Source: Allomuricauda sp. M10 (GTDB lineage: Bacteria; Bacteroidota; Bacteroidia; Flavobacteriales; Flavobacteriaceae). Taken from it: 64,000 nucleotides of DNA. Under the pieces are notes generated by a model that was given only the letters and a program-made list of their open reading frames with translations, was not told the origin of the DNA and made no database searches. The position numbers were made by a program, and so were the translations under genes. Numbering within the stretch: position 1 is the stretch's first letter; the number at the start of each line of letters is the position of its first letter. This document shows positions 1-64,000 of the stretch, in pieces. The stretch is taken from assembly GCF_020782875.1 (NCBI RefSeq), contig NZ_JAJGBN010000002.1, forward strand, positions 124,001 to 188,000, given 5' to 3'.

Positions 1-1130
1 TTGATCTTTACATTGGTGCGTTCCAACTCGGCGTCGCTCATCTGCGAAGCAAGGGTCCGTTTCCAAATCAGTTCATAAAGCTTGGACTGGTCCCGCTCCA
101 AGGAAGGGGACTGTAATTTCATATCGGTTGGGCGAATGGCCTCATGGGCCTCTTGGGCACCTTTGGTCTTGCCCGTAAAGTTCCGTACTTGGCTGTATTC
201 TTCGCCATAACTTTCAACGATGGCATCCTTGGCCGCAGCTAGCGCTTCGTTGGAAAGGTTGACGCTATCCGTTCTCATATAGGTGATCAAACCTGCTTCG
301 TAAAGACGTTGGGCCACCTGCATGGTGCGGCTCACCGAAAAATACAGCTTACGTGATGCTTCCTGTTGAAGGGTTGACGTAGTAAACGGCGGTGCAGGGG
401 ATTTTTTGGCCGGTTTTTTGGCCAGATCGGCAACAGCAAAATCAGCACCGATATTATTTTTCAAAAAAGCCTCGGCAGCAGCCTTGGTCGGGAAGGTATT
501 GTTCAACTTTGCAGCGAACACACTGCCCCCATTTGTTTTGAATTCTGCTTTTATCCTGAACGAACCTTCGGGAGTGAATCCCTCAATTTCACGTTCACGT
601 TCCACAATCAAACGTACGGCAACGGATTGTACCCTACCTGCCGAAAGTCCTGGTTTTACCTTTTTCCAAAGCACTGGTGACAATTCATAACCCACCAAAC
701 GGTCCAATACCCTTCGGGCCTGTTGTGCATTTACCAGATTGTAGTTGATGTCCCTCGGATTTTCAATGGCCTTTTGAATGGCAGATTTGGTAATGGAGTT
801 AAAAACGATCCTTTTGGTCTTGCTTTTGTCCAACTTCAACTCTTCCGCCAAGTGCCAAGAAATGGCCTCTCCCTCGCGGTCCTCATCACTTGCGAGCCAA
901 ATAACTTCCGCTTTTTGTGCAAGGTCCTTGAGTTTTTTCACCAAGGTCTTTTTCTCTTTGTCTACGGTATATTTTGGCTTGAAATCGTTCTCAACATCTA
1001 CACCCAATTCTTTTGAAGGAAGGTCGACGATATGTCCGAAACTAGACTCAACTTGATAATCTTTTCCCAGAAATCGCTCTATGGTCTTTGCCTTTGCAGG
1101 GGACTCTACAATAACTAAATTCTTTGGCAT
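1..1130 (-). CDS. topA: DNA topoisomerase I (5' part; C-terminus outside window)
   Basis: Type IA topoisomerase that relaxes negatively supercoiled DNA in the cytoplasm. The ATG is at 1130 and the reading frame stays open to the window edge, giving the first ~376 residues of a protein usually over 800 long. Residues 1-15 (MPKNLVIVESPAKAK) are the classic TopA Toprim start. The acidic Toprim motif (DEDREGEAI) follows near residue 80. The catalytic tyrosine is Tyr284 in ITYMRTDSV, and EAHEAIRPT follows. The C-terminal zinc or topo-C repeats cannot be seen. The gene diverges from the BNR protein at 1317. A TAnnTTTG-like element lies just upstream (1150-1157). The identification is secure. Confidence 0.96.
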   Translation of the reverse strand, partial: MPKNLVIVESPAKAKTIERFLGKDYQVESSFGHIVDLPSKELGVDVENDFKPKYTVDKEKKTLVKKLKDLAQKAEVIWLASDEDREGEAISWHLAEELKLDKSKTKRIVFNSITKSAIQKAIENPRDINYNLVNAQQARRVLDRLVGYELSPVLWKKVKPGLSAGRVQSVAVRLIVEREREIEGFTPEGSFRIKAEFKTNGGSVFAAKLNNTFPTKAAAEAFLKNNIGADFAVADLAKKPAKKSPAPPFTTSTLQQEASRKLYFSVSRTMQVAQRLYEAGLITYMRTDSVNLSNEALAAAKDAIVESYGEEYSQVRNFTGKTKGAQEAHEAIRPTDMKLQSPSLERDQSKLYELIWKRTLASQMSDAELERTNVKI

Positions 1131-1149
1131 GCACAGGGTTTTGTGGTAA

Positions 1150-1157
1150 CAAAAGTA
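1150..1157 (-). promoter_or_regulatory. possible -7 element for topA
   Basis: On the minus strand this reads TACTTTTG, a match to the Bacteroidota -7 consensus TAnnTTTG, 19 bases before the topA ATG. No good -33 TTTG is seen at the usual spacing, so the call is tentative. Confidence 0.35.
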
Positions 1158-1316
1158 TATTAAAATTTAAACTTTAAGATTTGAATGCTTTGATTTTGAT
1201 ACAAATCACCTAAAATCTTCATCAAAATTGAAAACCGACAATTATAAGTATGGGATTAAAATTGCAGTTGAATTAATTAGTATTTTTAAGGCTATAACTA
1301 GCTAAACCTCTTTAAA

Positions 1317-4300
1317 ATGAACCATCGTTACTTGATCTTGGCGCTTGCCATGGTCTGTTGGCATCCAACCTTTGCACAAAAAAAATCGAACAAAAATACT
1401 CTAACCTATGACCAATCCCTCTACAGCGGAATGGAGTGGCGTATGGTGGGTCCGCACAGGGGTGGACGTGCAGGAACCGTAACCGGAGTTCCCAGCGACC
1501 CCAACCTATATTATATGGGTACTGCCGGTGGTGGCGTTTGGAAATCTACTGATGCAGGAAATTCTTGGGAGTGCATTTCCGATGGATATTTTGGTGGTTC
1601 CATTGGAGCGGTCGCTGTTTCGGAATCCGATCCCAACATTATGTATGTAGGTGAAGGGGAACAAACCCTTCGCGGTAACGTTTCCTCAGGGAAAGGACTA
1701 TGGAAAAGTATGGATGCCGGGGAAACTTGGCAGTTTATTGGTTTGGAAGATTCCGAACATATTGCCCGTATTCGTATCCACCCAAAAAACCCGGATATTG
1801 TTTATGTAGCGGCCATTGGTAATTTATGGAAACCCAACAAGACTCGCGGCGTTTATCGTTCCATGGACGGCGGAAAAAACTGGGAAAAAGTGCTATACAT
1901 CAGCGATAAGGCCGGCGCCGGAGATTTGATCATGGATCCCAACAACAGCCGTATCCTGTATGCGGCCACTTGGGAAATGAAACGAAACGGGTACCGCATG
2001 GACAGTGGCGGACCAGATAGTAAAATGTTCAAAAGTACCGATGGGGGTGATACTTGGACCGATATTTCTGAACATTCAGGCTTACCTGGATTTCCTTGGG
2101 GCATTGTGGGCATAGCAGTTTCTCCCTTGGATTCTGATCGGGTTTGGGCCATTATCGAAGCTAAGGACGGTGGGGTTTTCCGTTCGGATGATGCTGGGAA
2201 AACATGGAAAAAAATCAATGAAGACCGCGCCCTTCGTCAAAGGGCCTGGTATTACAGCAGAATTTATGCCGACACCCAAAATATTGACAAGGTCTGGATC
2301 ATGAATGTCAGTTATGGAGTTTCTACGGATGACGGCAAGACCTTCACACTAAAAAATGCGCCCCATGGTGATCACCACGACCTTTGGATAGACCCCAACA
2401 ACAACCAGCGCATGATCATAGCCGATGACGGTGGCGCTCAGATATCGAATGATGGCGGTAACAACTGGACCACCTATTACAACCAACCAACGGCCCAATT
2501 TTATAGGATTGCCACGGATAGTATATTCCCGTACCGTATTTATGGTGCCCAACAGGACAATACCGCGCTCCGAATTTCCCATCGTACATCAGAAAATGCC
2601 ATTACGGAAGCGGATTGGGAACCCACCGCCGGCGGGGAAAGCGCGCATTTGGCCCCTGACCCTAAAAACAATCAACTGGTATATGGCGGAACCTATAAAG
2701 GATACATGAACCGATTGGACCATACCACGGGGCAGACCATTTCTACCAATGTGTGGCCGGACAACCCTGCAGGTTCCGGAGCGGAAATCATGAAATACCG
2801 TTTTAACTGGAACTATCCGGTTACCTTTAGTAGGCATGATTCCAATGTACTTTATGCGGGATCCAATTACCTTCATGCCACCACCGATGGCGGTCAGTCC
2901 TGGAAAACGATTTCCCCTGACCTTTCAAGAAGTCTCCCAGAAACCATCATGTCGTCCGGTGGACCCATCACCCAAGACAATACAGGGGCAGAGTTTTATT
3001 CCAACGTTTTTGTGATCAGCGAATCCATTCTGGAAAAAGGAGTCATATGGACCGGAAGTGATGACGGACTCATCCATGTAACACGGGATAATGGGGTAAC
3101 TTGGGAAAATGTGACGCCTCCAGCTGCCATGTCCCCAAAATTGAATATGATCAACTGCATCGACCCAAGTCCATTTAAAAAAGGAACCGTGTATGTTGCG
3201 GCTTCTGCCTATAAGTTTGGGGATTACACTCCTTATTTATACAAGACCGACGACTATGGAAAAACTTGGAAAACGATCACCAATGGCATCACCGATAATT
3301 ATTACACTAGGGCCATCCGGTCAGACAAGACAAGAGAAGGATTGCTTTATGCCGGTACCGAATGGGGCATGTTCGTTTCTTTTGATAATGGGGAATCTTG
3401 GGTGCCTTTTCAGTTGAATTTGCCCATAACCTCTATCAGGGACCTTCATTTAAGGGACAATGATCTTATTGCCGCCACACATGGTAGAAGTTTTTGGATG
3501 ATCGATGACCTTACCCCTTTGCACCAACTTTCGGACGAGGTCAAGAACAGTGCTTTTTATCTGTACAAGCCCGATATGGCCTACCGAATGCATCAAGATG
3601 GGGGCTGGCAGGAGCCCGATACCAAATTAGTGGGCGAAAACCATCCCAATGGTGCTATTATCAATTTCTACTTGAAGGATTTGAAGGAAGGCGACAAGGT
3701 CTCTTTGGATATTTTGGAAATGGACGGAACACTCATCCGAAGCTATGCCAACACCGCATCACCGGATAGGATGAAACCATCGTCCATCCAAAAATTAGAG
3801 GTGAAAAAAGGGGGGAACCGAATGGTTTGGAACATGCGATACCCCGGTTATGAAGAATTCAAGGGGATGATCTTTTATTCGTCTCCCAATGTGGGCCCAA
3901 AGGTGGTGCCAGGTAGTTACAAAGTTCGCCTGACCTATAATGGGACCACCATGGAACAGACTTTTTCCATTGAAAAAGATCCCCGCATTCCGTTGACCCA
4001 AGATGATTTTCAACAGCAATTTGATTTTTTGATGAAAGTCCGCGACCAAGTTACCCGAGCAAACAAGGCCATTATCAACATTCGAGACATCAAGAAGGAT
4101 TTGACCTATCTCAAGGAAAAAACAACGGATAATGCCGAGATCAAAAATTTGGTGGACACATTTGAATCAGAGCTTTCTGTTATCGAGAACAAGATCCATA
4201 TGACCAAAAATCAAAGTAGCCAGGATCCTTTGAACTTTGGAATCCGGATTAATAACAGACTAGCTTTCCTTTTGGCAGACTCACAACGTGGAGATCAACG

Positions 4301-4451
4301 CCCTACCAAACAAGCCCAGGAATTTTTTGGGGAAGTCACCAAGGAACTTGATGTTCAGATTAATGAATTAAATGCTTTGGTCAAAAAACAAGCCACGGCC
4401 ATTAATGAAAAAGTGGAGGAAAACCACATCAAAATGATATCCATGGAATAA
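1317..4451 (+). CDS. secreted VPS10/BNR-repeat propeller protein (glycosyl hydrolase-like)
   Basis: A 1044-residue exported protein with an N-terminal signal peptide (about residues 1-20, ending TFAQ). Repeated Asp-box/BNR motifs of the type STDAGNSW, SMDAGETW, STDGGDTW, SDDAGKTW and TDDYGKTW run from about residue 75 to 720, the pattern of sortilin/VPS10 or sialidase-like beta-propellers. The last ~140 residues look helical and charged. Such proteins are common in Flavobacteriaceae and are often annotated as glycosyl hydrolases, but the sequence reveals no catalytic residues, so a hydrolase role is not established. It is a single gene that ends at a shared bidirectional terminator with the convergent LVIVD lipoprotein gene. 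Confidence 0.85.
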   Translation: MNHRYLILALAMVCWHPTFAQKKSNKNTLTYDQSLYSGMEWRMVGPHRGGRAGTVTGVPSDPNLYYMGTAGGGVWKSTDAGNSWECISDGYFGGSIGAVAVSESDPNIMYVGEGEQTLRGNVSSGKGLWKSMDAGETWQFIGLEDSEHIARIRIHPKNPDIVYVAAIGNLWKPNKTRGVYRSMDGGKNWEKVLYISDKAGAGDLIMDPNNSRILYAATWEMKRNGYRMDSGGPDSKMFKSTDGGDTWTDISEHSGLPGFPWGIVGIAVSPLDSDRVWAIIEAKDGGVFRSDDAGKTWKKINEDRALRQRAWYYSRIYADTQNIDKVWIMNVSYGVSTDDGKTFTLKNAPHGDHHDLWIDPNNNQRMIIADDGGAQISNDGGNNWTTYYNQPTAQFYRIATDSIFPYRIYGAQQDNTALRISHRTSENAITEADWEPTAGGESAHLAPDPKNNQLVYGGTYKGYMNRLDHTTGQTISTNVWPDNPAGSGAEIMKYRFNWNYPVTFSRHDSNVLYAGSNYLHATTDGGQSWKTISPDLSRSLPETIMSSGGPITQDNTGAEFYSNVFVISESILEKGVIWTGSDDGLIHVTRDNGVTWENVTPPAAMSPKLNMINCIDPSPFKKGTVYVAASAYKFGDYTPYLYKTDDYGKTWKTITNGITDNYYTRAIRSDKTREGLLYAGTEWGMFVSFDNGESWVPFQLNLPITSIRDLHLRDNDLIAATHGRSFWMIDDLTPLHQLSDEVKNSAFYLYKPDMAYRMHQDGGWQEPDTKLVGENHPNGAIINFYLKDLKEGDKVSLDILEMDGTLIRSYANTASPDRMKPSSIQKLEVKKGGNRMVWNMRYPGYEEFKGMIFYSSPNVGPKVVPGSYKVRLTYNGTTMEQTFSIEKDPRIPLTQDDFQQQFDFLMKVRDQVTRANKAIINIRDIKKDLTYLKEKTTDNAEIKNLVDTFESELSVIENKIHMTKNQSSQDPLNFGIRINNRLAFLLADSQRGDQRPTKQAQEFFGEVTKELDVQINELNALVKKQATAINEKVEENHIKMISME

Positions 4452-4472
4452 CCTAAACCATGCCGATAATAA

Positions 4473-4500
4473 AAAAACGCCCTTTAAAAGGGCGTTTTTA
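4473..4500. terminator. bidirectional intrinsic terminator
   Basis: Near-perfect palindrome with arms AAAAACGCCCT / AGGGCGTTTTT and a short AT loop, A-rich on the left and T-rich on the right. It sits between two convergent genes ending at 4451 (+) and 4517 (-), so it can terminate both. Confidence 0.85.
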
Positions 4501-4516
4501 TTTTTTAGAAATCCTA

Positions 4517-5770
4517 TCAATCCAAACCAATCTGGCTCAACAGTTTAATATTGTTGTCCAAATATTCATATTGATACAGGACTCCGTCCCCTACCATGAT
4601 CAAATGACTTTCCAACGGAATCACATCAAAGGTGACAATGTCTTCAAAATGGTTTAATTGCTGAAGATCATGGATATCGGTTTTATCATAAACCTTCAAC
4701 CCTGAAGCTCCATCACAAACAAATAGCTTTTCATCCTTGATGCCTAATCCGTACGGACCATCCAAAGGATAGGATTCGGCTAGGACCGGACTTTCAATGG
4801 TACTGATGTCCACAATGAAGAGTCCACTTTCCGTTGCACCACACCAGTTACCTCCGCGAAGGGTTACATAAGCATAATCCCCATCCACCACCACGGGATC
4901 ACAAGCGGTTCCATGTTGAAATTCGGATACGAACGTTGGCGTTGCAGGAGTGGTAATATCATAAATGTACATGCCGCGCATGCTGCCCAAAAAAAGGTAA
5001 TTGCCTTGATTGAAAATGGTCTCAATATCGAATCCAGCGAATACATCCTCCAAATCCTTGGGATTGTCCAAATCGGAAATATCAAAAATGTTGATGTTAT
5101 GGCTATCCACAGCGTACAAGTATTCCGCCACAATCTTGAATCGGGCCAACGAACCTCCTTGTCCTGTGCCGCTATCGGACGATTCTGAGGCGGCCAAACC
5201 ATCCATCAGCACAAAGTCACCGTTTCTTTGTTCCACCTCCGATTTTAATCTTCTTTCGGTTGTGGTCTCCCAACCCACAACAATCTCCATATCATAGTCA
5301 TAATCTTCGTACTCGAACAAATCGGCCTCCATCGGAAAAAATACGTTGTTGTACAGTACATCTTCCAACCGATTGACCTGCTGAATGTTATTGATATCGG
5401 ATATATCAAGAACTACAAGATCCATCATGCTATCCGCAAACAAGTAATCATTTTTGATGGAGATATCGATATTTCCGGGAATGTTGATAAACCCAACTTT
5501 TACGGGTTGTTCTGGATTGCTATTGTTGATGACATGGATACCTCGGTATTTATCATTGATAAAGATGTATTCGCCGTAAGCATACACTTTTCCCGATTCT
5601 TCAATAGGTTTGGGCGCAATGATGGTAACGCTGGTGGCAAATTCCGCCTTGGTCATGACCAACGGTCTGGCCACGATATATTCGGCATATTGATCATCCG
5701 AATTATCATTGGAACAGGAAACCAAGAACAGTATGTTCAGGGACATTAAAAGGAAAAGGGTCTTTTTCAT
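4517..5770 (-). CDS. LVIVD-repeat lipoprotein
   Basis: A 417-residue exported lipoprotein. The start at 5770 (MKKTLFLL) is preferred over the upstream ATG at 5791 because it directly begins a lipoprotein signal with lipobox LVSC (Cys about residue 20). Repeats such as GIHVINNSNPEQPVKVG, LVVLDISDINN, NINIFDISDLDNPK, MYIYDITTPATP and LFIVDISTIESP are LVIVD-type propeller repeats, found in cell-surface proteins of bacteria and archaea. Their ligand is generally unknown, and no catalytic motif is visible here. The gene converges on the BNR-propeller gene and diverges from miaB. An extracytoplasmic binding or scaffold role is inference. Confidence 0.8.
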   Translation of the reverse strand: MKKTLFLLMSLNILFLVSCSNDNSDDQYAEYIVARPLVMTKAEFATSVTIIAPKPIEESGKVYAYGEYIFINDKYRGIHVINNSNPEQPVKVGFINIPGNIDISIKNDYLFADSMMDLVVLDISDINNIQQVNRLEDVLYNNVFFPMEADLFEYEDYDYDMEIVVGWETTTERRLKSEVEQRNGDFVLMDGLAASESSDSGTGQGGSLARFKIVAEYLYAVDSHNINIFDISDLDNPKDLEDVFAGFDIETIFNQGNYLFLGSMRGMYIYDITTPATPTFVSEFQHGTACDPVVVDGDYAYVTLRGGNWCGATESGLFIVDISTIESPVLAESYPLDGPYGLGIKDEKLFVCDGASGLKVYDKTDIHDLQQLNHFEDIVTFDVIPLESHLIMVGDGVLYQYEYLDNNIKLLSQIGLD

Positions 5771-5929
5771 AGCGGTTTGTGTTTTAATCACATAGATGGA
5801 AATTTCATGAAAAGTTGCGCCATGTACGGCCGAAAATTTACTACGACCTCTACATGAATAAAGGCATCAACGGACGTAAACCAAGATGATTAACGGTTTC
5901 CTCAATTTAATCTTAAAAAATACTGCCAT

Positions 5930-5962
5930 ATTGTCACTAAAATGGAATAAGCACTATCTTTG
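5930..5962 (+). promoter_or_regulatory. flavobacterial promoter of miaB
   Basis: ATTG at 5930-5933 and TATCTTTG at 5955-5962 are separated by 21 bases, fitting the Bacteroidota -33/-7 pattern (TTTG, TAnnTTTG). The miaB ATG is at 5980, so the leader would be short. Confidence 0.65.
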
Positions 5963-5979
5963 CACCCCATTGAAGTAAT

Positions 5980-7443
5980 ATGATCAAGGACGAAAGCGTA
6001 GAGAAAATGATAGACGAGAGCCAACAGGGAACTCCCTTGGCGCTTCAACATAATGATAAAAACACCCGCAAACTTTATATTGAAAGTTATGGGTGCCAGA
6101 TGAATTTTTCCGATAGTGAGATCGTGGCCTCCATCTTGTCCAAGGAAGGTTTTAACACCACCCAACTGTTGGAAGAAGCTGATTTGGTATTGGTGAACAC
6201 CTGCTCCATTCGTGAAAAGGCGGAACAGACCGTACGCAAGCGTTTGGAAAAATTCAATGCCGTAAAAAAAATAAATCCGGGAATGAAAGTCGGCGTTTTG
6301 GGCTGTATGGCCGAACGTCTGAAAAGCAAATTCCTGGAAGAAGAAAAAATTGTGGACATGGTCGTGGGTCCCGATGCCTACAAAGACCTGCCCAACCTGA
6401 TCCAAGAAATTGATGAAGGCCGAAACGCCGTGAACGTGATCCTCTCCAAGGACGAAACTTATGGCGATGTGGCCCCTGTTCGTTTGAACAGTAATGGTGT
6501 CACTGCATTTGTATCCATCACCCGAGGTTGCGACAATATGTGTACTTTTTGCGTGGTGCCTTTCACCCGTGGCCGTGAACGCAGCCGCGACCCACAATCC
6601 ATTTTGGAAGAAGTGAACGACCTTTGGGAAAGGGGTTTTAAGGAAGTGACCCTTTTGGGTCAGAATGTGGACAGTTACCTTTGGTATGGCGGCGGACTCA
6701 AGAAGGATTTCGAGAAAGCCTCGGAAATGCAAAAGGCCATATCGGTGAACTTTGCCAAACTTTTGGAAATGGTGGCAGAGGCACAACCCAAAATGCGTAT
6801 CCGTTTCTCCACCTCCAACCCGCAGGACATGACCTTGGATGTGATCGAGAGCATGGCCAAATATGACAACATCTGCAAATACATCCACTTGCCCGTTCAA
6901 AGTGGTAGCAATAGGATTTTGAAGGAAATGAACCGTCTTCACACCCGCGAGGAATATTTTGAACTGATCGACAACATCAAAAAAATTATTCCCGATTGTG
7001 CCATTAGTCAAGATATGATCACCGGATTCCCAACAGAGACCGAAGAAGATCATCAGGACACCTTGAGCCTTATGGAATATGTAAAATACGATTTCGGTTT
7101 TATGTTCGCCTATTCTGAAAGACCCGGAACCTTGGCAGAACGCAAAATGGAAGACGATGTTCCCGAAGAAACCAAGAAAAGACGTCTATCTGAAATCATC
7201 GACCTGCAACAAAAACATGCCCACTTCAGAACCCAAGAACACTTGGGCAAGGTTGAGGAGGTGCTGATCGAAGGACCTTCCAAAAGATCCGACGCCCACT
7301 GGATGGGTCGAAATTCGCAGAACACCGTAGTGATATTTCCAAAGGAACACTACCAAGTGGGCGATTTTGTCAACGTAAAGATCAATGAATGTACTTCGGC
7401 CACCTTGATCGGTGAGGCCTTGGAGTATTCAAAAAATAATTAA
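5980..7443 (+). CDS. miaB: tRNA-2-methylthio-N6-dimethylallyladenosine synthase MiaB
   Basis: Radical-SAM methylthiotransferase that adds the methylthio group to i6A37 of tRNAs reading U-starting codons. It has 487 residues, normal for the family. The N-terminal UPF0004 domain carries the first cluster cysteines Cys39, Cys75 and Cys109. The radical-SAM cysteines are in CDNMCTFC (Cys184, Cys188, Cys191). A C-terminal TRAM region covers about residues 410-480. The N-terminal ~30 residues precede the conserved [12 protein letters not shown] start and may be dispensable. The gene has its own promoter and is followed by 97 bases carrying small repeats before the sigma-54 activator gene. Confidence 0.95.
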
Positions 7444-7465
7444 CCACTTTTTGTTTCCCGGTTTG

Positions 7466-7488
7466 TTCACTGAGCGTAGTCGAAGTGC
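7466..7488. repeat. short intergenic repeat with GAGCGTAGTCGAAG core
   Basis: The 23-base segment contains CACT-GAGCGTAGTCGA-AGTG, an imperfect palindrome. I recognise this core as a motif scattered in intergenic spaces of many flavobacterial genomes. I saw only one copy in this window. It lies between miaB and the sigma-54 activator gene. Confidence 0.45.
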
Positions 7489-7514
7489 AAATCGGAATGC
7501 AAGAAAGAAAAGAC

Positions 7515-7531
7515 ACCTGCCGATGCAGGCA
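7515..7531. repeat. short hairpin repeat CCTGC-CGAT-GCAGG
   Basis: Perfect 5-bp inverted repeat with a 4-base loop, 10 bases before the start of the sigma-54 activator gene at 7541. It has no T-tract, so it is not a typical terminator. It could be a small mobile-type palindrome or an RNA hairpin near the ribosome binding region. Confidence 0.4.
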
Positions 7532-7540
7532 AAATAGAAA

Positions 7541-8827
7541 ATGGAAAGTGTACAATCCATAAAACAACGGTTTGAGTTGATCGGTAACGATGTAAAACTC
7601 AACCGGGCCATAGAAAAAGCCATTCAAGTGGCACCAACGGACATCTCAGTTTTGGTGACAGGGGAAAGTGGGGTTGGAAAAGAATCCATCCCCAAGATCA
7701 TTCATTCCCTATCGCACCGTAAACATGCCAAATATATTGCAGTAAACTGCGGGGCCATTCCCGAAGGGACCATAGACAGTGAACTTTTTGGACACGAAAA
7801 AGGCGCCTTTACCGGGGCCACCCAAACCCGAAGCGGTTATTTTGAAGTAGCTGATGGCGGGACCATCTTTTTGGACGAGGTAGGGGAACTTCCCCTCACC
7901 ACGCAAGTACGTTTGCTCCGTGTATTGGAAAATGGGGAATTCCTGAAAGTAGGTTCTTCCCAAGTACAAAAGACCGATGTGCGCATTGTGGCCGCAACCA
8001 ACATCAATATGTTCGAGGCCATCAAAAAGGAAAAATTCAGGGAAGACCTTTATTATAGGTTGAGCACCGTGGAAATCCATATTCCACCGTTAAGGGAAAG
8101 ACGGGAGGACATCCACTTGTTGTTCCGAAAGTTCGCTTCGGATTTTGGACAGAAATACAAGATGCCCACCATCCGTTTGGAAGATGATGCCGTGCATTTG
8201 TTGCTAAAATATCACTGGCCCGGGAACATCAGACAGTTGCGTAATATTGCCGAACAAATTTCAGTATTGGAAGAAAACCGCACCATCTCCGCAGCCACTT
8301 TGAACAGCTATCTGCCCGATGCCGCCGGTTCCAATTTACCTGCCGTGGTGGGTCAGCCTAAGAAGGAAAGCGATTTCAGCAATGAACGGGAAATTCTGTA
8401 CAAGGTTTTGTTCGATATGAAAAGTGACCTGAACGACCTTAAGAAATTGACCTTGGAACTATTGAAGGACAACGACACTTCCAAAGTGCAGAAGGAAAAC
8501 GAAAACCTGATCCGAAAAATTTACGGCAACCATGATGAGGAAGAGGACATTGATCTAGAGGAAAATGTGGCAACCGAAGTTTTAGGGCTCCCAGAACCGG
8601 TGATGGAAGCTACAACTTCATCTGGTGTAGTGCTGCAACCCCAAGAGGACCGATATCATTTTGCCGAAGAAATCCAAGAGGAAGAAACCTTATCTTTACA
8701 GGAGAAGGAAATCGAATTGATCAAAAAATCGTTGGAGCGTAACCGCGGTAAGAGAAAAGCTGCGGCAGCTGAACTGGGCATTTCGGAAAGAACCCTTTAC
8801 CGAAAAATTAAACAATATGATCTTTGA
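7541..8827 (+). CDS. sigma-54-dependent transcriptional activator (AAA+ / Fis-type HTH)
   Basis: A 428-residue bacterial enhancer-binding protein that remodels RNA polymerase-sigma-54 to open promoters. The AAA+ domain starts almost at the N-terminus: Walker A GESGVGKE (41-48), the sigma-54 contact loop GAFTGA (88-93) and Walker B around GGTIFLDE (106-113). There is no N-terminal receiver, GAF or PAS sensor. An unusual acidic, charged linker of roughly 110 residues (about 275-385) separates the AAA+ domain from a C-terminal Fis-type helix-turn-helix (RKAAAAELGISERTLYRKI). It lies between miaB and lptE, 12 bases before lptE. How it is controlled is not visible. A candidate sigma-54 promoter is found 1.9 kb downstream at groESL. 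Confidence 0.92.
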   Translation: MESVQSIKQRFELIGNDVKLNRAIEKAIQVAPTDISVLVTGESGVGKESIPKIIHSLSHRKHAKYIAVNCGAIPEGTIDSELFGHEKGAFTGATQTRSGYFEVADGGTIFLDEVGELPLTTQVRLLRVLENGEFLKVGSSQVQKTDVRIVAATNINMFEAIKKEKFREDLYYRLSTVEIHIPPLRERREDIHLLFRKFASDFGQKYKMPTIRLEDDAVHLLLKYHWPGNIRQLRNIAEQISVLEENRTISAATLNSYLPDAAGSNLPAVVGQPKKESDFSNEREILYKVLFDMKSDLNDLKKLTLELLKDNDTSKVQKENENLIRKIYGNHDEEEDIDLEENVATEVLGLPEPVMEATTSSGVVLQPQEDRYHFAEEIQEEETLSLQEKEIELIKKSLERNRGKRKAAAAELGISERTLYRKIKQYDL

Positions 8828-8839
8828 TCTTCGATTAAA

Positions 8840-9376
8840 ATGATTGCAAAACACATGAACATACAAAATGGATTTAGGGTCGCAGTGTTGGGAATAACCT
8901 TATTCCTTTCCGGTTGCGGGGCCTATAATTTTTCTGGAGCCGATGTTGGCGAAGCTAAAACCTTTCAGGTGAACTTTTTCCAAAATTACGCCGATCAAAC
9001 TCCGGGTTCCGTGATTGTACCTGGATTGGACAGGGATTTTACTTTGTCCCTTCAGGATATGATCAACAACCTTACAAGCCTTTCTTTGACCGGAAACAAT
9101 GGAGATTTGCTCTACGAAGGTGAAATTGTGGAATACAAGGTCATCCCGATGACGGCCACTTCCGATCAACGGACCGCGCAGAACCGACTCACCATGAGCG
9201 TGAACGTTCGATTTTTCAACAAGAAAAAACAGGACAACGATTTTGAACGAAGGTTCTCCTTCTTCTATGATTTTGATGCCGCCGCATCCCTGACATCGGT
9301 TCAGTCCGCGGCACATGAAGAAATTTTTGAACGACTGACACAGGATATTTTCAACGCATCCTTAGGTAATTGGTAA
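8840..9376 (+). CDS. lptE: LPS-assembly lipoprotein LptE
   Basis: Outer-membrane lipoprotein that plugs and matures the LptD barrel for LPS insertion. It has 178 residues, with signal and lipobox LSGC (Cys26 from this start; ATG at 8855 is an alternative). It begins CGAYNFSGAD, as Bacteroidota LptE proteins do, and has the short alpha/beta fold length of the family. Conserved pieces include LDRDFTLSLQDMI and GEIVEYKV. It sits 12 bases after the sigma-54 activator gene and 7 bases before the TPR-like gene, in one transcription unit with secG. No LptD is in the window. lptC lies far away at 58.9 kb. Confidence 0.85.
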   Translation: MIAKHMNIQNGFRVAVLGITLFLSGCGAYNFSGADVGEAKTFQVNFFQNYADQTPGSVIVPGLDRDFTLSLQDMINNLTSLSLTGNNGDLLYEGEIVEYKVIPMTATSDQRTAQNRLTMSVNVRFFNKKKQDNDFERRFSFFYDFDAAASLTSVQSAAHEEIFERLTQDIFNASLGNW

Positions 9377-9383
9377 CTACATT

Positions 9384-10274
9384 ATGAACGTTTCGGATTT
9401 TATACATATTCTTCAGAACTCCAATACCATCCTTTCCCCGAAACAAACACGGGAACTGGAGGATATGATCGAGGAATATCCCTATTTTCAAGCGGCAAGG
9501 GCCTTGCACCTGAAAGGGTTGAAAAATCTGGACAGCTACAAATACAACAATGCCCTAAAGGTAACCGCAGCGTACACCACGGACCGCGATGTCCTTTTTG
9601 ATTATATCACTTCCAACGAATTCGTTCAGAACAATATCGCCGACGCCATTGCGGGAAGAGGCTCTAAATTGGAGGACCAAAAGGCTATATCCGAAGAAAT
9701 TGAACCCAACCCACATGCAGAAAGTATGTTGGTGGAATCCGAGGAACCAGCATTACCTCAAAACCTTCAAGATGCCGAACAGATTCTGAATCCAGAACTC
9801 TTTAAGACCAGGCCAAAGGAGGAGCCCGTAGTTCCCATTGAAAAGGAAAAAACTTCTAAACCTGAAAAGGAACTCAATCTGGGCAAACCCATTCCCTTCA
9901 CCAAAAAAGAAAAGCATTCGTTCACGGAATGGCTGCAACTAACCTCCAAAACCGAGGAACAGGAAGTTGAGGAAAACGGGATGGAAGAACTGGAGCGGAA
10001 GAAGAAATTCGAGCTTTTGGACAAGTTCATCGAAAACAATCCCAAGATCGTACCTGCCGAAAATATGAACCCCAAAGTCAACATTAAAGAGTCCACGAAG
10101 TTCGATAAAAACGAGTTGATGACCGAGACGTTGGCCAAGGTGTATTTGGAGCAAAAAAAATATAAAAAGGCAATTCAAGCCTTTAAAATATTGAGTTTGA
10201 AATATCCAGAAAAAAGTGGTTTCTTTGCAGACCAAATTCAGGCGGTGAAGAAGCTGCAGAACGAAAAAGAGTAA
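9384..10274 (+). CDS. conserved TPR-like cytoplasmic protein
   Basis: A 296-residue soluble protein without signal peptide or membrane segment. The first ~90 residues (SDFIHILQNSNTILSPKQTR, DMIEEYPYFQAARALHLKGL) are helical. The middle (about 100-230) is acidic, lysine-rich and probably disordered. The end has one clear tetratricopeptide-like repeat (ETLAKVYLEQKKYKKAIQAF, then LSLKYPEKSGFFADQI). It sits between lptE and secG, an arrangement I know from other Flavobacteriaceae, so it probably belongs to the envelope-biogenesis operon. The function is unknown. A protein-protein interaction role is inference from the TPR. Confidence 0.75.
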   Translation: MNVSDFIHILQNSNTILSPKQTRELEDMIEEYPYFQAARALHLKGLKNLDSYKYNNALKVTAAYTTDRDVLFDYITSNEFVQNNIADAIAGRGSKLEDQKAISEEIEPNPHAESMLVESEEPALPQNLQDAEQILNPELFKTRPKEEPVVPIEKEKTSKPEKELNLGKPIPFTKKEKHSFTEWLQLTSKTEEQEVEENGMEELERKKKFELLDKFIENNPKIVPAENMNPKVNIKESTKFDKNELMTETLAKVYLEQKKYKKAIQAFKILSLKYPEKSGFFADQIQAVKKLQNEKE

Positions 10275-10283
10275 AATAAAGAA

Positions 10284-10652
10284 ATGAGCACGTTTACAAT
10301 TTTTTTGATATTGATCATTATCGTGTGCCTTTTATTGGTGTTGGTCATCATGGTCCAAAACCCTAAAGGTGGTGGTTTGTCCTCTTCATTTGGAGGTGGA
10401 GGAACCCAAGTTGTGGGCGGTGTAAAGAAGACTGGTGACTTTTTGGACAAAAGTACCTGGACCCTTGCCACCCTGTTGATTGTGTTGATCTTACTTTCCA
10501 ACGTTTCCTTGAAAGGAAACTATGGCAGTGCAGATTCCAAACTGTTGCAGGGCGATGACATTGAGTCGGTTCCAGAAACGGTTCCTGAAGAAGTGCCAGA
10601 ACAACTTCCACCTGCCGGTAACACCAATCCAACGGATACTATCGGAGGATAA
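10284..10652 (+). CDS. secG: protein translocase subunit SecG
   Basis: Small inner-membrane subunit of the SecYEG channel that helps SecA-driven export. It has 122 residues with two membrane helices (about 3-24 and 54-74). The family motif VQNPKGGGLSSSFGG lies between them, then FLDKSTWTLA. The C-terminal ~45 residues form a proline/glutamate-rich tail, longer than in E. coli SecG and common in Bacteroidota. It is the last gene of the miaB-to-secG run, 9 bases after the TPR-like gene, and is followed by a strong terminator. Confidence 0.93.
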   Translation: MSTFTIFLILIIIVCLLLVLVIMVQNPKGGGLSSSFGGGGTQVVGGVKKTGDFLDKSTWTLATLLIVLILLSNVSLKGNYGSADSKLLQGDDIESVPETVPEEVPEQLPPAGNTNPTDTIGG

Positions 10653-10673
10653 TTCGAAGTGACAAAGTATACC

Positions 10674-10709
10674 AAAATGCCAGCTTGAATGACAAGCTGG
10701 CATTTTTGT
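10674..10709 (+). terminator. intrinsic terminator after secG
   Basis: Hairpin AATGCCAGCTTG / CAAGCTGGCATT with a 5-base loop, followed by TTTTGTT. It separates the secG unit from groESL. Confidence 0.88.
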
Positions 10710-10735
10710 TCCACAGAATGTCAGTTTTTGCGCAT

Positions 10736-10750
10736 TGGCACAATTTCTGC
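10736..10750 (+). promoter_or_regulatory. candidate sigma-54 (-24/-12) promoter of groESL
   Basis: TGGCAC at 10736-10741 and CTGC at 10747-10750 place GG (10737-10738) exactly 10 bases from GC (10749-10750), the diagnostic spacing of sigma-54 promoters (YTGGCACRnnnnYTGCW). The predicted start would be near 10761, 37 bases before the groES ATG. No TAnnTTTG element and no CIRCE inverted repeat is seen in this leader. A sigma-54 activator gene lies at 7541-8827. The assignment is inference. Confidence 0.5.
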
Positions 10751-10797
10751 CCAATTGATTCGAGAATTTTTAAATCAAATACCTAAAAATTAATAAT

Positions 10798-11076
10798 ATG
10801 GCTAAAGTAAATATCAAACCATTGGCAGATAGGGTGCTGATTGAGCCGCTACAGGCCGAGACCAAGACTGCCTCAGGTATCATCATTCCTGACAATGCAA
10901 AGGAAAAACCACAAAAAGGAACCGTAGTGGCCGTTGGCCCTGGCACCAAAGATGAAAAGGTGACCGTTAAGGTAGGTGATACCGTGCTTTATGGAAAATA
11001 TGCCGGGACCGAACTTAAATTGGACGGTACCGACTATTTGATGATGCGAGAGAGTGATATTTTGGCAATTGTTTAA
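10798..11076 (+). CDS. groES: co-chaperonin GroES
   Basis: The 92-residue, 10-kDa lid of the GroEL folding chamber. It has the typical start [11 protein letters not shown], the mobile-loop region [20 protein letters not shown], the core [15 protein letters not shown] and the end [13 protein letters not shown]. It lies 23 bases before groEL and forms a bicistronic heat-shock unit with it, bounded by terminators at 10674 and 12756. Confidence 0.98.
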
Positions 11077-11093
11077 TCAAAAAAATCAACTAA

Positions 11094-12728
<1,635 letters not shown>

Positions 12729-12755
12729 TGCGCAACGCATTTATATAAAAATAGG

Positions 12756-12786
12756 ACGCCCTGATTTTCATCAGGGCGTTTTTCTT
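12756..12786 (+). terminator. intrinsic terminator after groEL
   Basis: Nine-bp stem ACGCCCTGA / TCAGGGCGT with a 6-base loop, followed by TTTTTCTTTTTG. Confidence 0.9.
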
Positions 12787-12827
12787 TTTGTTTAGTAGGG
12801 AATCCACTAGTGGACCCAAGTACCAAG

Positions 12828-12923
12828 TTACTTTTTCTTACCAGTAGCTTGGGTAGTCTTCTTAGCAGCTGGTTTTACAGCTTTTGCAGGAGATGACTTT
12901 CCAGTTGACTTCGCTTGTTTCAT
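12828..12923 (-). CDS. 31-residue lysine/alanine-rich basic peptide
   Basis: A short open frame from ATG at 12923 to TAA at 12828, read as MKQAKSTGKSSPAKAVKPAA followed by KKTTQATGKKK. It has ten lysines, no acidic residue, and Ala/Pro/Thr spacing like the tails of histone H1 or bacterial AlgP/HC1-type nucleoid proteins. It stands alone in 327 bases between groEL (+) and the CusB-type gene (-). I do not recognise a named family. Composition this skewed is unlikely in a random frame, which supports a real gene. A DNA- or RNA-binding role is inference. Confidence 0.55.
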   Translation of the reverse strand: MKQAKSTGKSSPAKAVKPAAKKTTQATGKKK

Positions 12924-13055
12924 GAGTCAAATAAATTAAAAACTATAGTAAATGTATTTCAGTTTTGAATCCAAAAATTTTTATTGGCTAAATATTAACT
13001 AAAATCCTTTCAAAAATTCAAGAAAATTAAATGCAATAACTTGTATTTCAGCAAT

Positions 13056-14786
13056 TTAATCCATTTCAGCAACCACACTTCCACAGGTAAGCATAGCATC
13101 ACCATAATAGGGATTTTTGATTTTCTTTTCAAGGCTCAACCAATTGGCTCCCTTATTATTGTCCGCCATAGGACAATGTTGCACATATAGTTTTTTGCCA
13201 ATTCCCTTCATCTGATTACCGATCAAAATCATGTTTTCCGACAATGAGATAAAAACTTTGCGTTGTTCCTCAATCGTAGCTTTTTGGGTCATTGTTTTAA
13301 AATCCTCTGCCACCTTAGATGCATGGGATTGGCCCATGGCATCCATTTCTTTGGAAACCAATTCCTTTGCTTGCTTTGCCCCTGTTTCTGCCAATTGCTT
13401 CACTTTTTGTTGGTCAGAAGCCACCAAAGCATCCTTTAATTGCAGGTAATTGTCCAAAAGCCCATCAAATGTTTGTTGGGCCGCTTTGGAAAAATCCATT
13501 TTCATCCCAGTGGCCCCATGACCTTCATGCCCGGTCATGCTCATTTCTCCTTTGGGGTTCATCATGGATTTTTTGCCTTGTAACTGAGCGGCGGCGTCTA
13601 CTGTGAAAGTTCCTTTTGCCACTACTTCTTCGCCTGAATCTAATCCTGAATGTACCTGATAATTACCCTCCATCAAATTACCCAATTCTACCTCCCTAAG
13701 TTCAAAAATAGGCTCGGTTGGATTTGGTTTAACATAGACTACGGAACGTTTTCCTGTCCAGAGCACTGCACTTTCTGGAACGGTCAACATTTCCTTGGCC
13801 CCATGATTTGCAACATCAATTTTACCCTGTACAAACATACCAGGTTTCAAAAGGCCTTTTTTATTATCGAGTTCGACCCTCACTTCCACTGTTCTCGTGG
13901 CATTATTCAAAAGGGGGTCTACAAAAGAGATGGTCGCACCAAAGGTTTCGTTGGGATAGGCACTGGTAGTCACTTCCATGGACTGTCCTTTTTTAAGTAG
14001 TGACAACTGGCTCTCATATGCATCAAAAATGGCCCAAACCGAATTAAGATTGGCCACTTTTACCAAAGACATACCGGTCTTTACATAATCTCCTTCTTCT
14101 ACCATTATGGAGGACACTACACCCGAAACATTGGCATACACCGGAAAATTTTCCACTACTTTACCCGAGGCTTCTATTTGATCTACTTGGCTATCGGACA
14201 ATTTCCACAATTTAAGTTTGTTGCGAACGGCCGTATACAATTGTGGTTGAGTGGATTTCAATCCAGAAGCAGTTAAAAGTTCTTGTTGCGCTGCTACCAA
14301 TTGTGGTGAATAGATAGTGGCCAATTTTTGCCCTTTTCGCACTTCCTCCCCTTCAAAATTGATGTTCAATTGCTCAATCCTTCCATCAAAATAGGCCGAT
14401 TGCACCGCGTCCGATTCTTGGTTTACCGCAACTTTTCCGGATAATTTTAGCTGGTCCGCGCCAGCATTTCCGGAACCGATCACTACCGTTTCCACCCCTG
14501 CCAAGGCAATGGCATTATCCGTCATTTTAATTTGATTTTGGGACAAACCCTCGCCAGCAGCATCTGCCGGGATCAAATCCATGCCACAAATGGGGCAGCT
14601 ACCTGGTTCGGGTTGCATGATCTGCGGATGCATGGAGCAGGTCCACATCTGTCCCGAGGCCATTTCGGCTTCATGATCGTGGTCGGGTTCCGATTTTGTT
14701 TCGGAGCCATTTCCAAAAATAAGGTATCCCAAGAACAGTCCTATGACCACTGCGATCCCTACGTAAACTAGATTTTTATTTTTCAT
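13056..14786 (-). CDS. cusB: CusB-type efflux RND periplasmic adaptor with N-terminal metal-binding and C-terminal DUF3347 domains
   Basis: Membrane-fusion protein linking an RND pump to a TolC channel for export of Cu(I)/Ag(I) or similar metals. It has 576 residues. An N-terminal membrane anchor (about 5-25) comes first, then a heavy-metal-binding module [20 protein letters not shown] (about 48-67). A barrel-sandwich and beta-barrel adaptor follows (about 115-410), then a C-terminal DUF3347 four-helix domain (about 430-575) with HCPMADNNKGANWLS and NPYYGDAMLTCG. Last gene of the metal operon, 5 bases after the PepSY gene. Unusually, it is separated from its pump gene cusA by five other genes. 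Confidence 0.88.
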   Translation of the reverse strand: MKNKNLVYVGIAVVIGLFLGYLIFGNGSETKSEPDHDHEAEMASGQMWTCSMHPQIMQPEPGSCPICGMDLIPADAAGEGLSQNQIKMTDNAIALAGVETVVIGSGNAGADQLKLSGKVAVNQESDAVQSAYFDGRIEQLNINFEGEEVRKGQKLATIYSPQLVAAQQELLTASGLKSTQPQLYTAVRNKLKLWKLSDSQVDQIEASGKVVENFPVYANVSGVVSSIMVEEGDYVKTGMSLVKVANLNSVWAIFDAYESQLSLLKKGQSMEVTTSAYPNETFGATISFVDPLLNNATRTVEVRVELDNKKGLLKPGMFVQGKIDVANHGAKEMLTVPESAVLWTGKRSVVYVKPNPTEPIFELREVELGNLMEGNYQVHSGLDSGEEVVAKGTFTVDAAAQLQGKKSMMNPKGEMSMTGHEGHGATGMKMDFSKAAQQTFDGLLDNYLQLKDALVASDQQKVKQLAETGAKQAKELVSKEMDAMGQSHASKVAEDFKTMTQKATIEEQRKVFISLSENMILIGNQMKGIGKKLYVQHCPMADNNKGANWLSLEKKIKNPYYGDAMLTCGSVVAEMD

Positions 14787-14791
14787 ACCAA

Positions 14792-15499
14792 TTATTTTTT
14801 TCGTTGTATGCGTTTCCTAATAGTTGGGGAAGATGTGAACCACAACAAAAATCCACTCAAAACCGTAATTAATCCCAAAAGGGAAAATGCCCGCAAAACC
14901 GTTGTGTTAAAATCGTCCCTTCCCTCATAATCCATAGTGTGGGTCATCCAAAGAAAATCGAACCAACGCCAGTTCCGATGCCTTACCGTTTGAAAAGATC
15001 CATCGGCCACGGAAACATAAGCCTTGATATTTTCTGGGGAATCATAAGTGATAACATAGGCAGGCAACCTTTTCTCCCTATATTCATGGTGCTTGTCGGT
15101 TTCGGTCAACAAGCTCACCTCTTTTACTTTTAGGTGATGTGCCATTTGTTTTTTGGCAACGGCCAAGGCTTCATCTTTAGTGATACCTTCCTTGACTTCA
15201 CCACTTCTTGCATCTACCAAAATCTCATTGTTGATCCAATAGTATGGTTTGCCATCAATTTCCTTTAAACTCACCGAACTGATCTTGGACGGTACATTAA
15301 TTTGGGATAGGCCTATCAATCCATCAAAAGCCATCGGTTCATGATGCATATTTCTAAAATGGTCGCCGTGGATCTCATCAATATCCGTCCAACTAAAATA
15401 AAGTCCACTTGCGGTCCACAGGATGAATTGGATGCCTAAAAACAGTCCCAAATATCTGTGGGCCTTACGAATCTTGATTGCGGTGTTGCGTTTTACCAT
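14792..15499 (-). CDS. PepSY domain membrane protein
   Basis: A 235-residue inner-membrane protein with one helix near the N-terminus (about 17-37, LGLFLGIQFILWTASGLYFS) and one near the C-terminus (about 205-226). The periplasmic part between them holds PepSY-type repeats (ALAVAKKQMAHHLKVKEVSL). PepSY-associated TM proteins often accompany metal or iron-reductase systems. It lies 6 bases after the Cu-ATPase gene and 5 bases before the adaptor gene, so it is part of the metal operon. A role in electron transfer or metal handling is inference; no haem motif is evident. Confidence 0.78.
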   Translation of the reverse strand: MVKRNTAIKIRKAHRYLGLFLGIQFILWTASGLYFSWTDIDEIHGDHFRNMHHEPMAFDGLIGLSQINVPSKISSVSLKEIDGKPYYWINNEILVDARSGEVKEGITKDEALAVAKKQMAHHLKVKEVSLLTETDKHHEYREKRLPAYVITYDSPENIKAYVSVADGSFQTVRHRNWRWFDFLWMTHTMDYEGRDDFNTTVLRAFSLLGLITVLSGFLLWFTSSPTIRKRIQRKK

Positions 15500-15505
15500 T
15501 ATGTA

Positions 15506-18007
15506 TTAGTCGATTGATTTTGTTCTTAACCTTAAGGCGTTGGTGATTACGGAAACAGAGCTGAAACTCATGGCCAAGGCTGCAATCATGGGTGAAAGCA
15601 AAATACCAAAAATAGGATAGAGCACTCCCGCTGCCACCGGAACCCCGATGGTATTGTACACCAAGGCAAAGAATAGGTTTTGTTTGATGTTTTTCATGAC
15701 AGCCCCACTCAGGTTTCTAGCTTTCACGATACCGTGTAGATCTCCTTTTACCAAGGTGATCATAGCACTTTCTATGGCCACATCGGTGCCAGTGCCCATG
15801 GCAATACCCAAGTCACTTTTGGCCAATGCCGGCGCGTCGTTAATACCATCCCCTGCCATGGCCACTACTTTTCCCTCGGATTGAAGTCGCTCTACTTCCT
15901 TCATTTTGTCTTCGGGAAGCGTTTCGGCTTTGTAATCATCCAAATTCAACTCTTGGGCCACGGCCTTGGCTGTGTTTGCATTATCCCCAGTGAGCATGAT
16001 TACTGAAATACCTTTCTCTTGAATTGCCTTGATTGCTTTGGCACTGGTTTTCTTGATCTTGTCTCCAATGGAGACATAACCTTGACAAACCCTGTCAATG
16101 GCAAGGAAGGAAACTGTCATTCCCTGTTCTTGGGATTTTTTCACTTCTTCCTTCATGCAATCTTCAACCACAACCTTTGCCTTTTCCATCAACTTTAAAT
16201 TGCCGAGATGGACTTGCTTGTCCTTGACCGTTCCTTCAACCCCCATACCGGAAACGGCATTGAATTTTTCAGTCTTTAAAATTTGAATATTGTTTTCCTT
16301 CCCGAATTGCACGGTTGCTTGGGCCAAGGGATGTTCGCTATTGACATTGATCGAGACCGCGTATTGCAAAAGTTGTTCAGAAGTATAGGCATCGCCAAAA
16401 GTACCCAAATGATCAAAAGTCGGTTTTCCTTCGGTAATGGTTCCCGTTTTGTCCACAATTAGGGTATCCACTTTGGCCATTTTCTCCAAAGCCTCGGCAT
16501 TTTTGATCAATACCCCATTTTGGGCTCCTTTCCCAACTCCTACCATGACCGACATTGGCGTAGCCAATCCCAAAGCACACGGACAGGCAATGATCAACAC
16601 CGCAATGGCATTGATCAAGGCAAAAACATAGGGCGGTTGTGGTCCAAAAATGGCCCAGACGGCAAAAGTGATGATGGAAATAATTACCACGGTAGGCACA
16701 AAATAGGCCGATACCCTGTCCGCTAAATTTTGAATGGGTGCCCTGCTTCGGCTCGCATCGTTCACCATGTTTATGATTTGGGAAAGCAGAGTATCACTAC
16801 CCACTTTTTCGGCCTTCATCAAAAAGGTTTGGTTCCCGTTGATTGTTCCACTGCTAACCTTGTCATCTACTGTTTTTTCAACAGGGATGGGTTCTCCAGT
16901 GATCATGGATTCGTCCACGGAGGTTTCCCCTTCGATAATGACTCCATCCACAGGAATTTTTTCACCTGGTTTTACCCTTAGGATGTTTCCCAATTCAATG
17001 GCATCGATGTGGACTTCCTTTTCCTCTCCATCTACCAATTTAGTGGCTTTGTTAGGAGCCAGTTTCAACAATTCCTTGACCGCGTTGCTTGTTTTACTAT
17101 GTGCCCTGGCTTCCAACAATTGTCCCAAGAGAACAAGAGTAAGAATCACCGTTGTAGCTTCAAAATACACATGTACCGCCCCAGAATGATCCTTGAACTG
17201 GTCAGGGAAAACATCAGGGAACAGCAACCCTAGAATGCTAAATACAAATGCCACCCCTGCTCCCAACCCGATCAGGGTAAACATGTTCAAATTCCAAGTT
17301 TTTACACTTCTGTAAGCACGTTCAAAAAACATCCATGTTGCATAAAAAACTACGGGCAATGAAAGGGCAAATTGCACCCAGTTCCAATAGGTTGGGGATA
17401 AAACCCGATACAATGGATTATTGGGTACCATATCGCTCATGGCGATCAAAAAGATGGGTAATGTGAAGCCAACGGCCAACCAAAACTTTTTCAGGAGTTT
17501 TTGATAGGTCTTTTCTTCGGAACTTGCCTCTGGCTTCATGGGAACCAGATCCATTCCACAGATGGGGCAAGATCCAGGCTCATCCTTAACCACTTCAGGA
17601 TGCATGGGACATGTCCATTTTTCCTCTGACGACTTTGAAAGATTTTGTTCCTCCACCAGGTCCATCCCGCATACCGGACAATCGCCGGGTTTGTCATAAG
17701 TTTTGTCGCCCTCGCAGTGCATAGGGCAGTAAAAGGTACCCGTTCCTCCTTGGGTAGGTTGTTTTTTCTCCTTTTTAGGTTCATTTTGATGGTGGCCCGG
17801 CATGTGAATGCTATACCTGCCGCCATCTTGTGCCAATGCCTGCTCAAATGTTTCAAGGGGAATATGCTTCTCCATCTCAATCACAGCTTCGGCCTTTTCC
17901 AAATTCACCTCAACCGTGTCAACACCCTTTACTTTGGAAAGGGTTTGTTCAACATGGCTTCTACATCCATTGCAGCTCATTCCATGTATGTGATAGGTAT
18001 GCTTCAT
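15506..18007 (-). CDS. copA: copper-translocating P1B-type ATPase with HMA and two Cys/Met metal-binding modules
   Basis: ATP-driven Cu pump of the inner membrane, 833 residues. N-terminal HMA domain with GMSCNGC (Cys12, Cys15). Two tandem heavy-metal-binding modules follow, [19 protein letters not shown] (about 92-118) and [19 protein letters not shown] (about 131-155). Then come the transmembrane core, actuator TGEP, CPC in [13 protein letters not shown], phosphorylation site DKTGT, TGDN and [13 protein letters not shown] indicates monovalent Cu/Ag transport. It lies 64 bases after the AraC gene and 6 bases before PepSY. The tandem modules resemble the one in the adjacent adaptor. Confidence 0.95.
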
Positions 18008-18071
18008 CTTCTTATTTTTTTCAAAACTAAAGGATCGACATTCGCAGGCCTTTTACAATTTTGGGTTTCTT

Positions 18072-18623
18072 TTATACAATTTGATCCAACGATTTTCTGT
18101 TCCAATCCTGTACATTTCGATATTCGGACATGGACATTCCCGTGATTGTTTTGAACTGCTTTGCCAAATGACTGCTACTTTTATAGTTCAGGTCATAGGC
18201 TATTTCCGAAAAAGTTTTGTTGTCCATCTGAATTTCCTCCTTCACCTTTTCCATTTTTAGAAGGATAAAATATTTCTCAATCGTCAATCCTTCTTTTGCA
18301 CTGAACATTTTGCTGAGTACCGAGTACTCCTTGTTCATCTTTTCCGAAAGGTATGTCGAGAGATTCTGGGAAAGATCCTTTTCAATAGCTTCAATCAGAT
18401 ATTTTTTAATGTCCGCTATGATGCTTTCATTCAAATTGGCTATCCATTCAAAGCCATTTTGATTCAGAATCTCTCGTATACGCTCTCTTTGGTTCGCCAT
18501 GTTATTGGCAAATTGTATTTCACCCAAATCCATTTGTTCCACCACAATGCCTGCCTTCTGAAATTCATTTTTCAGAACGCTCTTACATCTGTCACATACC
18601 ATATTTTTGACCTTGATGCGCAT
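18072..18623 (-). CDS. AraC-family regulator with CxxC N-terminal domain
   Basis: A 183-residue regulator. The start at 18623 (MRIKVKNMVCDRCK) is preferred over the longer frame opening at 18722, which would overlap the lipoprotein gene. Residues 1-70 look like a diverged HMA/ferredoxin-fold with MVCDRC (Cys9, Cys12), echoing the GMxCxxC copper site. Residues about 75-180 carry an AraC-type double helix-turn-helix (FSEIAYDLNYKSSSHLAKQF, TGMSMSEYR). Its place inside the copper operon suggests it senses Cu/Ag and controls the operon. The family occurs widely in Flavobacteriia, but I know of no experimental study. Confidence 0.82.
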   Translation of the reverse strand: MRIKVKNMVCDRCKSVLKNEFQKAGIVVEQMDLGEIQFANNMANQRERIREILNQNGFEWIANLNESIIADIKKYLIEAIEKDLSQNLSTYLSEKMNKEYSVLSKMFSAKEGLTIEKYFILLKMEKVKEEIQMDNKTFSEIAYDLNYKSSSHLAKQFKTITGMSMSEYRNVQDWNRKSLDQIV

Positions 18624-18655
18624 TGAAAATGGTTTTATGGGTTCAAATCGGTCTT

Positions 18656-19000
18656 TTAATTTTCGGCCTGAACCTCCTTGTAATCCTCGTTCAAAACATA
18701 GGTCATTCCACAAACAGGACATTTTCCTTCCGTGTCACTGCCACTTCCTTCGCAATGCATTGGGCACACATATTTGGAGGTATATTCCTTACCTTGTTTG
18801 TCTGCAGTTCCCATTTCATCCATGTTGTGGTCTTTATGGTCCATGCTGTCCATGTCATGGTCCTTGTGATCCATATCGTGGTCCATGGTCTCTTCCGTTG
18901 CAGCCTCATTGCTTTCAGCAGTTTTTCCTTTGCACGATACCGTAAGCACCAATACTGATGCAAATGCAATTCCGATAATTGTTCTGATGTTTGTTCTCAT
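18656..19000 (-). CDS. His/Met-rich heavy-metal-binding lipoprotein
   Basis: A 114-residue exported lipoprotein with lipobox LTVSC (Cys23). The middle (about 40-65) is a repeat of MDHDMDHKDHDMDSMDHKDH type, rich in Met, Asp and His as in periplasmic copper-binding proteins. The C-terminal part has YVCPMHCEGSGSDTEGKCPV followed by CGMTYV, the same metal-binding module found in the Cu-ATPase and the adaptor. It lies 13 bases after the TolC-type gene. A role as periplasmic metal buffer or donor to the RND pump is inference. Confidence 0.82.
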   Translation of the reverse strand: MRTNIRTIIGIAFASVLVLTVSCKGKTAESNEAATEETMDHDMDHKDHDMDSMDHKDHNMDEMGTADKQGKEYTSKYVCPMHCEGSGSDTEGKCPVCGMTYVLNEDYKEVQAEN

Positions 19001-19013
19001 GTGATATATAAAT

Positions 19014-20234
19014 TTACTTGTTAATTAAATAATTGATGGTGACAGACTGCATATAATACAGCTGCGTAGATTGAATTTGATTGGTTTGGAACTTTAATTG
19101 CAATTCCTGAATGTCCAGCACGTCATTAAAATTGATGGTGCCGGTCTCATAATTTTTTATCAAGATTTCTTCAGCATCCTTGGCCTGTTCCAAGTTTTTG
19201 GACTGGGTCTCGAAAGCGATTCTTGCTTCATTTCGCTGCGAAATGGCCTTGGCATAGGTATTCTCCAACACATTCAACCGTTCCACTTTCTGTAATTCGA
19301 TTTCCTTTTGACGCAATTGGTTCTGTTTGGTCACCGATTTAAATTTATTGTTGAAAATGGGAATGGAGAAAGTGACCATGGGCATCAAAACGTCTTTTCC
19401 ATTGTCACTCATCATCATATCCGTGCGTTCCGAAACGGGAATATAGTCCAACCCAATTCCAAAACTTGGGGCATTTTCCTTTTGATTGACCAATTCTGAT
19501 TGGGCTACTGATTGAAACAATTGATCGTACTTGATCAGTTCGGGGTTCATGGTTAATCCTTTCTTCTCCAATATCGGGTCTTCGAACGGAATCTGCATTT
19601 CTTCCACCACTTCCACGCCAATACTTTCATCACGATTGAGCAAATTGTTGAAGACCGCTTGTTCCGCTAGATATTGTTGATCTAAAATTTGGCGTTGTTG
19701 CTGAAGTTCGTTCTGGCGTATCTGTAGTTTCAATACATCCACAGCCGAAGCCTTGCCAACCTCAACCGACGTAAGTGCCAATTTTTCATAGGTCTTCAAT
19801 AACGCTATGTTCTCTTCCAGCACTCTTTTTTTCGCCTGAATGCCATACAACACATAATAGGATTGTGCCAAGGAAAGCGCCAATTTGCGTTTGGCAATCA
19901 CAATTTCAGTGTATTCGGCATCTGCCATGGAACCGGCATAGTTTTCGCGTGCCGTGATTGTCCCGAACCAAGGAAGCATTTGGGAAACCGAAAAACGGGC
20001 CCTCTGTGCCCCAACACGGGTTTCGGGTTCACTCACAAAATATCCTGCCCCAAAAGTGGTATTGGGCAAGGTGTTCATTTCGTTCACTTTTTCCTCTGCG
20101 ATGTTATATCTGAGTTCCATTGCCTGGATCACAGGGTTGTTCTGTTCTGCTTCTTGCAAATACGATTCAAGCGTCTGGGCTTTGGCACTAAAGGCCAATA
20201 CTGCTATCAAAAGGAATAGGGTTTTCTTTTTCAT
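19014..20234 (-). CDS. TolC-family outer-membrane efflux protein (CusC-like)
   Basis: Outer-membrane exit duct for the RND pump. It has 406 residues with a signal peptide ending SAKAQ (about 1-20). Two helical repeat halves follow, typical of TolC proteins, with SLAQSYYVLYGIQAKKRVLE and KNYETGTINFNDVLDIQELQ. It is shorter than E. coli TolC, as usual in this group. Its ATG overlaps the cusA stop by 4 bases, so the two are translationally coupled. Confidence 0.9.
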   Translation of the reverse strand: MKKKTLFLLIAVLAFSAKAQTLESYLQEAEQNNPVIQAMELRYNIAEEKVNEMNTLPNTTFGAGYFVSEPETRVGAQRARFSVSQMLPWFGTITARENYAGSMADAEYTEIVIAKRKLALSLAQSYYVLYGIQAKKRVLEENIALLKTYEKLALTSVEVGKASAVDVLKLQIRQNELQQQRQILDQQYLAEQAVFNNLLNRDESIGVEVVEEMQIPFEDPILEKKGLTMNPELIKYDQLFQSVAQSELVNQKENAPSFGIGLDYIPVSERTDMMMSDNGKDVLMPMVTFSIPIFNNKFKSVTKQNQLRQKEIELQKVERLNVLENTYAKAISQRNEARIAFETQSKNLEQAKDAEEILIKNYETGTINFNDVLDIQELQLKFQTNQIQSTQLYYMQSVTINYLINK

Positions 20235-23200
20235 CGACTTTGCATTTTAAGTTGTATTTCTCTTTTCCAACTATACAATACCGGCACCACAAAAAGGGTG
20301 ATCAATGCGATCAACATACCCCCAAAACTTGGAATGGCCATGGGAATCATGATATCGCTTCCCCTACCGGTACTGGTCAACACGGGCAAAAGTGCCAAAA
20401 TGGTCGTAGCGGTGGTCATCAAACAAGGTCTGATCCGTTTTTCTCCAGCTTCAAGCACGGAGGCCCGAATGCCTTTTAACGTTTCAGGACTGTTTTTATC
20501 AAAAGTTTGGGTCAGATACGTGGCCATTACCACTCCATCATCGGTGGCAATACCGAAAAGGGCTATAAAACCGACCCAAACGGCCACGCTTAAATTGATG
20601 GTATGCATCTGGAACAGATTCCTAAGATTTTCACCCATAAAACTGAAGTTCAGGAACCACTCCTGCCCATAAAGCCAAATCATCATGAAACCGCCTGCAA
20701 AAGCTACGGCAATTCCTGAAAAAACCATGAGTGATGTTGCCACGGATTTAAACTGAAAATACAGGATAAGGAATATGATCAATAAGGCCAATGGTACTAC
20801 AACAGACAAGGTTTTCTTGGCCCTCAATTGGTTTTCGTAGGTACCTGTAAACTTATAACTGATGCCCTTGGGAACCACTAATTCGCCATTCTCTATTTTC
20901 TCAAGAATCTTGGCTTGGGCATTTTCGACCACATTCACTTCGGCAAAACCATCTTGCTTGTCAAAAAGAACATAGCCCACCAAAAAGGTGTCCTCGCTTT
21001 TAATGACCTGAGGCCCTTGCTCGTATTTAATGGTCACCAATTCACTCAATGGAACTGGATTTCCTTTGGCTACCGGCACATAAATATTTTCAAGATCGGT
21101 CGGGTTATCCCTCAATTCCCTGGGATAGCGAACCCTAATCCCGTAACGTTCCCTCCCTTCAACGGTTTGGGTGAGCGACATACCGCCAAGGGCCACTTCA
21201 AGTACCTGTTGCACCTCTTCGATCACTAGCCCATAGCGCCCCAATTTTCCTCTATCAATGTCGATCAACAAATAGGGTTTACCTACTATCCGATCGGCAA
21301 AAACAGCTTCATCCTTTACCCCATCGGCTTCTTTTAAAATAGATTCCAATCGAAGGCCAAAACTTTCAATCTCCTTTAAATCCTGTCCCTTAACTTTAAT
21401 CCCCATGGGGGCTCTCATTCCAGTTTGAAGCATGACCAAGCGGGTTTCAATGGGTTGTAGTTTTGGTGCCGAGGTAACCCCAGGTATTCTGGTAACCCTA
21501 ACAATTTCGTTCCATACGTCGTTTGGACTTTTAATCTCCGGTCTCCAGTTCCTAAAATATTCCCCATCGGTGTCAGGGATCAAAAGTGATCTATCGATCT
21601 TAAGGGGTTCCGCAACATGTAGTTCCTTATACTTTTCGTCCTGGTCCACTTCCAAATTTGGATTGGCAGCGAACTTGCCATTTTTCAGTTCGAAGTAACC
21701 ATCCTTGTTTACCTTAAACCTTTGCGGATTTCCTTCCTCGTTCTTTTGGTACTCCGACCGATATTGAATGATGTTCTCGTACATGGATAAAGGTGCGGGA
21801 TCTAGAGCGGATTCGGCCCTACCGGATTTGCCTACCACCGTTTCAATCTCCGGGATGGTGGCCACTGCCATGTCCAATTGTTGAACAACCCGCTTGTTCT
21901 CCTCAACCCCTGCATGAGGCAACGAAGTGGGCATCAACAAGAAGGAACCTTCATTGAGTGAAGGCATAAATTCCTGACCCGTGTTGCGCATGATCCAGAA
22001 TCCGAGTACTGTGATTATGGTAGGAATGGACAGAAACAAGAGCTTGTTTTCCAAGGCCCAGGTCAAAATGCGGCTGTAATATATTCTGAAAAGATAAAAA
22101 CCGCCCAAGAGCACACCACAAATCAACGCCACAAAAATCAGGTTGATGGCGATGCTTCTATCAAATCCCAAAGGTCTCCAATAGGTAGCCAACAGCGCAA
22201 CAATTGTGGCAATGCTTATTCCAACATTTAATGTGCTCCAATGCTTTCCGTTGATAACATCCTTCAACCTCAACATCCCAGAAACCCCAAAGGCAATCAA
22301 CACCAATCCCAGCCAATACCCAAAAATGATGGCCAACAATCCCAAGACAATCAACAGACCGTTCCATAGTTGTTTGAAAATTGGTTTCCGATCGTTTTTC
22401 TTAAAAATGATGGCAGCAAAAGGGGGTATCAGAAACAAGGCCACAATAATGGATGCCGTTAAAGCCGCGGTTTTTGTAAAGGCCAACGGGCGGAATAATT
22501 TCCCCTCAGCGCCAACCATAGTAAAAACAGGGATAAAACTGATGATGGTGGTAAGTACCGCAGTTACAATGGCCCCAGAAACTTCGGAAGTAGCGTTATA
22601 GACCACTTCGTCAATGGATAAATTTTCTTCATTCTCGTCCATATGACGAATAATGTTTTCGGACAAGATCACACCCACATCTACCATGGTTCCAATGGCG
22701 ATAGCGATACCTGAAAGTGCCACAATATTGGCGTCTACTCCAAAATACTTCATGGCGATAAAGACCATGAGTACGGCAACGGGCAAAAGTCCTGAAATCA
22801 ACACCGATGCCCTGAGGTTGAACACCATGACGACAATTACCAAGATGGTGATCAAAATCTCCAAGGTGAGTGCCTCGTTCAGGGTACCCAAAGTTTCTTG
22901 GATCAATTCAGTACGATCATAAAAGGGAACGATGGTCAATTGGGAAGTGGTTCCATCTTTCAATTGTTTGGATGGCAAACCGGCACTCAACTCCTTTATT
23001 TTTTCCTTCACATTGTTGATGACTTCCAATGGGTTTGCACCATATCGGGCAACTACCACCCCGCCAGCCACTTCTGCACCTTCCTTGTCCAAAATACCTC
23101 TTCGGACCGCTGGACCCAAGGAAACATGGGCCACATCTTTCACACGAATTGCCGTGTAATCAGTTGAAGTGACCACTGCGTTCTTGATGTCATCCAATGA

Positions 23201-23968
23201 TTTGATGTAGCCCAAACCACGGACCAAATACTCTGCTTTGTTGATCTCCAAGGTTTGGGCACCAATGTCGCGATTGCTTTGTTTTACGACTTTCACCACT
23301 TGGTCCAAACCTACCTTATATTGTTTCATCAACTCGGGATCCACATCCACTTGGTATTCCTGAACAAATCCACCAATGGAAGCTACTTCGGATACCCCTG
23401 ACGCCGAAGACAAGGCATATTTTACATAGTAATCCTGAACGCTACGCAATTCTTGAAGGTCCCAACCGCCTGTAACATTTCCGTCCTTGTCCCGGCCTTC
23501 CAACGTATACCAAAAAATTTGCCCCAAAGCTGTGGCATCGGGTCCCAAAGCAGGGTTTACGCCATCGGGCAACAGGTTATTGGGTAGTGAATTCAGCTTC
23601 TCTAGGATGCGACTTCGGCTCCAATAGAATTCCACATCTTCGTCAAAAATGATATAGATGCTCGAAAACCCGAACATGGACGAACTCCTGATGGTTTTAA
23701 CTCCGGGAATCCCCAATAAGGAGGTAGTCAAGGGATAGGTAATCTGGTCCTCGATGTCCTGTGGTGAGCGACCTGGCCATTTGGTGAAAACAATCTGCTG
23801 GTTTTCGCCAATATCCGGAATGGCATCTACGGCCACAGGGTCACTGGGCAAAAAACCGGTTTCCCAATGGAAAGGGGTATTCACAGTTCCCCAGCCCAAA
23901 AAGAGCACAAGCAGCAAAATGGCCACCAATTTATTTTCGATTAGAAATTTGATGCTTTTGTTCAGCAT
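20231..23968 (-). CDS. cusA: CusA/CzcA-type heavy-metal efflux RND permease
   Basis: Proton-driven trimeric inner-membrane pump of the HME-RND family. The start at 23968 (MLNKSIKFLIENKL) matches the family; the upstream frame to 24010 adds an unlikely prefix. It has 1245 residues, about 200 longer than E. coli CusA. Motifs include GAVPDI-like VDAIPDIGENQQ, the TM4 segment GIAIAIGTMVDVGVILSENI and the C-terminal half GIATDDGVVMATYL. An extra stretch of about 110 residues with three or four hydrophobic segments lies around 520-635, between the two halves. HME-RND pumps export Cu/Ag or Zn/Co/Cd; with the CPC ATPase beside it, copper is most likely. Confidence 0.93.
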   Translation of the reverse strand: MLNKSIKFLIENKLVAILLLVLFLGWGTVNTPFHWETGFLPSDPVAVDAIPDIGENQQIVFTKWPGRSPQDIEDQITYPLTTSLLGIPGVKTIRSSSMFGFSSIYIIFDEDVEFYWSRSRILEKLNSLPNNLLPDGVNPALGPDATALGQIFWYTLEGRDKDGNVTGGWDLQELRSVQDYYVKYALSSASGVSEVASIGGFVQEYQVDVDPELMKQYKVGLDQVVKVVKQSNRDIGAQTLEINKAEYLVRGLGYIKSLDDIKNAVVTSTDYTAIRVKDVAHVSLGPAVRRGILDKEGAEVAGGVVVARYGANPLEVINNVKEKIKELSAGLPSKQLKDGTTSQLTIVPFYDRTELIQETLGTLNEALTLEILITILVIVVMVFNLRASVLISGLLPVAVLMVFIAMKYFGVDANIVALSGIAIAIGTMVDVGVILSENIIRHMDENEENLSIDEVVYNATSEVSGAIVTAVLTTIISFIPVFTMVGAEGKLFRPLAFTKTAALTASIIVALFLIPPFAAIIFKKNDRKPIFKQLWNGLLIVLGLLAIIFGYWLGLVLIAFGVSGMLRLKDVINGKHWSTLNVGISIATIVALLATYWRPLGFDRSIAINLIFVALICGVLLGGFYLFRIYYSRILTWALENKLLFLSIPTIITVLGFWIMRNTGQEFMPSLNEGSFLLMPTSLPHAGVEENKRVVQQLDMAVATIPEIETVVGKSGRAESALDPAPLSMYENIIQYRSEYQKNEEGNPQRFKVNKDGYFELKNGKFAANPNLEVDQDEKYKELHVAEPLKIDRSLLIPDTDGEYFRNWRPEIKSPNDVWNEIVRVTRIPGVTSAPKLQPIETRLVMLQTGMRAPMGIKVKGQDLKEIESFGLRLESILKEADGVKDEAVFADRIVGKPYLLIDIDRGKLGRYGLVIEEVQQVLEVALGGMSLTQTVEGRERYGIRVRYPRELRDNPTDLENIYVPVAKGNPVPLSELVTIKYEQGPQVIKSEDTFLVGYVLFDKQDGFAEVNVVENAQAKILEKIENGELVVPKGISYKFTGTYENQLRAKKTLSVVVPLALLIIFLILYFQFKSVATSLMVFSGIAVAFAGGFMMIWLYGQEWFLNFSFMGENLRNLFQMHTINLSVAVWVGFIALFGIATDDGVVMATYLTQTFDKNSPETLKGIRASVLEAGEKRIRPCLMTTATTILALLPVLTSTGRGSDIMIPMAIPSFGGMLIALITLFVVPVLYSWKREIQLKMQSR

Positions 23969-24021
23969 AAAAATTTGATTTAGACAATAGATCGAGTGAA
24001 AAAAGCGCATAAACGCACTAG

Positions 24022-24040
24022 CCCGACCGTTAGGATCGGG
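24022..24040. repeat. small GC-rich hairpin upstream of cusA
   Basis: CCCGA-CCGTTAGGA-TCGGG forms a 5-bp stem with a 9-base loop in the 93-base gap between the HYC_CC_PP-like gene and cusA. It is not followed by a T-tract on either strand. It could be an mRNA processing or attenuation element, or an intergenic palindrome. Confidence 0.35.
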
Positions 24041-24061
24041 AATGAATCAATCTATGTTAAA

Positions 24062-24448
24062 TCAAATAAGGAAAGTCTGGTCCAGAACCTGTACATCCCG
24101 TATTAAGGGTGGTGGGTTGTACTCACTAAAATGATTGGGTTCCTTCTCATCTACTTCAATAAAATGAAAATAGGTATATACAAAGCTTACAATGAAGAAC
24201 TGTTGGTCCAGACTAAAATCGTCAAAGGTGATTTTCAGGTCATGTTGACCCTTAACCGTGAAGGTTTCGTCGTTGCAACAGCCTTTTTCCATATCCATGG
24301 ACATACCACAGTCATCCGCATGGGAAAACAAGGCAACATCCATCACCCGGCCCATACAAATATGCTTGTCCACCGTCCAGGAAACGGTAGAGGCCAGCAC
24401 TAAAATGGCCATTAGGGAGGTTAGAAATTGATGGAAAATCTGCTTCAT
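24062..24448 (-). CDS. HYC_CC_PP-like small exported protein
   Basis: A 128-residue protein with an N-terminal hydrophobic signal (about 8-26). It then shows DKHICMGRV, a CGM motif (DDCGMSMDMEKGCC), and near the end YNPPPLIRD. The spaced HxC, CC and PPP elements fit the small Bacteroidota family that NCBI calls HYC_CC_PP, whose members sit beside metal efflux genes. Function unknown; the Cys/His/Met content suggests periplasmic metal binding. It is the first gene of the metal operon, so the operon promoter should lie just upstream. Confidence 0.75.
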   Translation of the reverse strand: MKQIFHQFLTSLMAILVLASTVSWTVDKHICMGRVMDVALFSHADDCGMSMDMEKGCCNDETFTVKGQHDLKITFDDFSLDQQFFIVSFVYTYFHFIEVDEKEPNHFSEYNPPPLIRDVQVLDQTFLI

Positions 24449-24455
24449 CTGACAA

Positions 24456-24463
24456 CAAAACTA
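24456..24463 (-). promoter_or_regulatory. possible -7 element of the metal operon
   Basis: TAGTTTTG on the minus strand matches TAnnTTTG and lies only 7 bases before the ATG at 24448, which would give a nearly leaderless mRNA. No -33 TTTG is seen at the expected distance, as might be the case for an activator-dependent promoter. Weak call. Confidence 0.3.
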
Positions 24464-24530
24464 CAAAATATTAACATTTATTGCTTTGCTTAACAGAAGT
24501 TTATGCTGCAATAAGGTAATTTTTGATTCA

Positions 24531-24563
24531 TTTGTCGGACAAAATCCCAATTCAATACATTTG
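24531..24563 (+). promoter_or_regulatory. flavobacterial promoter of the methionine-R-sulfoxide reductase gene
   Basis: TTTG at 24531-24534 and TACATTTG at 24556-24563 with 21 bases between them, 14 bases before the ATG at 24578. It matches the Bacteroidota consensus well. Confidence 0.65.
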
Positions 24564-24577
24564 CAAAAAAGAATCCC

Positions 24578-25030
24578 ATGCTTACATCTTTGGAACCCGA
24601 AGTACTCAAAATCCTTGACGATAAATCCCAATCCGTTGAAGCCCGTTTGGGTGAAATCTGCGAATTATTACGCAGCCATGTGAACTATTATGATTGGGTG
24701 GGATTCTACTTCAGAAATGGTGACAAAGAGGAATTGAAACTTGGACCTTACGCCGGAGCACCAACCGACCATACCATTATTCCCTTTGGTAAGGGCATCT
24801 GTGGCCAGGTGGCCTTGAGCAACCAGAATTTTGTGGTGCCTGATGTTGCCGCCCAAGACAACTACATTGCCTGTAGCATAACCGTTAAAGCAGAAATTGT
24901 GGTGCCCCTTTTTGTGAATGGTGAAAATGTGGGTCAAATCGATATTGATTCCAACACCCCTGACCCGTTCACTGAAGCCGATGAACGCTTTTTGGAATTC
25001 GTGAACCGCGAGGTGGCCAAAATTCTGTAA
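24578..25030 (+). CDS. msrC: free methionine-(R)-sulfoxide reductase (GAF domain)
   Basis: GAF-fold enzyme that reduces free Met-R-sulfoxide, part of oxidative-damage repair. It has 150 residues and is essentially one GAF domain, the usual size. The family landmarks HVNYYDWVGFYF, PFGKGICGQVA with Cys75, NYIACS with Cys99 and AEIVVPLFVNG are present. Cys75 and Cys99 match the resolving and catalytic cysteines (Cys84 and Cys118 in E. coli). The middle E. coli cysteine (Cys94) has no counterpart. It has its own promoter and lies 93 bases before purH. Confidence 0.85.
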   Translation: MLTSLEPEVLKILDDKSQSVEARLGEICELLRSHVNYYDWVGFYFRNGDKEELKLGPYAGAPTDHTIIPFGKGICGQVALSNQNFVVPDVAAQDNYIACSITVKAEIVVPLFVNGENVGQIDIDSNTPDPFTEADERFLEFVNREVAKIL

Positions 25031-25082
25031 AACTTCTACAATTTTGTTGATAAACCGTTCTTCTTTTTCGTGACAAAAGGGG

Positions 25083-25090
25083 TAATTTTG
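25083..25090 (+). promoter_or_regulatory. possible -7 element of purH
   Basis: TAATTTTG matches TAnnTTTG and lies 33 bases before the purH ATG. No convincing -33 element. Confidence 0.35.
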
Positions 25091-25123
25091 TGCGCTTAAT
25101 AAATTGATTCTAAGACACAGAAG

Positions 25124-26653
25124 ATGACTGCCAAAAAAGCCTCCGCTGCATTGATTTCCGTATTCCATAAAGATGGTCTGGAACCCATCGTTAAAAAACT
25201 GGACCAACTTGGGGTAACCCTTTATTCTACAGGGGGAACCGAAACCTTTATTCGTGATTTAGGTATTGAGGTTGTTCCGGTCGAGGACGTGACCAGCTAC
25301 CCTTCCATTTTGGGCGGACGTGTGAAGACCCTTCACCCTAAAGTTTTTGGTGGGATCTTGAACAGACAGGACAATGAAAGTGATGTGGCCCAAATGAAGG
25401 AATTCGATATTCCACAATTGGATATTGTGATCGTGGATCTTTATCCATTTGAAAAAACTGTGGCCAGTGGTGCTTCCGAGCAGGACATCATCGAAAAAAT
25501 AGATATCGGTGGTATTTCCCTCATCAGGGCTGCCGCCAAAAACTTTAAGGATGTACTTTGTGTTTCCTCAATGGAAGATTACACAGAATTTTTGGAAATC
25601 ATTTCCAACGGAAAAGGTTCCACTACGTTGGAAGAGCGCAAGCGATTTGCCACCAAGGCATTCAACGTTTCTTCCCATTACGATACAGCTATTTTCAACT
25701 ATTTCAACAAAGACCAGGAAGAAGCTGTGTTGAAAATCAGTGAGACCAAAGGTCAAGTGCTGCGATATGGTGAAAACCCACACCAAAAAGGATATTTCTT
25801 CGGTGATTTTGATGCCATGTTCACCAAATTGCACGGTAAGGAACTTTCATACAACAACCTTTTGGATGTGGATGCCGCCGTTAACTTAATTGGCGAATTC
25901 AAAAATGACAATCCTACTTTTGCAATCCTAAAACATAACAATGCCTGTGGTTTGGCTACGCGAAGCACCATCAAACAAGCTTATGTGGATGCGTTGGCAG
26001 GCGACCCTGTTTCGGCCTTTGGAGGTATTTTGATTTCCAATGTTGAAATTGATAAGCCTACTGCGGAAGAAATCCATGATCTTTTCTGTGAAGTGGTCAT
26101 CGCTCCCAGTTATTCCGATGAGGCATTGGAAATTTTACAAGGCAAAAAGAACCGAATCATTTTGGTTCAGAATGAAATAGAATTGCCCGAAACTTTGGTT
26201 CGCACTTGCTTGAACGGGGTTTTGGTACAAGATAAAGACTCCAAGACCGATGCCAAGGAAGACTTGGCCCCGGTAACGGACAAAAAACCGACCGCAGAGG
26301 AAATCGAGGACCTTTTGTTCGCTTCCAAATTGTGCAAACACACCAAGAGCAACACCATTGTTTTGGCCAAAAACAAACAGTTGTTTGCTAGTGGAACCGG
26401 ACAGACTTCAAGGGTAGATGCCCTGAACCAAGCCATCCAAAAAGCAAATTCCTTCAATTTTGACCTGAATGGCGCTGTTATGGCCAGTGATGCCTTCTTC
26501 CCATTCCCTGATTGTGTGGAGATTGCGGACAAGGCGGGCATCAAAAGTGTCATCCAACCAGGAGGGTCTATCAAGGATCAATTGAGCATTGATTATTGCA
26601 ATGAAAATGGAATGGCCATGGTGATGACAGGTACTAGACATTTTAAACATTAA
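25124..26653 (+). CDS. purH: bifunctional AICAR transformylase/IMP cyclohydrolase PurH
   Basis: Catalyses the last two steps of de novo purine synthesis, formylating AICAR and closing the ring to IMP. It has 509 residues, normal for PurH. The N-terminal cyclohydrolase (MGS-like fold) has STGGTETFIRDLGI and SYPSILGGRVKTLHP. The C-terminal transformylase has RYGENPHQKGYFF, KHNNACGLA, DPVSAFGGI and the end SIKDQLSIDYCNENGMAMVM. No transferred or broken parts are seen. mreB follows after 55 bases without a visible terminator. Confidence 0.97.
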   Translation: MTAKKASAALISVFHKDGLEPIVKKLDQLGVTLYSTGGTETFIRDLGIEVVPVEDVTSYPSILGGRVKTLHPKVFGGILNRQDNESDVAQMKEFDIPQLDIVIVDLYPFEKTVASGASEQDIIEKIDIGGISLIRAAAKNFKDVLCVSSMEDYTEFLEIISNGKGSTTLEERKRFATKAFNVSSHYDTAIFNYFNKDQEEAVLKISETKGQVLRYGENPHQKGYFFGDFDAMFTKLHGKELSYNNLLDVDAAVNLIGEFKNDNPTFAILKHNNACGLATRSTIKQAYVDALAGDPVSAFGGILISNVEIDKPTAEEIHDLFCEVVIAPSYSDEALEILQGKKNRIILVQNEIELPETLVRTCLNGVLVQDKDSKTDAKEDLAPVTDKKPTAEEIEDLLFASKLCKHTKSNTIVLAKNKQLFASGTGQTSRVDALNQAIQKANSFNFDLNGAVMASDAFFPFPDCVEIADKAGIKSVIQPGGSIKDQLSIDYCNENGMAMVMTGTRHFKH

Positions 26654-26708
26654 TTTTAGTACTTTAGCCGATAATTTTTACCGTTAATCCGAAAATAGAC
26701 GCTTTTGT

Positions 26709-27737
26709 ATGGGATTTTTTGATTTCATGACCGAGGAAATTGCAATTGACCTTGGTACTGCAAACACCCTGATCATCCACTTGGACAAAGTGGTGGTAGA
26801 CAGTCCTTCCATTGTGGCAAGGGACCGTGTAACAGGAAAGATAATCGCGGTGGGCCGCGAAGCCAATATGATGCAGGGGAAGACCCATGAAAACATCAAA
26901 ACCATACGACCGTTAAAAGACGGGGTAATCGCCGATTTCGATGCTTCGGAAAAGATGATGAACATGATGATCAAGAGCATTCCCGCTCTTAAGAAGAAAT
27001 GGTTCCCGCCTGCCCTTCGTATGGTCATCTGTATTCCATCAGGTATTACCGAAGTGGAAATGCGTGCGGTTCGTGAGTCCGCTGAACGTGTAAACGGTAA
27101 GGAAGTCTATTTGATCCACGAGCCAATGGCCGCAGCCATTGGTATCGGCTTGGACATCATGCAACCCAAAGGGAACATGATCGTGGACATCGGTGGTGGT
27201 ACCACAGAAATTGCGGTAATTGCACTTGGCGGTATTGTTTGTGACAAATCGGTGAAAATTGCGGGTGACGTTTTCACGAACGACATCATTTATTACATGC
27301 GCACACAGCACAACCTGTATGTGGGGGAAACCACGGCAGAGGCTATTAAGATAGAAATCGGTTCCGCTACGGAAGATTTGAAATCCCCACCTGAAGATAA
27401 AAGCATTCAAGGCAGGGACTTGTTGACCGGGAAGCCCAAACAAGTACAAGTTTCTTATAGGGAAATTGCCAAAGCACTGGACAAGAGTATTTTAAGGGTT
27501 GAAGATGCCGTAATGGAAACTTTATCACAAACTCCTCCAGAGTTGGCCGCTGACATTTACAATACCGGTATCTATTTGGCCGGTGGTGGTTCCATGCTTA
27601 GAGGTTTGGATAGAAGATTGTCCCAAAAAACCGATCTTCCAGTTTACATCGCAGAAGATCCCTTGAGAGCTGTAGTACGTGGTACGGGAATCGCCCTTAA
27701 AAACTTAGAGCGCTATAAAAGTATTTTGATCAAATAG
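26709..27737 (+). CDS. mreB: rod-shape-determining protein MreB
   Basis: Actin-like ATPase that forms membrane-bound filaments guiding lateral cell-wall synthesis. It has 342 residues. Phosphate-1 loop DLGTANTLI (about 15-23), VGREAN, MVDIGGGTTEIAVIALGG-type phosphate-2 (MIVDIGGGTTEIA) and adenosine site LAGGGSMLRGLDRRL. First gene of the mreB-mreC-mreD-mrdA-rodA cluster, the core elongasome, pointing to a rod-shaped cell. Confidence 0.97.
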   Translation: MGFFDFMTEEIAIDLGTANTLIIHLDKVVVDSPSIVARDRVTGKIIAVGREANMMQGKTHENIKTIRPLKDGVIADFDASEKMMNMMIKSIPALKKKWFPPALRMVICIPSGITEVEMRAVRESAERVNGKEVYLIHEPMAAAIGIGLDIMQPKGNMIVDIGGGTTEIAVIALGGIVCDKSVKIAGDVFTNDIIYYMRTQHNLYVGETTAEAIKIEIGSATEDLKSPPEDKSIQGRDLLTGKPKQVQVSYREIAKALDKSILRVEDAVMETLSQTPPELAADIYNTGIYLAGGGSMLRGLDRRLSQKTDLPVYIAEDPLRAVVRGTGIALKNLERYKSILIK

Positions 27738-27798
27738 GGCTGTTTTGAACAGTTCTGTTACTTTATAGGTATTCAACCTTACTTAACGATACGATTGC

Positions 27799-28611
27799 AT
27801 GCAACGCATCATCAACTTTATTTTACGCTATAGAAATGCATTTCTTTACATTTTTCTTGCGCTCATTTCGTTGGTGATGACCATTCGGTCGCATTCGTAT
27901 CATCAATCCAAATTTTTCAATTCTTCCAAATGGCTTTCCGGTAATGTTTATGGAACCGGACACGATATTTCATCCTATTTCGGGCTACGTGAGGAAAATG
28001 AAAGATTAGTGGAAGAAAACGAACGGTTGAGACGAATCCTATTCAACAAACCAACCGATCCTATTCCTTCTTTGGATTCTACCAATGTTGCTTTTGGTCT
28101 ACTGAGTGCAAAACTCATCAAAAACAGTTTTTCATCACCGCGAAACTATCTCACTATTGACAAAGGAAGCAATGATGGGGTAAAACAAGACATGGGGGTA
28201 ATTACCACCAAAGGTATTTTGGGAATCATAGAAAATGTGTCAAAAAATTTTGCCACGGTACAGAGTGTGCTCAATACCAAATCTAATATCAACGCCAAGA
28301 TCAAGCACACCAATTATTTTGGATCATTGATCTGGGGGGGCGAGGATTACACCACTGCCCAATTGGTCGATATTCCCAGATTGGTGCCATTGGTTGTAGG
28401 CGATACCATTGTTACAGGTGGCATGTCGAGTATTTTCCCTGAGAACATACCTATTGGAATCATCAAAAAATATGACCTCAACGCTTCGCGAAGCTTTTAC
28501 AATATTGATGTGGAACTGTTCAACGATATGGCCAACATCAAAAATGTATACTTGATCGAGAACCGAAACAAGGAAGAAATCAAAGAACTGGAGAACCAAA
28601 CCGTACAATGA
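27799..28611 (+). CDS. mreC: rod-shape-determining protein MreC
   Basis: Bitopic inner-membrane protein that links MreB and MreD to PBP2 in the elongasome. It has 270 residues: one N-terminal membrane helix (about 12-30), a coiled coil (about 68-88, EENERLVEENERLRR) and a periplasmic beta domain (LTIDKGSNDGVKQDMGVITT, GILGIIENVS). The start 61 bases after mreB leaves room for little regulation. Its stop overlaps the mreD start by 4 bases. Confidence 0.94.
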   Translation: MQRIINFILRYRNAFLYIFLALISLVMTIRSHSYHQSKFFNSSKWLSGNVYGTGHDISSYFGLREENERLVEENERLRRILFNKPTDPIPSLDSTNVAFGLLSAKLIKNSFSSPRNYLTIDKGSNDGVKQDMGVITTKGILGIIENVSKNFATVQSVLNTKSNINAKIKHTNYFGSLIWGGEDYTTAQLVDIPRLVPLVVGDTIVTGGMSSIFPENIPIGIIKKYDLNASRSFYNIDVELFNDMANIKNVYLIENRNKEEIKELENQTVQ

Positions 28612-29114
28612 ATAGCACAATTTTACTCAACATATTCAGATTTGTGCTGTTGATCCTGACCCAGGTCCTGATTTTCAACAATCTTAATTTTATGGGGTTC
28701 ATCAATCCAATGGTGTATTTGATTTTCTTTTATTGGTATCCCATCAAAGTCAACCGGGCTATTTTCATGTTGGTGGCCTTTTTATTGGGCTTCACCATCG
28801 ATATCTTTTCCGATACCATGGCCTTGAATGCCTTGGCATCCTTGACAATTGCCTATGCCCGTCCTGTTCTGATGCGGTTCTGTTTTGGGGTAAACTACGA
28901 GTTTCAGAATTTCAGTTTTAAGAATACCACCAATATTCAAAGGATCACCTTGTTGGCGTTGATGGTACTCATCCATCATTTTATATTCTTTTCGCTTGAA
29001 ATTTTAAGTATTGACCATATCCTTTTAATTTTGAAAAAGGTTTTTGCCACAGGTATCGTAACTTTAATACTTTGTACATTATTTAGTTCACTTTTTAGTC
29101 CGAAAAGTGAATAA
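28608..29114 (+). CDS. mreD: rod-shape-determining protein MreD
   Basis: Integral membrane partner of MreC, 168 residues with about five hydrophobic helices. Recognisable segments are LTQVLIFNNLNFMGFINPM and LLGFTIDIFSDTMALNALAS, the conserved MreD signature (GxxxDxxxxxxxG). Starts within the mreC stop (4-base overlap), which indicates translational coupling. Confidence 0.9.
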   Translation: MNSTILLNIFRFVLLILTQVLIFNNLNFMGFINPMVYLIFFYWYPIKVNRAIFMLVAFLLGFTIDIFSDTMALNALASLTIAYARPVLMRFCFGVNYEFQNFSFKNTTNIQRITLLALMVLIHHFIFFSLEILSIDHILLILKKVFATGIVTLILCTLFSSLFSPKSE

Positions 29115-29169
29115 ATTTGAAACTACATCGTTGGTAATAAAGGACTAGCGCCTACAAATCTGGTCGAGT

Positions 29170-31038
29170 ATGAAAAAATTGCTTTTATCGTCAATTATCG
29201 TCATTATTGGGTTCACCTTTATTGGGAGATTGTCCTATTTGCAATTGTTCCGATTTTCACCAGATCAAATCCTTGACGATCCCGCCATCAAAAAAATATA
29301 CGACTACCCAGAACGGGGGTACATTTACGATAGGGATGGTAAACTAATGGTAGGAAATCAACCTGCATATGACGTCATGGTCATCCCGCGAGATGTAAAG
29401 CCACTGGACACGTTGGAGTTCTGTCAGCTTTTAGGAATTGAAAAATCGGAATTCATCAGCAAGATGGAGAAAGCCCGGATTTATTCGCCTAGGCTACCTT
29501 CCGTTTTGGTGCCCCAATTATCCAAAGAGGACTACGCCAAACTTCAAGAAAAAATGCGGCATTTTGTTGGGTTCTATATCCAAAAAAGGTCGCTCAGGTA
29601 TTACAACACCCATAGCGCAGCCAATGTTTTGGGGTACATCAGTGAGGTGAACGAAGGCGACCTTCTCAACAACCCTTACTATGTTGCAGGTGAACTGAAA
29701 GGTAGAACCGGTATTGAAATGCAGTACGAAGAAATCCTAAGGGGCAGAAAAGGGGTAAAACACATTCAAAAGGATCGCTTCAACAGGGATATTGGCCCAT
29801 ACAAAGATGGAAAACTGGATACTTTGCCCAAACAAGGCAAGGAAATCCACATTACCCTGGACAAAGAATTACAGGAGTATGGTGAATTATTGATGCATGG
29901 GAAGCGAGGAGGAATTGTGGCCATTGAACCCAAAACAGGGGAAATTTTGGCCATGATCTCTGGTCCAACCTACGACCCCAACCTTCTAGTGGGCAGGGAA
30001 CGTTCCAAAAATTACAGTAAACTCCATTACGATACCATTGCTAAACCAACATGGGACCGTTCCATTTTGGCACAACCTTCGCCCGGATCACCGTTTAAGA
30101 CCTTGAACGCCCTTATTGCACTCCAAGAAGGGGCAATCGACCCCAATACCAAGTTTACTTGTTACCACGGATTTTATGTGGGCAATACCCTAAGAGGATG
30201 CCACTGTGGTGGTGGTGTACGGAACCTGAATTCCGGTATCTACCTATCCTGTAATGCTTATTTTGCTGGCGTTTTTAGAAAAATCTATGATAAATATGGC
30301 TCCACCGATGAAGGCATGGATGCTTGGGACAAGCATGTCAAAAGCTTTGGGTTGGGCGATTATTTGGGAACCGATCTTCCTACAGGTGCCCCAGGAAGGA
30401 TTCCGGATAAGGAATACTATGACAAATGGTATGGCGATGGCAGATGGGCCGCTTCCACCATTATTTCCAATTCCATTGGGCAAGGAGAAGTAGCCGCAAC
30501 ACCCCTTCAATTGGCCAATATGACGGCCGCCATTGCTAACAGGGGATATTTTTATACTCCTCACGTGATCAAAAGTGTGGGCAATTCTGGGGATATCGAC
30601 CCCAATTTTACCACACCACATTACACTACCATAGACCGAAAATACTTCGAGCCCGTAATTCAGGGAATGGCCGATGTATACAACTACGGAACAGCTAGAT
30701 GGCTTAAGATTCCGGGAGTTGATATAGCGGGCAAAACAGGTACAGTGGAAAACTATATCAGGGTAAATGGAGAGCGGATGCAGTTGACAGACCATTCCGT
30801 ATTCGTAGCTTTTGCACCGGTTGAAAATCCGCAGATTGCCTTGGCCGTGTACATCGAGAACGGTTATTTCGGTGCCCGATACGCTGGACATATCGCTTCT
30901 TTATTGATCGAGAAGTATATCAAGGGTGAAATTACCCGAAAAGATTTGGAAACACGCATGCTGGAAAGGACTTTGGAGCACGAATACGCCAAACCTTATT
31001 CCGGTGAACCTTTCAAGATCAACGAGCGTGAGTGGTAA
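29170..31038 (+). CDS. mrdA: penicillin-binding protein 2 (elongasome transpeptidase)
   Basis: Class B PBP that crosslinks peptidoglycan during elongation; the beta-lactam target PBP2. It has 622 residues: an N-terminal membrane anchor (about 4-24), dimerisation/pedestal domain (about 45-220) and transpeptidase domain. Active-site motifs are SPFK (Ser307-Lys310), SCN in LSCNAYFAG and KTGT in AGKTGTVEN. It lies 55 bases after mreD. Its last 11 bases overlap the rodA start. Confidence 0.95.
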   Translation: MKKLLLSSIIVIIGFTFIGRLSYLQLFRFSPDQILDDPAIKKIYDYPERGYIYDRDGKLMVGNQPAYDVMVIPRDVKPLDTLEFCQLLGIEKSEFISKMEKARIYSPRLPSVLVPQLSKEDYAKLQEKMRHFVGFYIQKRSLRYYNTHSAANVLGYISEVNEGDLLNNPYYVAGELKGRTGIEMQYEEILRGRKGVKHIQKDRFNRDIGPYKDGKLDTLPKQGKEIHITLDKELQEYGELLMHGKRGGIVAIEPKTGEILAMISGPTYDPNLLVGRERSKNYSKLHYDTIAKPTWDRSILAQPSPGSPFKTLNALIALQEGAIDPNTKFTCYHGFYVGNTLRGCHCGGGVRNLNSGIYLSCNAYFAGVFRKIYDKYGSTDEGMDAWDKHVKSFGLGDYLGTDLPTGAPGRIPDKEYYDKWYGDGRWAASTIISNSIGQGEVAATPLQLANMTAAIANRGYFYTPHVIKSVGNSGDIDPNFTTPHYTTIDRKYFEPVIQGMADVYNYGTARWLKIPGVDIAGKTGTVENYIRVNGERMQLTDHSVFVAFAPVENPQIALAVYIENGYFGARYAGHIASLLIEKYIKGEITRKDLETRMLERTLEHEYAKPYSGEPFKINEREW

Positions 31039-32311
31039 AGGCCCTTTTGGAAGGATAGATTGGATTACCGTGATCCTTTATGCGTTATTGGTTTTTATAG
31101 GTTGGATCAATATCTATTCCACCTCGCTGACCGACACAAGTCTTTCCATTTTTGATTTCTCCACCCTTTATGGCAAACAACTATTTTTCATTGGGTTGGC
31201 GTTTCTCGGTATCATTTTCGTGCTCTTTGTGGAGTCCAGCTTTTTTGAACGGTTCGCATCCATTTTCTATGTGGTTTCCATTGTTTTGTTGTTGGGGCTC
31301 TTTGTTTTTGGGAAGAAAATTGCTGGGGCCACTTCTTGGTACGATCTTGGATTTTTTAACTTTCAACCTTCGGAATTAGCAAAGGTGACCACTGCTTTGG
31401 CATTGGCCAAATTCTTAAGTGACATCCAAACAGACATACGGAATGGAAGGCATCAGTTGTATGCCCTGACCATAATCCTATTACCTGCAATACTGATTTT
31501 ACCGCAGCCCGATCCGGGGAGTTCGTTAATCTATTTCTCCTTGTTCTTTGTCCTTTTTAGGGAAGGGTTCCCATTGTATTACCTCGGTATTCTTTTGGTG
31601 ACGGTTATCTTGTTCGCTACCACATTGATGTATGGAACCGTTTGGGTGGTCATCGGATTGGTGATTTTGGCTTTATTGGTCTATACCTTTAAAAGAGCGT
31701 CGCTTAAAATTCCCGTACTGCCCGTAATTGGAGCCATTGTGGTTTCAACGCTTTTTTCACTTTCTGTAAATTTTGTGTTTGAACATGTGTTTGAACAACG
31801 TCACCGTGATCGCTTCGCACTATGGCTAAGCTTGGAAAAAGATGAGAAGAAATTGGAAGAAATCCGGAAAACCATTGGCTACAACACCTATCAATCCGAA
31901 AAGGCCATTGAATCTGGCGGTTTTTTTGGAAAGGGATTTTTGGAAGGTACCCGTACCAAGGGTGATTTTGTTCCAGAACAGCATAGTGATTACATTTTCA
32001 GTTCCGTTGGCGAAGAATGGGGATTTTTAGGCACAGCTACGGTCATCATTCTATTTTCAGTTTTCTTTCTTAGGTTGATTTTTATTGCGGAACGACAGAA
32101 AAGTGACTTTAGCCGAATGTACGGTTATGGAGTTATATCCTTATTGGTCTTTCACTATTTCATCAACATCGGAATGGTAATCGGTCTGCTGCCCACCATT
32201 GGGGTTCCGTTGCCCTTCTTTAGCTATGGGGGATCAGGACTCATCTTTTTCAGTATGTTGCTGTTCATCTTTTTGAAACTCGATTCCAATCGATTAAAAG
32301 ACGGTATCTAA
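31028..32311 (+). CDS. rodA: rod-shape-determining protein RodA (SEDS glycosyltransferase), GTG start
   Basis: Peptidoglycan polymerase of the SEDS family, partner of PBP2. It has 427 residues with about ten membrane helices. I place the start at GTG 31028 (MSGKGPFGRIDWITVILYAL), which gives the normal RodA N-terminus. The longer frame opening at 30926 would overlap mrdA by 113 bases and adds a non-homologous prefix. Conserved segments include GKKIAGATSWYDLGFFNFQPSE-type (SWYDLG..QPSELAK), QPDPGSSLIY, FVPEQHSDYIFSSVGEEWGF and GVPLPFFSYGGSG. Its stop overlaps the convergent nuclease gene by 4 bases. Confidence 0.94.
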   Translation: MSGKGPFGRIDWITVILYALLVFIGWINIYSTSLTDTSLSIFDFSTLYGKQLFFIGLAFLGIIFVLFVESSFFERFASIFYVVSIVLLLGLFVFGKKIAGATSWYDLGFFNFQPSELAKVTTALALAKFLSDIQTDIRNGRHQLYALTIILLPAILILPQPDPGSSLIYFSLFFVLFREGFPLYYLGILLVTVILFATTLMYGTVWVVIGLVILALLVYTFKRASLKIPVLPVIGAIVVSTLFSLSVNFVFEHVFEQRHRDRFALWLSLEKDEKKLEEIRKTIGYNTYQSEKAIESGGFFGKGFLEGTRTKGDFVPEQHSDYIFSSVGEEWGFLGTATVIILFSVFFLRLIFIAERQKSDFSRMYGYGVISLLVFHYFINIGMVIGLLPTIGVPLPFFSYGGSGLIFFSMLLFIFLKLDSNRLKDGI

Positions 32312-33105
32312 AATTTCCAGCCGGAAGTTTCCACTCTTTTTTCAATAACTTCTTGCCAAGCTTCAGGTTGGTTATGGAAAAAATCGATTCCAGTTTTTTC
32401 TTCCAAGTCATCCACCGATACCAAAAAACGCTGTAGCGGTGAATCACTTTCAGTTGCTGGAATTAAAAAAGCCAAGACTTCAGGCGCTTCCTCATTCTTT
32501 TTAAGTACGATCTTGTAAAAAGCCTTGGGAACGTCAACATCTTCCTCCCCAATTTCTTCCAACCCGTTCTCCAAAACACCACCTGTTACCACTACAAGGT
32601 CCCCATATTTTTTGCACCATTTTCTCACCTGCTGTTCCAATCGGTTCCAAACCCCTGCATTGAAATCTTTATCCTGGGGACTTATATTGCTCGTGTAAAA
32701 AGTTTCGTTATAAGCCTGTTCGGAAAATCGGCGATCGCCTGCTGGGCAAAGATGTCCACGATCATACCCTGAACCACGATAGTTTCTCCAATCGGCCGAC
32801 TTAGTGCTCACCTTGGGGTCTTCAATAAAGTAAGGTCGCTTTCTGTCGTCATAGGTCAATTGGCTTTTTTTGAGTTCATAAACCACCCATTCCGCTTGTT
32901 CAAAGGGTTCATTATAGGAAAGAGAATAAAATTTGTGATGTACCACTTCACCTGTGGTGGAACTTGGCAAAAAATCAGTGTTAAACTCAACATTTTCTGG
33001 CCCATTGGGGTTAGAATAAGTGGAAGGCGTGTAAAAATTTTCGACCACCCAAAACGCTATCAAGCATAGGGCAAATAGAACGGTATAAAGTGTTTTTCTC
33101 TTCAT
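32308..33105 (-). CDS. DNA/RNA non-specific endonuclease (beta-beta-alpha metal type)
   Basis: A 265-residue exported or membrane-anchored nuclease of the NucA/NUC1 family. The start at 33105 (MKRKTLYTVLFAL) directly begins a signal or anchor helix (about 4-22); the frame to 33126 adds seven unlikely residues. The catalytic motif YDRGHLCPAGDR is intact, with the general-base His, and NISPQDKDFNAGVWNRLEQQ supplies the metal-binding Asn and helix. Probably a periplasmic or extracellular nutrient or DNA scavenger. It converges on rodA with overlapping stops. Confidence 0.9.
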   Translation of the reverse strand: MKRKTLYTVLFALCLIAFWVVENFYTPSTYSNPNGPENVEFNTDFLPSSTTGEVVHHKFYSLSYNEPFEQAEWVVYELKKSQLTYDDRKRPYFIEDPKVSTKSADWRNYRGSGYDRGHLCPAGDRRFSEQAYNETFYTSNISPQDKDFNAGVWNRLEQQVRKWCKKYGDLVVVTGGVLENGLEEIGEEDVDVPKAFYKIVLKKNEEAPEVLAFLIPATESDSPLQRFLVSVDDLEEKTGIDFFHNQPEAWQEVIEKRVETSGWKF

Positions 33106-33210
33106 GGATGTCCAAAATCGACACAAAACTAACCAAAATTGAAGGAGTAGTTTTAGCTTATTTACGTTGATTTGTCATTACTTTTATACAGCATCCTAAG
33201 GCATCAAACG

Positions 33211-34104
33211 ATGATTACCAAACAGATTTTTCCCATAACATACATTTTTAGTGAAATTAAAATCTCCCTACTTACCGTCACGCTCATTGGTGTAGTGGTT
33301 GATGTTTTTCCACTTTTTTTTCCTGGTATTTTACCTGATATTCCCATTTCCATAGCAACCACATTGGGTATTGCCATTTCTATTTTGATTTCGTTTAAAG
33401 TGAATCAATCCTATGACAGATGGTGGGAAGCACGCAAGGTTTGGGGAGAGATAGTGAATGACTCCCGTACCCTGGTTTTACAATTAAAAATGTATGCAGA
33501 TGCGAATAATCCCATGATCAAGACGATAGCTTACCGTCAAATTGCCTGGTGCTATTCCTTGGGGCAATCTTTGCGAAATACCGACCCCTTTAAAAATTTG
33601 AACGGTTTGATCTCGGATGCAGAATTGAAGGAAATTCAAGCACAAAAAAATATCCCTTTGGGTATTCTTAATTTTCAGACCGAATCTATTAAAAAGCTTT
33701 TTGACGAAGGAAAATTGGATGGCTTTTCCAGACTGCAATTGGAAGGAACTTTGGCCCAGTTGACAGCTTCGATGGGAAAATGTGAGCGCATCAAAAATAC
33801 CGTGTTTCCGACTACTTACCGAAAAGGGTTGCACTTGGCCATTTACCTTTTCGTTATTTTTCTGGCCATGTCTGAACCGCTTCGTCTGTCCGTGATATTG
33901 GAGGTTTTCATTTTGGTCATCATCTCCATGGTCTTCTTTTTTCTGGAAAAGGCAGCTTTCAGATTGCAAGATCCATTTGAAAATCAACCTACCGATACCC
34001 CGGTAACCTCCATAGCAAGGACCATTGACATCAATTTAAGACAACTTGTTAGTGAAACAGATTTACCGAAACCCGTTGAATCCGACGATTTTTACATCAT
34101 GTAA
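33211..34104 (+). CDS. bestrophin-family ion channel
   Basis: Pentameric anion/cation channel family (UPF0187), 297 residues. The ATG at 33211 (MITKQIFPITYIFSEI) is preferred over an upstream TTG at 33172. The N-terminal helices (TLIGVVVDVFPLFF, IATTLGIAISILISF) are followed by the family signature FKVNQSYDRWWEARKVWGEI with NDSRTL. A further helix pair lies at about 215-260 (GLHLAIYLFVIFLAMSEPL). Stand-alone gene between divergent and convergent neighbours. Ion specificity cannot be read from the sequence. Confidence 0.88.
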   Translation: MITKQIFPITYIFSEIKISLLTVTLIGVVVDVFPLFFPGILPDIPISIATTLGIAISILISFKVNQSYDRWWEARKVWGEIVNDSRTLVLQLKMYADANNPMIKTIAYRQIAWCYSLGQSLRNTDPFKNLNGLISDAELKEIQAQKNIPLGILNFQTESIKKLFDEGKLDGFSRLQLEGTLAQLTASMGKCERIKNTVFPTTYRKGLHLAIYLFVIFLAMSEPLRLSVILEVFILVIISMVFFFLEKAAFRLQDPFENQPTDTPVTSIARTIDINLRQLVSETDLPKPVESDDFYIM

Positions 34105-34120
34105 TATTTGAACATAAAAA

Positions 34121-34150
34121 AAAACCGACTCGTTTTGGAGTCGGTTTTCT
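34121..34150. terminator. bidirectional intrinsic terminator
   Basis: Eleven-bp stem AAAACCGACTC / GAGTCGGTTTT with a 6-base loop, A-rich before and T-rich after. It lies between the convergent bestrophin and tail-specific protease genes. Confidence 0.9.
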
Positions 34151-34167
34151 TTATTTTGAGAAATTGG

Positions 34168-36339
34168 TTACCCTTTTACGCTGACCAATTTTCTTTCTTG
34201 TTGTTTGATGTTGTTCAAATGCAGATCTTTTAGCACGTTAACAGCTTCTTCCACATAAATATCGCGGGCCAAATCCTTGTGCCATCTGTCCCTTTTCTCC
34301 CTTAGTACGGAGTCCTGGGTGAAAAGTTCAGTCTCATATTTCAAAGAACCGAAGGAAAGTTTGGAATCATAATCCCTCAATGTCTTGAACTTATCGGACT
34401 GCTTTTTGGCTTCTTCCGCTTTTTGAACATACGCATCATAGTTAAGAGAGATTACATTCTCATCTTGCTGAGCCTTGATCCATTTGGCGTTTTCCTCGAT
34501 CAACTCGATCTGCGGATTGTTTTCCATTCGTTTTTTGCTGTTGGACACAGCTGTTTCAAAATCGATGTACCCATCCCAAATTTTATAATCAGCAGGAGTG
34601 ATCTTGTCCCAACCCAATGGGTTTTGCTGATCACGCTCCCCAAGGTCGATATAGCTGTATTTATCCGGCATTACGATATCACTCTTCACACCTTCCAACT
34701 GGGTAGAACCACCATTGATCCTGTAAAACTTCTGAGTGGTCAATTTAATGGCTCCCAAATCACCTTGATCGTTGCTTCTCACGATACCATCCAATGGAAT
34801 CACGTTTTGAACAGTTCCTTTTCCAAATGTCTGTTTGCTACCGATGATAACGGCCCTTTTGTAATCCTGCATGGCAGCAGCCAAAATTTCCGAAGCAGAG
34901 GCGGACAATTCGTTCACCAAAATCACCAGTGGTCCATCCCATTGAATACGTTCATCCTTATCTTCATGCACTTCTTTGCGCTGTCCTGAGGAACGAACCT
35001 GTACAATTGGACCATCCTTGATGAACAATCCAGCCATTTCCACAACAGTTTTTAAAGAACCTCCGCCATTATCCCTAAGATCTAGGATGATACCTTCGGC
35101 ACCAGCTTCCTTCAATCTCTCCACTTCTTTGGCCACATCGGTAGCCGCATTGCGTTCGGTGTAATCTTCAAAATCCACATAGAACTTGGGCAGGTTGATC
35201 AACCCATATTTGTGGTCGTCACTGTCAATGGTAGCTGACTTTGCATAAGACTCTTCCAACTCTACCACATCCCTGGTTATGGATACGATTTGAATGGTTC
35301 CATCCACTTTTCTTACGGTTAGGTCCACAGTGGTGCCTTTTGGGCCTTTGATCAATTTGATGGCATCATCAAGGCGCATCCCAACGATATCGATAGGCTC
35401 CTCTCCTTGCTGGCCTACTTTCAAGATTTCGTCACCCACTTCAAGGGTTTGATCTCTCCAAACGGGCCCACCGGAAATGATTTCCACGATTTTGGCACCT
35501 TCAGGCTTTTTCTGTAGTCGGGCACCGATACCTTCAAACTTACCGGACATTCCGATATCAAATCTCTCTTTTTCCTCTGGAGCAAAATAAAAGGTGTGTG
35601 GATCAAATTCTTCCACGATGGTGTTCAAATATTGTACAAACCAGTCCTTACGTTCCAAATCGCCAACAAAGTCAAAAAATTCGTCCAAAGTGTTTTTGGT
35701 CACTTCCCTGGCTTCTTCTTCAGTGGCAACTCTGTCCACATTGGTTGGAATGTCGCTGAATGCCAAAATGGCTTCTGCGTCCACATTGGCTTCTTGGTTG
35801 GCATCAGAAATTTTGTTGTCAACCTTATTCTCGAATACGGTTAAGGTATTGTATTTCAATTGTTTTCTCCAACGTTCTTTCAACTGCTTTTTATTGGCAG
35901 CGAACTCTTGGTTCTCGTAGTCGATGTTGATGGTTTCATCAAGGGTGTAATCGAATGGTTCCGCCAATACTTCCTTGTAGATGTCTTTGGCTTCTTCCAT
36001 ACGCACCATCAAACGTTGGTACACGGCATTGAAAAAGGTGATATCGGTGTTCCTGATCTCGTCATCGATCATGAATCGATATTTTTCAAATTCCCTGATA
36101 TCGCTTTCTAGGAAATATCTTTTTGTAGGATCAACAATGTCGATGAAGTCATCGAATACATTGGAGCTAAAATTGTCGTTAAGGTCTTTGGGTTCATAAT
36201 GTCCCCTTTCCAAAACATAAGTAATCAAATCCAGCAAAAGCTTATCCTTGTCGTCGTTATCGAAAGACTTATTGGTAAAGCTACAAGAGGCTACTGCAAC
36301 AAGAATAACCAAAAGTGCCAAGATAAAGTTCTTCTTCAT
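34168..36339 (-). CDS. prc: tail-specific periplasmic protease (S41, Prc-like)
   Basis: Carboxy-terminal processing protease acting in the periplasm, 723 residues. The start at 36339 (MKKNFILALLVILVA) begins a signal with lipobox VASC; the frame to 36378 adds 13 residues. The order is an N-terminal helical domain (to about 225), a PDZ domain (about 238-325, GIGARLQKKPEGAKIVEI) and the S41 core with DLRDNGGGSL. The catalytic Ser sits in NELSASASEILAA and Lys in QTFGKGTVQN. The C-terminal DUF3340-type domain carries TPADYKIW and lysine-rich helices. Likely roles are turnover of lipoproteins or peptidoglycan hydrolases; substrates are not visible. Confidence 0.93.
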   Translation of the reverse strand: MKKNFILALLVILVAVASCSFTNKSFDNDDKDKLLLDLITYVLERGHYEPKDLNDNFSSNVFDDFIDIVDPTKRYFLESDIREFEKYRFMIDDEIRNTDITFFNAVYQRLMVRMEEAKDIYKEVLAEPFDYTLDETINIDYENQEFAANKKQLKERWRKQLKYNTLTVFENKVDNKISDANQEANVDAEAILAFSDIPTNVDRVATEEEAREVTKNTLDEFFDFVGDLERKDWFVQYLNTIVEEFDPHTFYFAPEEKERFDIGMSGKFEGIGARLQKKPEGAKIVEIISGGPVWRDQTLEVGDEILKVGQQGEEPIDIVGMRLDDAIKLIKGPKGTTVDLTVRKVDGTIQIVSITRDVVELEESYAKSATIDSDDHKYGLINLPKFYVDFEDYTERNAATDVAKEVERLKEAGAEGIILDLRDNGGGSLKTVVEMAGLFIKDGPIVQVRSSGQRKEVHEDKDERIQWDGPLVILVNELSASASEILAAAMQDYKRAVIIGSKQTFGKGTVQNVIPLDGIVRSNDQGDLGAIKLTTQKFYRINGGSTQLEGVKSDIVMPDKYSYIDLGERDQQNPLGWDKITPADYKIWDGYIDFETAVSNSKKRMENNPQIELIEENAKWIKAQQDENVISLNYDAYVQKAEEAKKQSDKFKTLRDYDSKLSFGSLKYETELFTQDSVLREKRDRWHKDLARDIYVEEAVNVLKDLHLNNIKQQERKLVSVKG

Positions 36340-36542
36340 AATGTGATTTTTTTCTGGAGCGAAATAATCTGACCTCATACCGTCAAATCTTCGTTACGTC
36401 ATCCGTCGTTCTTAATTGTATGAATTCTCTAAGATACAGAAAAAACCGTGCCAGTTCTGATCGCCGCTTTTAATTTTTTGTTAAACGGCAGAGGCTCCAT
36501 ATCCTTATGAAAAACGTATTTTTATGCCTTTAATTATAATGC

Positions 36543-37319
36543 ATGGAAAAACCACTCATTTTGGTCACCAACGATGATGGAATCACTGCTCCCGGGCTAA
36601 GGGCACTAATTCGCTCCATGAAAGAACTTGGTGAGGTGGTCGTCGTGGCTCCAGACAGCCCCCAATCGGGCATGGGACATGCCATTACAGTAGATAGCAC
36701 CCTATTTTCCAAAAAAGTGGTGGTAGACCATAAAGAAGGTGCGCCAAGTGAGTACAGTTGCAGTGGAACCCCAGCGGATTGTGTGAAATTGGCCCTCCGC
36801 GAAATTCTGGACCGAACACCGGATATCTGTGTGAGCGGCATCAACCATGGTTCCAATTCTTCCATCAACGTTATATATTCCGGCACCATGAGTGCTGCCA
36901 TTGAGGCAGGCATTGAAGGTATTCCAGCTATTGGCTTTTCCCTTTGCGACTATTCTTGGAACGCCGATTTTGAACCTTCCTTGGACGCCGTGAAGAAAAT
37001 TGTTTCCGAGGCTTTGACCAACGGGATGCCCAAAGGAACCGTTCTCAATGTAAACATTCCCAAAACGGAAAAACCCAAAGGAATCAAGATCTGTAGACAG
37101 GCAAGGGGCAATTGGAAGGAAGAATTTGACAAACGCAGAAGCCCATCCGGAAAGGATTATTACTGGCTTACCGGGCAATTTGAACTGTTGGACAAAGGCG
37201 AGGATACCGATGAATGGGCGCTATCACAAGGTTATATTTCAGTGGTACCGACGCAGTTCGACCTAACTGCCCACCATGCCATACCACTAATCAACAATTG
37301 GAACTTAAATGAACAATAG
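36543..37319 (+). CDS. surE: 5'/3'-nucleotidase SurE
   Basis: Metal-dependent phosphatase acting on nucleoside monophosphates, a stress-survival protein. It has 258 residues. Metal ligands lie in LVTNDDGITAPG (Asp-Asp near the start), PDSPQSGMGHAI, CSGTPADCVKLA and SGINHGSNSSINVIYSGTMS. First gene of a run leading to lpxB. It overlaps the next small membrane-protein gene by 11 bases. Confidence 0.95.
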   Translation: MEKPLILVTNDDGITAPGLRALIRSMKELGEVVVVAPDSPQSGMGHAITVDSTLFSKKVVVDHKEGAPSEYSCSGTPADCVKLALREILDRTPDICVSGINHGSNSSINVIYSGTMSAAIEAGIEGIPAIGFSLCDYSWNADFEPSLDAVKKIVSEALTNGMPKGTVLNVNIPKTEKPKGIKICRQARGNWKEEFDKRRSPSGKDYYWLTGQFELLDKGEDTDEWALSQGYISVVPTQFDLTAHHAIPLINNWNLNEQ

Positions 37320-37596
37320 AAAAGAAATCATTATTGGCTTTGTGGTAGGGATCATTGCCAACACCTTTGGCACTTTACTCTACATAATGCTATTTTCAGA
37401 TTTGAGCATCGTCGACACCTTTAACGCCGCAGTGGACCAGGGCCATATTGGCAGTCTGCTTGCCTTGGGAGCCATATTGAACTTGGTTGCCTTTTTTGGG
37501 TTTTTGAGGATCAAAAGAGATAATAGAGCCAAGGGGGTGATGCTGGCTACATTGGTTACAGCGTTGGTTATTTTGTTGTATAAAGTGCTATCTTAA
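37309..37596 (+). CDS. small conserved membrane protein
   Basis: A 95-residue protein with three hydrophobic helices (about 7-29, 47-66, 75-93) and a basic loop KRDNRAKG. It begins inside the end of surE (11-base overlap), so the two are probably translated together. The surE-small membrane protein-lpxB order is familiar from Flavobacteriaceae. I do not know a function. Confidence 0.75.
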   Translation: MNNRKEIIIGFVVGIIANTFGTLLYIMLFSDLSIVDTFNAAVDQGHIGSLLALGAILNLVAFFGFLRIKRDNRAKGVMLATLVTALVILLYKVLS

Positions 37597-37649
37597 ACCA
37601 ACATTTTTTGCTTTTGAAGTTTCAAGAGCAAGACCAAAACCAAAATAAA

Positions 37650-38018
37650 ATGTCCCAAATACCTACTAAAAAATATGACTTGGAGGATAGAATAGTGGAA
37701 TTTGCAGCAAATGCGGCCTTATTCTATCAAGATTTGCCAAAAGACGCTATCGGCAATTACTATGGAAACCAATTACTGCGTTCAGGAGGAAGTGCCGCGC
37801 TAAATTTTGGTGAAGTACAAGGAACCAACTCTGGTAAGGATTACATCAACAAAGCTAGTCTTAGCCTGAAGGAACTCAAAGAATCAAGAGTGAATTTGAA
37901 AATCCTGAAGAAATTGGATTTTGGCAACAGTATTCGAAGAAACAATCTTTTGGATGAAGCGGAACAGTTGATAAAAATCATCGCAACGATCATTAAGAAC
38001 AAAAAGGAAAATCCTTGA
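37650..38018 (+). CDS. four-helix-bundle protein (23S rRNA intervening-sequence type)
   Basis: A 122-residue protein of the IVS/four-helix-bundle family, small helical proteins found free-standing or inside 23S rRNA intervening sequences. The ATG at 37650 (MSQIPTKKYDLEDRIVEFAA) is preferred to a TTG at 37608. Signature parts are YYGNQLLRSGGSAALNFGEV and LSLKELKESRVNLKIL, then a lysine-rich tail. It is not inside an rRNA gene here. It sits between the small membrane protein and lpxB, probably as an insertion into a conserved gene order. Function unknown. Confidence 0.85.
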   Translation: MSQIPTKKYDLEDRIVEFAANAALFYQDLPKDAIGNYYGNQLLRSGGSAALNFGEVQGTNSGKDYINKASLSLKELKESRVNLKILKKLDFGNSIRRNNLLDEAEQLIKIIATIIKNKKENP

Positions 38019-38043
38019 ACTGCCAAAGTTTGATTCTTTAACT

Positions 38044-38051
38044 TAATTTTG
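38044..38051 (+). promoter_or_regulatory. possible -7 element of lpxB
   Basis: TAATTTTG matches TAnnTTTG, 16 bases before the lpxB ATG. No -33 at the usual distance. It would give lpxB its own promoter downstream of the four-helix-bundle gene. Confidence 0.3.
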
Positions 38052-38067
38052 AACTTGAACTTTTCCC

Positions 38068-39180
38068 ATGAAATACTACATCATAGCTGGTGAAGCCTCT
38101 GGGGACCTGCACGGTTCCAACTTGATCAAGGCCCTCAAAAAAGAGGATACCTCAGCGGATATTCGTTGCTGGGGTGGTGATTTGATGGAACAAGCTGGAG
38201 GAAAATTGGCCAAACATTACAAGGACATGGCTTTTATGGGTTTCTTGGAAGTACTCAAGAACATTCCTACCATTTTCAAAAACATTGCCTTTTGCAAAGA
38301 AGACATTCAAAAGTTCAAGCCAGATGTCATTATTTTCATTGACTTTTCGGGATTCAACCTCCGAATAGCCAAATGGGCCAAGGAACAAGGTTTCAAGACC
38401 AATTATTATATTTCCCCCCAAATTTGGGCATCGCGTGAGGGCCGAATCAAAAAAATAAAACGGGATATTGATGCCATGTATGTGATCCTTCCCTTTGAAA
38501 AGGAATTTTACGAAAAAAAACATGGTTTCCCCGTTCAGTTTGTGGGACACCCGCTCATTGATGCCATAGAAAATACTGCTGTGGAAGAGAATCAATCCTT
38601 CCGAAAAGAAAACGGATTAGACCCTGAAAAACCTATTATTGCACTGCTCCCTGGTAGCCGAAAACAGGAAGTACAGAAAATGTTGGATGTAATGCTCTCC
38701 GTGAAGGGGGATTTTCCAGATTACCAATTTGTGATTGCTGGGGCACCCAGCCTTCCCGATGAATTTTATGAGCCATTTTTAAAAGGGAACAAAGTCGGGT
38801 ACGTTTCCAACAAAACCTATACCCTGCTCAAACATTCGCATGCCGCTTTGGTGACCAGTGGAACAGCCACTTTGGAAACGGCACTTTTCGGTATCCCTCA
38901 AGTGGTGTGCTACAAAGGCAATTGGATTTCATATCAAATTGCGAAGCGCATTATCACTTTGGATTATATTTCGCTGGTGAATCTTATCATGGACCGAGTA
39001 GTTGTTAAGGAATTGATTCAGAATGATTTGACAACAAAAAATCTCACAACGGAACTCTCCAAAATTGTAACAGGACCTGAACGGGAACGCATTTTATCGG
39101 ACTATAATCTGCTGCGGGAAAAATTGGGAGGAAGTGGTGCCAGTCAATTGGCGGCCAAATTAATCGTTGAAAATGTGTAG
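38068..39180 (+). CDS. lpxB: lipid-A-disaccharide synthase
   Basis: GT19 glycosyltransferase that joins UDP-diacylglucosamine and lipid X to make the lipid A disaccharide, at the cytoplasmic membrane face. It has 370 residues, normal for LpxB. Motifs are IAGEASGDLHGSNL (6-19), FIDFSGFNLRIAKWAKEQG, YYISPQIWASREGRIKKI, FVGHPLID, LLPGSRKQEV and TSGTATLETALFGIPQVV. It confirms an LPS-bearing outer membrane, in line with lptE and lptC in this window. Confidence 0.95.
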   Translation: MKYYIIAGEASGDLHGSNLIKALKKEDTSADIRCWGGDLMEQAGGKLAKHYKDMAFMGFLEVLKNIPTIFKNIAFCKEDIQKFKPDVIIFIDFSGFNLRIAKWAKEQGFKTNYYISPQIWASREGRIKKIKRDIDAMYVILPFEKEFYEKKHGFPVQFVGHPLIDAIENTAVEENQSFRKENGLDPEKPIIALLPGSRKQEVQKMLDVMLSVKGDFPDYQFVIAGAPSLPDEFYEPFLKGNKVGYVSNKTYTLLKHSHAALVTSGTATLETALFGIPQVVCYKGNWISYQIAKRIITLDYISLVNLIMDRVVVKELIQNDLTTKNLTTELSKIVTGPERERILSDYNLLREKLGGSGASQLAAKLIVENV

Positions 39181-39213
39181 TTTTATCTTCCAAGAAAGAA
39201 AATCTATTCTTGG

Positions 39214-39756
39214 ATGCTTCGTAAAACCATAATCTTACTGTTATTTTTTGCCATAATAGCCTGCGGCCCCGGCAAGAAAAAACGAACCTACAGCAAGACC
39301 CGGACCGTAACGGTTGAGGGGTCGACCGAAGACACTCTCCCCAGAAAATCCAAAAAAGAAGAGCGCATCAGCGAAAAGGCAGAGGCCATTATTTCCACAG
39401 CCATGTCCTATTCCGGCACGCGCTACAAGTATGGGGGTACCACCAACAAAGGCATGGACTGCTCCGGTTTGGTGTATGTTTCCTTAAAGGAAAATGATAT
39501 TATGTTCCCAAGGAGTTCCTATCAGATGGCCATGGAAGGCCAAAAAATTGAAGTGGAGGAAGTCCAAAAAGGGGACTTGCTTTACTTTCAGACCTCCAAA
39601 AGCGGTAAACGGATCAACCACGTAGGCTTGGTTGTTGAAGTAGATGGGGACGACATTAAATTTATTCACGCCACAACCTCAAGGGGCGTTTTAGTATCCT
39701 CGTTACGGGAAGGATATTGGAAGTATGCCTTTGTAAAAGCTATGCGTATCCTTTAA
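39214..39756 (+). CDS. NlpC/P60 cell-wall endopeptidase lipoprotein
   Basis: A 180-residue lipoprotein (lipobox IIAC, Cys17) with a C40 cysteine peptidase domain that cleaves peptidoglycan stem peptides. Catalytic Cys83 is in GMDCSGLV, preceded by SGTRYKYGGTT. The His is in INHVGLVVEV (about 136) and the third polar residue is the His in FIHATTSRGV. Related to E. coli Spr/MepS, a space-maker enzyme for wall growth. It lies 33 bases after lpxB, and its stop directly abuts the comEC start. Confidence 0.9.
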   Translation: MLRKTIILLLFFAIIACGPGKKKRTYSKTRTVTVEGSTEDTLPRKSKKEERISEKAEAIISTAMSYSGTRYKYGGTTNKGMDCSGLVYVSLKENDIMFPRSSYQMAMEGQKIEVEEVQKGDLLYFQTSKSGKRINHVGLVVEVDGDDIKFIHATTSRGVLVSSLREGYWKYAFVKAMRIL

Positions 39757-41790
39757 GTGCGCCAATTGGATTTTGTGTCCGTTAAACTCACTTTGTGTGT
39801 GATGGCGGGCATTGTTTTGGGGTTTTATGGTGAATTGCCACCATCACCGTTTTTGTTAATATTGCTGATCCTACTTCCCGTTTTGTATTGGACCGGCAAA
39901 AAACAGTTAAGGGACGGGTTACCTATTTTTGAACTGTCTACAGCACTTTTTTCAATAGCCCTAGGTGTTTTTGTGGTGGGATTGGCCATTTTCCCTCTAG
40001 GTTCCTATCGAGTTGATCATGACCTGAACAAAGAGAAAACTTGGCATCTTAAAATCACGGAAACCTTAAAACCGAATGCTTATTCACAAAGGTTTGTTGC
40101 ACAAGTTATTGCCGTTGAAGGCCAAAATTCTTCCGGGAAAGTCCTGCTGATTCTTCCTTCGGACAGTGTTGGTACAACTTTTAGGGTTGATAATGAACTG
40201 CTTGCTTGGGCACGAACTGAAAGTGTTCCACCTCCCGTCAACTCCCATCAATTTGATTACAAAGCTTATCTCGAAAAGCAGGGTATTCATCATCAAATAA
40301 GGGCCCGAAAAAGCACCTTTTTGACCTTGGAGAATTCATCCCAAACCCTTTTCGGGATGGCTTCGAATTTTCGGGAAAGCATCATCGTAAAATTAAAATC
40401 TTATGATTTTGGCCAAGAAGAACTTGGCGTTATCCAAGCCCTGTTGTTGGGGCAACGTGATGACATTTCCGAAGACACCTACAACAACTACATCAATGCC
40501 GGAGCGGTTCATATTTTGGCCGTTTCCGGACTCCATGTGGGCATTTTGTTGCTCTTATTGCAATTTCTACTAACACCATTGGAACGACTTCCCAAGGGCA
40601 AAACTTTAAAATTGATTCTCGTTGTAGCCCTGCTCTGGGCATATGCCTTTATTGCCGGGGCTTCCCCTTCCATTGTGCGTGCCGTGACCATGTTCTCCTT
40701 TTTGGCCTATGCCATGTACCTTAATCGACCCACAAATTCCTTCAACATTATTGCTCTGTCCATGTTGTTCATTTTGTTGGTGAAACCTTTGTTCTTGTTT
40801 CAAGTGGGTTTTCAGATGAGCTATGCCGCCGTGTTTGCCATTGTTTGGATCTATCCCAAAATGCAGCGATTTTGGTATCCTGAAAATTATTTCCTTCAGA
40901 AAATTTGGCAGCTGCTATCCGTTAGTGTAGCAGCACAATTAGGTGTTTTGCCCATTAGCCTGTTTTACTTTCACCAATTTCCGGCCTTGTTTTTTGTGAC
41001 CAATCTGTTGATCATTCCATTTTTGGGGTTGATATTGGGACTGGGCATCTTGGTTATTTTTTTAGCATTGATAGATGCATTACCAACAACATTGGTGCTC
41101 ATTTATGACCAAATCATCAGATTGATGAATGCCATTGTAGGTTGGGTGGCCCAGCAGGAAGGATTCCTTTTTAAAAATATTCCGTTTGATTCGGTGCAAC
41201 TAATTTTGGGCTATGTTGTGGTCGTTGCCTTAGTGGTCTTTCTTTCTCGACCCAAATGGAAGTTGGCATTGATTCTCCTAACGGGAATCATCGGCTTTCA
41301 AGGTTGGAACTTATGGAACCAAGTGCAAATCCAAAATAAAGAGAACCTCATCTTGGCGCATCGGTCCAGGAATACAGTTTTATTACATCAAACAGGAAGT
41401 ACCCTTCAGGTTTATACAACAGACTCCCTTAGTTTGGGAAGCTTGATCAGAGATTATTCCGTTGCCGAACGGATTCAAAAATCAGAAGTGGAACCAATCA
41501 AAAACTATTATTCCATCAACCAGCAAACCTTGTATGTAATGGATAGCTTGGCCCTGTATCCACAAACTTCAAAAATTGATTATTTGCTATTGACACAATC
41601 ACCAAAAGTGAATTTGGAACGTGTACTGGACTCCATTCGACCTAAAATGGTATTGGCAGATGGCAGCAATTACAAAAGTGTGGCGAAACGTTGGGAGAAG
41701 ACTTGCAAACAAAGAAAAATCCCTTTCCACTACACGGGTGAAAAGGGATTTTTCGATTTTAATATTGTAGTTCTGAAATCTACTAGGTAA
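39757..41790 (+). CDS. comEC: ComEC/Rec2-family DNA uptake channel
   Basis: Polytopic inner-membrane protein for import of single-stranded DNA during natural transformation. It has 677 residues with a GTG start at 39757 directly after the NlpC stop. An N-terminal DUF4131-like part with early helices comes first, then the Competence domain (about 225-500) with GLLLGQRDDISED-type (ALLLGQRDDISEDTYNNYIN) and AVSGLHVGILL. The C-terminal part lacks the HxHxDH zinc motif of the metallo-beta-lactamase-like nuclease domain found in longer homologues. No other competence gene is seen here. It overlaps the convergent transporter gene by 8 bases. Confidence 0.9.
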   Translation: MRQLDFVSVKLTLCVMAGIVLGFYGELPPSPFLLILLILLPVLYWTGKKQLRDGLPIFELSTALFSIALGVFVVGLAIFPLGSYRVDHDLNKEKTWHLKITETLKPNAYSQRFVAQVIAVEGQNSSGKVLLILPSDSVGTTFRVDNELLAWARTESVPPPVNSHQFDYKAYLEKQGIHHQIRARKSTFLTLENSSQTLFGMASNFRESIIVKLKSYDFGQEELGVIQALLLGQRDDISEDTYNNYINAGAVHILAVSGLHVGILLLLLQFLLTPLERLPKGKTLKLILVVALLWAYAFIAGASPSIVRAVTMFSFLAYAMYLNRPTNSFNIIALSMLFILLVKPLFLFQVGFQMSYAAVFAIVWIYPKMQRFWYPENYFLQKIWQLLSVSVAAQLGVLPISLFYFHQFPALFFVTNLLIIPFLGLILGLGILVIFLALIDALPTTLVLIYDQIIRLMNAIVGWVAQQEGFLFKNIPFDSVQLILGYVVVVALVVFLSRPKWKLALILLTGIIGFQGWNLWNQVQIQNKENLILAHRSRNTVLLHQTGSTLQVYTTDSLSLGSLIRDYSVAERIQKSEVEPIKNYYSINQQTLYVMDSLALYPQTSKIDYLLLTQSPKVNLERVLDSIRPKMVLADGSNYKSVAKRWEKTCKQRKIPFHYTGEKGFFDFNIVVLKSTR

Positions 41791-43285
41791 CGTCTCCCAT
41801 CCATTTTTTAATGAACGGGCTGGCTGCAAAGAATATGATTCCCGCACCAACCGACACCCACACTACGTTGAGGAAGATATTCGGCATTTCCAACACGTTT
41901 TCGGGATCGAAGTTACCTCCGATCAAACCAGCGATAAGGTTACCCAAAGCGGCACCAACAAACCAGATACCCATCATTTGGCCCAAATATTTTCTTGGCG
42001 ATAATTTACTGGTGGCACTGAGACCGACCGGACTAATGGTCAACTCACCGATGGAGTGCAAGAAATAAGTAAGGATCAAGGCGAACATTCCAGCCTTGGC
42101 GCCACTCGCCGCAACATGGGCGGCCTCCACCATCACCCAAAACCCGATTCCAAGTAGAATAAGCCCAATGGCAAATTTAAATGGGGTCCTGATGTTAATG
42201 TTTCTTGCGGCCAATTTCACCCAAATGGCACCAACGATTGGCGCAAAAATGATAATGAAACCAGAGTTGAAGGATTGCAACATTCCCGCTGGCATTTCCC
42301 AACCGCCGATGAATCTATCGGTAAAATCCCGTGCAAACAAATTCAAGGAAGATGCCGCCTGTTCAAAACCTGACCAAAAAATGGCAATACCCACAAACAG
42401 GATGAAAATAACCGACACTTTTTTCTTATCCGGCACAGAAAGGCCACCATTGAAAAGAATATTAAGAAAATATCCCATGGTTATCACTACGATAATAAGA
42501 CCCAAAGCTTGTGCAATACCGGTTGCCGTAGTCACATCTATACTACCTGTAAATTGTAGCACAACCAAAAGAATCAATACCACTGCAACTATGGCATAGG
42601 TACCTTTTGAGTTGGATTTTCCAGTTTTTTCCAATTGTTTTACTTTGGGAACCATTCCTATATCGCCCAAATATTTTGGAGCAAAGAATTTATAGGAAAT
42701 AAGTCCAAATAACATTCCCACTGCAGCCAGACCGAAACCTAAATGCCAGTTGTATTCTGCCAAAAGCGGAACCAATATCTGCCCCACGAAAGATCCCAAG
42801 TTGATTCCCATGTAAAAAATGGAGAATCCGGCATCTCGCTTCGCTCCATCTTCATTTTCATAGAGCTCGCCAACCAAGGTACTGATGTTACCTTTCAACA
42901 AACCGGTACCTAACGCCACAAAGGCAAGTCCTGTGAAAAATATGATAGGGGAACCCGGAATGGCCAAGATCAAATGGCCTATCATGATCAGAACACCTCC
43001 ATAAAAAACGGCCTTTCGCTGTCCAAAAATATTATCGGCCAACCACCCTCCCGGTAAGGTCATCAAATAAACCGAAGCGGTGTAAAGTCCATAAACGGCA
43101 CCCGCGGTTTCCGTAGTCAACCCAAGTCCTTCTTGAGCAGCATCAGTAGTCATGAACAAAATGAGGATGGCCCGCATACCGTAGTAAGAAAAGCGCTCCC
43201 ACATTTCGGCAGAAAACAGCACATACAATCCTCTTGGATGCCTGAATTTTGGTTTGCCTCCGGTAGATTTTAAAACATCTGACAT
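41783..43285 (-). CDS. proton-coupled oligopeptide transporter (POT/PTR2)
   Basis: Proton-driven di/tripeptide importer of the MFS superfamily, 500 residues with about 14 membrane helices. Family signatures are EMWERFSYYGMRAILILFMT (the ExxERFxYYG proton-coupling motif), LPGGWLADNIFGQRKAVF and FSIFYMGINLGSFVGQIL. It lies 19 bases after the dipeptidyl peptidase gene. The pair makes a simple route: the peptidase trims peptides outside the inner membrane and the transporter imports the dipeptides. Confidence 0.93.
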   Translation of the reverse strand: MSDVLKSTGGKPKFRHPRGLYVLFSAEMWERFSYYGMRAILILFMTTDAAQEGLGLTTETAGAVYGLYTASVYLMTLPGGWLADNIFGQRKAVFYGGVLIMIGHLILAIPGSPIIFFTGLAFVALGTGLLKGNISTLVGELYENEDGAKRDAGFSIFYMGINLGSFVGQILVPLLAEYNWHLGFGLAAVGMLFGLISYKFFAPKYLGDIGMVPKVKQLEKTGKSNSKGTYAIVAVVLILLVVLQFTGSIDVTTATGIAQALGLIIVVITMGYFLNILFNGGLSVPDKKKVSVIFILFVGIAIFWSGFEQAASSLNLFARDFTDRFIGGWEMPAGMLQSFNSGFIIIFAPIVGAIWVKLAARNINIRTPFKFAIGLILLGIGFWVMVEAAHVAASGAKAGMFALILTYFLHSIGELTISPVGLSATSKLSPRKYLGQMMGIWFVGAALGNLIAGLIGGNFDPENVLEMPNIFLNVVWVSVGAGIIFFAASPFIKKWMGDVT

Positions 43286-43304
43286 AATTTTCTAGTTAGT
43301 TTGA

Positions 43305-45464
43305 TTATAAATTTTCCTTGACGAAGTTGGTCAACTTTGTAAAGAGATGTAGTCGAGTATTACCCCCGTAAATACCATGGTTCTTATCGGGATAAATGGC
43401 CCAATCGAACGGCTTGTTGGCCTGCACCAATGCCTCGATCATTCGCATGGTGTTCTGCACATGTACGTTGTCATCACCAGAACCGTGTACCAATAAATAT
43501 TTGCCCTTCAACATTTCAGGATAGTTGAACGGGGAGTTATCATCATAGCCACTGGCATTTTCCTGTGGGGTCTGCATGTAGCGTTCCGTATAAATGGAAT
43601 CGTAAAATCGCCACGAAGTAACAGGGGCAACCGCTATGGCCATTTCAAAAACATCATTGCCTTTTAAAATACAATTGGTTGACATGAATCCGCCATAACT
43701 CCATCCCCAAATCCCTGTTCGGTTCTCATCGATATAAGGGAGTTCACTCAATTTTTTGGCAGCGGCGATCTGATCTTCCACTTCGTATTTGCCCAATTCC
43801 TTTTGGGTCAATTTTTTGAAGTCCCTGCCTTTTAATCCGGTTCCCCTGCCATCCACGCAGGCCACAATATAACCTTCGGACGCCAACATTTCATGCCAGT
43901 AGTCATTGCTGCTGATCCAGCTGTTGGATACCGACTGTGACCCTGGACCACTATATTGGAACATGAAAAGAGGATATTTTTTATTGGGGTCGAAATTGGC
44001 AGGTTTGATCATCCACATATTCAGGTCGTACCCATTGATGTTGATGGTGGAAAATTCCTTTGGCGTCATTTCGTACCCATCCAATTTTTCCAAAAGGGCC
44101 GAATTATCCTTGATTGCCTTTACCATCTTACCATCCGAAGCAGTATGCAATGTAAACTCATAAGGTGTTGTGGCATTGGAAAAGGTATTGATGTAATAGG
44201 TATAGTTGGTACTAAATGCGGCCGAATTGGTGCCCACTTTGGTAGAAAGTCGTTTCTTTTTCTTCCCGTTGGTAGAAATGCTATACACATCACGATTGAT
44301 GGAACCGTTCTCCACCGACTGATAAAAAATCCTGTTGTTCTTTTTATCGTACCCATAATAACGGGTCACTTCCCATGGGCCCTGTGTAATCTGATTCTTC
44401 AATTTGCCATCCTTGCCATATAGGTACAAATGGTTGTATCCATCTCCTTCGCTGGTCCAAATGAAACTGTCATCAGCCAAAAAAGTAAGGTCATCATCAA
44501 TATCCACATAAGCATTGTCCTTTTCTTCCAACAGAAGTGAAACGGAATTGTCAATTGCCTTAACATCGAACAATTTCAGATCATCCTGATGTCTGTTCAA
44601 CGTTTGCACGCTCAAATGATCAGGACTGTTCATCCATTTGATCCTAGGAATGTAATAGGCATCGTTCAAATCCACATTTGAAATGGCACCAGAAGCCACA
44701 TCGAACATATGTAGGGTAACCAAGGAATTGTTCTCGCCGGCCTTGGGATATTTGAACTCATATTGATAGGGATACAGATTGGTCCCATAGATATCCATGG
44801 AGAAATTGGGCACCTCTGTTTCGTCAAAACGAAGGAAAGCAATCTTGGTTCCGTTACTGTTCCATTCAAAGGCGCGGACAAAGCTAAATTCTTCTTCATA
44901 CACCCAATCGGTCACCCCATTGATGATGGTTCCCTTATGTCCATCTGTGGTCACTTGTTGGACCGATTTGGAAGAAAGATCCAAAATATAGAGGTTGTTG
45001 TCCGACACATAGGCCACTTTTGAACCATCAGGGGAAAGCGTTGGCTCCTGTATTTTGGTTTCGGAAATTTTCACCAAACCTTTTGTTGCAATATCATACA
45101 CATAATAGATGCCCAATCTGGATCTTCTAAAAATAGGTTCCACTTCGGTGGCCAACAAAACTTTCGATTCGTCATCACTAAAAGAATAGGACGAAAAATA
45201 GGGAACGGTTTCCGAGGAAGCCACAATGGTCTCCACCTTTTCCAAAGTTTCATAATCGTACTTGTCCAAGCTACTGGATCGTGGGGAACGGTTAAAATTG
45301 AGGATGGTGTATTGCTTACCGTTGTTCATGGATCGCAAAACATCCATATATTCTGTACTGAACGCTCCTCCCCAAATTTCTTCGAGGGCTATTTTTTTCT
45401 TTTGTGCTGTAGAAAAAGTCAAAAAGCCAAAGAGGGTGAGCAATAGGAAAAACTGCTTGTTCAT
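43305..45464 (-). CDS. dipeptidyl peptidase IV (S9 family)
   Basis: Periplasmic or exported serine peptidase that removes Xaa-Pro and related dipeptides from N-termini. It has 719 residues with a signal peptide (about 1-20, ending STAQ). The N-terminal eight-bladed propeller contains DPPIV landmarks (SPDGSKVAYVSDNNLYI, DWVYEEEFSFVRAF with the substrate-binding Glu pair). The C-terminal hydrolase has Ser589 in GWSYGGFMS, Asp in HGSGDDNVH and His in DKNHGIYGG. Followed by the peptide importer gene. In Bacteroidota such enzymes feed peptide catabolism. Confidence 0.95.
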   Translation of the reverse strand: MNKQFFLLLTLFGFLTFSTAQKKKIALEEIWGGAFSTEYMDVLRSMNNGKQYTILNFNRSPRSSSLDKYDYETLEKVETIVASSETVPYFSSYSFSDDESKVLLATEVEPIFRRSRLGIYYVYDIATKGLVKISETKIQEPTLSPDGSKVAYVSDNNLYILDLSSKSVQQVTTDGHKGTIINGVTDWVYEEEFSFVRAFEWNSNGTKIAFLRFDETEVPNFSMDIYGTNLYPYQYEFKYPKAGENNSLVTLHMFDVASGAISNVDLNDAYYIPRIKWMNSPDHLSVQTLNRHQDDLKLFDVKAIDNSVSLLLEEKDNAYVDIDDDLTFLADDSFIWTSEGDGYNHLYLYGKDGKLKNQITQGPWEVTRYYGYDKKNNRIFYQSVENGSINRDVYSISTNGKKKKRLSTKVGTNSAAFSTNYTYYINTFSNATTPYEFTLHTASDGKMVKAIKDNSALLEKLDGYEMTPKEFSTININGYDLNMWMIKPANFDPNKKYPLFMFQYSGPGSQSVSNSWISSNDYWHEMLASEGYIVACVDGRGTGLKGRDFKKLTQKELGKYEVEDQIAAAKKLSELPYIDENRTGIWGWSYGGFMSTNCILKGNDVFEMAIAVAPVTSWRFYDSIYTERYMQTPQENASGYDDNSPFNYPEMLKGKYLLVHGSGDDNVHVQNTMRMIEALVQANKPFDWAIYPDKNHGIYGGNTRLHLFTKLTNFVKENL

Positions 45465-45527
45465 GCGGTATAAATGGATTAAAAACCTCCAAGTTTACTA
45501 ATATTTATCCGAAAAATAAACTTTGAT

Positions 45528-45541
45528 GTTGCATTTGCAAC
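45528..45541. promoter_or_regulatory. inverted repeat between DPP IV and mvaA genes
   Basis: GTTGC-ATTT-GCAAC, a perfect 5-bp inverted repeat in the 177-base divergent spacer. It could be an operator for a dimeric regulator, or chance. No protein is implied by the neighbours. Confidence 0.3.
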
Positions 45542-45614
45542 AAGAAGCATGGAGTTAAATTTCTCCAAATCGGTTCAAATTTTTGATGGCAATCGTCCAA
45601 AGTGGCAATATCCT

Positions 45615-45622
45615 TATATTTG
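45615..45622 (+). promoter_or_regulatory. possible -7 element of the mvaA operon
   Basis: TATATTTG fits TAnnTTTG, 19 bases before the mvaA ATG at 45642. The nearest TTTG upstream (45582-45585) is too far for a standard -33. Confidence 0.4.
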
Positions 45623-45641
45623 AGTCCTTTTACCAAACACT

Positions 45642-46958
45642 ATGAAGACGCCAGTTGAAGGATTTTCCAAACTTTCCAAAGCTGAAAAGATAGATTGGAT
45701 CGCCAATCAATGCACAACGAATCCCGAAGCCACCAAAAAACTGTTGGAACGCTATTGGAACCCTGATTCCCAAGTACAAAAATTGCATGATGAGTTTATA
45801 GAAAATACCCTCACTAACTATTACTTGCCATTTGCGGTAGCGCCCAACTTTTTGATCAATGGGGAGTTTTATGCCGTACCCATGGCCATTGAAGAAAGTT
45901 CAGTTGTGGCCGCCGCCAGCAAAGCTGCTAAATTTTGGTTGGACAAAGGTGGATTCAAGACCACCATTTTGGGAACCGAAAAAGTGGGACAAGTGCATTT
46001 TATGTACAAGGGCAATCCTAAAAAATTGCAGGAATTTTTCAAGAAAATCCACCCGAATTTATTGAGTAGCGTTGCCTCCATCACCCAGAACATGGAAAAA
46101 CGGGGAGGCGGTATCAATGCCATTGAATTAAGGGATTGCACCCATAAGATTTCTGGATATTACCAGTTGCACTGCACTTTTGAGACCTTGGATGCCATGG
46201 GTGCCAATTTTATCAATTCGTGCTTGGAGCAATTTGCCAAAACTTTGAAAGAACAGGCCAAAGGCCATCCGGATTTTTCCGAAGAAGAGAAAAATATAGA
46301 GGTGGTCATGAGCATCCTATCCAATTATGTTCCCAATTGCTTGGTGAGGGCCGAGGTGGAATGCCCTGTTGAGCAATTGGTTATTAAAGACATTTCCCCA
46401 GAGGAATTTGCCCAAAAATTTGTGCAGGCGGTGAACATTGCCAATGTGGAACCCTATCGCGCGGTGACGCATAACAAAGGTATCATGAACGGAATCGATG
46501 CCGTAGTGTTGGCCACGGGGAATGATTTTAGGGCCGTGGAAGCTGGGGTGCACGCCTATGCCGCAAAAAATGGGAGCTATTTCAGTTTAACACATGCTTC
46601 GATTGAAAATGATATTTTCAAATTTTGGATCGAGATTCCATTGGCTTTGGGCACCGTAGGTGGACTTACCTCTTTGCATCCATTGGTGAAGTTGGCGCTA
46701 GAAATTCTTCAAAATCCATCGGCCAAGAAATTGATGCAGATTGTTGCCGTTGCGGGATTGGCCCAGAATTTTGCCGCTATTAAAAGCCTGGTGACCACCG
46801 GAATCCAAAAAGGTCACATGAAAATGCACTTGCTCAACATGCTCAACCAAATGGGAGCCACCGAAAGCGAAAAAGCACAGCTTGTACATTACTTTAAACA
46901 TGAAACCGTCACAAATGCTTCGGTAAAAGAAGCGTTGGAAAAGCTGCAAAGAACATGA
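45642..46958 (+). CDS. mvaA: hydroxymethylglutaryl-CoA reductase (class II)
   Basis: Interconverts HMG-CoA and mevalonate, committing carbon to the mevalonate route of isoprenoid synthesis. It has 438 residues, the length of bacterial class II enzymes. Recognisable parts are EGFSKLSKAEKIDWIA at the start, NGEFYAVPMAIEESSVVAAA with the catalytic Glu, the Lys-bearing segment, VVLATGNDFRAVEAGVHAYA with catalytic Asp and TVGGLTSLHPLVKLALEIL. The C-terminal HMKMHLLNMLNQMGATESE flap carries a His. It overlaps the kinase gene by 4 bases, so they are coupled. Confidence 0.92.
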   Translation: MKTPVEGFSKLSKAEKIDWIANQCTTNPEATKKLLERYWNPDSQVQKLHDEFIENTLTNYYLPFAVAPNFLINGEFYAVPMAIEESSVVAAASKAAKFWLDKGGFKTTILGTEKVGQVHFMYKGNPKKLQEFFKKIHPNLLSSVASITQNMEKRGGGINAIELRDCTHKISGYYQLHCTFETLDAMGANFINSCLEQFAKTLKEQAKGHPDFSEEEKNIEVVMSILSNYVPNCLVRAEVECPVEQLVIKDISPEEFAQKFVQAVNIANVEPYRAVTHNKGIMNGIDAVVLATGNDFRAVEAGVHAYAAKNGSYFSLTHASIENDIFKFWIEIPLALGTVGGLTSLHPLVKLALEILQNPSAKKLMQIVAVAGLAQNFAAIKSLVTTGIQKGHMKMHLLNMLNQMGATESEKAQLVHYFKHETVTNASVKEALEKLQRT

Positions 46959-47866
46959 TGCAAAAGGAATTTTATAGCAACGGAAAATTGTTGCTCACAG
47001 GTGAATATGCGGTGCTGGATGGAGCACTAGCACTTGCTATTCCTACTAGTTACGGTCAATCGCTTAAAGCCGCACCTACCCATTCTGGACACTTGAATTG
47101 GGTCAGTTATGATGAATCGGACCGTGAATGGTTTCGAGCGGAATTTGATATTGAAGAACTGAAAATCATTTCAACCACGGACGCAAAAACTGCCGAAACC
47201 TTGGTGGTTTTGCTGCAACAGGCTAAACTGGACAACCCCCTATTCCTTTCAGACCATGAGGGATTTTTGGTGGAGACCCACTTAAGTTTTCCTCGGTCTT
47301 GGGGTTTGGGCACCTCATCTACTTTGATCAACAATTTGGCCCAATGGGCCCGGGTAGATGCCTATGAACTTTTATGGAAAGCCTTTGGTGGAAGCGGTTA
47401 CGACATTGCCTGTGCGCAACACAATTCACCCCTAACCTACCAATTGAAAAAAGGTGAACCCCATGTTGAGGAAACTTCATTTAATCCCTTTTTCAAGGAT
47501 TCATTATTCTTTGTCCATCTCAACCAAAAGCAAAGCAGCAAAGAGGCTATTGCAGCCTATAAAAATCGGTCAATAGACAAGGAATCTTTGGTCAAACGAA
47601 TTTCTACCTTGACCCAAAAAATGATTGCCGCACCCAATTTGTCGGAATTTGAAATTTTGATGGAAGAGCATGAAACCATTTTATCCGAAACACTTGGTAT
47701 TCTACCCATTAAACAAAAATTGTATCCTGATTATGCCGGAGCCGTTAAAAGTCTGGGAGCCTGGGGAGGTGATTTTGTAATGGCGACTGGAGATGAATCA
47801 TCCATCGCATACTTTCATGACAAAGGATACCCAACCGTTATTCCTTATTCCAAAATGATTCTCTAA
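46955..47866 (+). CDS. GYDIA-family GHMP kinase (mevalonate-pathway kinase-like)
   Basis: Small-molecule kinase of the galacto-/homoserine-/mevalonate-/phosphomevalonate-kinase superfamily, 303 residues. It starts KEFYSNGKLLLTGEYAVLDG, the GHMP N-terminal motif, and has SWGLGTSSTLINNLAQWA, a shortened glycine/serine loop, and GGSGYDIACAQ, which names the GYDIA subfamily. The translational coupling to HMG-CoA reductase suggests it phosphorylates mevalonate or phosphomevalonate. Substrate is inference. Confidence 0.85.
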   Translation: MMQKEFYSNGKLLLTGEYAVLDGALALAIPTSYGQSLKAAPTHSGHLNWVSYDESDREWFRAEFDIEELKIISTTDAKTAETLVVLLQQAKLDNPLFLSDHEGFLVETHLSFPRSWGLGTSSTLINNLAQWARVDAYELLWKAFGGSGYDIACAQHNSPLTYQLKKGEPHVEETSFNPFFKDSLFFVHLNQKQSSKEAIAAYKNRSIDKESLVKRISTLTQKMIAAPNLSEFEILMEEHETILSETLGILPIKQKLYPDYAGAVKSLGAWGGDFVMATGDESSIAYFHDKGYPTVIPYSKMIL

Positions 47867-47876
47867 TGCTTTCTTG

Positions 47877-48602
47877 ATGAAACAATTCCTTCTTTTTTTG
47901 GCTCTATTAGGATTGATGGGATGCAAAACATCCATCCCTTCTGAAAATTACGTCACTCCCACTTTAAAAATAGAACCGCTTACCGAGCACACCTATTTGC
48001 ACGTATCGTACTTGGAAACCGAAAGTTTCGGAAAAGTGAGCTGTAACGGAATGATTGTGGTGAACAATGGTGAAGCCATTGTGTTTGATACTCCTGTTAA
48101 CAATGACGTTTCAGAAGAGCTTTTGAAATGGTTAAAATCGAAAAAATTGAAAGTCAAGGCAGTTGTGGCTACGCATTTCCATGATGATTGTTTGGGCGGA
48201 CTTGAAGCATTTCATGCTGAACAGATACCTTCCTACGCCAACCAAAAGACCATTGAATTGGTACAGGACAAGCCGGTAACCATTCCATTGAATGGATTTT
48301 CAAAATCTTTGGATTTGCAGGTTGGGGATGAAACTGTGATTCTCGATTTTGTGGGAGAAGGACATACTGTGGACAATATTATCGGTTATTTCCCAAAAGA
48401 GCAGACCATGTTCGGTGGCTGTTTGATAAAATCCGTCGGGGCCGGCAAAGGTTATCTCGAAGATGCCAATGTTAAAGAATGGTCCCAAACCGTTTCAGAA
48501 ATCAAGAAAAAATATCACCAGACCAAACTTGTGGTTCCAGGTCATGGCCAGTATGGTGACCAAAAATTGCTTGACTTTACTATTGAGCTCTTTAGGGAGT
48601 AG
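47877..48602 (+). CDS. subclass B1-like metallo-beta-lactamase, lipoprotein
   Basis: Zinc hydrolase of the metallo-beta-lactamase fold, 241 residues from the ATG at 47877 (a TTG at 47874 is less likely). It has a lipoprotein signal with lipobox GLMGC (Cys16). All six zinc ligands of true class B1 lactamases can be placed: His100, His102 and Asp104 in THFHDDCLGG, His163 in GEGHTVDN, Cys182 in FGGCLIKS and His223 in VPGHG. This matches flavobacterial IND/BlaB-like enzymes. It lies only 10 bases after the GHMP kinase stop and is probably co-transcribed with it. Beta-lactam hydrolysis is likely but unproven. Confidence 0.88.
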   Translation: MKQFLLFLALLGLMGCKTSIPSENYVTPTLKIEPLTEHTYLHVSYLETESFGKVSCNGMIVVNNGEAIVFDTPVNNDVSEELLKWLKSKKLKVKAVVATHFHDDCLGGLEAFHAEQIPSYANQKTIELVQDKPVTIPLNGFSKSLDLQVGDETVILDFVGEGHTVDNIIGYFPKEQTMFGGCLIKSVGAGKGYLEDANVKEWSQTVSEIKKKYHQTKLVVPGHGQYGDQKLLDFTIELFRE

Positions 48603-48677
48603 TTTGAATTTTTAACCAATCCAAATCCATCATTTATAAATCCATAGAGGTTGTTCGTCAATTGAAGGCCTTATCTG

Positions 48678-49376
48678 ATGCTTCTTTTTTACACTTTTCT
48701 ACTCAACTATGTAAAATTGAGTATTATGGCCATTTGGAACAATCCCTTGTTTATCAGTAAAAAAGAAAGATTCCTCAATCTAAGAATGCCTTTATTTTTG
48801 GCATTGGCATTACTTTCAAATTTGATCATGCTGTTTATGTTATGGGTGGATAAAGATCAAACTTCAATGAAACTTGTTGGACTGGCACAACTGGTTTCCT
48901 TTATGCTTTATGCCATTCTAATTTTGACACTGTTCATTTATCCCCAAATGCACAACAAAGAATCATTAGGATTCCTTTCCCTTCCGAGTATGCACCATCA
49001 GAAGTATGAAAAAACAGGACTTTCTGATGCCTTTTCGTTAGAATTGAAAGAGAAATTAGAAGATGTCATGAACAATCAAAAGTTGTATTTAAAACATGAA
49101 CTTAGATTGGACGATATTGCAGAATTGCTGAACATTTCCAGGCATCATGCCTCCCAAGTGATCAATGAAAATTTCAACATGAATTTTTATGATTTTGTGA
49201 ATGCATACCGGATTGAAGAAGCCAAGAAAATACTTTTATCCGGATTTGAAAGCAACTCCGATTCCATTTCGGACCTTGCCTATCAATGTGGTTTCAATAA
49301 CCGTGTTTCTTTTTATAAGGCCTTCAAGAAAATTACACAAACCACTCCAACAGAATTTATGAATAAAGCTGTTTAA
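48678..49376 (+). CDS. AraC-family regulator with membrane segments, apparently N-terminally truncated
   Basis: A 232-residue protein. The C-terminal ~110 residues are an AraC helix-turn-helix pair (LRLDDIAELLNISRHHASQV, ISDLAYQCGFNNRVSFYKAF, TTPTEFM). In front are two hydrophobic helices (about 37-56 and 67-88, ending LTLFIYPQM). Flavobacterial regulators of this layout usually have six or seven helices and about 370 residues, and the piece kept here corresponds to the last two helices plus the DNA-binding part. An in-frame stop lies only 15 bases before the ATG, so nothing more is encoded upstream. It may be a degraded or shortened regulator; it precedes susC. Confidence 0.7.
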   Translation: MLLFYTFLLNYVKLSIMAIWNNPLFISKKERFLNLRMPLFLALALLSNLIMLFMLWVDKDQTSMKLVGLAQLVSFMLYAILILTLFIYPQMHNKESLGFLSLPSMHHQKYEKTGLSDAFSLELKEKLEDVMNNQKLYLKHELRLDDIAELLNISRHHASQVINENFNMNFYDFVNAYRIEEAKKILLSGFESNSDSISDLAYQCGFNNRVSFYKAFKKITQTTPTEFMNKAV

Positions 49377-49735
49377 AATCCATGAACACATGATGCACTT
49401 TTATACGGCCTATCCTGCATTTCCTCCTTTTTGACCAAATGCTAACCGTGTTTTCATTTCTTATTCCCAACCAAAAATCACAAGAATTCCTTTTTGAAAA
49501 TCCACTGGAAATTGTAAATGTAAATCCCTATCGGGAATGTTGTAAAGGTTTTTAAGCCTTAACAAGTGCCGTTGAATCTTTTAGTTTTTTTGCTCGGCAA
49601 TCCACAAGGTGGGGGCTCTAAAACTTACTTCTTCCCCAAATTTCATTGTTTAGGAAGATTATTTGATTTAGCCTACAAATAAGATTTTACCTCCTGCCTT
49701 GCGCGATTGCGCTAACTAACTTTAATCAAATTTGT
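49377..49735. other. 359-base gap upstream of susC
   Basis: No convincing gene. The longest plus-strand frame here is 38 codons (49439-49555), with no family resemblance. Visible details are a TCCC-TATC-GGGA hairpin at 49525-49536 and a tandem TTGCGC-GA-TTGCGC at 49700-49713, 22 bases before the susC ATG. No clear TAnnTTTG promoter is seen for susC. The region probably holds the susC leader and control sites, possibly used by a regulator acting without a standard promoter. Confidence 0.5.
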
Positions 49736-52700
49736 ATGAAAACCAAAAAGTATTGGATGGTGCTCGGGCTGTTTCTCTTTGTATTTGGAACAGTTCTGGC
49801 TCAAGAAAAAAATGTTTCAGGTACGGTGACCGATCAGGATGGCCTACCACTTCCGGGGGTATCGATCTTGGTAGTGGGAACTTCCGTCGGAACCCAAACC
49901 GACTTTGATGGAAATTACTCCATCATGGCAAGCGTAGGAGGCACCTTGCGCTTCAGCTACATCGGACAAAAAACTGTGGAACGGACAGTTGGTTCCTCTG
50001 CTGTAATAAATGTCCAAATGCAGGAGGACGCCCAAGTTCTCGCAGAAGTGGTCCTTACTGCATTAGGACTTGAGAAAAAGAAAGATGAAGATTTAAGTTC
50101 ATCAACTGCAGTTAATGTTGACGCTCTTAAAAAATCTGGAGAGACCGGGGTAATTCAGAGCCTGACAGGAAAAACATCAGGATTGCTTATTACAAAATCT
50201 ACAGGAGACCCAGGAGCAGGCGCATACATTCAAATTAGAGGCCAAAATACAATTTTAGGAAGCGGATCTCCTTTGATTATTCTTGATGGGGTTCAGATTT
50301 CAAATACAAGTGTTGGCAGCAATACAGCTGGAGTTGTACAACAATCCAGGTTAAATGACATTAACCCTGAAGATATTGAAAGTGTAACCGTACTAAAAGG
50401 AGCTGCCGCTGCTGCCGTCTATGGAACCGGTGCAGCGAACGGTGTGCTTGTCATCAAAACAAAAAGAGGTGCTTCGGGGGGAAGGAAGCTATCCGTAAGC
50501 ATTAAAAGTTCCGTTGCCTTTGATGAAGTCCTTGTGGAGCATGAAAAGCAAGGGAAATTTGGTCAAGGCTATCCTTTGTATTGGTCAACTGGTGACATAG
50601 CAGACCATAACGGAATTTTTGTCCCGAATACTGGTTTCTCATGGGGAGACAAGATTAGTGAAAGATCTGGAGCTGCTGATGAAATTGATGCTTCGGCAGG
50701 TTATTTTGAAGCAAGGGATGGATCAATATATAATTATATTGTCGCGCAAGGAAAAAATTCAAGGTCAGTTTACAATCGCTCAAACAGAGATCAAATTTTC
50801 AGGACAGGACTCACACTTGAAAACAACCTTTCGATTGGTTTCAATGGTCAAGATAGTCGTTCATTGTTCAGCATTTCAAATCTGGATCAAGAAGGTATTA
50901 TTAAGGGGAATTCCAATTACAAAAGGTTTAACGTTCGATTTAACCATGAGGCTGAATTAACCGATAAAATTACGTTGAAGTTAAACTCTCAATACTCTAA
51001 AGTCAATTCGGATAGGATTCAAACCGGATCCAATACAAGTGGTTTATATCTGGGATATCTGAGAACTTCCCCTGATTTTGACAATTCGGATTATATCGGA
51101 ACCTATTATAATGCCAATGGTGTTGCAACCCTAAACTCCCATAGGGGATATCGAAACCAAATTGGCTCATCAACACCTGCTTATAACAACCCCGGATGGA
51201 CCATATATGAACAGGACAATCCAAACGTGGTTGAACGGTTCATAATCAATCCTGAGCTGGTTTGGATGTTCCTTGATAAGCACAGCGTAACTGTCAGATA
51301 TGGTATCGACTATTACAATGATATCAGAGAAACTTTCTTCCCGGTTCGATCAAGTAGTTTTCCATCTGGTTCATTCTCAAGGGATGAAATCAAAGAAAAA
51401 AGTCAGACGCTCAACACATTTTTTACCTCTAATTGGGTACAAAATGAAAACTTTGGATTCACAAGTATTTTGGGTGCTCAATTGGAGTCAAATGATTATC
51501 ATAGATTATCAGGTTCCTCAACCAATTTTACCAATCCCTTCGTGGATGACCTCAGAATCTTTGGAAATGCCGAAGGTAGCAATGAACTCCCTTCATCCTT
51601 TATGCAAGAAACAAGAAAATCTGGTGTATATGGGGTTTTGAATGCTGAAGCATGGCAACAGTTATATTTTGAACTTACTGCCAGGTATGAGAGGCCCAGC
51701 ACCTTAGATAAAAATATTTTTTACCCAAGTGCGGCAATAGGATGGTCCTTTTCCAAGCTTATTGGAGAATCAGATATTTTGAGCTTCGGTAAATTGCGTG
51801 CATCCTATGGAGAAGTTGGTATTGAACCATCTGCTTATGCATCTTCAACTACTTTTAGTCCAGGAGGTTTGGTCTCCGGATGGGGAGATGGGCTTGCTGC
51901 TTCTGTTTATGGCAACCCTTTTACTCGTAGCACAACCCTAGGTAATCCAAATTTAAAGGAAGAAAGGGTTAAAGAATATGAGATTGGAGCTGATTTGAGA
52001 TTCTTCAATAGTCGTCTTTCTATAGGTGGTACTTATTACGATAGGGTAACCGAAGATGTTATTTTACCGATTGATTTAGCACCGTCAACAGGGTTTTCAA
52101 ACTATTTATCAAATGCAGCCGAAATATCCAATAAAGGGATAGAGCTTGATTTGAGTTATAAAATCATATCTACCCAAGATCTTTCTTGGGAAATTACCGC
52201 CAACTGGTCAAAGAACAAGAACATGGTTGAGGATTTGAGCGGTGTGGCGGAATATAGTCTTAACGGATTTACTGGAAGTACTTCCTCTGTAGTAGAAGGG
52301 CAGCCTTTCGGTGTAATTTGGGGAAATGATTTTCTTAGAAATGAAGATGGCACGTTACAATTGGACAGCAATGGTTTCCCAATAGCAGATCCTGAAAGCT
52401 CTGTTCTTGGAGACCCAAACCCCGATTGGCGTGGTGGTTTAGGGACAACATTCTCATTTAAAGGCTTCAATATTTCTGCCTTTGTAGATACTTCACAAGG
52501 CAATGATATGTGGACAGGTACAGAAGGTGTACTTAAATACTTTGGTATACACCCAGAAACCGCAAATGAATCAACCTCTGACATACCATTGGCCAATTAC
52601 TATGGAGAAGTTTATCCGGCCGGAACCACTTTTAGAGGAAACATATATGATTTTGGCGGGGGTCCTGTAGCATTGGATGCAGATTGGTATACTGATTTAG

Positions 52701-52984
52701 GCGGAGGATTTGGAGCCAACACAAGTCAATTTGTTAAAGACGCCTCTTGGACAAGGTTGAGGGAAGTTTCGCTAGGATATTCCTTGCCGTCAAAAGTTGT
52801 TGAAGCAATAGGATTCACTAGTCTTGATTTTTCATTGACCGGCAGAAACTTGGTTCTGTGGACAGATATTCAAGGAACCGATCCTGAGTCAAATTTGACC
52901 GGAGCTTCAAAAGGAAGAGGATTGGATTATTTTACCAACCCCAGTACAAAATCTTATTTATTCACTGTTAGGCTAACTCTTTAA
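49736..52984 (+). CDS. SusC/RagA-family TonB-linked outer-membrane transporter
   Basis: TonB-dependent porin that imports glycans, peptides or other nutrients with a SusD lipoprotein lid. It has 1082 residues with a signal peptide (about 1-22, ending VLAQ). A carboxypeptidase-like domain (about 24-100, VSGTVTDQDGLPLPGVSILV, GTQTDFDGNYSI) is followed by a TonB box region (EVVLTALGL), the plug (GLLITKSTGDPGAGAYIQIR, PLIILDGVQI, VLKGAAAAAVYGTGAANGVL) and the barrel, ending in an aromatic strand. The gene is intact, in contrast to the interrupted susD next to it. No enzyme genes follow, so the substrate cannot be inferred. Codon use looks AT-richer than neighbouring housekeeping genes. Confidence 0.93.
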   Translation: MKTKKYWMVLGLFLFVFGTVLAQEKNVSGTVTDQDGLPLPGVSILVVGTSVGTQTDFDGNYSIMASVGGTLRFSYIGQKTVERTVGSSAVINVQMQEDAQVLAEVVLTALGLEKKKDEDLSSSTAVNVDALKKSGETGVIQSLTGKTSGLLITKSTGDPGAGAYIQIRGQNTILGSGSPLIILDGVQISNTSVGSNTAGVVQQSRLNDINPEDIESVTVLKGAAAAAVYGTGAANGVLVIKTKRGASGGRKLSVSIKSSVAFDEVLVEHEKQGKFGQGYPLYWSTGDIADHNGIFVPNTGFSWGDKISERSGAADEIDASAGYFEARDGSIYNYIVAQGKNSRSVYNRSNRDQIFRTGLTLENNLSIGFNGQDSRSLFSISNLDQEGIIKGNSNYKRFNVRFNHEAELTDKITLKLNSQYSKVNSDRIQTGSNTSGLYLGYLRTSPDFDNSDYIGTYYNANGVATLNSHRGYRNQIGSSTPAYNNPGWTIYEQDNPNVVERFIINPELVWMFLDKHSVTVRYGIDYYNDIRETFFPVRSSSFPSGSFSRDEIKEKSQTLNTFFTSNWVQNENFGFTSILGAQLESNDYHRLSGSSTNFTNPFVDDLRIFGNAEGSNELPSSFMQETRKSGVYGVLNAEAWQQLYFELTARYERPSTLDKNIFYPSAAIGWSFSKLIGESDILSFGKLRASYGEVGIEPSAYASSTTFSPGGLVSGWGDGLAASVYGNPFTRSTTLGNPNLKEERVKEYEIGADLRFFNSRLSIGGTYYDRVTEDVILPIDLAPSTGFSNYLSNAAEISNKGIELDLSYKIISTQDLSWEITANWSKNKNMVEDLSGVAEYSLNGFTGSTSSVVEGQPFGVIWGNDFLRNEDGTLQLDSNGFPIADPESSVLGDPNPDWRGGLGTTFSFKGFNISAFVDTSQGNDMWTGTEGVLKYFGIHPETANESTSDIPLANYYGEVYPAGTTFRGNIYDFGGGPVALDADWYTDLGGGFGANTSQFVKDASWTRLREVSLGYSLPSKVVEAIGFTSLDFSLTGRNLVLWTDIQGTDPESNLTGASKGRGLDYFTNPSTKSYLFTVRLTL

Positions 52985-52993
52985 TTAAAAAAA

Positions 52994-54313
52994 ATGAAAA
53001 AGCAATTTAAAATATCATTTGTATTTCTGGCAATCCTTGCCATAATATCCTGTGAGAGTTATGTTGAAGACATTAATATTGATCCCAATAACTTTACAGA
53101 TGCCCCAGGATCATTAGTTATCGGACAAGCTATGCTAACCGCTTCAAAAATATCGGAGAGTCAAGCCGCTAGGTACGCTGGTATTTTTACTGATCAGTTT
53201 AGTGGTTGCGACAGACAGTTCATCTCTTATGAAAACTATAATGTAATTGCAGGTGACTTTGACGATACCTGGACCGATATTTTTGCCTCTGGTATTGGAC
53301 AAGCCAAATACGTGCAAGAGAAAGCTTCAACTGACGGGGATATTGTTCTCGAAGGGGTGGCACAGATAATGGAAGCATTACTTACAGGTGAAGCAGCAGC
53401 ATTATTTGGAAATGTTCCTTTTACAGAAGCGGCCAACGCTACTGAGTTTCCAAATCCAACTTATGACAATCAATTGCAAGTTTTAGAAGGTGTACAACAA
53501 ATTCTTGATCAAGCGATTGTAAAAGTTGAAAATACGACTGTTTCAAATGGATATGGATCTTCCATATACGTCCAGAACAGTGCAACTTGGAGAGAAATCG
53601 CTTTCAGTTTAAAAGCAAGGTATTATCTTATTGCAAAAGAGTATGAGAATGCCGCATTAGCAGCAGCGAACGGAATTTCGGCACCAGAAGGCGACTTACT
53701 TACCTATCATAGTGCAACAGATTTTCAAGAGAACATGTTTTGGCAATTTATAGTTGAACAAAGGGCCGGTTACTTAGGTATATGTAATGATCCTCTTTTA
53801 GTACAACTTTTAGACGGCACAAAACCAAGACTGTTGGAAACCCCCTGAGATTCAGAAAGATTAATACACTATTTCGATGTTGAAAATCTTGAATTAAACA
53901 CCAATCAAGGAGGTTACTTTGCTATTGATGCTGCCTTCCCGGTTGTTTCATATCTTGAAACTAAACTAATTCAAGCGGAATCCTTAGCAAGAGCTGGAGA
54001 TGATGGACTTGCTCCTTTTAATGAAGTTAGAGATTATTTGGCTGGCAAGTATAATGCAGAATTTCCTCATTCAGGAGCTAGCGGAAACGATCTTGTATCT
54101 CAAATCATTGAGGAAAAGTATATTTCACTACCTGGCTCACTACAAGTATTCCATGACGTAAGAAGAACAAATAATAGTATTGGTGTCCCAATAAAAAACA
54201 ATCAAGCGTCGGATATTCCGCAGAGGTTTTTATACCCACAAGTTGAAATTAATGCCAATGCCAATTATCCAGGTTCCGAAAGTCTTTTTACCAAAACACC
54301 TTCAAACCAATAG
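52994..54313 (+). pseudogene. SusD/RagB-family lipoprotein interrupted by an in-frame TGA
   Basis: Surface nutrient-binding lipoprotein partner of SusC. The frame opens with a signal and lipobox IISC (Cys about 20). It runs 284 codons with SusD-like parts (IDPNNFTDAP, TWTDIFASGIGQAKYV, GEAAALFGNVPFTEA, ATWREIAFSLKARYYLIAKE). It then meets TGA at 53846-53848 (codon 285, after PRLLETP). The same frame continues without any shift as DSERLIHYFDVENLELN, FPVVSYLETKLIQAESLARA and FHDVRRTNNSIGVP to the natural stop at 54313. The total would be 439 residues, close to family length. A single CGA or GGA to TGA change explains it. It could be a nonsense mutation, readthrough or a sequencing error. Confidence 0.85.
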
Positions 54314-54383
54314 ACTTCAATTTCCAGTTTTTAATTACTGGAATCTGATAAAGAAATAAATAATTCAAACATTTAAAATTTTG

Positions 54384-54415
54384 GGAGGCCTGGTTTCTAC
54401 TTGGCCTCCTTTTTG
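54384..54415 (+). terminator. intrinsic terminator after susCD
   Basis: Seven-bp stem GGAGGCC / GGCCTCC with a 12-base loop, followed by TTTTTGTTTT. It closes the susC-susD unit. Confidence 0.8.
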
Positions 54416-54512
54416 TTTTATAAAAATTATATTAAGCCAATCCAATTTATCCCCCCATCCATCCAAACCCCATATTCATCAATTCTACCCCATATTTATA
54501 AATCGTAGCCAT

Positions 54513-54520
54513 TAAGTTTG
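54513..54520 (+). promoter_or_regulatory. possible -7 element of the orphan secreted-protein gene
   Basis: TAAGTTTG fits TAnnTTTG, 25 bases before the ATG at 54546. No -33 TTTG at the right distance. Confidence 0.35.
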
Positions 54521-54545
54521 GTGCTGATCATTAAATGCAGCTACC

Positions 54546-55121
54546 ATGTTATTTCACAAAAGCATTGTCCTAATCTTGAGCATGGGATTTTACTTTACCA
54601 ATTACATTGGTCACTGCCAAAGCAACAAACTCGCCACTGAACGCTTGGATCGTTTCATGCAAGAAAATTGCAAGTCCTATTACACAGAAATGGATTCGGT
54701 CAACATTGCTAAAGTACTTCGGCACAAAGTATACCACATCAACCAGGAAATCCAAAACCTGTATGGACAAAAAAATAAAGACTCCAATTTGTTCATTGTA
54801 ATTGATGACGGACAACAAGTACAACCATTTGAAACTATCGGCAAAAACACCAACTTACCCAAACTGATGCATTTTATAAGGGAAGATTTCGTTTTAAATG
54901 ACAAATCCGCTCCTTTATTCCAAGTCGTATTGGATGCCATTTATCCTCTCCCGGAATGGAAACCGGATAAAAGAGAGTATTTTTTCCGCGATGGTAAATG
55001 GTATTTTCTGCGTGATGCCTATTTCCGGACCAAACAAGGTTTTGAAATCACTATTGATGCAGATGGGAAGATTACAGGAATCTGTTATAAAATGAAATGG
55101 GACGACCATGAACGGTCGTGA
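54546..55121 (+). CDS. orphan secreted protein of unknown function
   Basis: A 191-residue protein with an N-terminal signal-like hydrophobic stretch (about 5-22). It is followed by a soluble domain with aromatic and charged C-terminal strands (KREYFFRDGKWYFLRDAYFR, FEITIDADGKITGICYKM). I do not recognise a family. It stands alone between two terminators and is AT-rich like the susCD region. The Cys near the end of the hydrophobic stretch (GHC) does not fit a standard lipobox, so soluble periplasmic export is more likely. Confidence 0.6.
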   Translation: MLFHKSIVLILSMGFYFTNYIGHCQSNKLATERLDRFMQENCKSYYTEMDSVNIAKVLRHKVYHINQEIQNLYGQKNKDSNLFIVIDDGQQVQPFETIGKNTNLPKLMHFIREDFVLNDKSAPLFQVVLDAIYPLPEWKPDKREYFFRDGKWYFLRDAYFRTKQGFEITIDADGKITGICYKMKWDDHERS

Positions 55122-55148
55122 TTTACATAACAATTCTTCTTAAACAAA

Positions 55149-55173
55149 AAAACCTCCCAATTTGGGAGGTTTT
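55149..55173. terminator. bidirectional intrinsic terminator
   Basis: AAAACCTCCC / GGGAGGTTTT stem with a 5-base loop flanked by A- and T-runs, between the orphan gene (+) and the PPIase gene (-). Confidence 0.88.
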
Positions 55174-55195
55174 CTATTTCTAGTTGTAAAGAATC

Positions 55196-57325
55196 CTAGT
55201 AAAAGATTCCTCTGTTGTCCTCGATTTCTGCCTTTTCTTTCAAGGCATTGTAAACGGCACCGTTCACCCTAGCAGCAGCACTGCTACGCAAAGTATTGGC
55301 ATAGGTACTGAAGTTATCTACCTCAGGAGCAGCTTCTTTTTTGGTCACTTTTAGCATGAAAACACCAGTTTCCCCTTTGATCAAATTGGAGGTCTGTCCT
55401 TGGTCCAATCCAAAAGCAGTTCCTACTACCAAAGCCTCACGACCTGCACCTGGCAATGTTGGGGCTTTCATGGTTACGGCAGAAGCATTACTTAAACTTA
55501 CATTGTTATCTGAAGCAATGGCCTCCAAAGCTTTCCCCTTGTTGGCGGCAATGATTCGTTCCGCTTTGATTTCCTTTCTGATCTCAGGTAATGCCATGGC
55601 AGAAGCATCTTCTGTGGACATCAATCCCTTTTTGTATTTTTTCGTCAACTGAACCACGGCATAACCATTGGTTACATTGAATCTTTTAATATCCCCTACA
55701 TTGGTATCCGCATTAAATGCCCATTGAACCACACTTCGTTGTGCACCAAGACCTGGAAGGTTTTCATCCATTTCCCCTATTTTGTTCACTGGTCTGACCG
55801 TAAAGGAACTTTCCCTGGCAATGTCACCAAAATTCTCTGGTTCAGAATCCATGCTGGCCATCTCAAACTTGGTGGCATCGGTAAAAATACCGTTGATGGT
55901 TTCTTCGGAAGGTTGAAGTTCCCTCGCCAAAGTAGCAACTTGTACAATGTTCTGCTTATCATCAATTTTTATCACGTGGAAACCGAAAGGGGTTTCTACC
56001 ATTCCTATTTCTCCCGTTTCATGTGAAAAGAGAAACTTGCGATAAGCCTCGGCCAATCTCACATTGGATTCTTGAAAATATCCGATATCCCCAGCACGTT
56101 GCGCAGCTGTTGGGTCATCAGAGTTTTCCCTTGCCAAAGCGGCAAAATTGGCATCTGCACCTTTAGCTTCCGCCAACAATTTTTTAGCTGTTTCCTCCGC
56201 TTCCTCTTTGGTTCTTGTAATCTCGGATCCCGCTCTTTCCGCACCAGCATAGGCAATAAGAATATGGCTGGACTTTACCGATCCATTGGATTTTTTATCC
56301 ATGATCTTAGAAAGTTTGTAGTAATCGCCATCCTTGTAAGGACCATAGATTTCACCTACTCCTAAAGCCATCAAAGTATCGGCTACAGAAGAAGGTAAGT
56401 CATTTTTAGCCTTGTAGATGGTATCGAATTTGATATCGGAGTGTCTATCCAAAAATGCGGCCATGTCCTTGGTAGTCCTGAAACCTGGAACGGTATCATA
56501 GGAATCACTTCCTTCAGAATACTCCACGGTATCATCCAACAAAGCAGTAATTTCTGCTTTTACGTTGTTTTCATCTGTTCCAGAAGGCTTTTCTTCAAAA
56601 TAAACGAAACGGATATCACGGGCCACATTCTGTTCGAACAAAGTTTTGTGAGCATCAATATACTTTTGGATCTGCTCCTTGGAAACTTCAATGGTACTAT
56701 CTGCAATTGACGTATACGGAACTCGAACAAACTGCATGTCCACTTTGTCATTGGCCAATTTGTAATCGAATTTTCCCTCGGCCAATGTAGCACCCACACC
56801 ACCTTTGATCAAGTTGAAATACATTCGCTCTTTGGCAGCTTCAATAATGGCTTTTTCATCCTGTAACCATGCATCATAGCGCAACGGATCGTTGGCCCTC
56901 CAATCGGCAATGGCACTTTTGAAAACCTCTTCATTGAATATTCCGTTCTCATCCTGAAAATCTGGGATTTGGGCGTAACCAGAAGTTTTTACAAACTCAA
57001 TGATCTGATCGCTTTCCACATCAATGCCCAAATCTTGGAACTGTTGGTTCAGGATGGCTTTACGAACTTCTTGATCGTATACCATGTTCACCAGTTGCAT
57101 GGATGTAAAACTTGGGGGATAGCTTCTAGAAGCGGTTTCTACCTTACTCCTAAAATCCTCAATGGAAATATCCTCACCATTTACTTCGGCCACAGAAGAA
57201 CCTACTTTACCCCCTCCAAAACCATCACTTTTGAAAACTCCGGATATTACAAATGCGAACAAAGCCAGACCTATGATCAAGATCAAAACGGTTGTCCGTT
57301 TTCTAATACTCTCTAATATTGCCAT
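55196..57325 (-). CDS. SurA/PpiD-type periplasmic peptidyl-prolyl isomerase chaperone
   Basis: Membrane-anchored folding factor for exported and outer-membrane proteins, 709 residues. The start at 57325 (MAILESIRKRTTVLILII) gives the typical PpiD N-terminus with one membrane helix (about 12-33); the frame to 57367 adds 14 unlikely residues. A SurA-N-like helical domain precedes a parvulin domain with KSSHILIAYAGAE and GFHVIKIDDKQ (about 345-465). The remainder is a chaperone-like extension. It heads toward lptC and CNNM genes in a minus-strand envelope cluster. Confidence 0.9.
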   Translation of the reverse strand: MAILESIRKRTTVLILIIGLALFAFVISGVFKSDGFGGGKVGSSVAEVNGEDISIEDFRSKVETASRSYPPSFTSMQLVNMVYDQEVRKAILNQQFQDLGIDVESDQIIEFVKTSGYAQIPDFQDENGIFNEEVFKSAIADWRANDPLRYDAWLQDEKAIIEAAKERMYFNLIKGGVGATLAEGKFDYKLANDKVDMQFVRVPYTSIADSTIEVSKEQIQKYIDAHKTLFEQNVARDIRFVYFEEKPSGTDENNVKAEITALLDDTVEYSEGSDSYDTVPGFRTTKDMAAFLDRHSDIKFDTIYKAKNDLPSSVADTLMALGVGEIYGPYKDGDYYKLSKIMDKKSNGSVKSSHILIAYAGAERAGSEITRTKEEAEETAKKLLAEAKGADANFAALARENSDDPTAAQRAGDIGYFQESNVRLAEAYRKFLFSHETGEIGMVETPFGFHVIKIDDKQNIVQVATLARELQPSEETINGIFTDATKFEMASMDSEPENFGDIARESSFTVRPVNKIGEMDENLPGLGAQRSVVQWAFNADTNVGDIKRFNVTNGYAVVQLTKKYKKGLMSTEDASAMALPEIRKEIKAERIIAANKGKALEAIASDNNVSLSNASAVTMKAPTLPGAGREALVVGTAFGLDQGQTSNLIKGETGVFMLKVTKKEAAPEVDNFSTYANTLRSSAAARVNGAVYNALKEKAEIEDNRGIFY

Positions 57326-57408
57326 TTTACTGCGTGTTTCTTTAAATTCAGTGGGCGAAAATACCACTTTCTTTTCAAATAGGAAAGCTTAAAAAGCTGC
57401 GGAAATTG

Positions 57409-58698
57409 TTAATCCTCAGTATTGATACGAACACTAACCAAATCAATTTTGGTATTGGACACTTCGAGGATTTTAAAGGTAAACCGATCTACGATTACTT
57501 CGGAGTCCTGTTCCGGGATTTCCCCGGTCTTGTTCACTATCAAACCTCCCAAAGTTTCGTACTCTTCCCCTTCGGGCAGCTCCAGTTTATAGTTTTCGTT
57601 GATGTAGTCCACCTCTAATCGGGCCGAGAAACGGTACTCGTTATCGCCGATCTGCTCTTCCAACAGATCAGTGGTATCATGCTCATCCTCTATTTCGCCA
57701 AAAAGTTCCTCGATGATGTCCTCCACGGTCAAAATACCTGCGGTTCCGCCATATTCGTCCAACACCACCGCCATGCTCTTGCGCTTTTTGGTCAACACGT
57801 TCAAAATATCTTGGATCAACATGGTCTCAGGAACCAACTCCACTGGCATTAATATGCTTTTGATGGTCTTCGGTTTTTTGAACAATTCATAGGAGTGGAC
57901 ATAGCCAATGATCTCATCAATATTTTCCTTGTAGACCAATATTTTGGAATAACCTGTCTCGGTGAACAGTTTGGTCAGATTTTTTGGGGTATCATTAAGT
58001 TCCACGGCCGTGATTTCGGTCCGGGGCACCATGACCTCCCTTGCCTTTACGGTAGAAAATTCAAGGGCATTCTGGAAAATCTGTATTTCGGAATCCACTT
58101 CATCTTCTTCCTGTACCGTTTCCATTTGTTCGTTGATATAGTCGCCAAGTTCCAATTTGGTAAAGGAAAGTTGCACCTCATCCCCTTTGGTCTTAAAGAA
58201 CACCCGAAGGATAAAATCGGATACCTTGATCACGAACCATGAAATGAACGAAAACAGCACATAAAAGATATAGGCCGGAATCGCAAACAATTTCAACAGG
58301 GTGTTGGCGTAAATCTGGAACAAGACTTTTGGCAAAAACTCCGCCGTCAGTAAAATGATAAGGGTCGATATGATCGTTTGGGTCAATAGGCTGAAATCGG
58401 TCAGGACGGAATTCAAAAATTCGGATCCGGTGGGCAACATGCCCTGGAACCATTCCATAAGTACTTCACCCATGAACATTCCATAGACCACCAAGGCAAT
58501 ATTATTGCCAATAAGCATGGTTGCAATAAACTTGGAAGGTTTTTCCGTAAGAAGTCCCAACACCTTTGCCAAAAACCCTTCCTGCTTTTTCTCGATCTCA
58601 ATATGGATTTTATTGGCGGAAATGAATGCAATCTCCATTCCCGAAAAAAATGCCGAGAACAGCAGGCAAAGGAGTATGATGATGATCGAAGTGTCCAA
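57409..58698 (-). CDS. CNNM/HlyC-CorC family membrane protein
   Basis: A 429-residue protein with an N-terminal DUF21/CNNM transmembrane domain (about 1-190, starting IIIILLCLLFSAFFSGMEIA). A CBS pair follows (about 205-330, VMVPRTEITAVE and LDEYGGTAGILTVEDIIEEL), then a C-terminal CorC/HlyC domain (about 345-425). CNNM proteins export or regulate Mg2+; the old name hemolysin is misleading. Related to GldE of gliding flavobacteria, but without gld neighbours here this is not claimed. It lies 5 bases after the small membrane-protein gene. Confidence 0.9.
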   Translation of the reverse strand: MDTSIIIILLCLLFSAFFSGMEIAFISANKIHIEIEKKQEGFLAKVLGLLTEKPSKFIATMLIGNNIALVVYGMFMGEVLMEWFQGMLPTGSEFLNSVLTDFSLLTQTIISTLIILLTAEFLPKVLFQIYANTLLKLFAIPAYIFYVLFSFISWFVIKVSDFILRVFFKTKGDEVQLSFTKLELGDYINEQMETVQEEDEVDSEIQIFQNALEFSTVKAREVMVPRTEITAVELNDTPKNLTKLFTETGYSKILVYKENIDEIIGYVHSYELFKKPKTIKSILMPVELVPETMLIQDILNVLTKKRKSMAVVLDEYGGTAGILTVEDIIEELFGEIEDEHDTTDLLEEQIGDNEYRFSARLEVDYINENYKLELPEGEEYETLGGLIVNKTGEIPEQDSEVIVDRFTFKILEVSNTKIDLVSVRINTED

Positions 58699-58703
58699 GA
58701 CGG

Positions 58704-58904
58704 TTATTGGTTTTCCTTCTGTCTCTGTTCAAAACGTTTCCGGTAGCGTCTTCTAAATACGAACATGGCCACGGAAACCACGGCAAAAAAGATAAAAATG
58801 TAAGTATCCTTTGGGTTGATGCTCCAAAGGGTGGCTATCTTATAAAGTGATAATGCGGCTACGGCCAAGTACAGGTATTCGGTGTATCTTAAAATCTTGA
58901 TCAT
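58704..58904 (-). CDS. small two-helix membrane protein
   Basis: A 66-residue protein with two hydrophobic helices (about 9-27 and 34-50) and a strongly basic tail (RRRYRKRFEQRQK). It overlaps the lptC stop by 4 bases and is 5 bases from the CNNM gene, so it is part of that operon. Unknown function; the position beside lptC is familiar from Flavobacteriaceae. Confidence 0.75.
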   Translation of the reverse strand: MIKILRYTEYLYLAVAALSLYKIATLWSINPKDTYIFIFFAVVSVAMFVFRRRYRKRFEQRQKENQ

Positions 58905-59512
58905 TGTAGTTCCTCTTCTTCTTTTATGGTCATAAGACCAAAGGTCTTGTTGGCTTTAAAAAAGCTAAAATCTTTGTTGAAATCCATTCCCTCCCCGTCC
59001 ATTACGGTTCCGTCATCAGGATTGGTATAAGTAAAAGCGGCCTCGGTAAATATCCAGTTGTTGCTTCTATCCAAATATAATTGCTCGGTTTCAAGTTTTT
59101 TTCCGTCAAAACTTTCAATGACCACGTTACCCTGCAAATCAATCAAATTGGTCTGTGAATAAATAATTCCGAAATCCGCGGTAACCACACTTTTTTGGCC
59201 TTTCTCGTCAAAGAAATCCACCTTGAGTCCTTTAGGAAAGGTACGGAATTTAAAGCTTTGGTTATCGAAATCTTCAGAAATGGGACTGGTAAGCACTGCG
59301 ATGACCTTGGAGTTGGCAGAATCTTGCGAACTCATTGCTTCTATGGTTTCGGTATAGGTCAAGGTGAAGTTTTGGGCAACACCCTGGGGAAAAATAGGTT
59401 TGACGGCTTCTTCGCCTACCCTTTTGTATTCATCCTCACAGGACATAAAAAGGATTGCCACGGTAAAAACCGTGGCAAAACACTTTAAAATATTTCGTGA
59501 TGTTCGTATCAA
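58901..59512 (-). CDS. lptC: LPS export protein LptC
   Basis: Part of the LptB2FG-C-A bridge that carries LPS across the periplasm. It has 203 residues. Here the N-terminus is a lipoprotein signal (lipobox FMSC, Cys about 25), as usual in Bacteroidota, rather than the membrane helix of E. coli LptC. The OstA-like beta-jellyroll shows VTADFGIIYSQTNLIDLQGN and VVIESFDGKKLETEQLYLD, the core LptC/LptA pattern. It lies 2 bases after the TPR-protein gene, in one operon. Confidence 0.87.
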   Translation of the reverse strand: MIRTSRNILKCFATVFTVAILFMSCEDEYKRVGEEAVKPIFPQGVAQNFTLTYTETIEAMSSQDSANSKVIAVLTSPISEDFDNQSFKFRTFPKGLKVDFFDEKGQKSVVTADFGIIYSQTNLIDLQGNVVIESFDGKKLETEQLYLDRSNNWIFTEAAFTYTNPDDGTVMDGEGMDFNKDFSFFKANKTFGLMTIKEEEELQ

Positions 59513-59514
59513 AC

Positions 59515-60888
59515 TTATAGATTAGGCACTGTAACGCTACCACCTACCCAGCAGCTAAAGCTCACCGTTTTACCTGCCATACCGGAACTGAATATCATTT
59601 CCTTGGTAGGTGCTTTGGCATCATAGCTGGCCGCAGTTTGGCTAGCATGGCCACTAAGCGCAGGGTCTACCCTACCAGCTTTTCTTGCCATTTCAGCAGC
59701 TTTCCAGTAAATAGCCCTTTTCTCGAATGGTGTGCTACCACAATCGTTGGCACTACCGGCATACAAGTTGGCGATCAACAAATACGCTTTTCCATTGGAT
59801 GCGTTGGCCTCTATGGACTTAAGGGCATAGTTTCTTGCTTGTGATGCACTGCTTCTGCGTACACTGGTTGCAATTTTGTATAGGATGTTGGATTTTTTAT
59901 AGGAATCCGTCTCCAAGGATACCGCTTTGTTGAAATCGGCTACAGCTCCGCTGTTATCTCCAGCTTTTTGTTTCAATACACCTGAATACATATAAGCATC
60001 GGCTGATGGATCAAGGGCCAACTGGGCCTCGAACAATTTCCTGAACATAGGGTCATCGGTACATTCCTTAGAGAACATTCTACCAACGGCACCTTTAACC
60101 CATTTCACGTCTCCTTTTTTCTCCTCGTAGTTTTTCTCGTAAAGAGGAATCAAGTTGTTACAATCGGCAAGGGCACCCAATTTAGAATCGACACTACTGG
60201 CCACTTTACCGAAAGATTCGGAGTTGGTTTCATAGGCACTTTTCAATTTGGCCTCTTTAGAGGTTAGAGCAGTACCAGCATCCTCTTTTTCCAACAACTT
60301 TTGAAGGGCATCCGTCAACTTTTGGTTTTCCTCATCCAATTTGGCAGTTACGTCATCATAGGTATCAAAAACGTCTTGAAGTTCTTTTTTACCGGCACCG
60401 TGCAAATCTACCAAGCTGGAGAAATACAGATAAAGCGCCTTTGGATTGGTGAAGTTTTCCCTGTCCTCTTTAAAACCTTTGTCCAACATACTGAACAATT
60501 GCTCATCAGAAGCCATTTTATTTTCATACAACAACAAAGCCTTGTCTATGGCCACATCGGCCTTAGAATAGTTTGTTGGGAAATATTTGATACTGTTGTC
60601 ATACAGGGCTAGCAAATCTTGGATGAAACCATCTTTTTCCGCTCCGGATGACTTGTCAATTTTATGTTCCAATATTCTTTCCCCATAGGAAAAGTTGGCC
60701 TTATTGATATCGGGGCAGCTTTCGTAAACCATTTTCCATGGTTCGTAAGCTGCATCATAATTTTTCACTTTGGCATGTTCTGCGTAAATGGAAAGATTCG
60801 TCATGCACTCGGGGTTCTGTGCCTGGGCCATACTTAATCCCGTCAACATAACGACCGTTATCATTGTTAAGTAGTGTCTCTTTTTCAT
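59515..60888 (-). CDS. exported TPR-repeat protein
   Basis: A 457-residue exported protein (signal about 1-23, ending AQAQ), start at 60888 (MKKRHYLTMITVVM) rather than the longer frame at 60918. It has several tetratricopeptide-like helices: an early one around YDAAYEPWKMVYESCPD and clear ones near the C-terminus (AQLALDPSADAYMYSGVLKQ, SGAVADFNKAVSLETDSYKK, NGKAYLLIANLYAG). Conserved between an outer-membrane protein gene and lptC in Flavobacteriaceae. Probably an assembly or scaffold protein of the envelope; no enzyme motif. Confidence 0.8.
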   Translation of the reverse strand: MKKRHYLTMITVVMLTGLSMAQAQNPECMTNLSIYAEHAKVKNYDAAYEPWKMVYESCPDINKANFSYGERILEHKIDKSSGAEKDGFIQDLLALYDNSIKYFPTNYSKADVAIDKALLLYENKMASDEQLFSMLDKGFKEDRENFTNPKALYLYFSSLVDLHGAGKKELQDVFDTYDDVTAKLDEENQKLTDALQKLLEKEDAGTALTSKEAKLKSAYETNSESFGKVASSVDSKLGALADCNNLIPLYEKNYEEKKGDVKWVKGAVGRMFSKECTDDPMFRKLFEAQLALDPSADAYMYSGVLKQKAGDNSGAVADFNKAVSLETDSYKKSNILYKIATSVRRSSASQARNYALKSIEANASNGKAYLLIANLYAGSANDCGSTPFEKRAIYWKAAEMARKAGRVDPALSGHASQTAASYDAKAPTKEMIFSSGMAGKTVSFSCWVGGSVTVPNL

Positions 60889-60991
60889 CTTACTAATTTT
60901 AAAGTGGTTAAAGTACAAATTTTCATTATAAAATCCTCCTAAAGGATCCCTAATGGGTGGTTATTTATCAATTTTTAAAAAAATGGCCCCA

Positions 60992-62257
60992 TCAATTTAT
61001 TTTTCTTTTCTGAAACCATACGTCATTTAAGGATAAACCTATATTGATCTTCAAATAACTTTCCTCTATGAGGTTTGCGTCCGTGGTTCCCCGTCTACCC
61101 AACTCAAAACCGATGTTTGCATTGGAGAAGGAACCACCCAACGGCATACCTAGACCAAAAGTTATGCCAAAATTGTTTATCTCTTTTCCATTGACCTCCA
61201 AACCGCTTACATCATAGCGTAGCCCTGCCCGGTAGGTAACCCTTTTAAAATATCCGGAAAGTGCCCTGTAATCTGGAACCCAATACCCCCCGAAGGCATA
61301 CGTAGAGGCATCATTATAGATTACATTTTGGAGCCCCAAGAAGCTATTGTCGAAATCGCTGTACTGTTGAAAACTATACTCGGCCCCCATGAACCATTTT
61401 TTATCCTCCCCAAAACCTAGGCCCAAAGTGGTACGGGTCGGAATCTTCAACTCGGTGTTCCTTAAATTGGTGGCATCCAAATTTACATCCACCACTTCCA
61501 CATTGTTGCCATTGACAAGGGAGAACGACCCCAATGTTTGGGTGTTCTTTGATACCAAATTGCCTTGTGTGTTCACCAAAACGGAAGCAAACAAGGTGTA
61601 CTTATCCTTGATCTTGGGGGTATAGTTCAAGGCATAATTAAAATCGTAGCCGTTGATCTTTGACTGACGATCGTCCAAGGTTCCAAATTGCACTCCTTCC
61701 ACGCTTTGTATCCTTTGGTATTTGAAGGACCCAAAATTAAAATTGGCGGTGACTCCCAGGCTCAGATTTTTTAAGGGCTCAAAACCGATGGAAGCATACA
61801 AGCGGTTCAATCCGCCATCACCCGTATAAATATTGGTCACTTCTGCCCCATTGCTATTGGTCTTGGTATCGTTAAGGCTATACCCTACCGAAGTAAACGG
61901 CATAACCCCGAACCCCATTCCTATTTTTTGGGAGAGCGGAAATGCAATCGCCAAATAATCCAAGGTGGTGACCGAGGTGTTCTGTTGTTCGGACCAATCC
62001 TTCAATCGGTATTCTTTACGTGAAATTCCAGCGGTATAGGTTGTCAACCTTAGCTTGGAGTAGGCAGCAGGGTTGGTCAAGTTGATGTGGATACTGTCCC
62101 CATACATGGAGACACCTCCCATCATTTGGTTTTCCACAGAACCTTGGTCCCTATGATCCCCGATACCAAAATAAGAGTATGGTGAAATGGTCCCATTTTG
62201 CGCGAACATGCCATGGGCCATCACGCAAAAAAATGCAATCAGAATTTTTTTAACCAT
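60992..62257 (-). CDS. predicted outer-membrane beta-barrel protein
   Basis: A 421-residue exported protein with a signal peptide (about 1-19, ending MFAQ), an N-terminal part ISPYSYFGIGDHRDQGSVEN and alternating amphipathic strands with many Gly and aromatic residues. The mature protein resembles OmpP1/FadL-like or PorV-like barrels, with LTNPAAYSKLRLTTYTAGIS typical of that group. It directly follows coaX (0 bases between) and precedes the TPR protein. Ligand unknown. Confidence 0.8.
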   Translation of the reverse strand: MVKKILIAFFCVMAHGMFAQNGTISPYSYFGIGDHRDQGSVENQMMGGVSMYGDSIHINLTNPAAYSKLRLTTYTAGISRKEYRLKDWSEQQNTSVTTLDYLAIAFPLSQKIGMGFGVMPFTSVGYSLNDTKTNSNGAEVTNIYTGDGGLNRLYASIGFEPLKNLSLGVTANFNFGSFKYQRIQSVEGVQFGTLDDRQSKINGYDFNYALNYTPKIKDKYTLFASVLVNTQGNLVSKNTQTLGSFSLVNGNNVEVVDVNLDATNLRNTELKIPTRTTLGLGFGEDKKWFMGAEYSFQQYSDFDNSFLGLQNVIYNDASTYAFGGYWVPDYRALSGYFKRVTYRAGLRYDVSGLEVNGKEINNFGITFGLGMPLGGSFSNANIGFELGRRGTTDANLIEESYLKINIGLSLNDVWFQKRKIN

Positions 62258-62986
62258 TTAGTCTTTGTTGTATTCCAGCAGGCCATTAAGCCCCTCCAAG
62301 AGAAATTTGGAGTTCGCAAATATGGTGTTTTTTAGCCTTTTGGCAAAAAAATGGGAGTCACCGCCTGTTAAAATAACTGTTAAATGTTGAAAGCGTGCAC
62401 GATACTGGTCAATCACCCCGTCCACTTCACAGGCTACCCCGTTGATCACACCACTGTGCATACAGGATTGGGTGGCATTTCCGATGAAGTCGATAAAATC
62501 CTCAGGCTCCAATAGTGGAAGTCCGGCAGTTTGGTTGTGCATGGCCCTGTAGCGCATACGAATACCTGGCGAGATGGCCCCACCCATATATTCACCTGCA
62601 TTGTTCACCATCTCATAGGTAATGCAGGTACCCGCATCAATGACCAAGGTATTCCCTGATGGATTTTGGTAAAACGCAGCTGTGGCCAACGCCAAACGAT
62701 CTACTCCCAAGGTGTGGGGGGTGGCATAGCTGTTTTTGAAAGGTACTTTGGAAGCACTGGAAAGGACATGCACCTTGCAGAACAAGGCTAGAATATCCCG
62801 CTCCTTGTGGTCCAATTTGCCAACAGAGGAAATGATGGCATGACCGATTTTAGGATACCGCTCAAAGAGTTCCTTGACCTTGGACAAGAACAATCCCGAC
62901 TCAGAGGCTTGGTCGTAAATGATCTTTCCGTTTTCAAAAACGGCATATTTTACCAAGGTATTCCCGATGTCGATCACAAGGTTCAT
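62258..62986 (-). CDS. coaX: type III pantothenate kinase
   Basis: First enzyme of coenzyme A synthesis, phosphorylating pantothenate with ATP; the type III form is CoA-insensitive and needs a monovalent cation. It has 242 residues. Motifs are LVIDIGNTLVKYAVFENG (phosphate-1), TPHTLGVDRLALATAA, LVIDAGTCITYEMV and GGAISPGIRMRYRAMH. First gene of the minus run to lptC. The gene upstream is tRNA-Phe on the other strand. Confidence 0.95.
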   Translation of the reverse strand: MNLVIDIGNTLVKYAVFENGKIIYDQASESGLFLSKVKELFERYPKIGHAIISSVGKLDHKERDILALFCKVHVLSSASKVPFKNSYATPHTLGVDRLALATAAFYQNPSGNTLVIDAGTCITYEMVNNAGEYMGGAISPGIRMRYRAMHNQTAGLPLLEPEDFIDFIGNATQSCMHSGVINGVACEVDGVIDQYRARFQHLTVILTGGDSHFFAKRLKNTIFANSKFLLEGLNGLLEYNKD

Positions 62987-63038
62987 GATACAAAGATCGA
63001 GAATTGGAAAAAATTCGATGCCTTTTTTCTTCTTTTTG

Positions 63039-63069
63039 TTTGTATATCCTAATTTTGAAATTATATTTG
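63039..63069 (+). promoter_or_regulatory. promoter of tRNA-Phe
   Basis: TTTG at 63039-63042, a 19-base spacer and TATATTTG at 63062-63069. A near-ideal Bacteroidota promoter, ending 17 bases before the tRNA 5' end. Confidence 0.75.
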
Positions 63070-63086
63070 CACCCGCTTTAGGGCAT

Positions 63087-63162
<76 letters not shown>

Positions 63163-63163
63163 C

Positions 63164-63203
63164 AAACCCTCGCATCCACAAGGATTGCGGGGGTTTTGTT
63201 TTT
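63164..63203 (+). terminator. terminator of tRNA-Phe
   Basis: AACCC-TCGCATCC / GGATTGCG-GGGGTT hairpin with an ACAA loop and one bulge, followed by TTGTTTTTTA. Confidence 0.75.
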
Positions 63204-63275
63204 TAGCATTATACAAGAACAAAAAACCGAACAAAGTCCAGCTCAAGCAATAAGGAAACAGAGAATTGGGATGAA

Positions 63276-63587
63276 TTAAGAAATAGCCAACAATGAGGTC
63301 TGCAAATCCGAGAACGCCTCTTTTTCAACTTCTTCTTGGGCAGCATTCACCTGAACGAAATTGCGTTCCACCAAAGCATATAAAGGTTCCGGGGTATCGT
63401 TATGAACAGATAGCTGTCCGTTTCGGCAATCGATTTCCAAAACGATAAGGGAAAGGTAATCCATTAAATGTTCGGCTTCATTGATCAAAATGCGAATGAC
63501 CTGTAGTTGTACCGCATACTCCAAATTGATGCGCTGTACTTGGTCCAGTGCCTTTGCCGCCGATAGATGTCTCCAATGAATCTCCAA
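63276..63587 (-). CDS. small protein of unknown function, TTG start
   Basis: A frame of 103 residues, predicted largely helical (LDQVQRINLEYAVQLQVIRI, LINEAEHLMDYLSLIVLE), then an acidic end. The only usable start near the 5' end is TTG at 63587; an in-frame stop lies two codons further upstream, so no ATG exists before residue 43. No signal or known motif; not recognised. It is 96 bases from the AraC gene, on the same strand. The sense of the frame is plausible but not proven. Confidence 0.45.
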   Translation of the reverse strand: MEIHWRHLSAAKALDQVQRINLEYAVQLQVIRILINEAEHLMDYLSLIVLEIDCRNGQLSVHNDTPEPLYALVERNFVQVNAAQEEVEKEAFSDLQTSLLAIS

Positions 63588-63683
63588 ACCTTAATTTTTT
63601 ACAAAAATAGGATAAATCGCAAAATAAGTTTACGATTACGAAACATTAAATTAACATTGAAATGGATTTAAACCGGATAGCCT

Positions 63684-64000
63684 CTACTTTCGCTTGCTGG
63701 TCATAAAGTCGCTAGGGCTTACCCCAAACTTTTCCTTGAAAATCTTGGAGAAATAGCTCCTACTGGTAAAACCTATGGAGTATACCACTTCCGAAATGTT
63801 CATCTCTGAATTGGCAATCAGGTCGCGGGCCACTTCCAGCCTGGCATTCCTGATGTATTCCGTTACCGTTTTGTTGTACAGCAACTTAAAACCTTCCTGC
63901 AATTTGGCCTGGGTAAGTCCGGTTTCAGCGGAAATCTCTTCCAAAGAAAATTCCTTGGCAATATTGTCCTCTATTTTTTTGGCGTAATCCCTTATTTCCT
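63684..64000 (-). CDS. AraC-family regulator, C-terminal part (cut by window edge)
   Basis: The frame is open to the window end, so only the last ~105 residues are seen. They are a complete AraC DNA-binding region: KEFSLEEISAETGLTQAKLQ as first helix-turn-helix, and ISEVVYSIGFTSRSYFSKIF and GVSPSDFMTSK as the second. The N-terminal sensing part lies outside. A shorter reading that starts at 63944 is not a real start. The regulated genes are unknown. Confidence 0.88.
   Translation of the reverse strand, partial: EIRDYAKKIEDNIAKEFSLEEISAETGLTQAKLQEGFKLLYNKTVTEYIRNARLEVARDLIANSEMNISEVVYSIGFTSRSYFSKIFKEKFGVSPSDFMTSKRK

Follow-up and report, generated by a model that had tools for sequence, protein, structure and literature searches.

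The pedal-bin importer Bt1762-Bt1763 is a SusC-SusD pair like the one described here, although its SusD belongs to a different subfamily; in the part of the account available from PMC7782687, a strain without the SusD grew on levan only after a lag of about 8 h, and the function of the SusC N-terminal extension is reported as unknown. The rag locus of Porphyromonas gingivalis occurs in four types, with RagA proteins 58–97% identical to that of W83, and the excerpted text of PMC11817032 proposes horizontal transfer and describes the RagA signal peptide and N-terminal extension as highly conserved. The shufflons of Bacteroides fragilis work by inversion between repeats within one genome that holds silent copies, and, according to the available portion of PMC5729914, whole shufflons are also replaced by chromosomal transfer. 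SusC/RagA receptors of Salinibacter ruber lie in genomic islands, for which the authors suggest phage pressure (PMC6060240, in extract). Fresh nonsense and frameshift lesions in susD are on record too: they arose in parallel in an Elizabethkingia anophelis outbreak and were read by the authors as selected (PMC5458099, in extract), and a ragB/susD insertion recombinant from coevolved line 4 of Flavobacterium johnsoniae was as susceptible as the ancestor (PMC10197871, likewise in extract).

The locus described here lies in a stretch of 64,000 nucleotides from Allomuricauda sp. M10, hereafter the window, and occupies a position conserved in the genus that we call the slot. As far as the available excerpts describe these systems, the slot resembles the rag locus in kind, being one locus with alternative SusCD-type pairs and a conserved N-terminal part, but it is far more diverse: it holds 14 types among 22 pairs with a median plug-plus-barrel identity of 24%, it spans the species of a genus, it has a linked AraC gene, and there are about as many empty slots as occupied ones. 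It shares with the shufflons the arrangement of alternative SusCD pairs behind one start region, but here neither a silent copy in the genome nor convincing inverted repeats in 48500–55300 were found. Like the Salinibacter ruber islands, which are flexible and lie at constant positions, it carries surface receptors; those are whole islands, however, whereas the window has a chimera at the boundary of the N-terminal extension. The susD lesion is, like those of E. anophelis and F. johnsoniae, single, fresh, and set in an otherwise intact genome, although theirs come from sampled populations and ours from one genome. We think it probable that the window carries a young nonsense substitution in the susD of a SusCD importer that had itself recently been swapped into the conserved slot.

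An in-frame stop codon in susD

The susD gene (52994–54313, plus strand; SusD-like_2 family) lies directly 3′ of a full-length susC, with nine bases between the end of susC and the susD ATG at 52994, and terminates with a TAG at 54311–54313. Read through, it is 439 codons long: an in-frame TGA at codon 285 (53846–53848, plus strand) separates 284 sense codons from a further 154, with no change of frame. The frame reading, joined by the profile match and the alignment of homologues, bears out the original prediction that a single in-frame TGA, unaccompanied by any shift, splits susD while susC is open; the latter encodes 1082 aa and matches the NCBIfam model OMP_RagA_SusC at 592.5 bits against a cut-off of 368.25. 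The susD product begins with what we take to be a lipobox, and its N-terminus is thus presumably of the lipoprotein type. If the TGA acts as a stop there is no full-length product, while the 28 aligned homologues are unbroken at 434–480 aa. The only in-frame start codon 3′ of the TGA is a TTG at 54038, and we rejected a re-start there as a source of working SusD, as it lies deep inside the protein and lacks a signal peptide.

The SusD-like character claimed for both sides of the stop is seen directly on one of them: the Pfam SusD-like_2 profile (cut-off 27) scores 69.5 bits with the protein read through and 61.7 bits with residues 1–284, whereas the 154 post-stop residues alone give no Pfam match. 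These residues nevertheless align with the 28 homologues at 29–61% identity, and by homology they can be held to be SusD-like as well. A PDB sequence search with the window SusD returned five chains, the best of which (4ler_A) covers residues 26–211, and found no significant match for the part after the stop; a structure model (TGA as W, six sequences) had a mean pLDDT of 46, too poor for use, and was set aside.

None of the 28 aligned homologues, which were taken from the loci found by requiring a match that extends to the C-terminus (shorter ones were excluded), has an internal stop. The column of the stop is occupied by glycine in 13, aspartate in 10, asparagine in two, and alanine, valine, and glutamate in one each, and it is glycine in all five homologues of at least 50% identity. 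A comparison of codon 285 with the closest strains had been proposed, with CGA, GGA, or TGA as the candidates; our comparison covers other species only, and within it glycine is the commonest residue and arginine, like the stop, is absent from all 28. The 21 other SusDs of the slot are likewise unbroken (460–567 aa). The genome itself has 17 SusD-like_2 stretches (14 genes by count), and the window's alone lies in a short frame, of 287 compared with 497–610 for the others; among the 55 TonB-plug matches of the genome none contains a stop within the match. The TGA thus appears to be more than a chance feature, being private among homologues and responsible for the sole short SusD-like_2 frame in the genome. 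The window susD is also rare: counting its own genome, only two of 71 genus genomes contain a match at E≤1e-60, and no SusD match in any search was closer than 53% identity.

Several observations bear on the age of the stop. Near-invariant positions were defined by conservation in at least 85% of the remaining sequences; at these, the window SusD is changed at one of 40 before the stop and two of 40 after it in a 17-sequence set, and at one of 33 and none of 28, respectively, in a 29-sequence set. On a fixed tree, the ratio of its terminal branch after the stop to that before it is 1.20, within the range of 0.36–2.00 for 16 intact homologues. No second lesion in susD was seen, and a simple neutral model limits the divergence accumulated after the stop (95% bound) to about 1.5% if indels occur at a tenth of the substitution rate and to 6% if they are left out. 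Because the post-stop part is as constrained as the part before it, the TGA would be either a very recent lesion or a base-call error, which are two of the readings offered by the original prediction and those that the equal constraint and the lack of a second lesion support.

An error of sequencing or assembly at the TGA, with susD intact in the living strain and the swapped-in module functional, is the alternative to which we give most weight, though we consider it unlikely. The same full constraint 3′ of the stop, and the absence of any other lesion, are what an error would leave, and a single frameshift in another receptor gene of the genome may hint at residual errors. This gene, for a TonB-dependent receptor (L119, on contig C19), is read as overlapping frames at 1561–2640 and 2456–3817, and it may be either a second one-lesion receptor or a sign of such errors. 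The assembly, however, is 100% complete and 0.49% contaminated in 24 contigs, and the TGA is a substitution, a less usual assembly error than a homopolymer indel.

Decoding and switching

A codon that is read through was another of the readings first offered, and the frame that stays open and the constraint kept after the stop would suit a TGA decoded by selenocysteine, a suppressor tRNA, or useful read-through to give a full-length SusD. The 37 tRNA genes detected (out of 215 first-look candidates, 150 were scored) all have anticodons other than UCA, however, and the best match to a selenocysteine tRNA reaches 41.3 bits against a cut-off of 47, at a place that is a tRNA-Ser. Profile searches identified release factors 1 and 2, and aggaggtatctttgac, which we take to be a UGA-dependent frameshift site, precedes the main frame of the RF2 gene. 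The termination machinery is thus standard. Recoding of the susD TGA is unlikely because no UCA anticodon occurs in the detected tRNA genes, no selenocysteine tRNA scores above the cut-off, and the RF2 gene has a UGA site; as the stop is also common to none of the homologues, the claim of read-through finds no support, and we consider productive decoding very improbable. Weak leaky read-through may occur.

A phase-type ON/OFF change had also been suggested, and reversible switching of susD has a precedent in the B. fragilis shufflons, where SusC/SusD genes switch by inversion (PMC5729914, as excerpted). The region 48500–55300 contains four inverted repeat pairs, all weak (77–88% complementary), one of which, of 34 nt (82%), has one arm in the AraC gene and the other at the end of susD. 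None of the four ends at the stop or at the start of susC, and inversion at the 34-nt pair would break both the AraC gene and susD. The lesion is moreover a substitution within one unchanged frame, and the genome holds no silent alternative copy of the window SusD above 31% identity, the value at which its next best SusD matches over part of the protein. Phase variation is thus unsupported, and we regard it as the least probable of the explanations considered here for the stop, leaving the young substitution as the preferred one.

A putative foreign module behind a resident SusC start

The susC gene (49736–52984, plus strand) appears to be composed of two parts. A block at 49510–50052 (plus strand), which includes the promoter and the first 105 or so susC codons, encoding the signal peptide and a CarbopepD-like N-terminal extension, is 85–90% identical in DNA to the corresponding loci of three relatives (G011, G455, and G473), and we refer to it as the resident block. 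The matched sequence on this 5′ side comprises the HMG-CoA-reductase side, the DNA-binding half of the AraC gene, the promoter, and the first susC codons. Identity falls between about 49950 and 50050, the individual matches ending at 49981–50052, and resumes at 54724; the segment between (50053–54723, plus strand), which contains the susC plug and barrel, susD, the 3′ intergenic region, and the start of the next gene, is unmatched at the DNA level by the syntenic loci of the three relatives. These match one another without a break across the stretch where the window departs, and their slot holds an operon of an AraC gene, susC, susD (SusD-like_2), and a small third gene; this susC-susD-lipoprotein operon is the resident one.

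Comparison of the SusC proteins places the switch at the same point. In 30-residue windows, the window SusC up to about residue 90 scores 0.90–1.00 against slot SusCs and 0.43–0.87 against others, while from about residue 95–105 its nearest relatives are the SusCs that other genomes pair with window-type SusDs (0.57–0.87 in windows 91 to 315, versus 0.32–0.72 against slot SusCs). The N-terminal extension ends at this point, ahead of the plug. The three of the 22 slot SusCs nearest to the window in the extension (0.86–0.89) are those of the same three relatives, which are also its nearest relatives in the neighboring HMG-CoA reductase, and SusCs elsewhere in its own genome are 31–48% identical to the window extension (matches at five of the eight plug loci). 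The window SusC is therefore a chimera, with some 100 resident residues and the rest foreign.

By these comparisons the window susCD pair is not the resident one but a foreign module, probably swapped in recently. The sister genome G484, whose ppiD-like protein is 97% identical to that of the window, matches the three relatives beyond 54724 and into the resident lipoprotein gene; this genome is 79% complete and its contig ends soon, so that the slot is visible at the 3′ end only, and the dating of the swap rests on this partial locus. No resident SusD was found in the 79%-complete G484 assembly, and the window's own genome has no match to it at E≤1e-40. The GC content of the imported segment is 0.392, with lower values in five of 238 windows of equal length, and is thus low, yet only mildly unusual. 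Direct repeats bracketing the window's own cassette are not clear (score 11, shuffles up to 13).

The donor of the module was presumably distant, as even the best SusD match is no closer than the 53% given above. Nine regions around window-type pairs in other genomes gave no clue to a substrate; seven adjoin genes that we take to be rpsL/rpsG-like, or for an rRNA methylase and an AAA ATPase-like protein. These seven (L108–L111, L113, L115, and L116, from other genera), in which window-type or other SusCD pairs lie beside the ribosomal-protein or rRNA-methylase-like genes, point to a second SusCD-rich position in the family.

The slot across the genus

In the genus the slot lies between conserved flanks, bordered on one side by genes for HMG-CoA reductase and a GHMP kinase and on the other by a gene for a 191-aa protein and a ppiD-like gene. 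We located it through the last of these (55196–57367, minus strand), which we presume to be PpiD-like and which is present in 70 of the 70 genus genomes searched, and we surveyed the first 47 of the 70 listed genomes, the window included. An AraC-SusC-SusD arrangement is present at 21 of the 47 loci, one genome having two pairs for a total of 22; at 17 loci the flanking genes are present but enclose no SusC, seven show neither SusCD nor the 191-aa gene (at two of these the examined stretch or the gene arrangement ended there), and two are cut by a contig end.

At a threshold of 60% identity in plug plus barrel the 22 pairs fall into the 14 types. Across their 231 pairings the median identity is 0.72 for the extension, 0.24 for plug plus barrel, and 0.18 for SusD, and the extension is better conserved than the barrel in 222; the other nine are pairings within a type and show the usual order. 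At a control SusCD locus in 12 genomes, which was chosen as conserved (SusD frames alike in length) and is not an average locus, the medians are 0.86, 0.93, and 0.92, respectively, and one of 66 pairings has an extension more conserved than the barrel. For the seven genomes present in both sets, extension and barrel stand at 0.76 and 0.25 in the slot, and at 0.81 and 0.91 in the control. The slot thus has the signature of an allelic exchange locus for SusCD of the rag kind, with differing pairs at one conserved position, in which a conserved SusC start appears to be fused to an exchanged barrel; the order of conservation is reversed at the control locus. Word searches of open-licence PMC papers found no account of such a slot in the Flavobacteriaceae.

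The conserved extension of all 22 pairs could also be expected if nothing had been exchanged, and a single ancestral SusCD had diverged in place, with strong diversifying selection on the barrel and SusD and constraint on the extension. We regard this as highly improbable, however, because the window-type SusD is closer to proteins elsewhere and in other genera (53%) than to those in the slot (15–24%), as is its SusC to those of other loci and genera; because a given type can be shared by genomes other than nearest neighbors (G458/G482, G026/G465b, and G001/G462); and because the three relatives are mutually continuous where the window breaks off. Exchange remains our preferred interpretation of the slot. 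At one locus (L161, in G465) two different SusCD pairs, both with the slot-type extension, lie in tandem at 2306–11740.

Proposed history

In the history that we favor, the comparisons show that a distant SusCD pair took the place of the resident susC-susD-lipoprotein operon from about codon 75–105 of susC in the lineage of the window, so that a foreign plug and barrel now follow the promoter, signal peptide, and N-terminal extension of the resident gene; homologous recombination through the conserved 5′ block and the 3′ flank probably brought this about. The TGA would have arisen after the swap. Its product is predicted to be a 284-residue lipoprotein without the C-terminal third of SusD, and SusC would be left without a working lid, with import of its substrate lost or much reduced. 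The original prediction had stated that SusC usually works poorly without its lid, in agreement with the delayed growth on levan of the strain without SusD (PMC7782687, as excerpted).

The stop may have drifted in an unused module, or selection may have favored it, acting against the new importer, a phage, or a toxic cargo; selection is a possibility because fresh susD lesions are on record (PMC5458099 and PMC10197871, both in extract). A broader proposal, which we advance more tentatively and hold to be about as apt to fail as to succeed, is that the genus keeps an importer-exchange slot with a fixed dock, consisting of the DNA-binding half of AraC, the promoter, and the extension, while the sensor half, SusC plug and barrel, SusD, and accessory lipoprotein are replaced or lost as a unit, sometimes by loss between flanking direct repeats, and that the stop is a switch-off of the imported module. 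If this is true, species could re-tool or hide a surface importer with its control unchanged, and the susD stop would end a fresh module that brought no benefit or did harm.

By itself, such a stop is nothing unusual, and the slot is the more useful of the two, as it offers a view of SusCD importers changing by whole-module replacement at a fixed position while the extension stays constant. Should barrels that share less than 30% identity function behind an almost unchanged extension, the extension would be a part separable from the transporter. The natural series of empty, resident, swapped, and swapped-and-broken slots would also provide a handle on importer turnover in relation to food, phages, and toxins.

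The AraC gene, flanking genes, and repeats

The AraC-type regulator gene (48678–49376, plus strand) has a counterpart in all 21 occupied loci, and across these the mean identity of the proteins is 28–44% in the N-terminal half and 70–81% in the DNA-binding half. The 191-aa gene (54546–55121, plus strand), within which DNA identity to the relatives resumes at 54724, has no Pfam match, and it flanks the slot in most of the genus loci examined.

Direct repeats of about 25–45 bases clearly bracket the slot in five of 19 occupied loci examined (G462, G018, G458, G465, and G482), with scores of 21–37 compared with up to 14 for shuffles; two occupied loci, G472 and G026, were left out of this test. 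The empty site of G487 reads like a hybrid of the two G458 repeat copies, consistent with recombination between the repeats as a route of gain or loss, without indicating the direction. Exact copies of the 14-base core motif of the repeats are present in 36 of 71 genus genomes, with up to 14 per genome; the window's own genome has no exact copy, and the reversed control motif gave none at all. We considered the repeats as the mobile-element boundary of a cassette, and rejected this because the exact core is dispersed across the genus in this way and is not a mark of the cassette; the dispersed motif is probably a regulatory site.

In the window, a motif of two direct repeats 21 bases apart, of the CATCCGTCA type, is seen both at 48640–48665, before the AraC gene, and at 54456–54490, before the 191-aa gene. 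This motif looks like a two-turn regulator site, and motifs of the CATCCGTCA type also occur in intergenic regions of L125–L169. A subclass B1 metallo-beta-lactamase gene at 47874–48602, beside the mevalonate genes, scores 256.5 bits with NCBIfam NF033088 (cut-off 200) and is below the cut-offs of all the named families shown; a homologue is present at the same place in 15 of the 47 loci.
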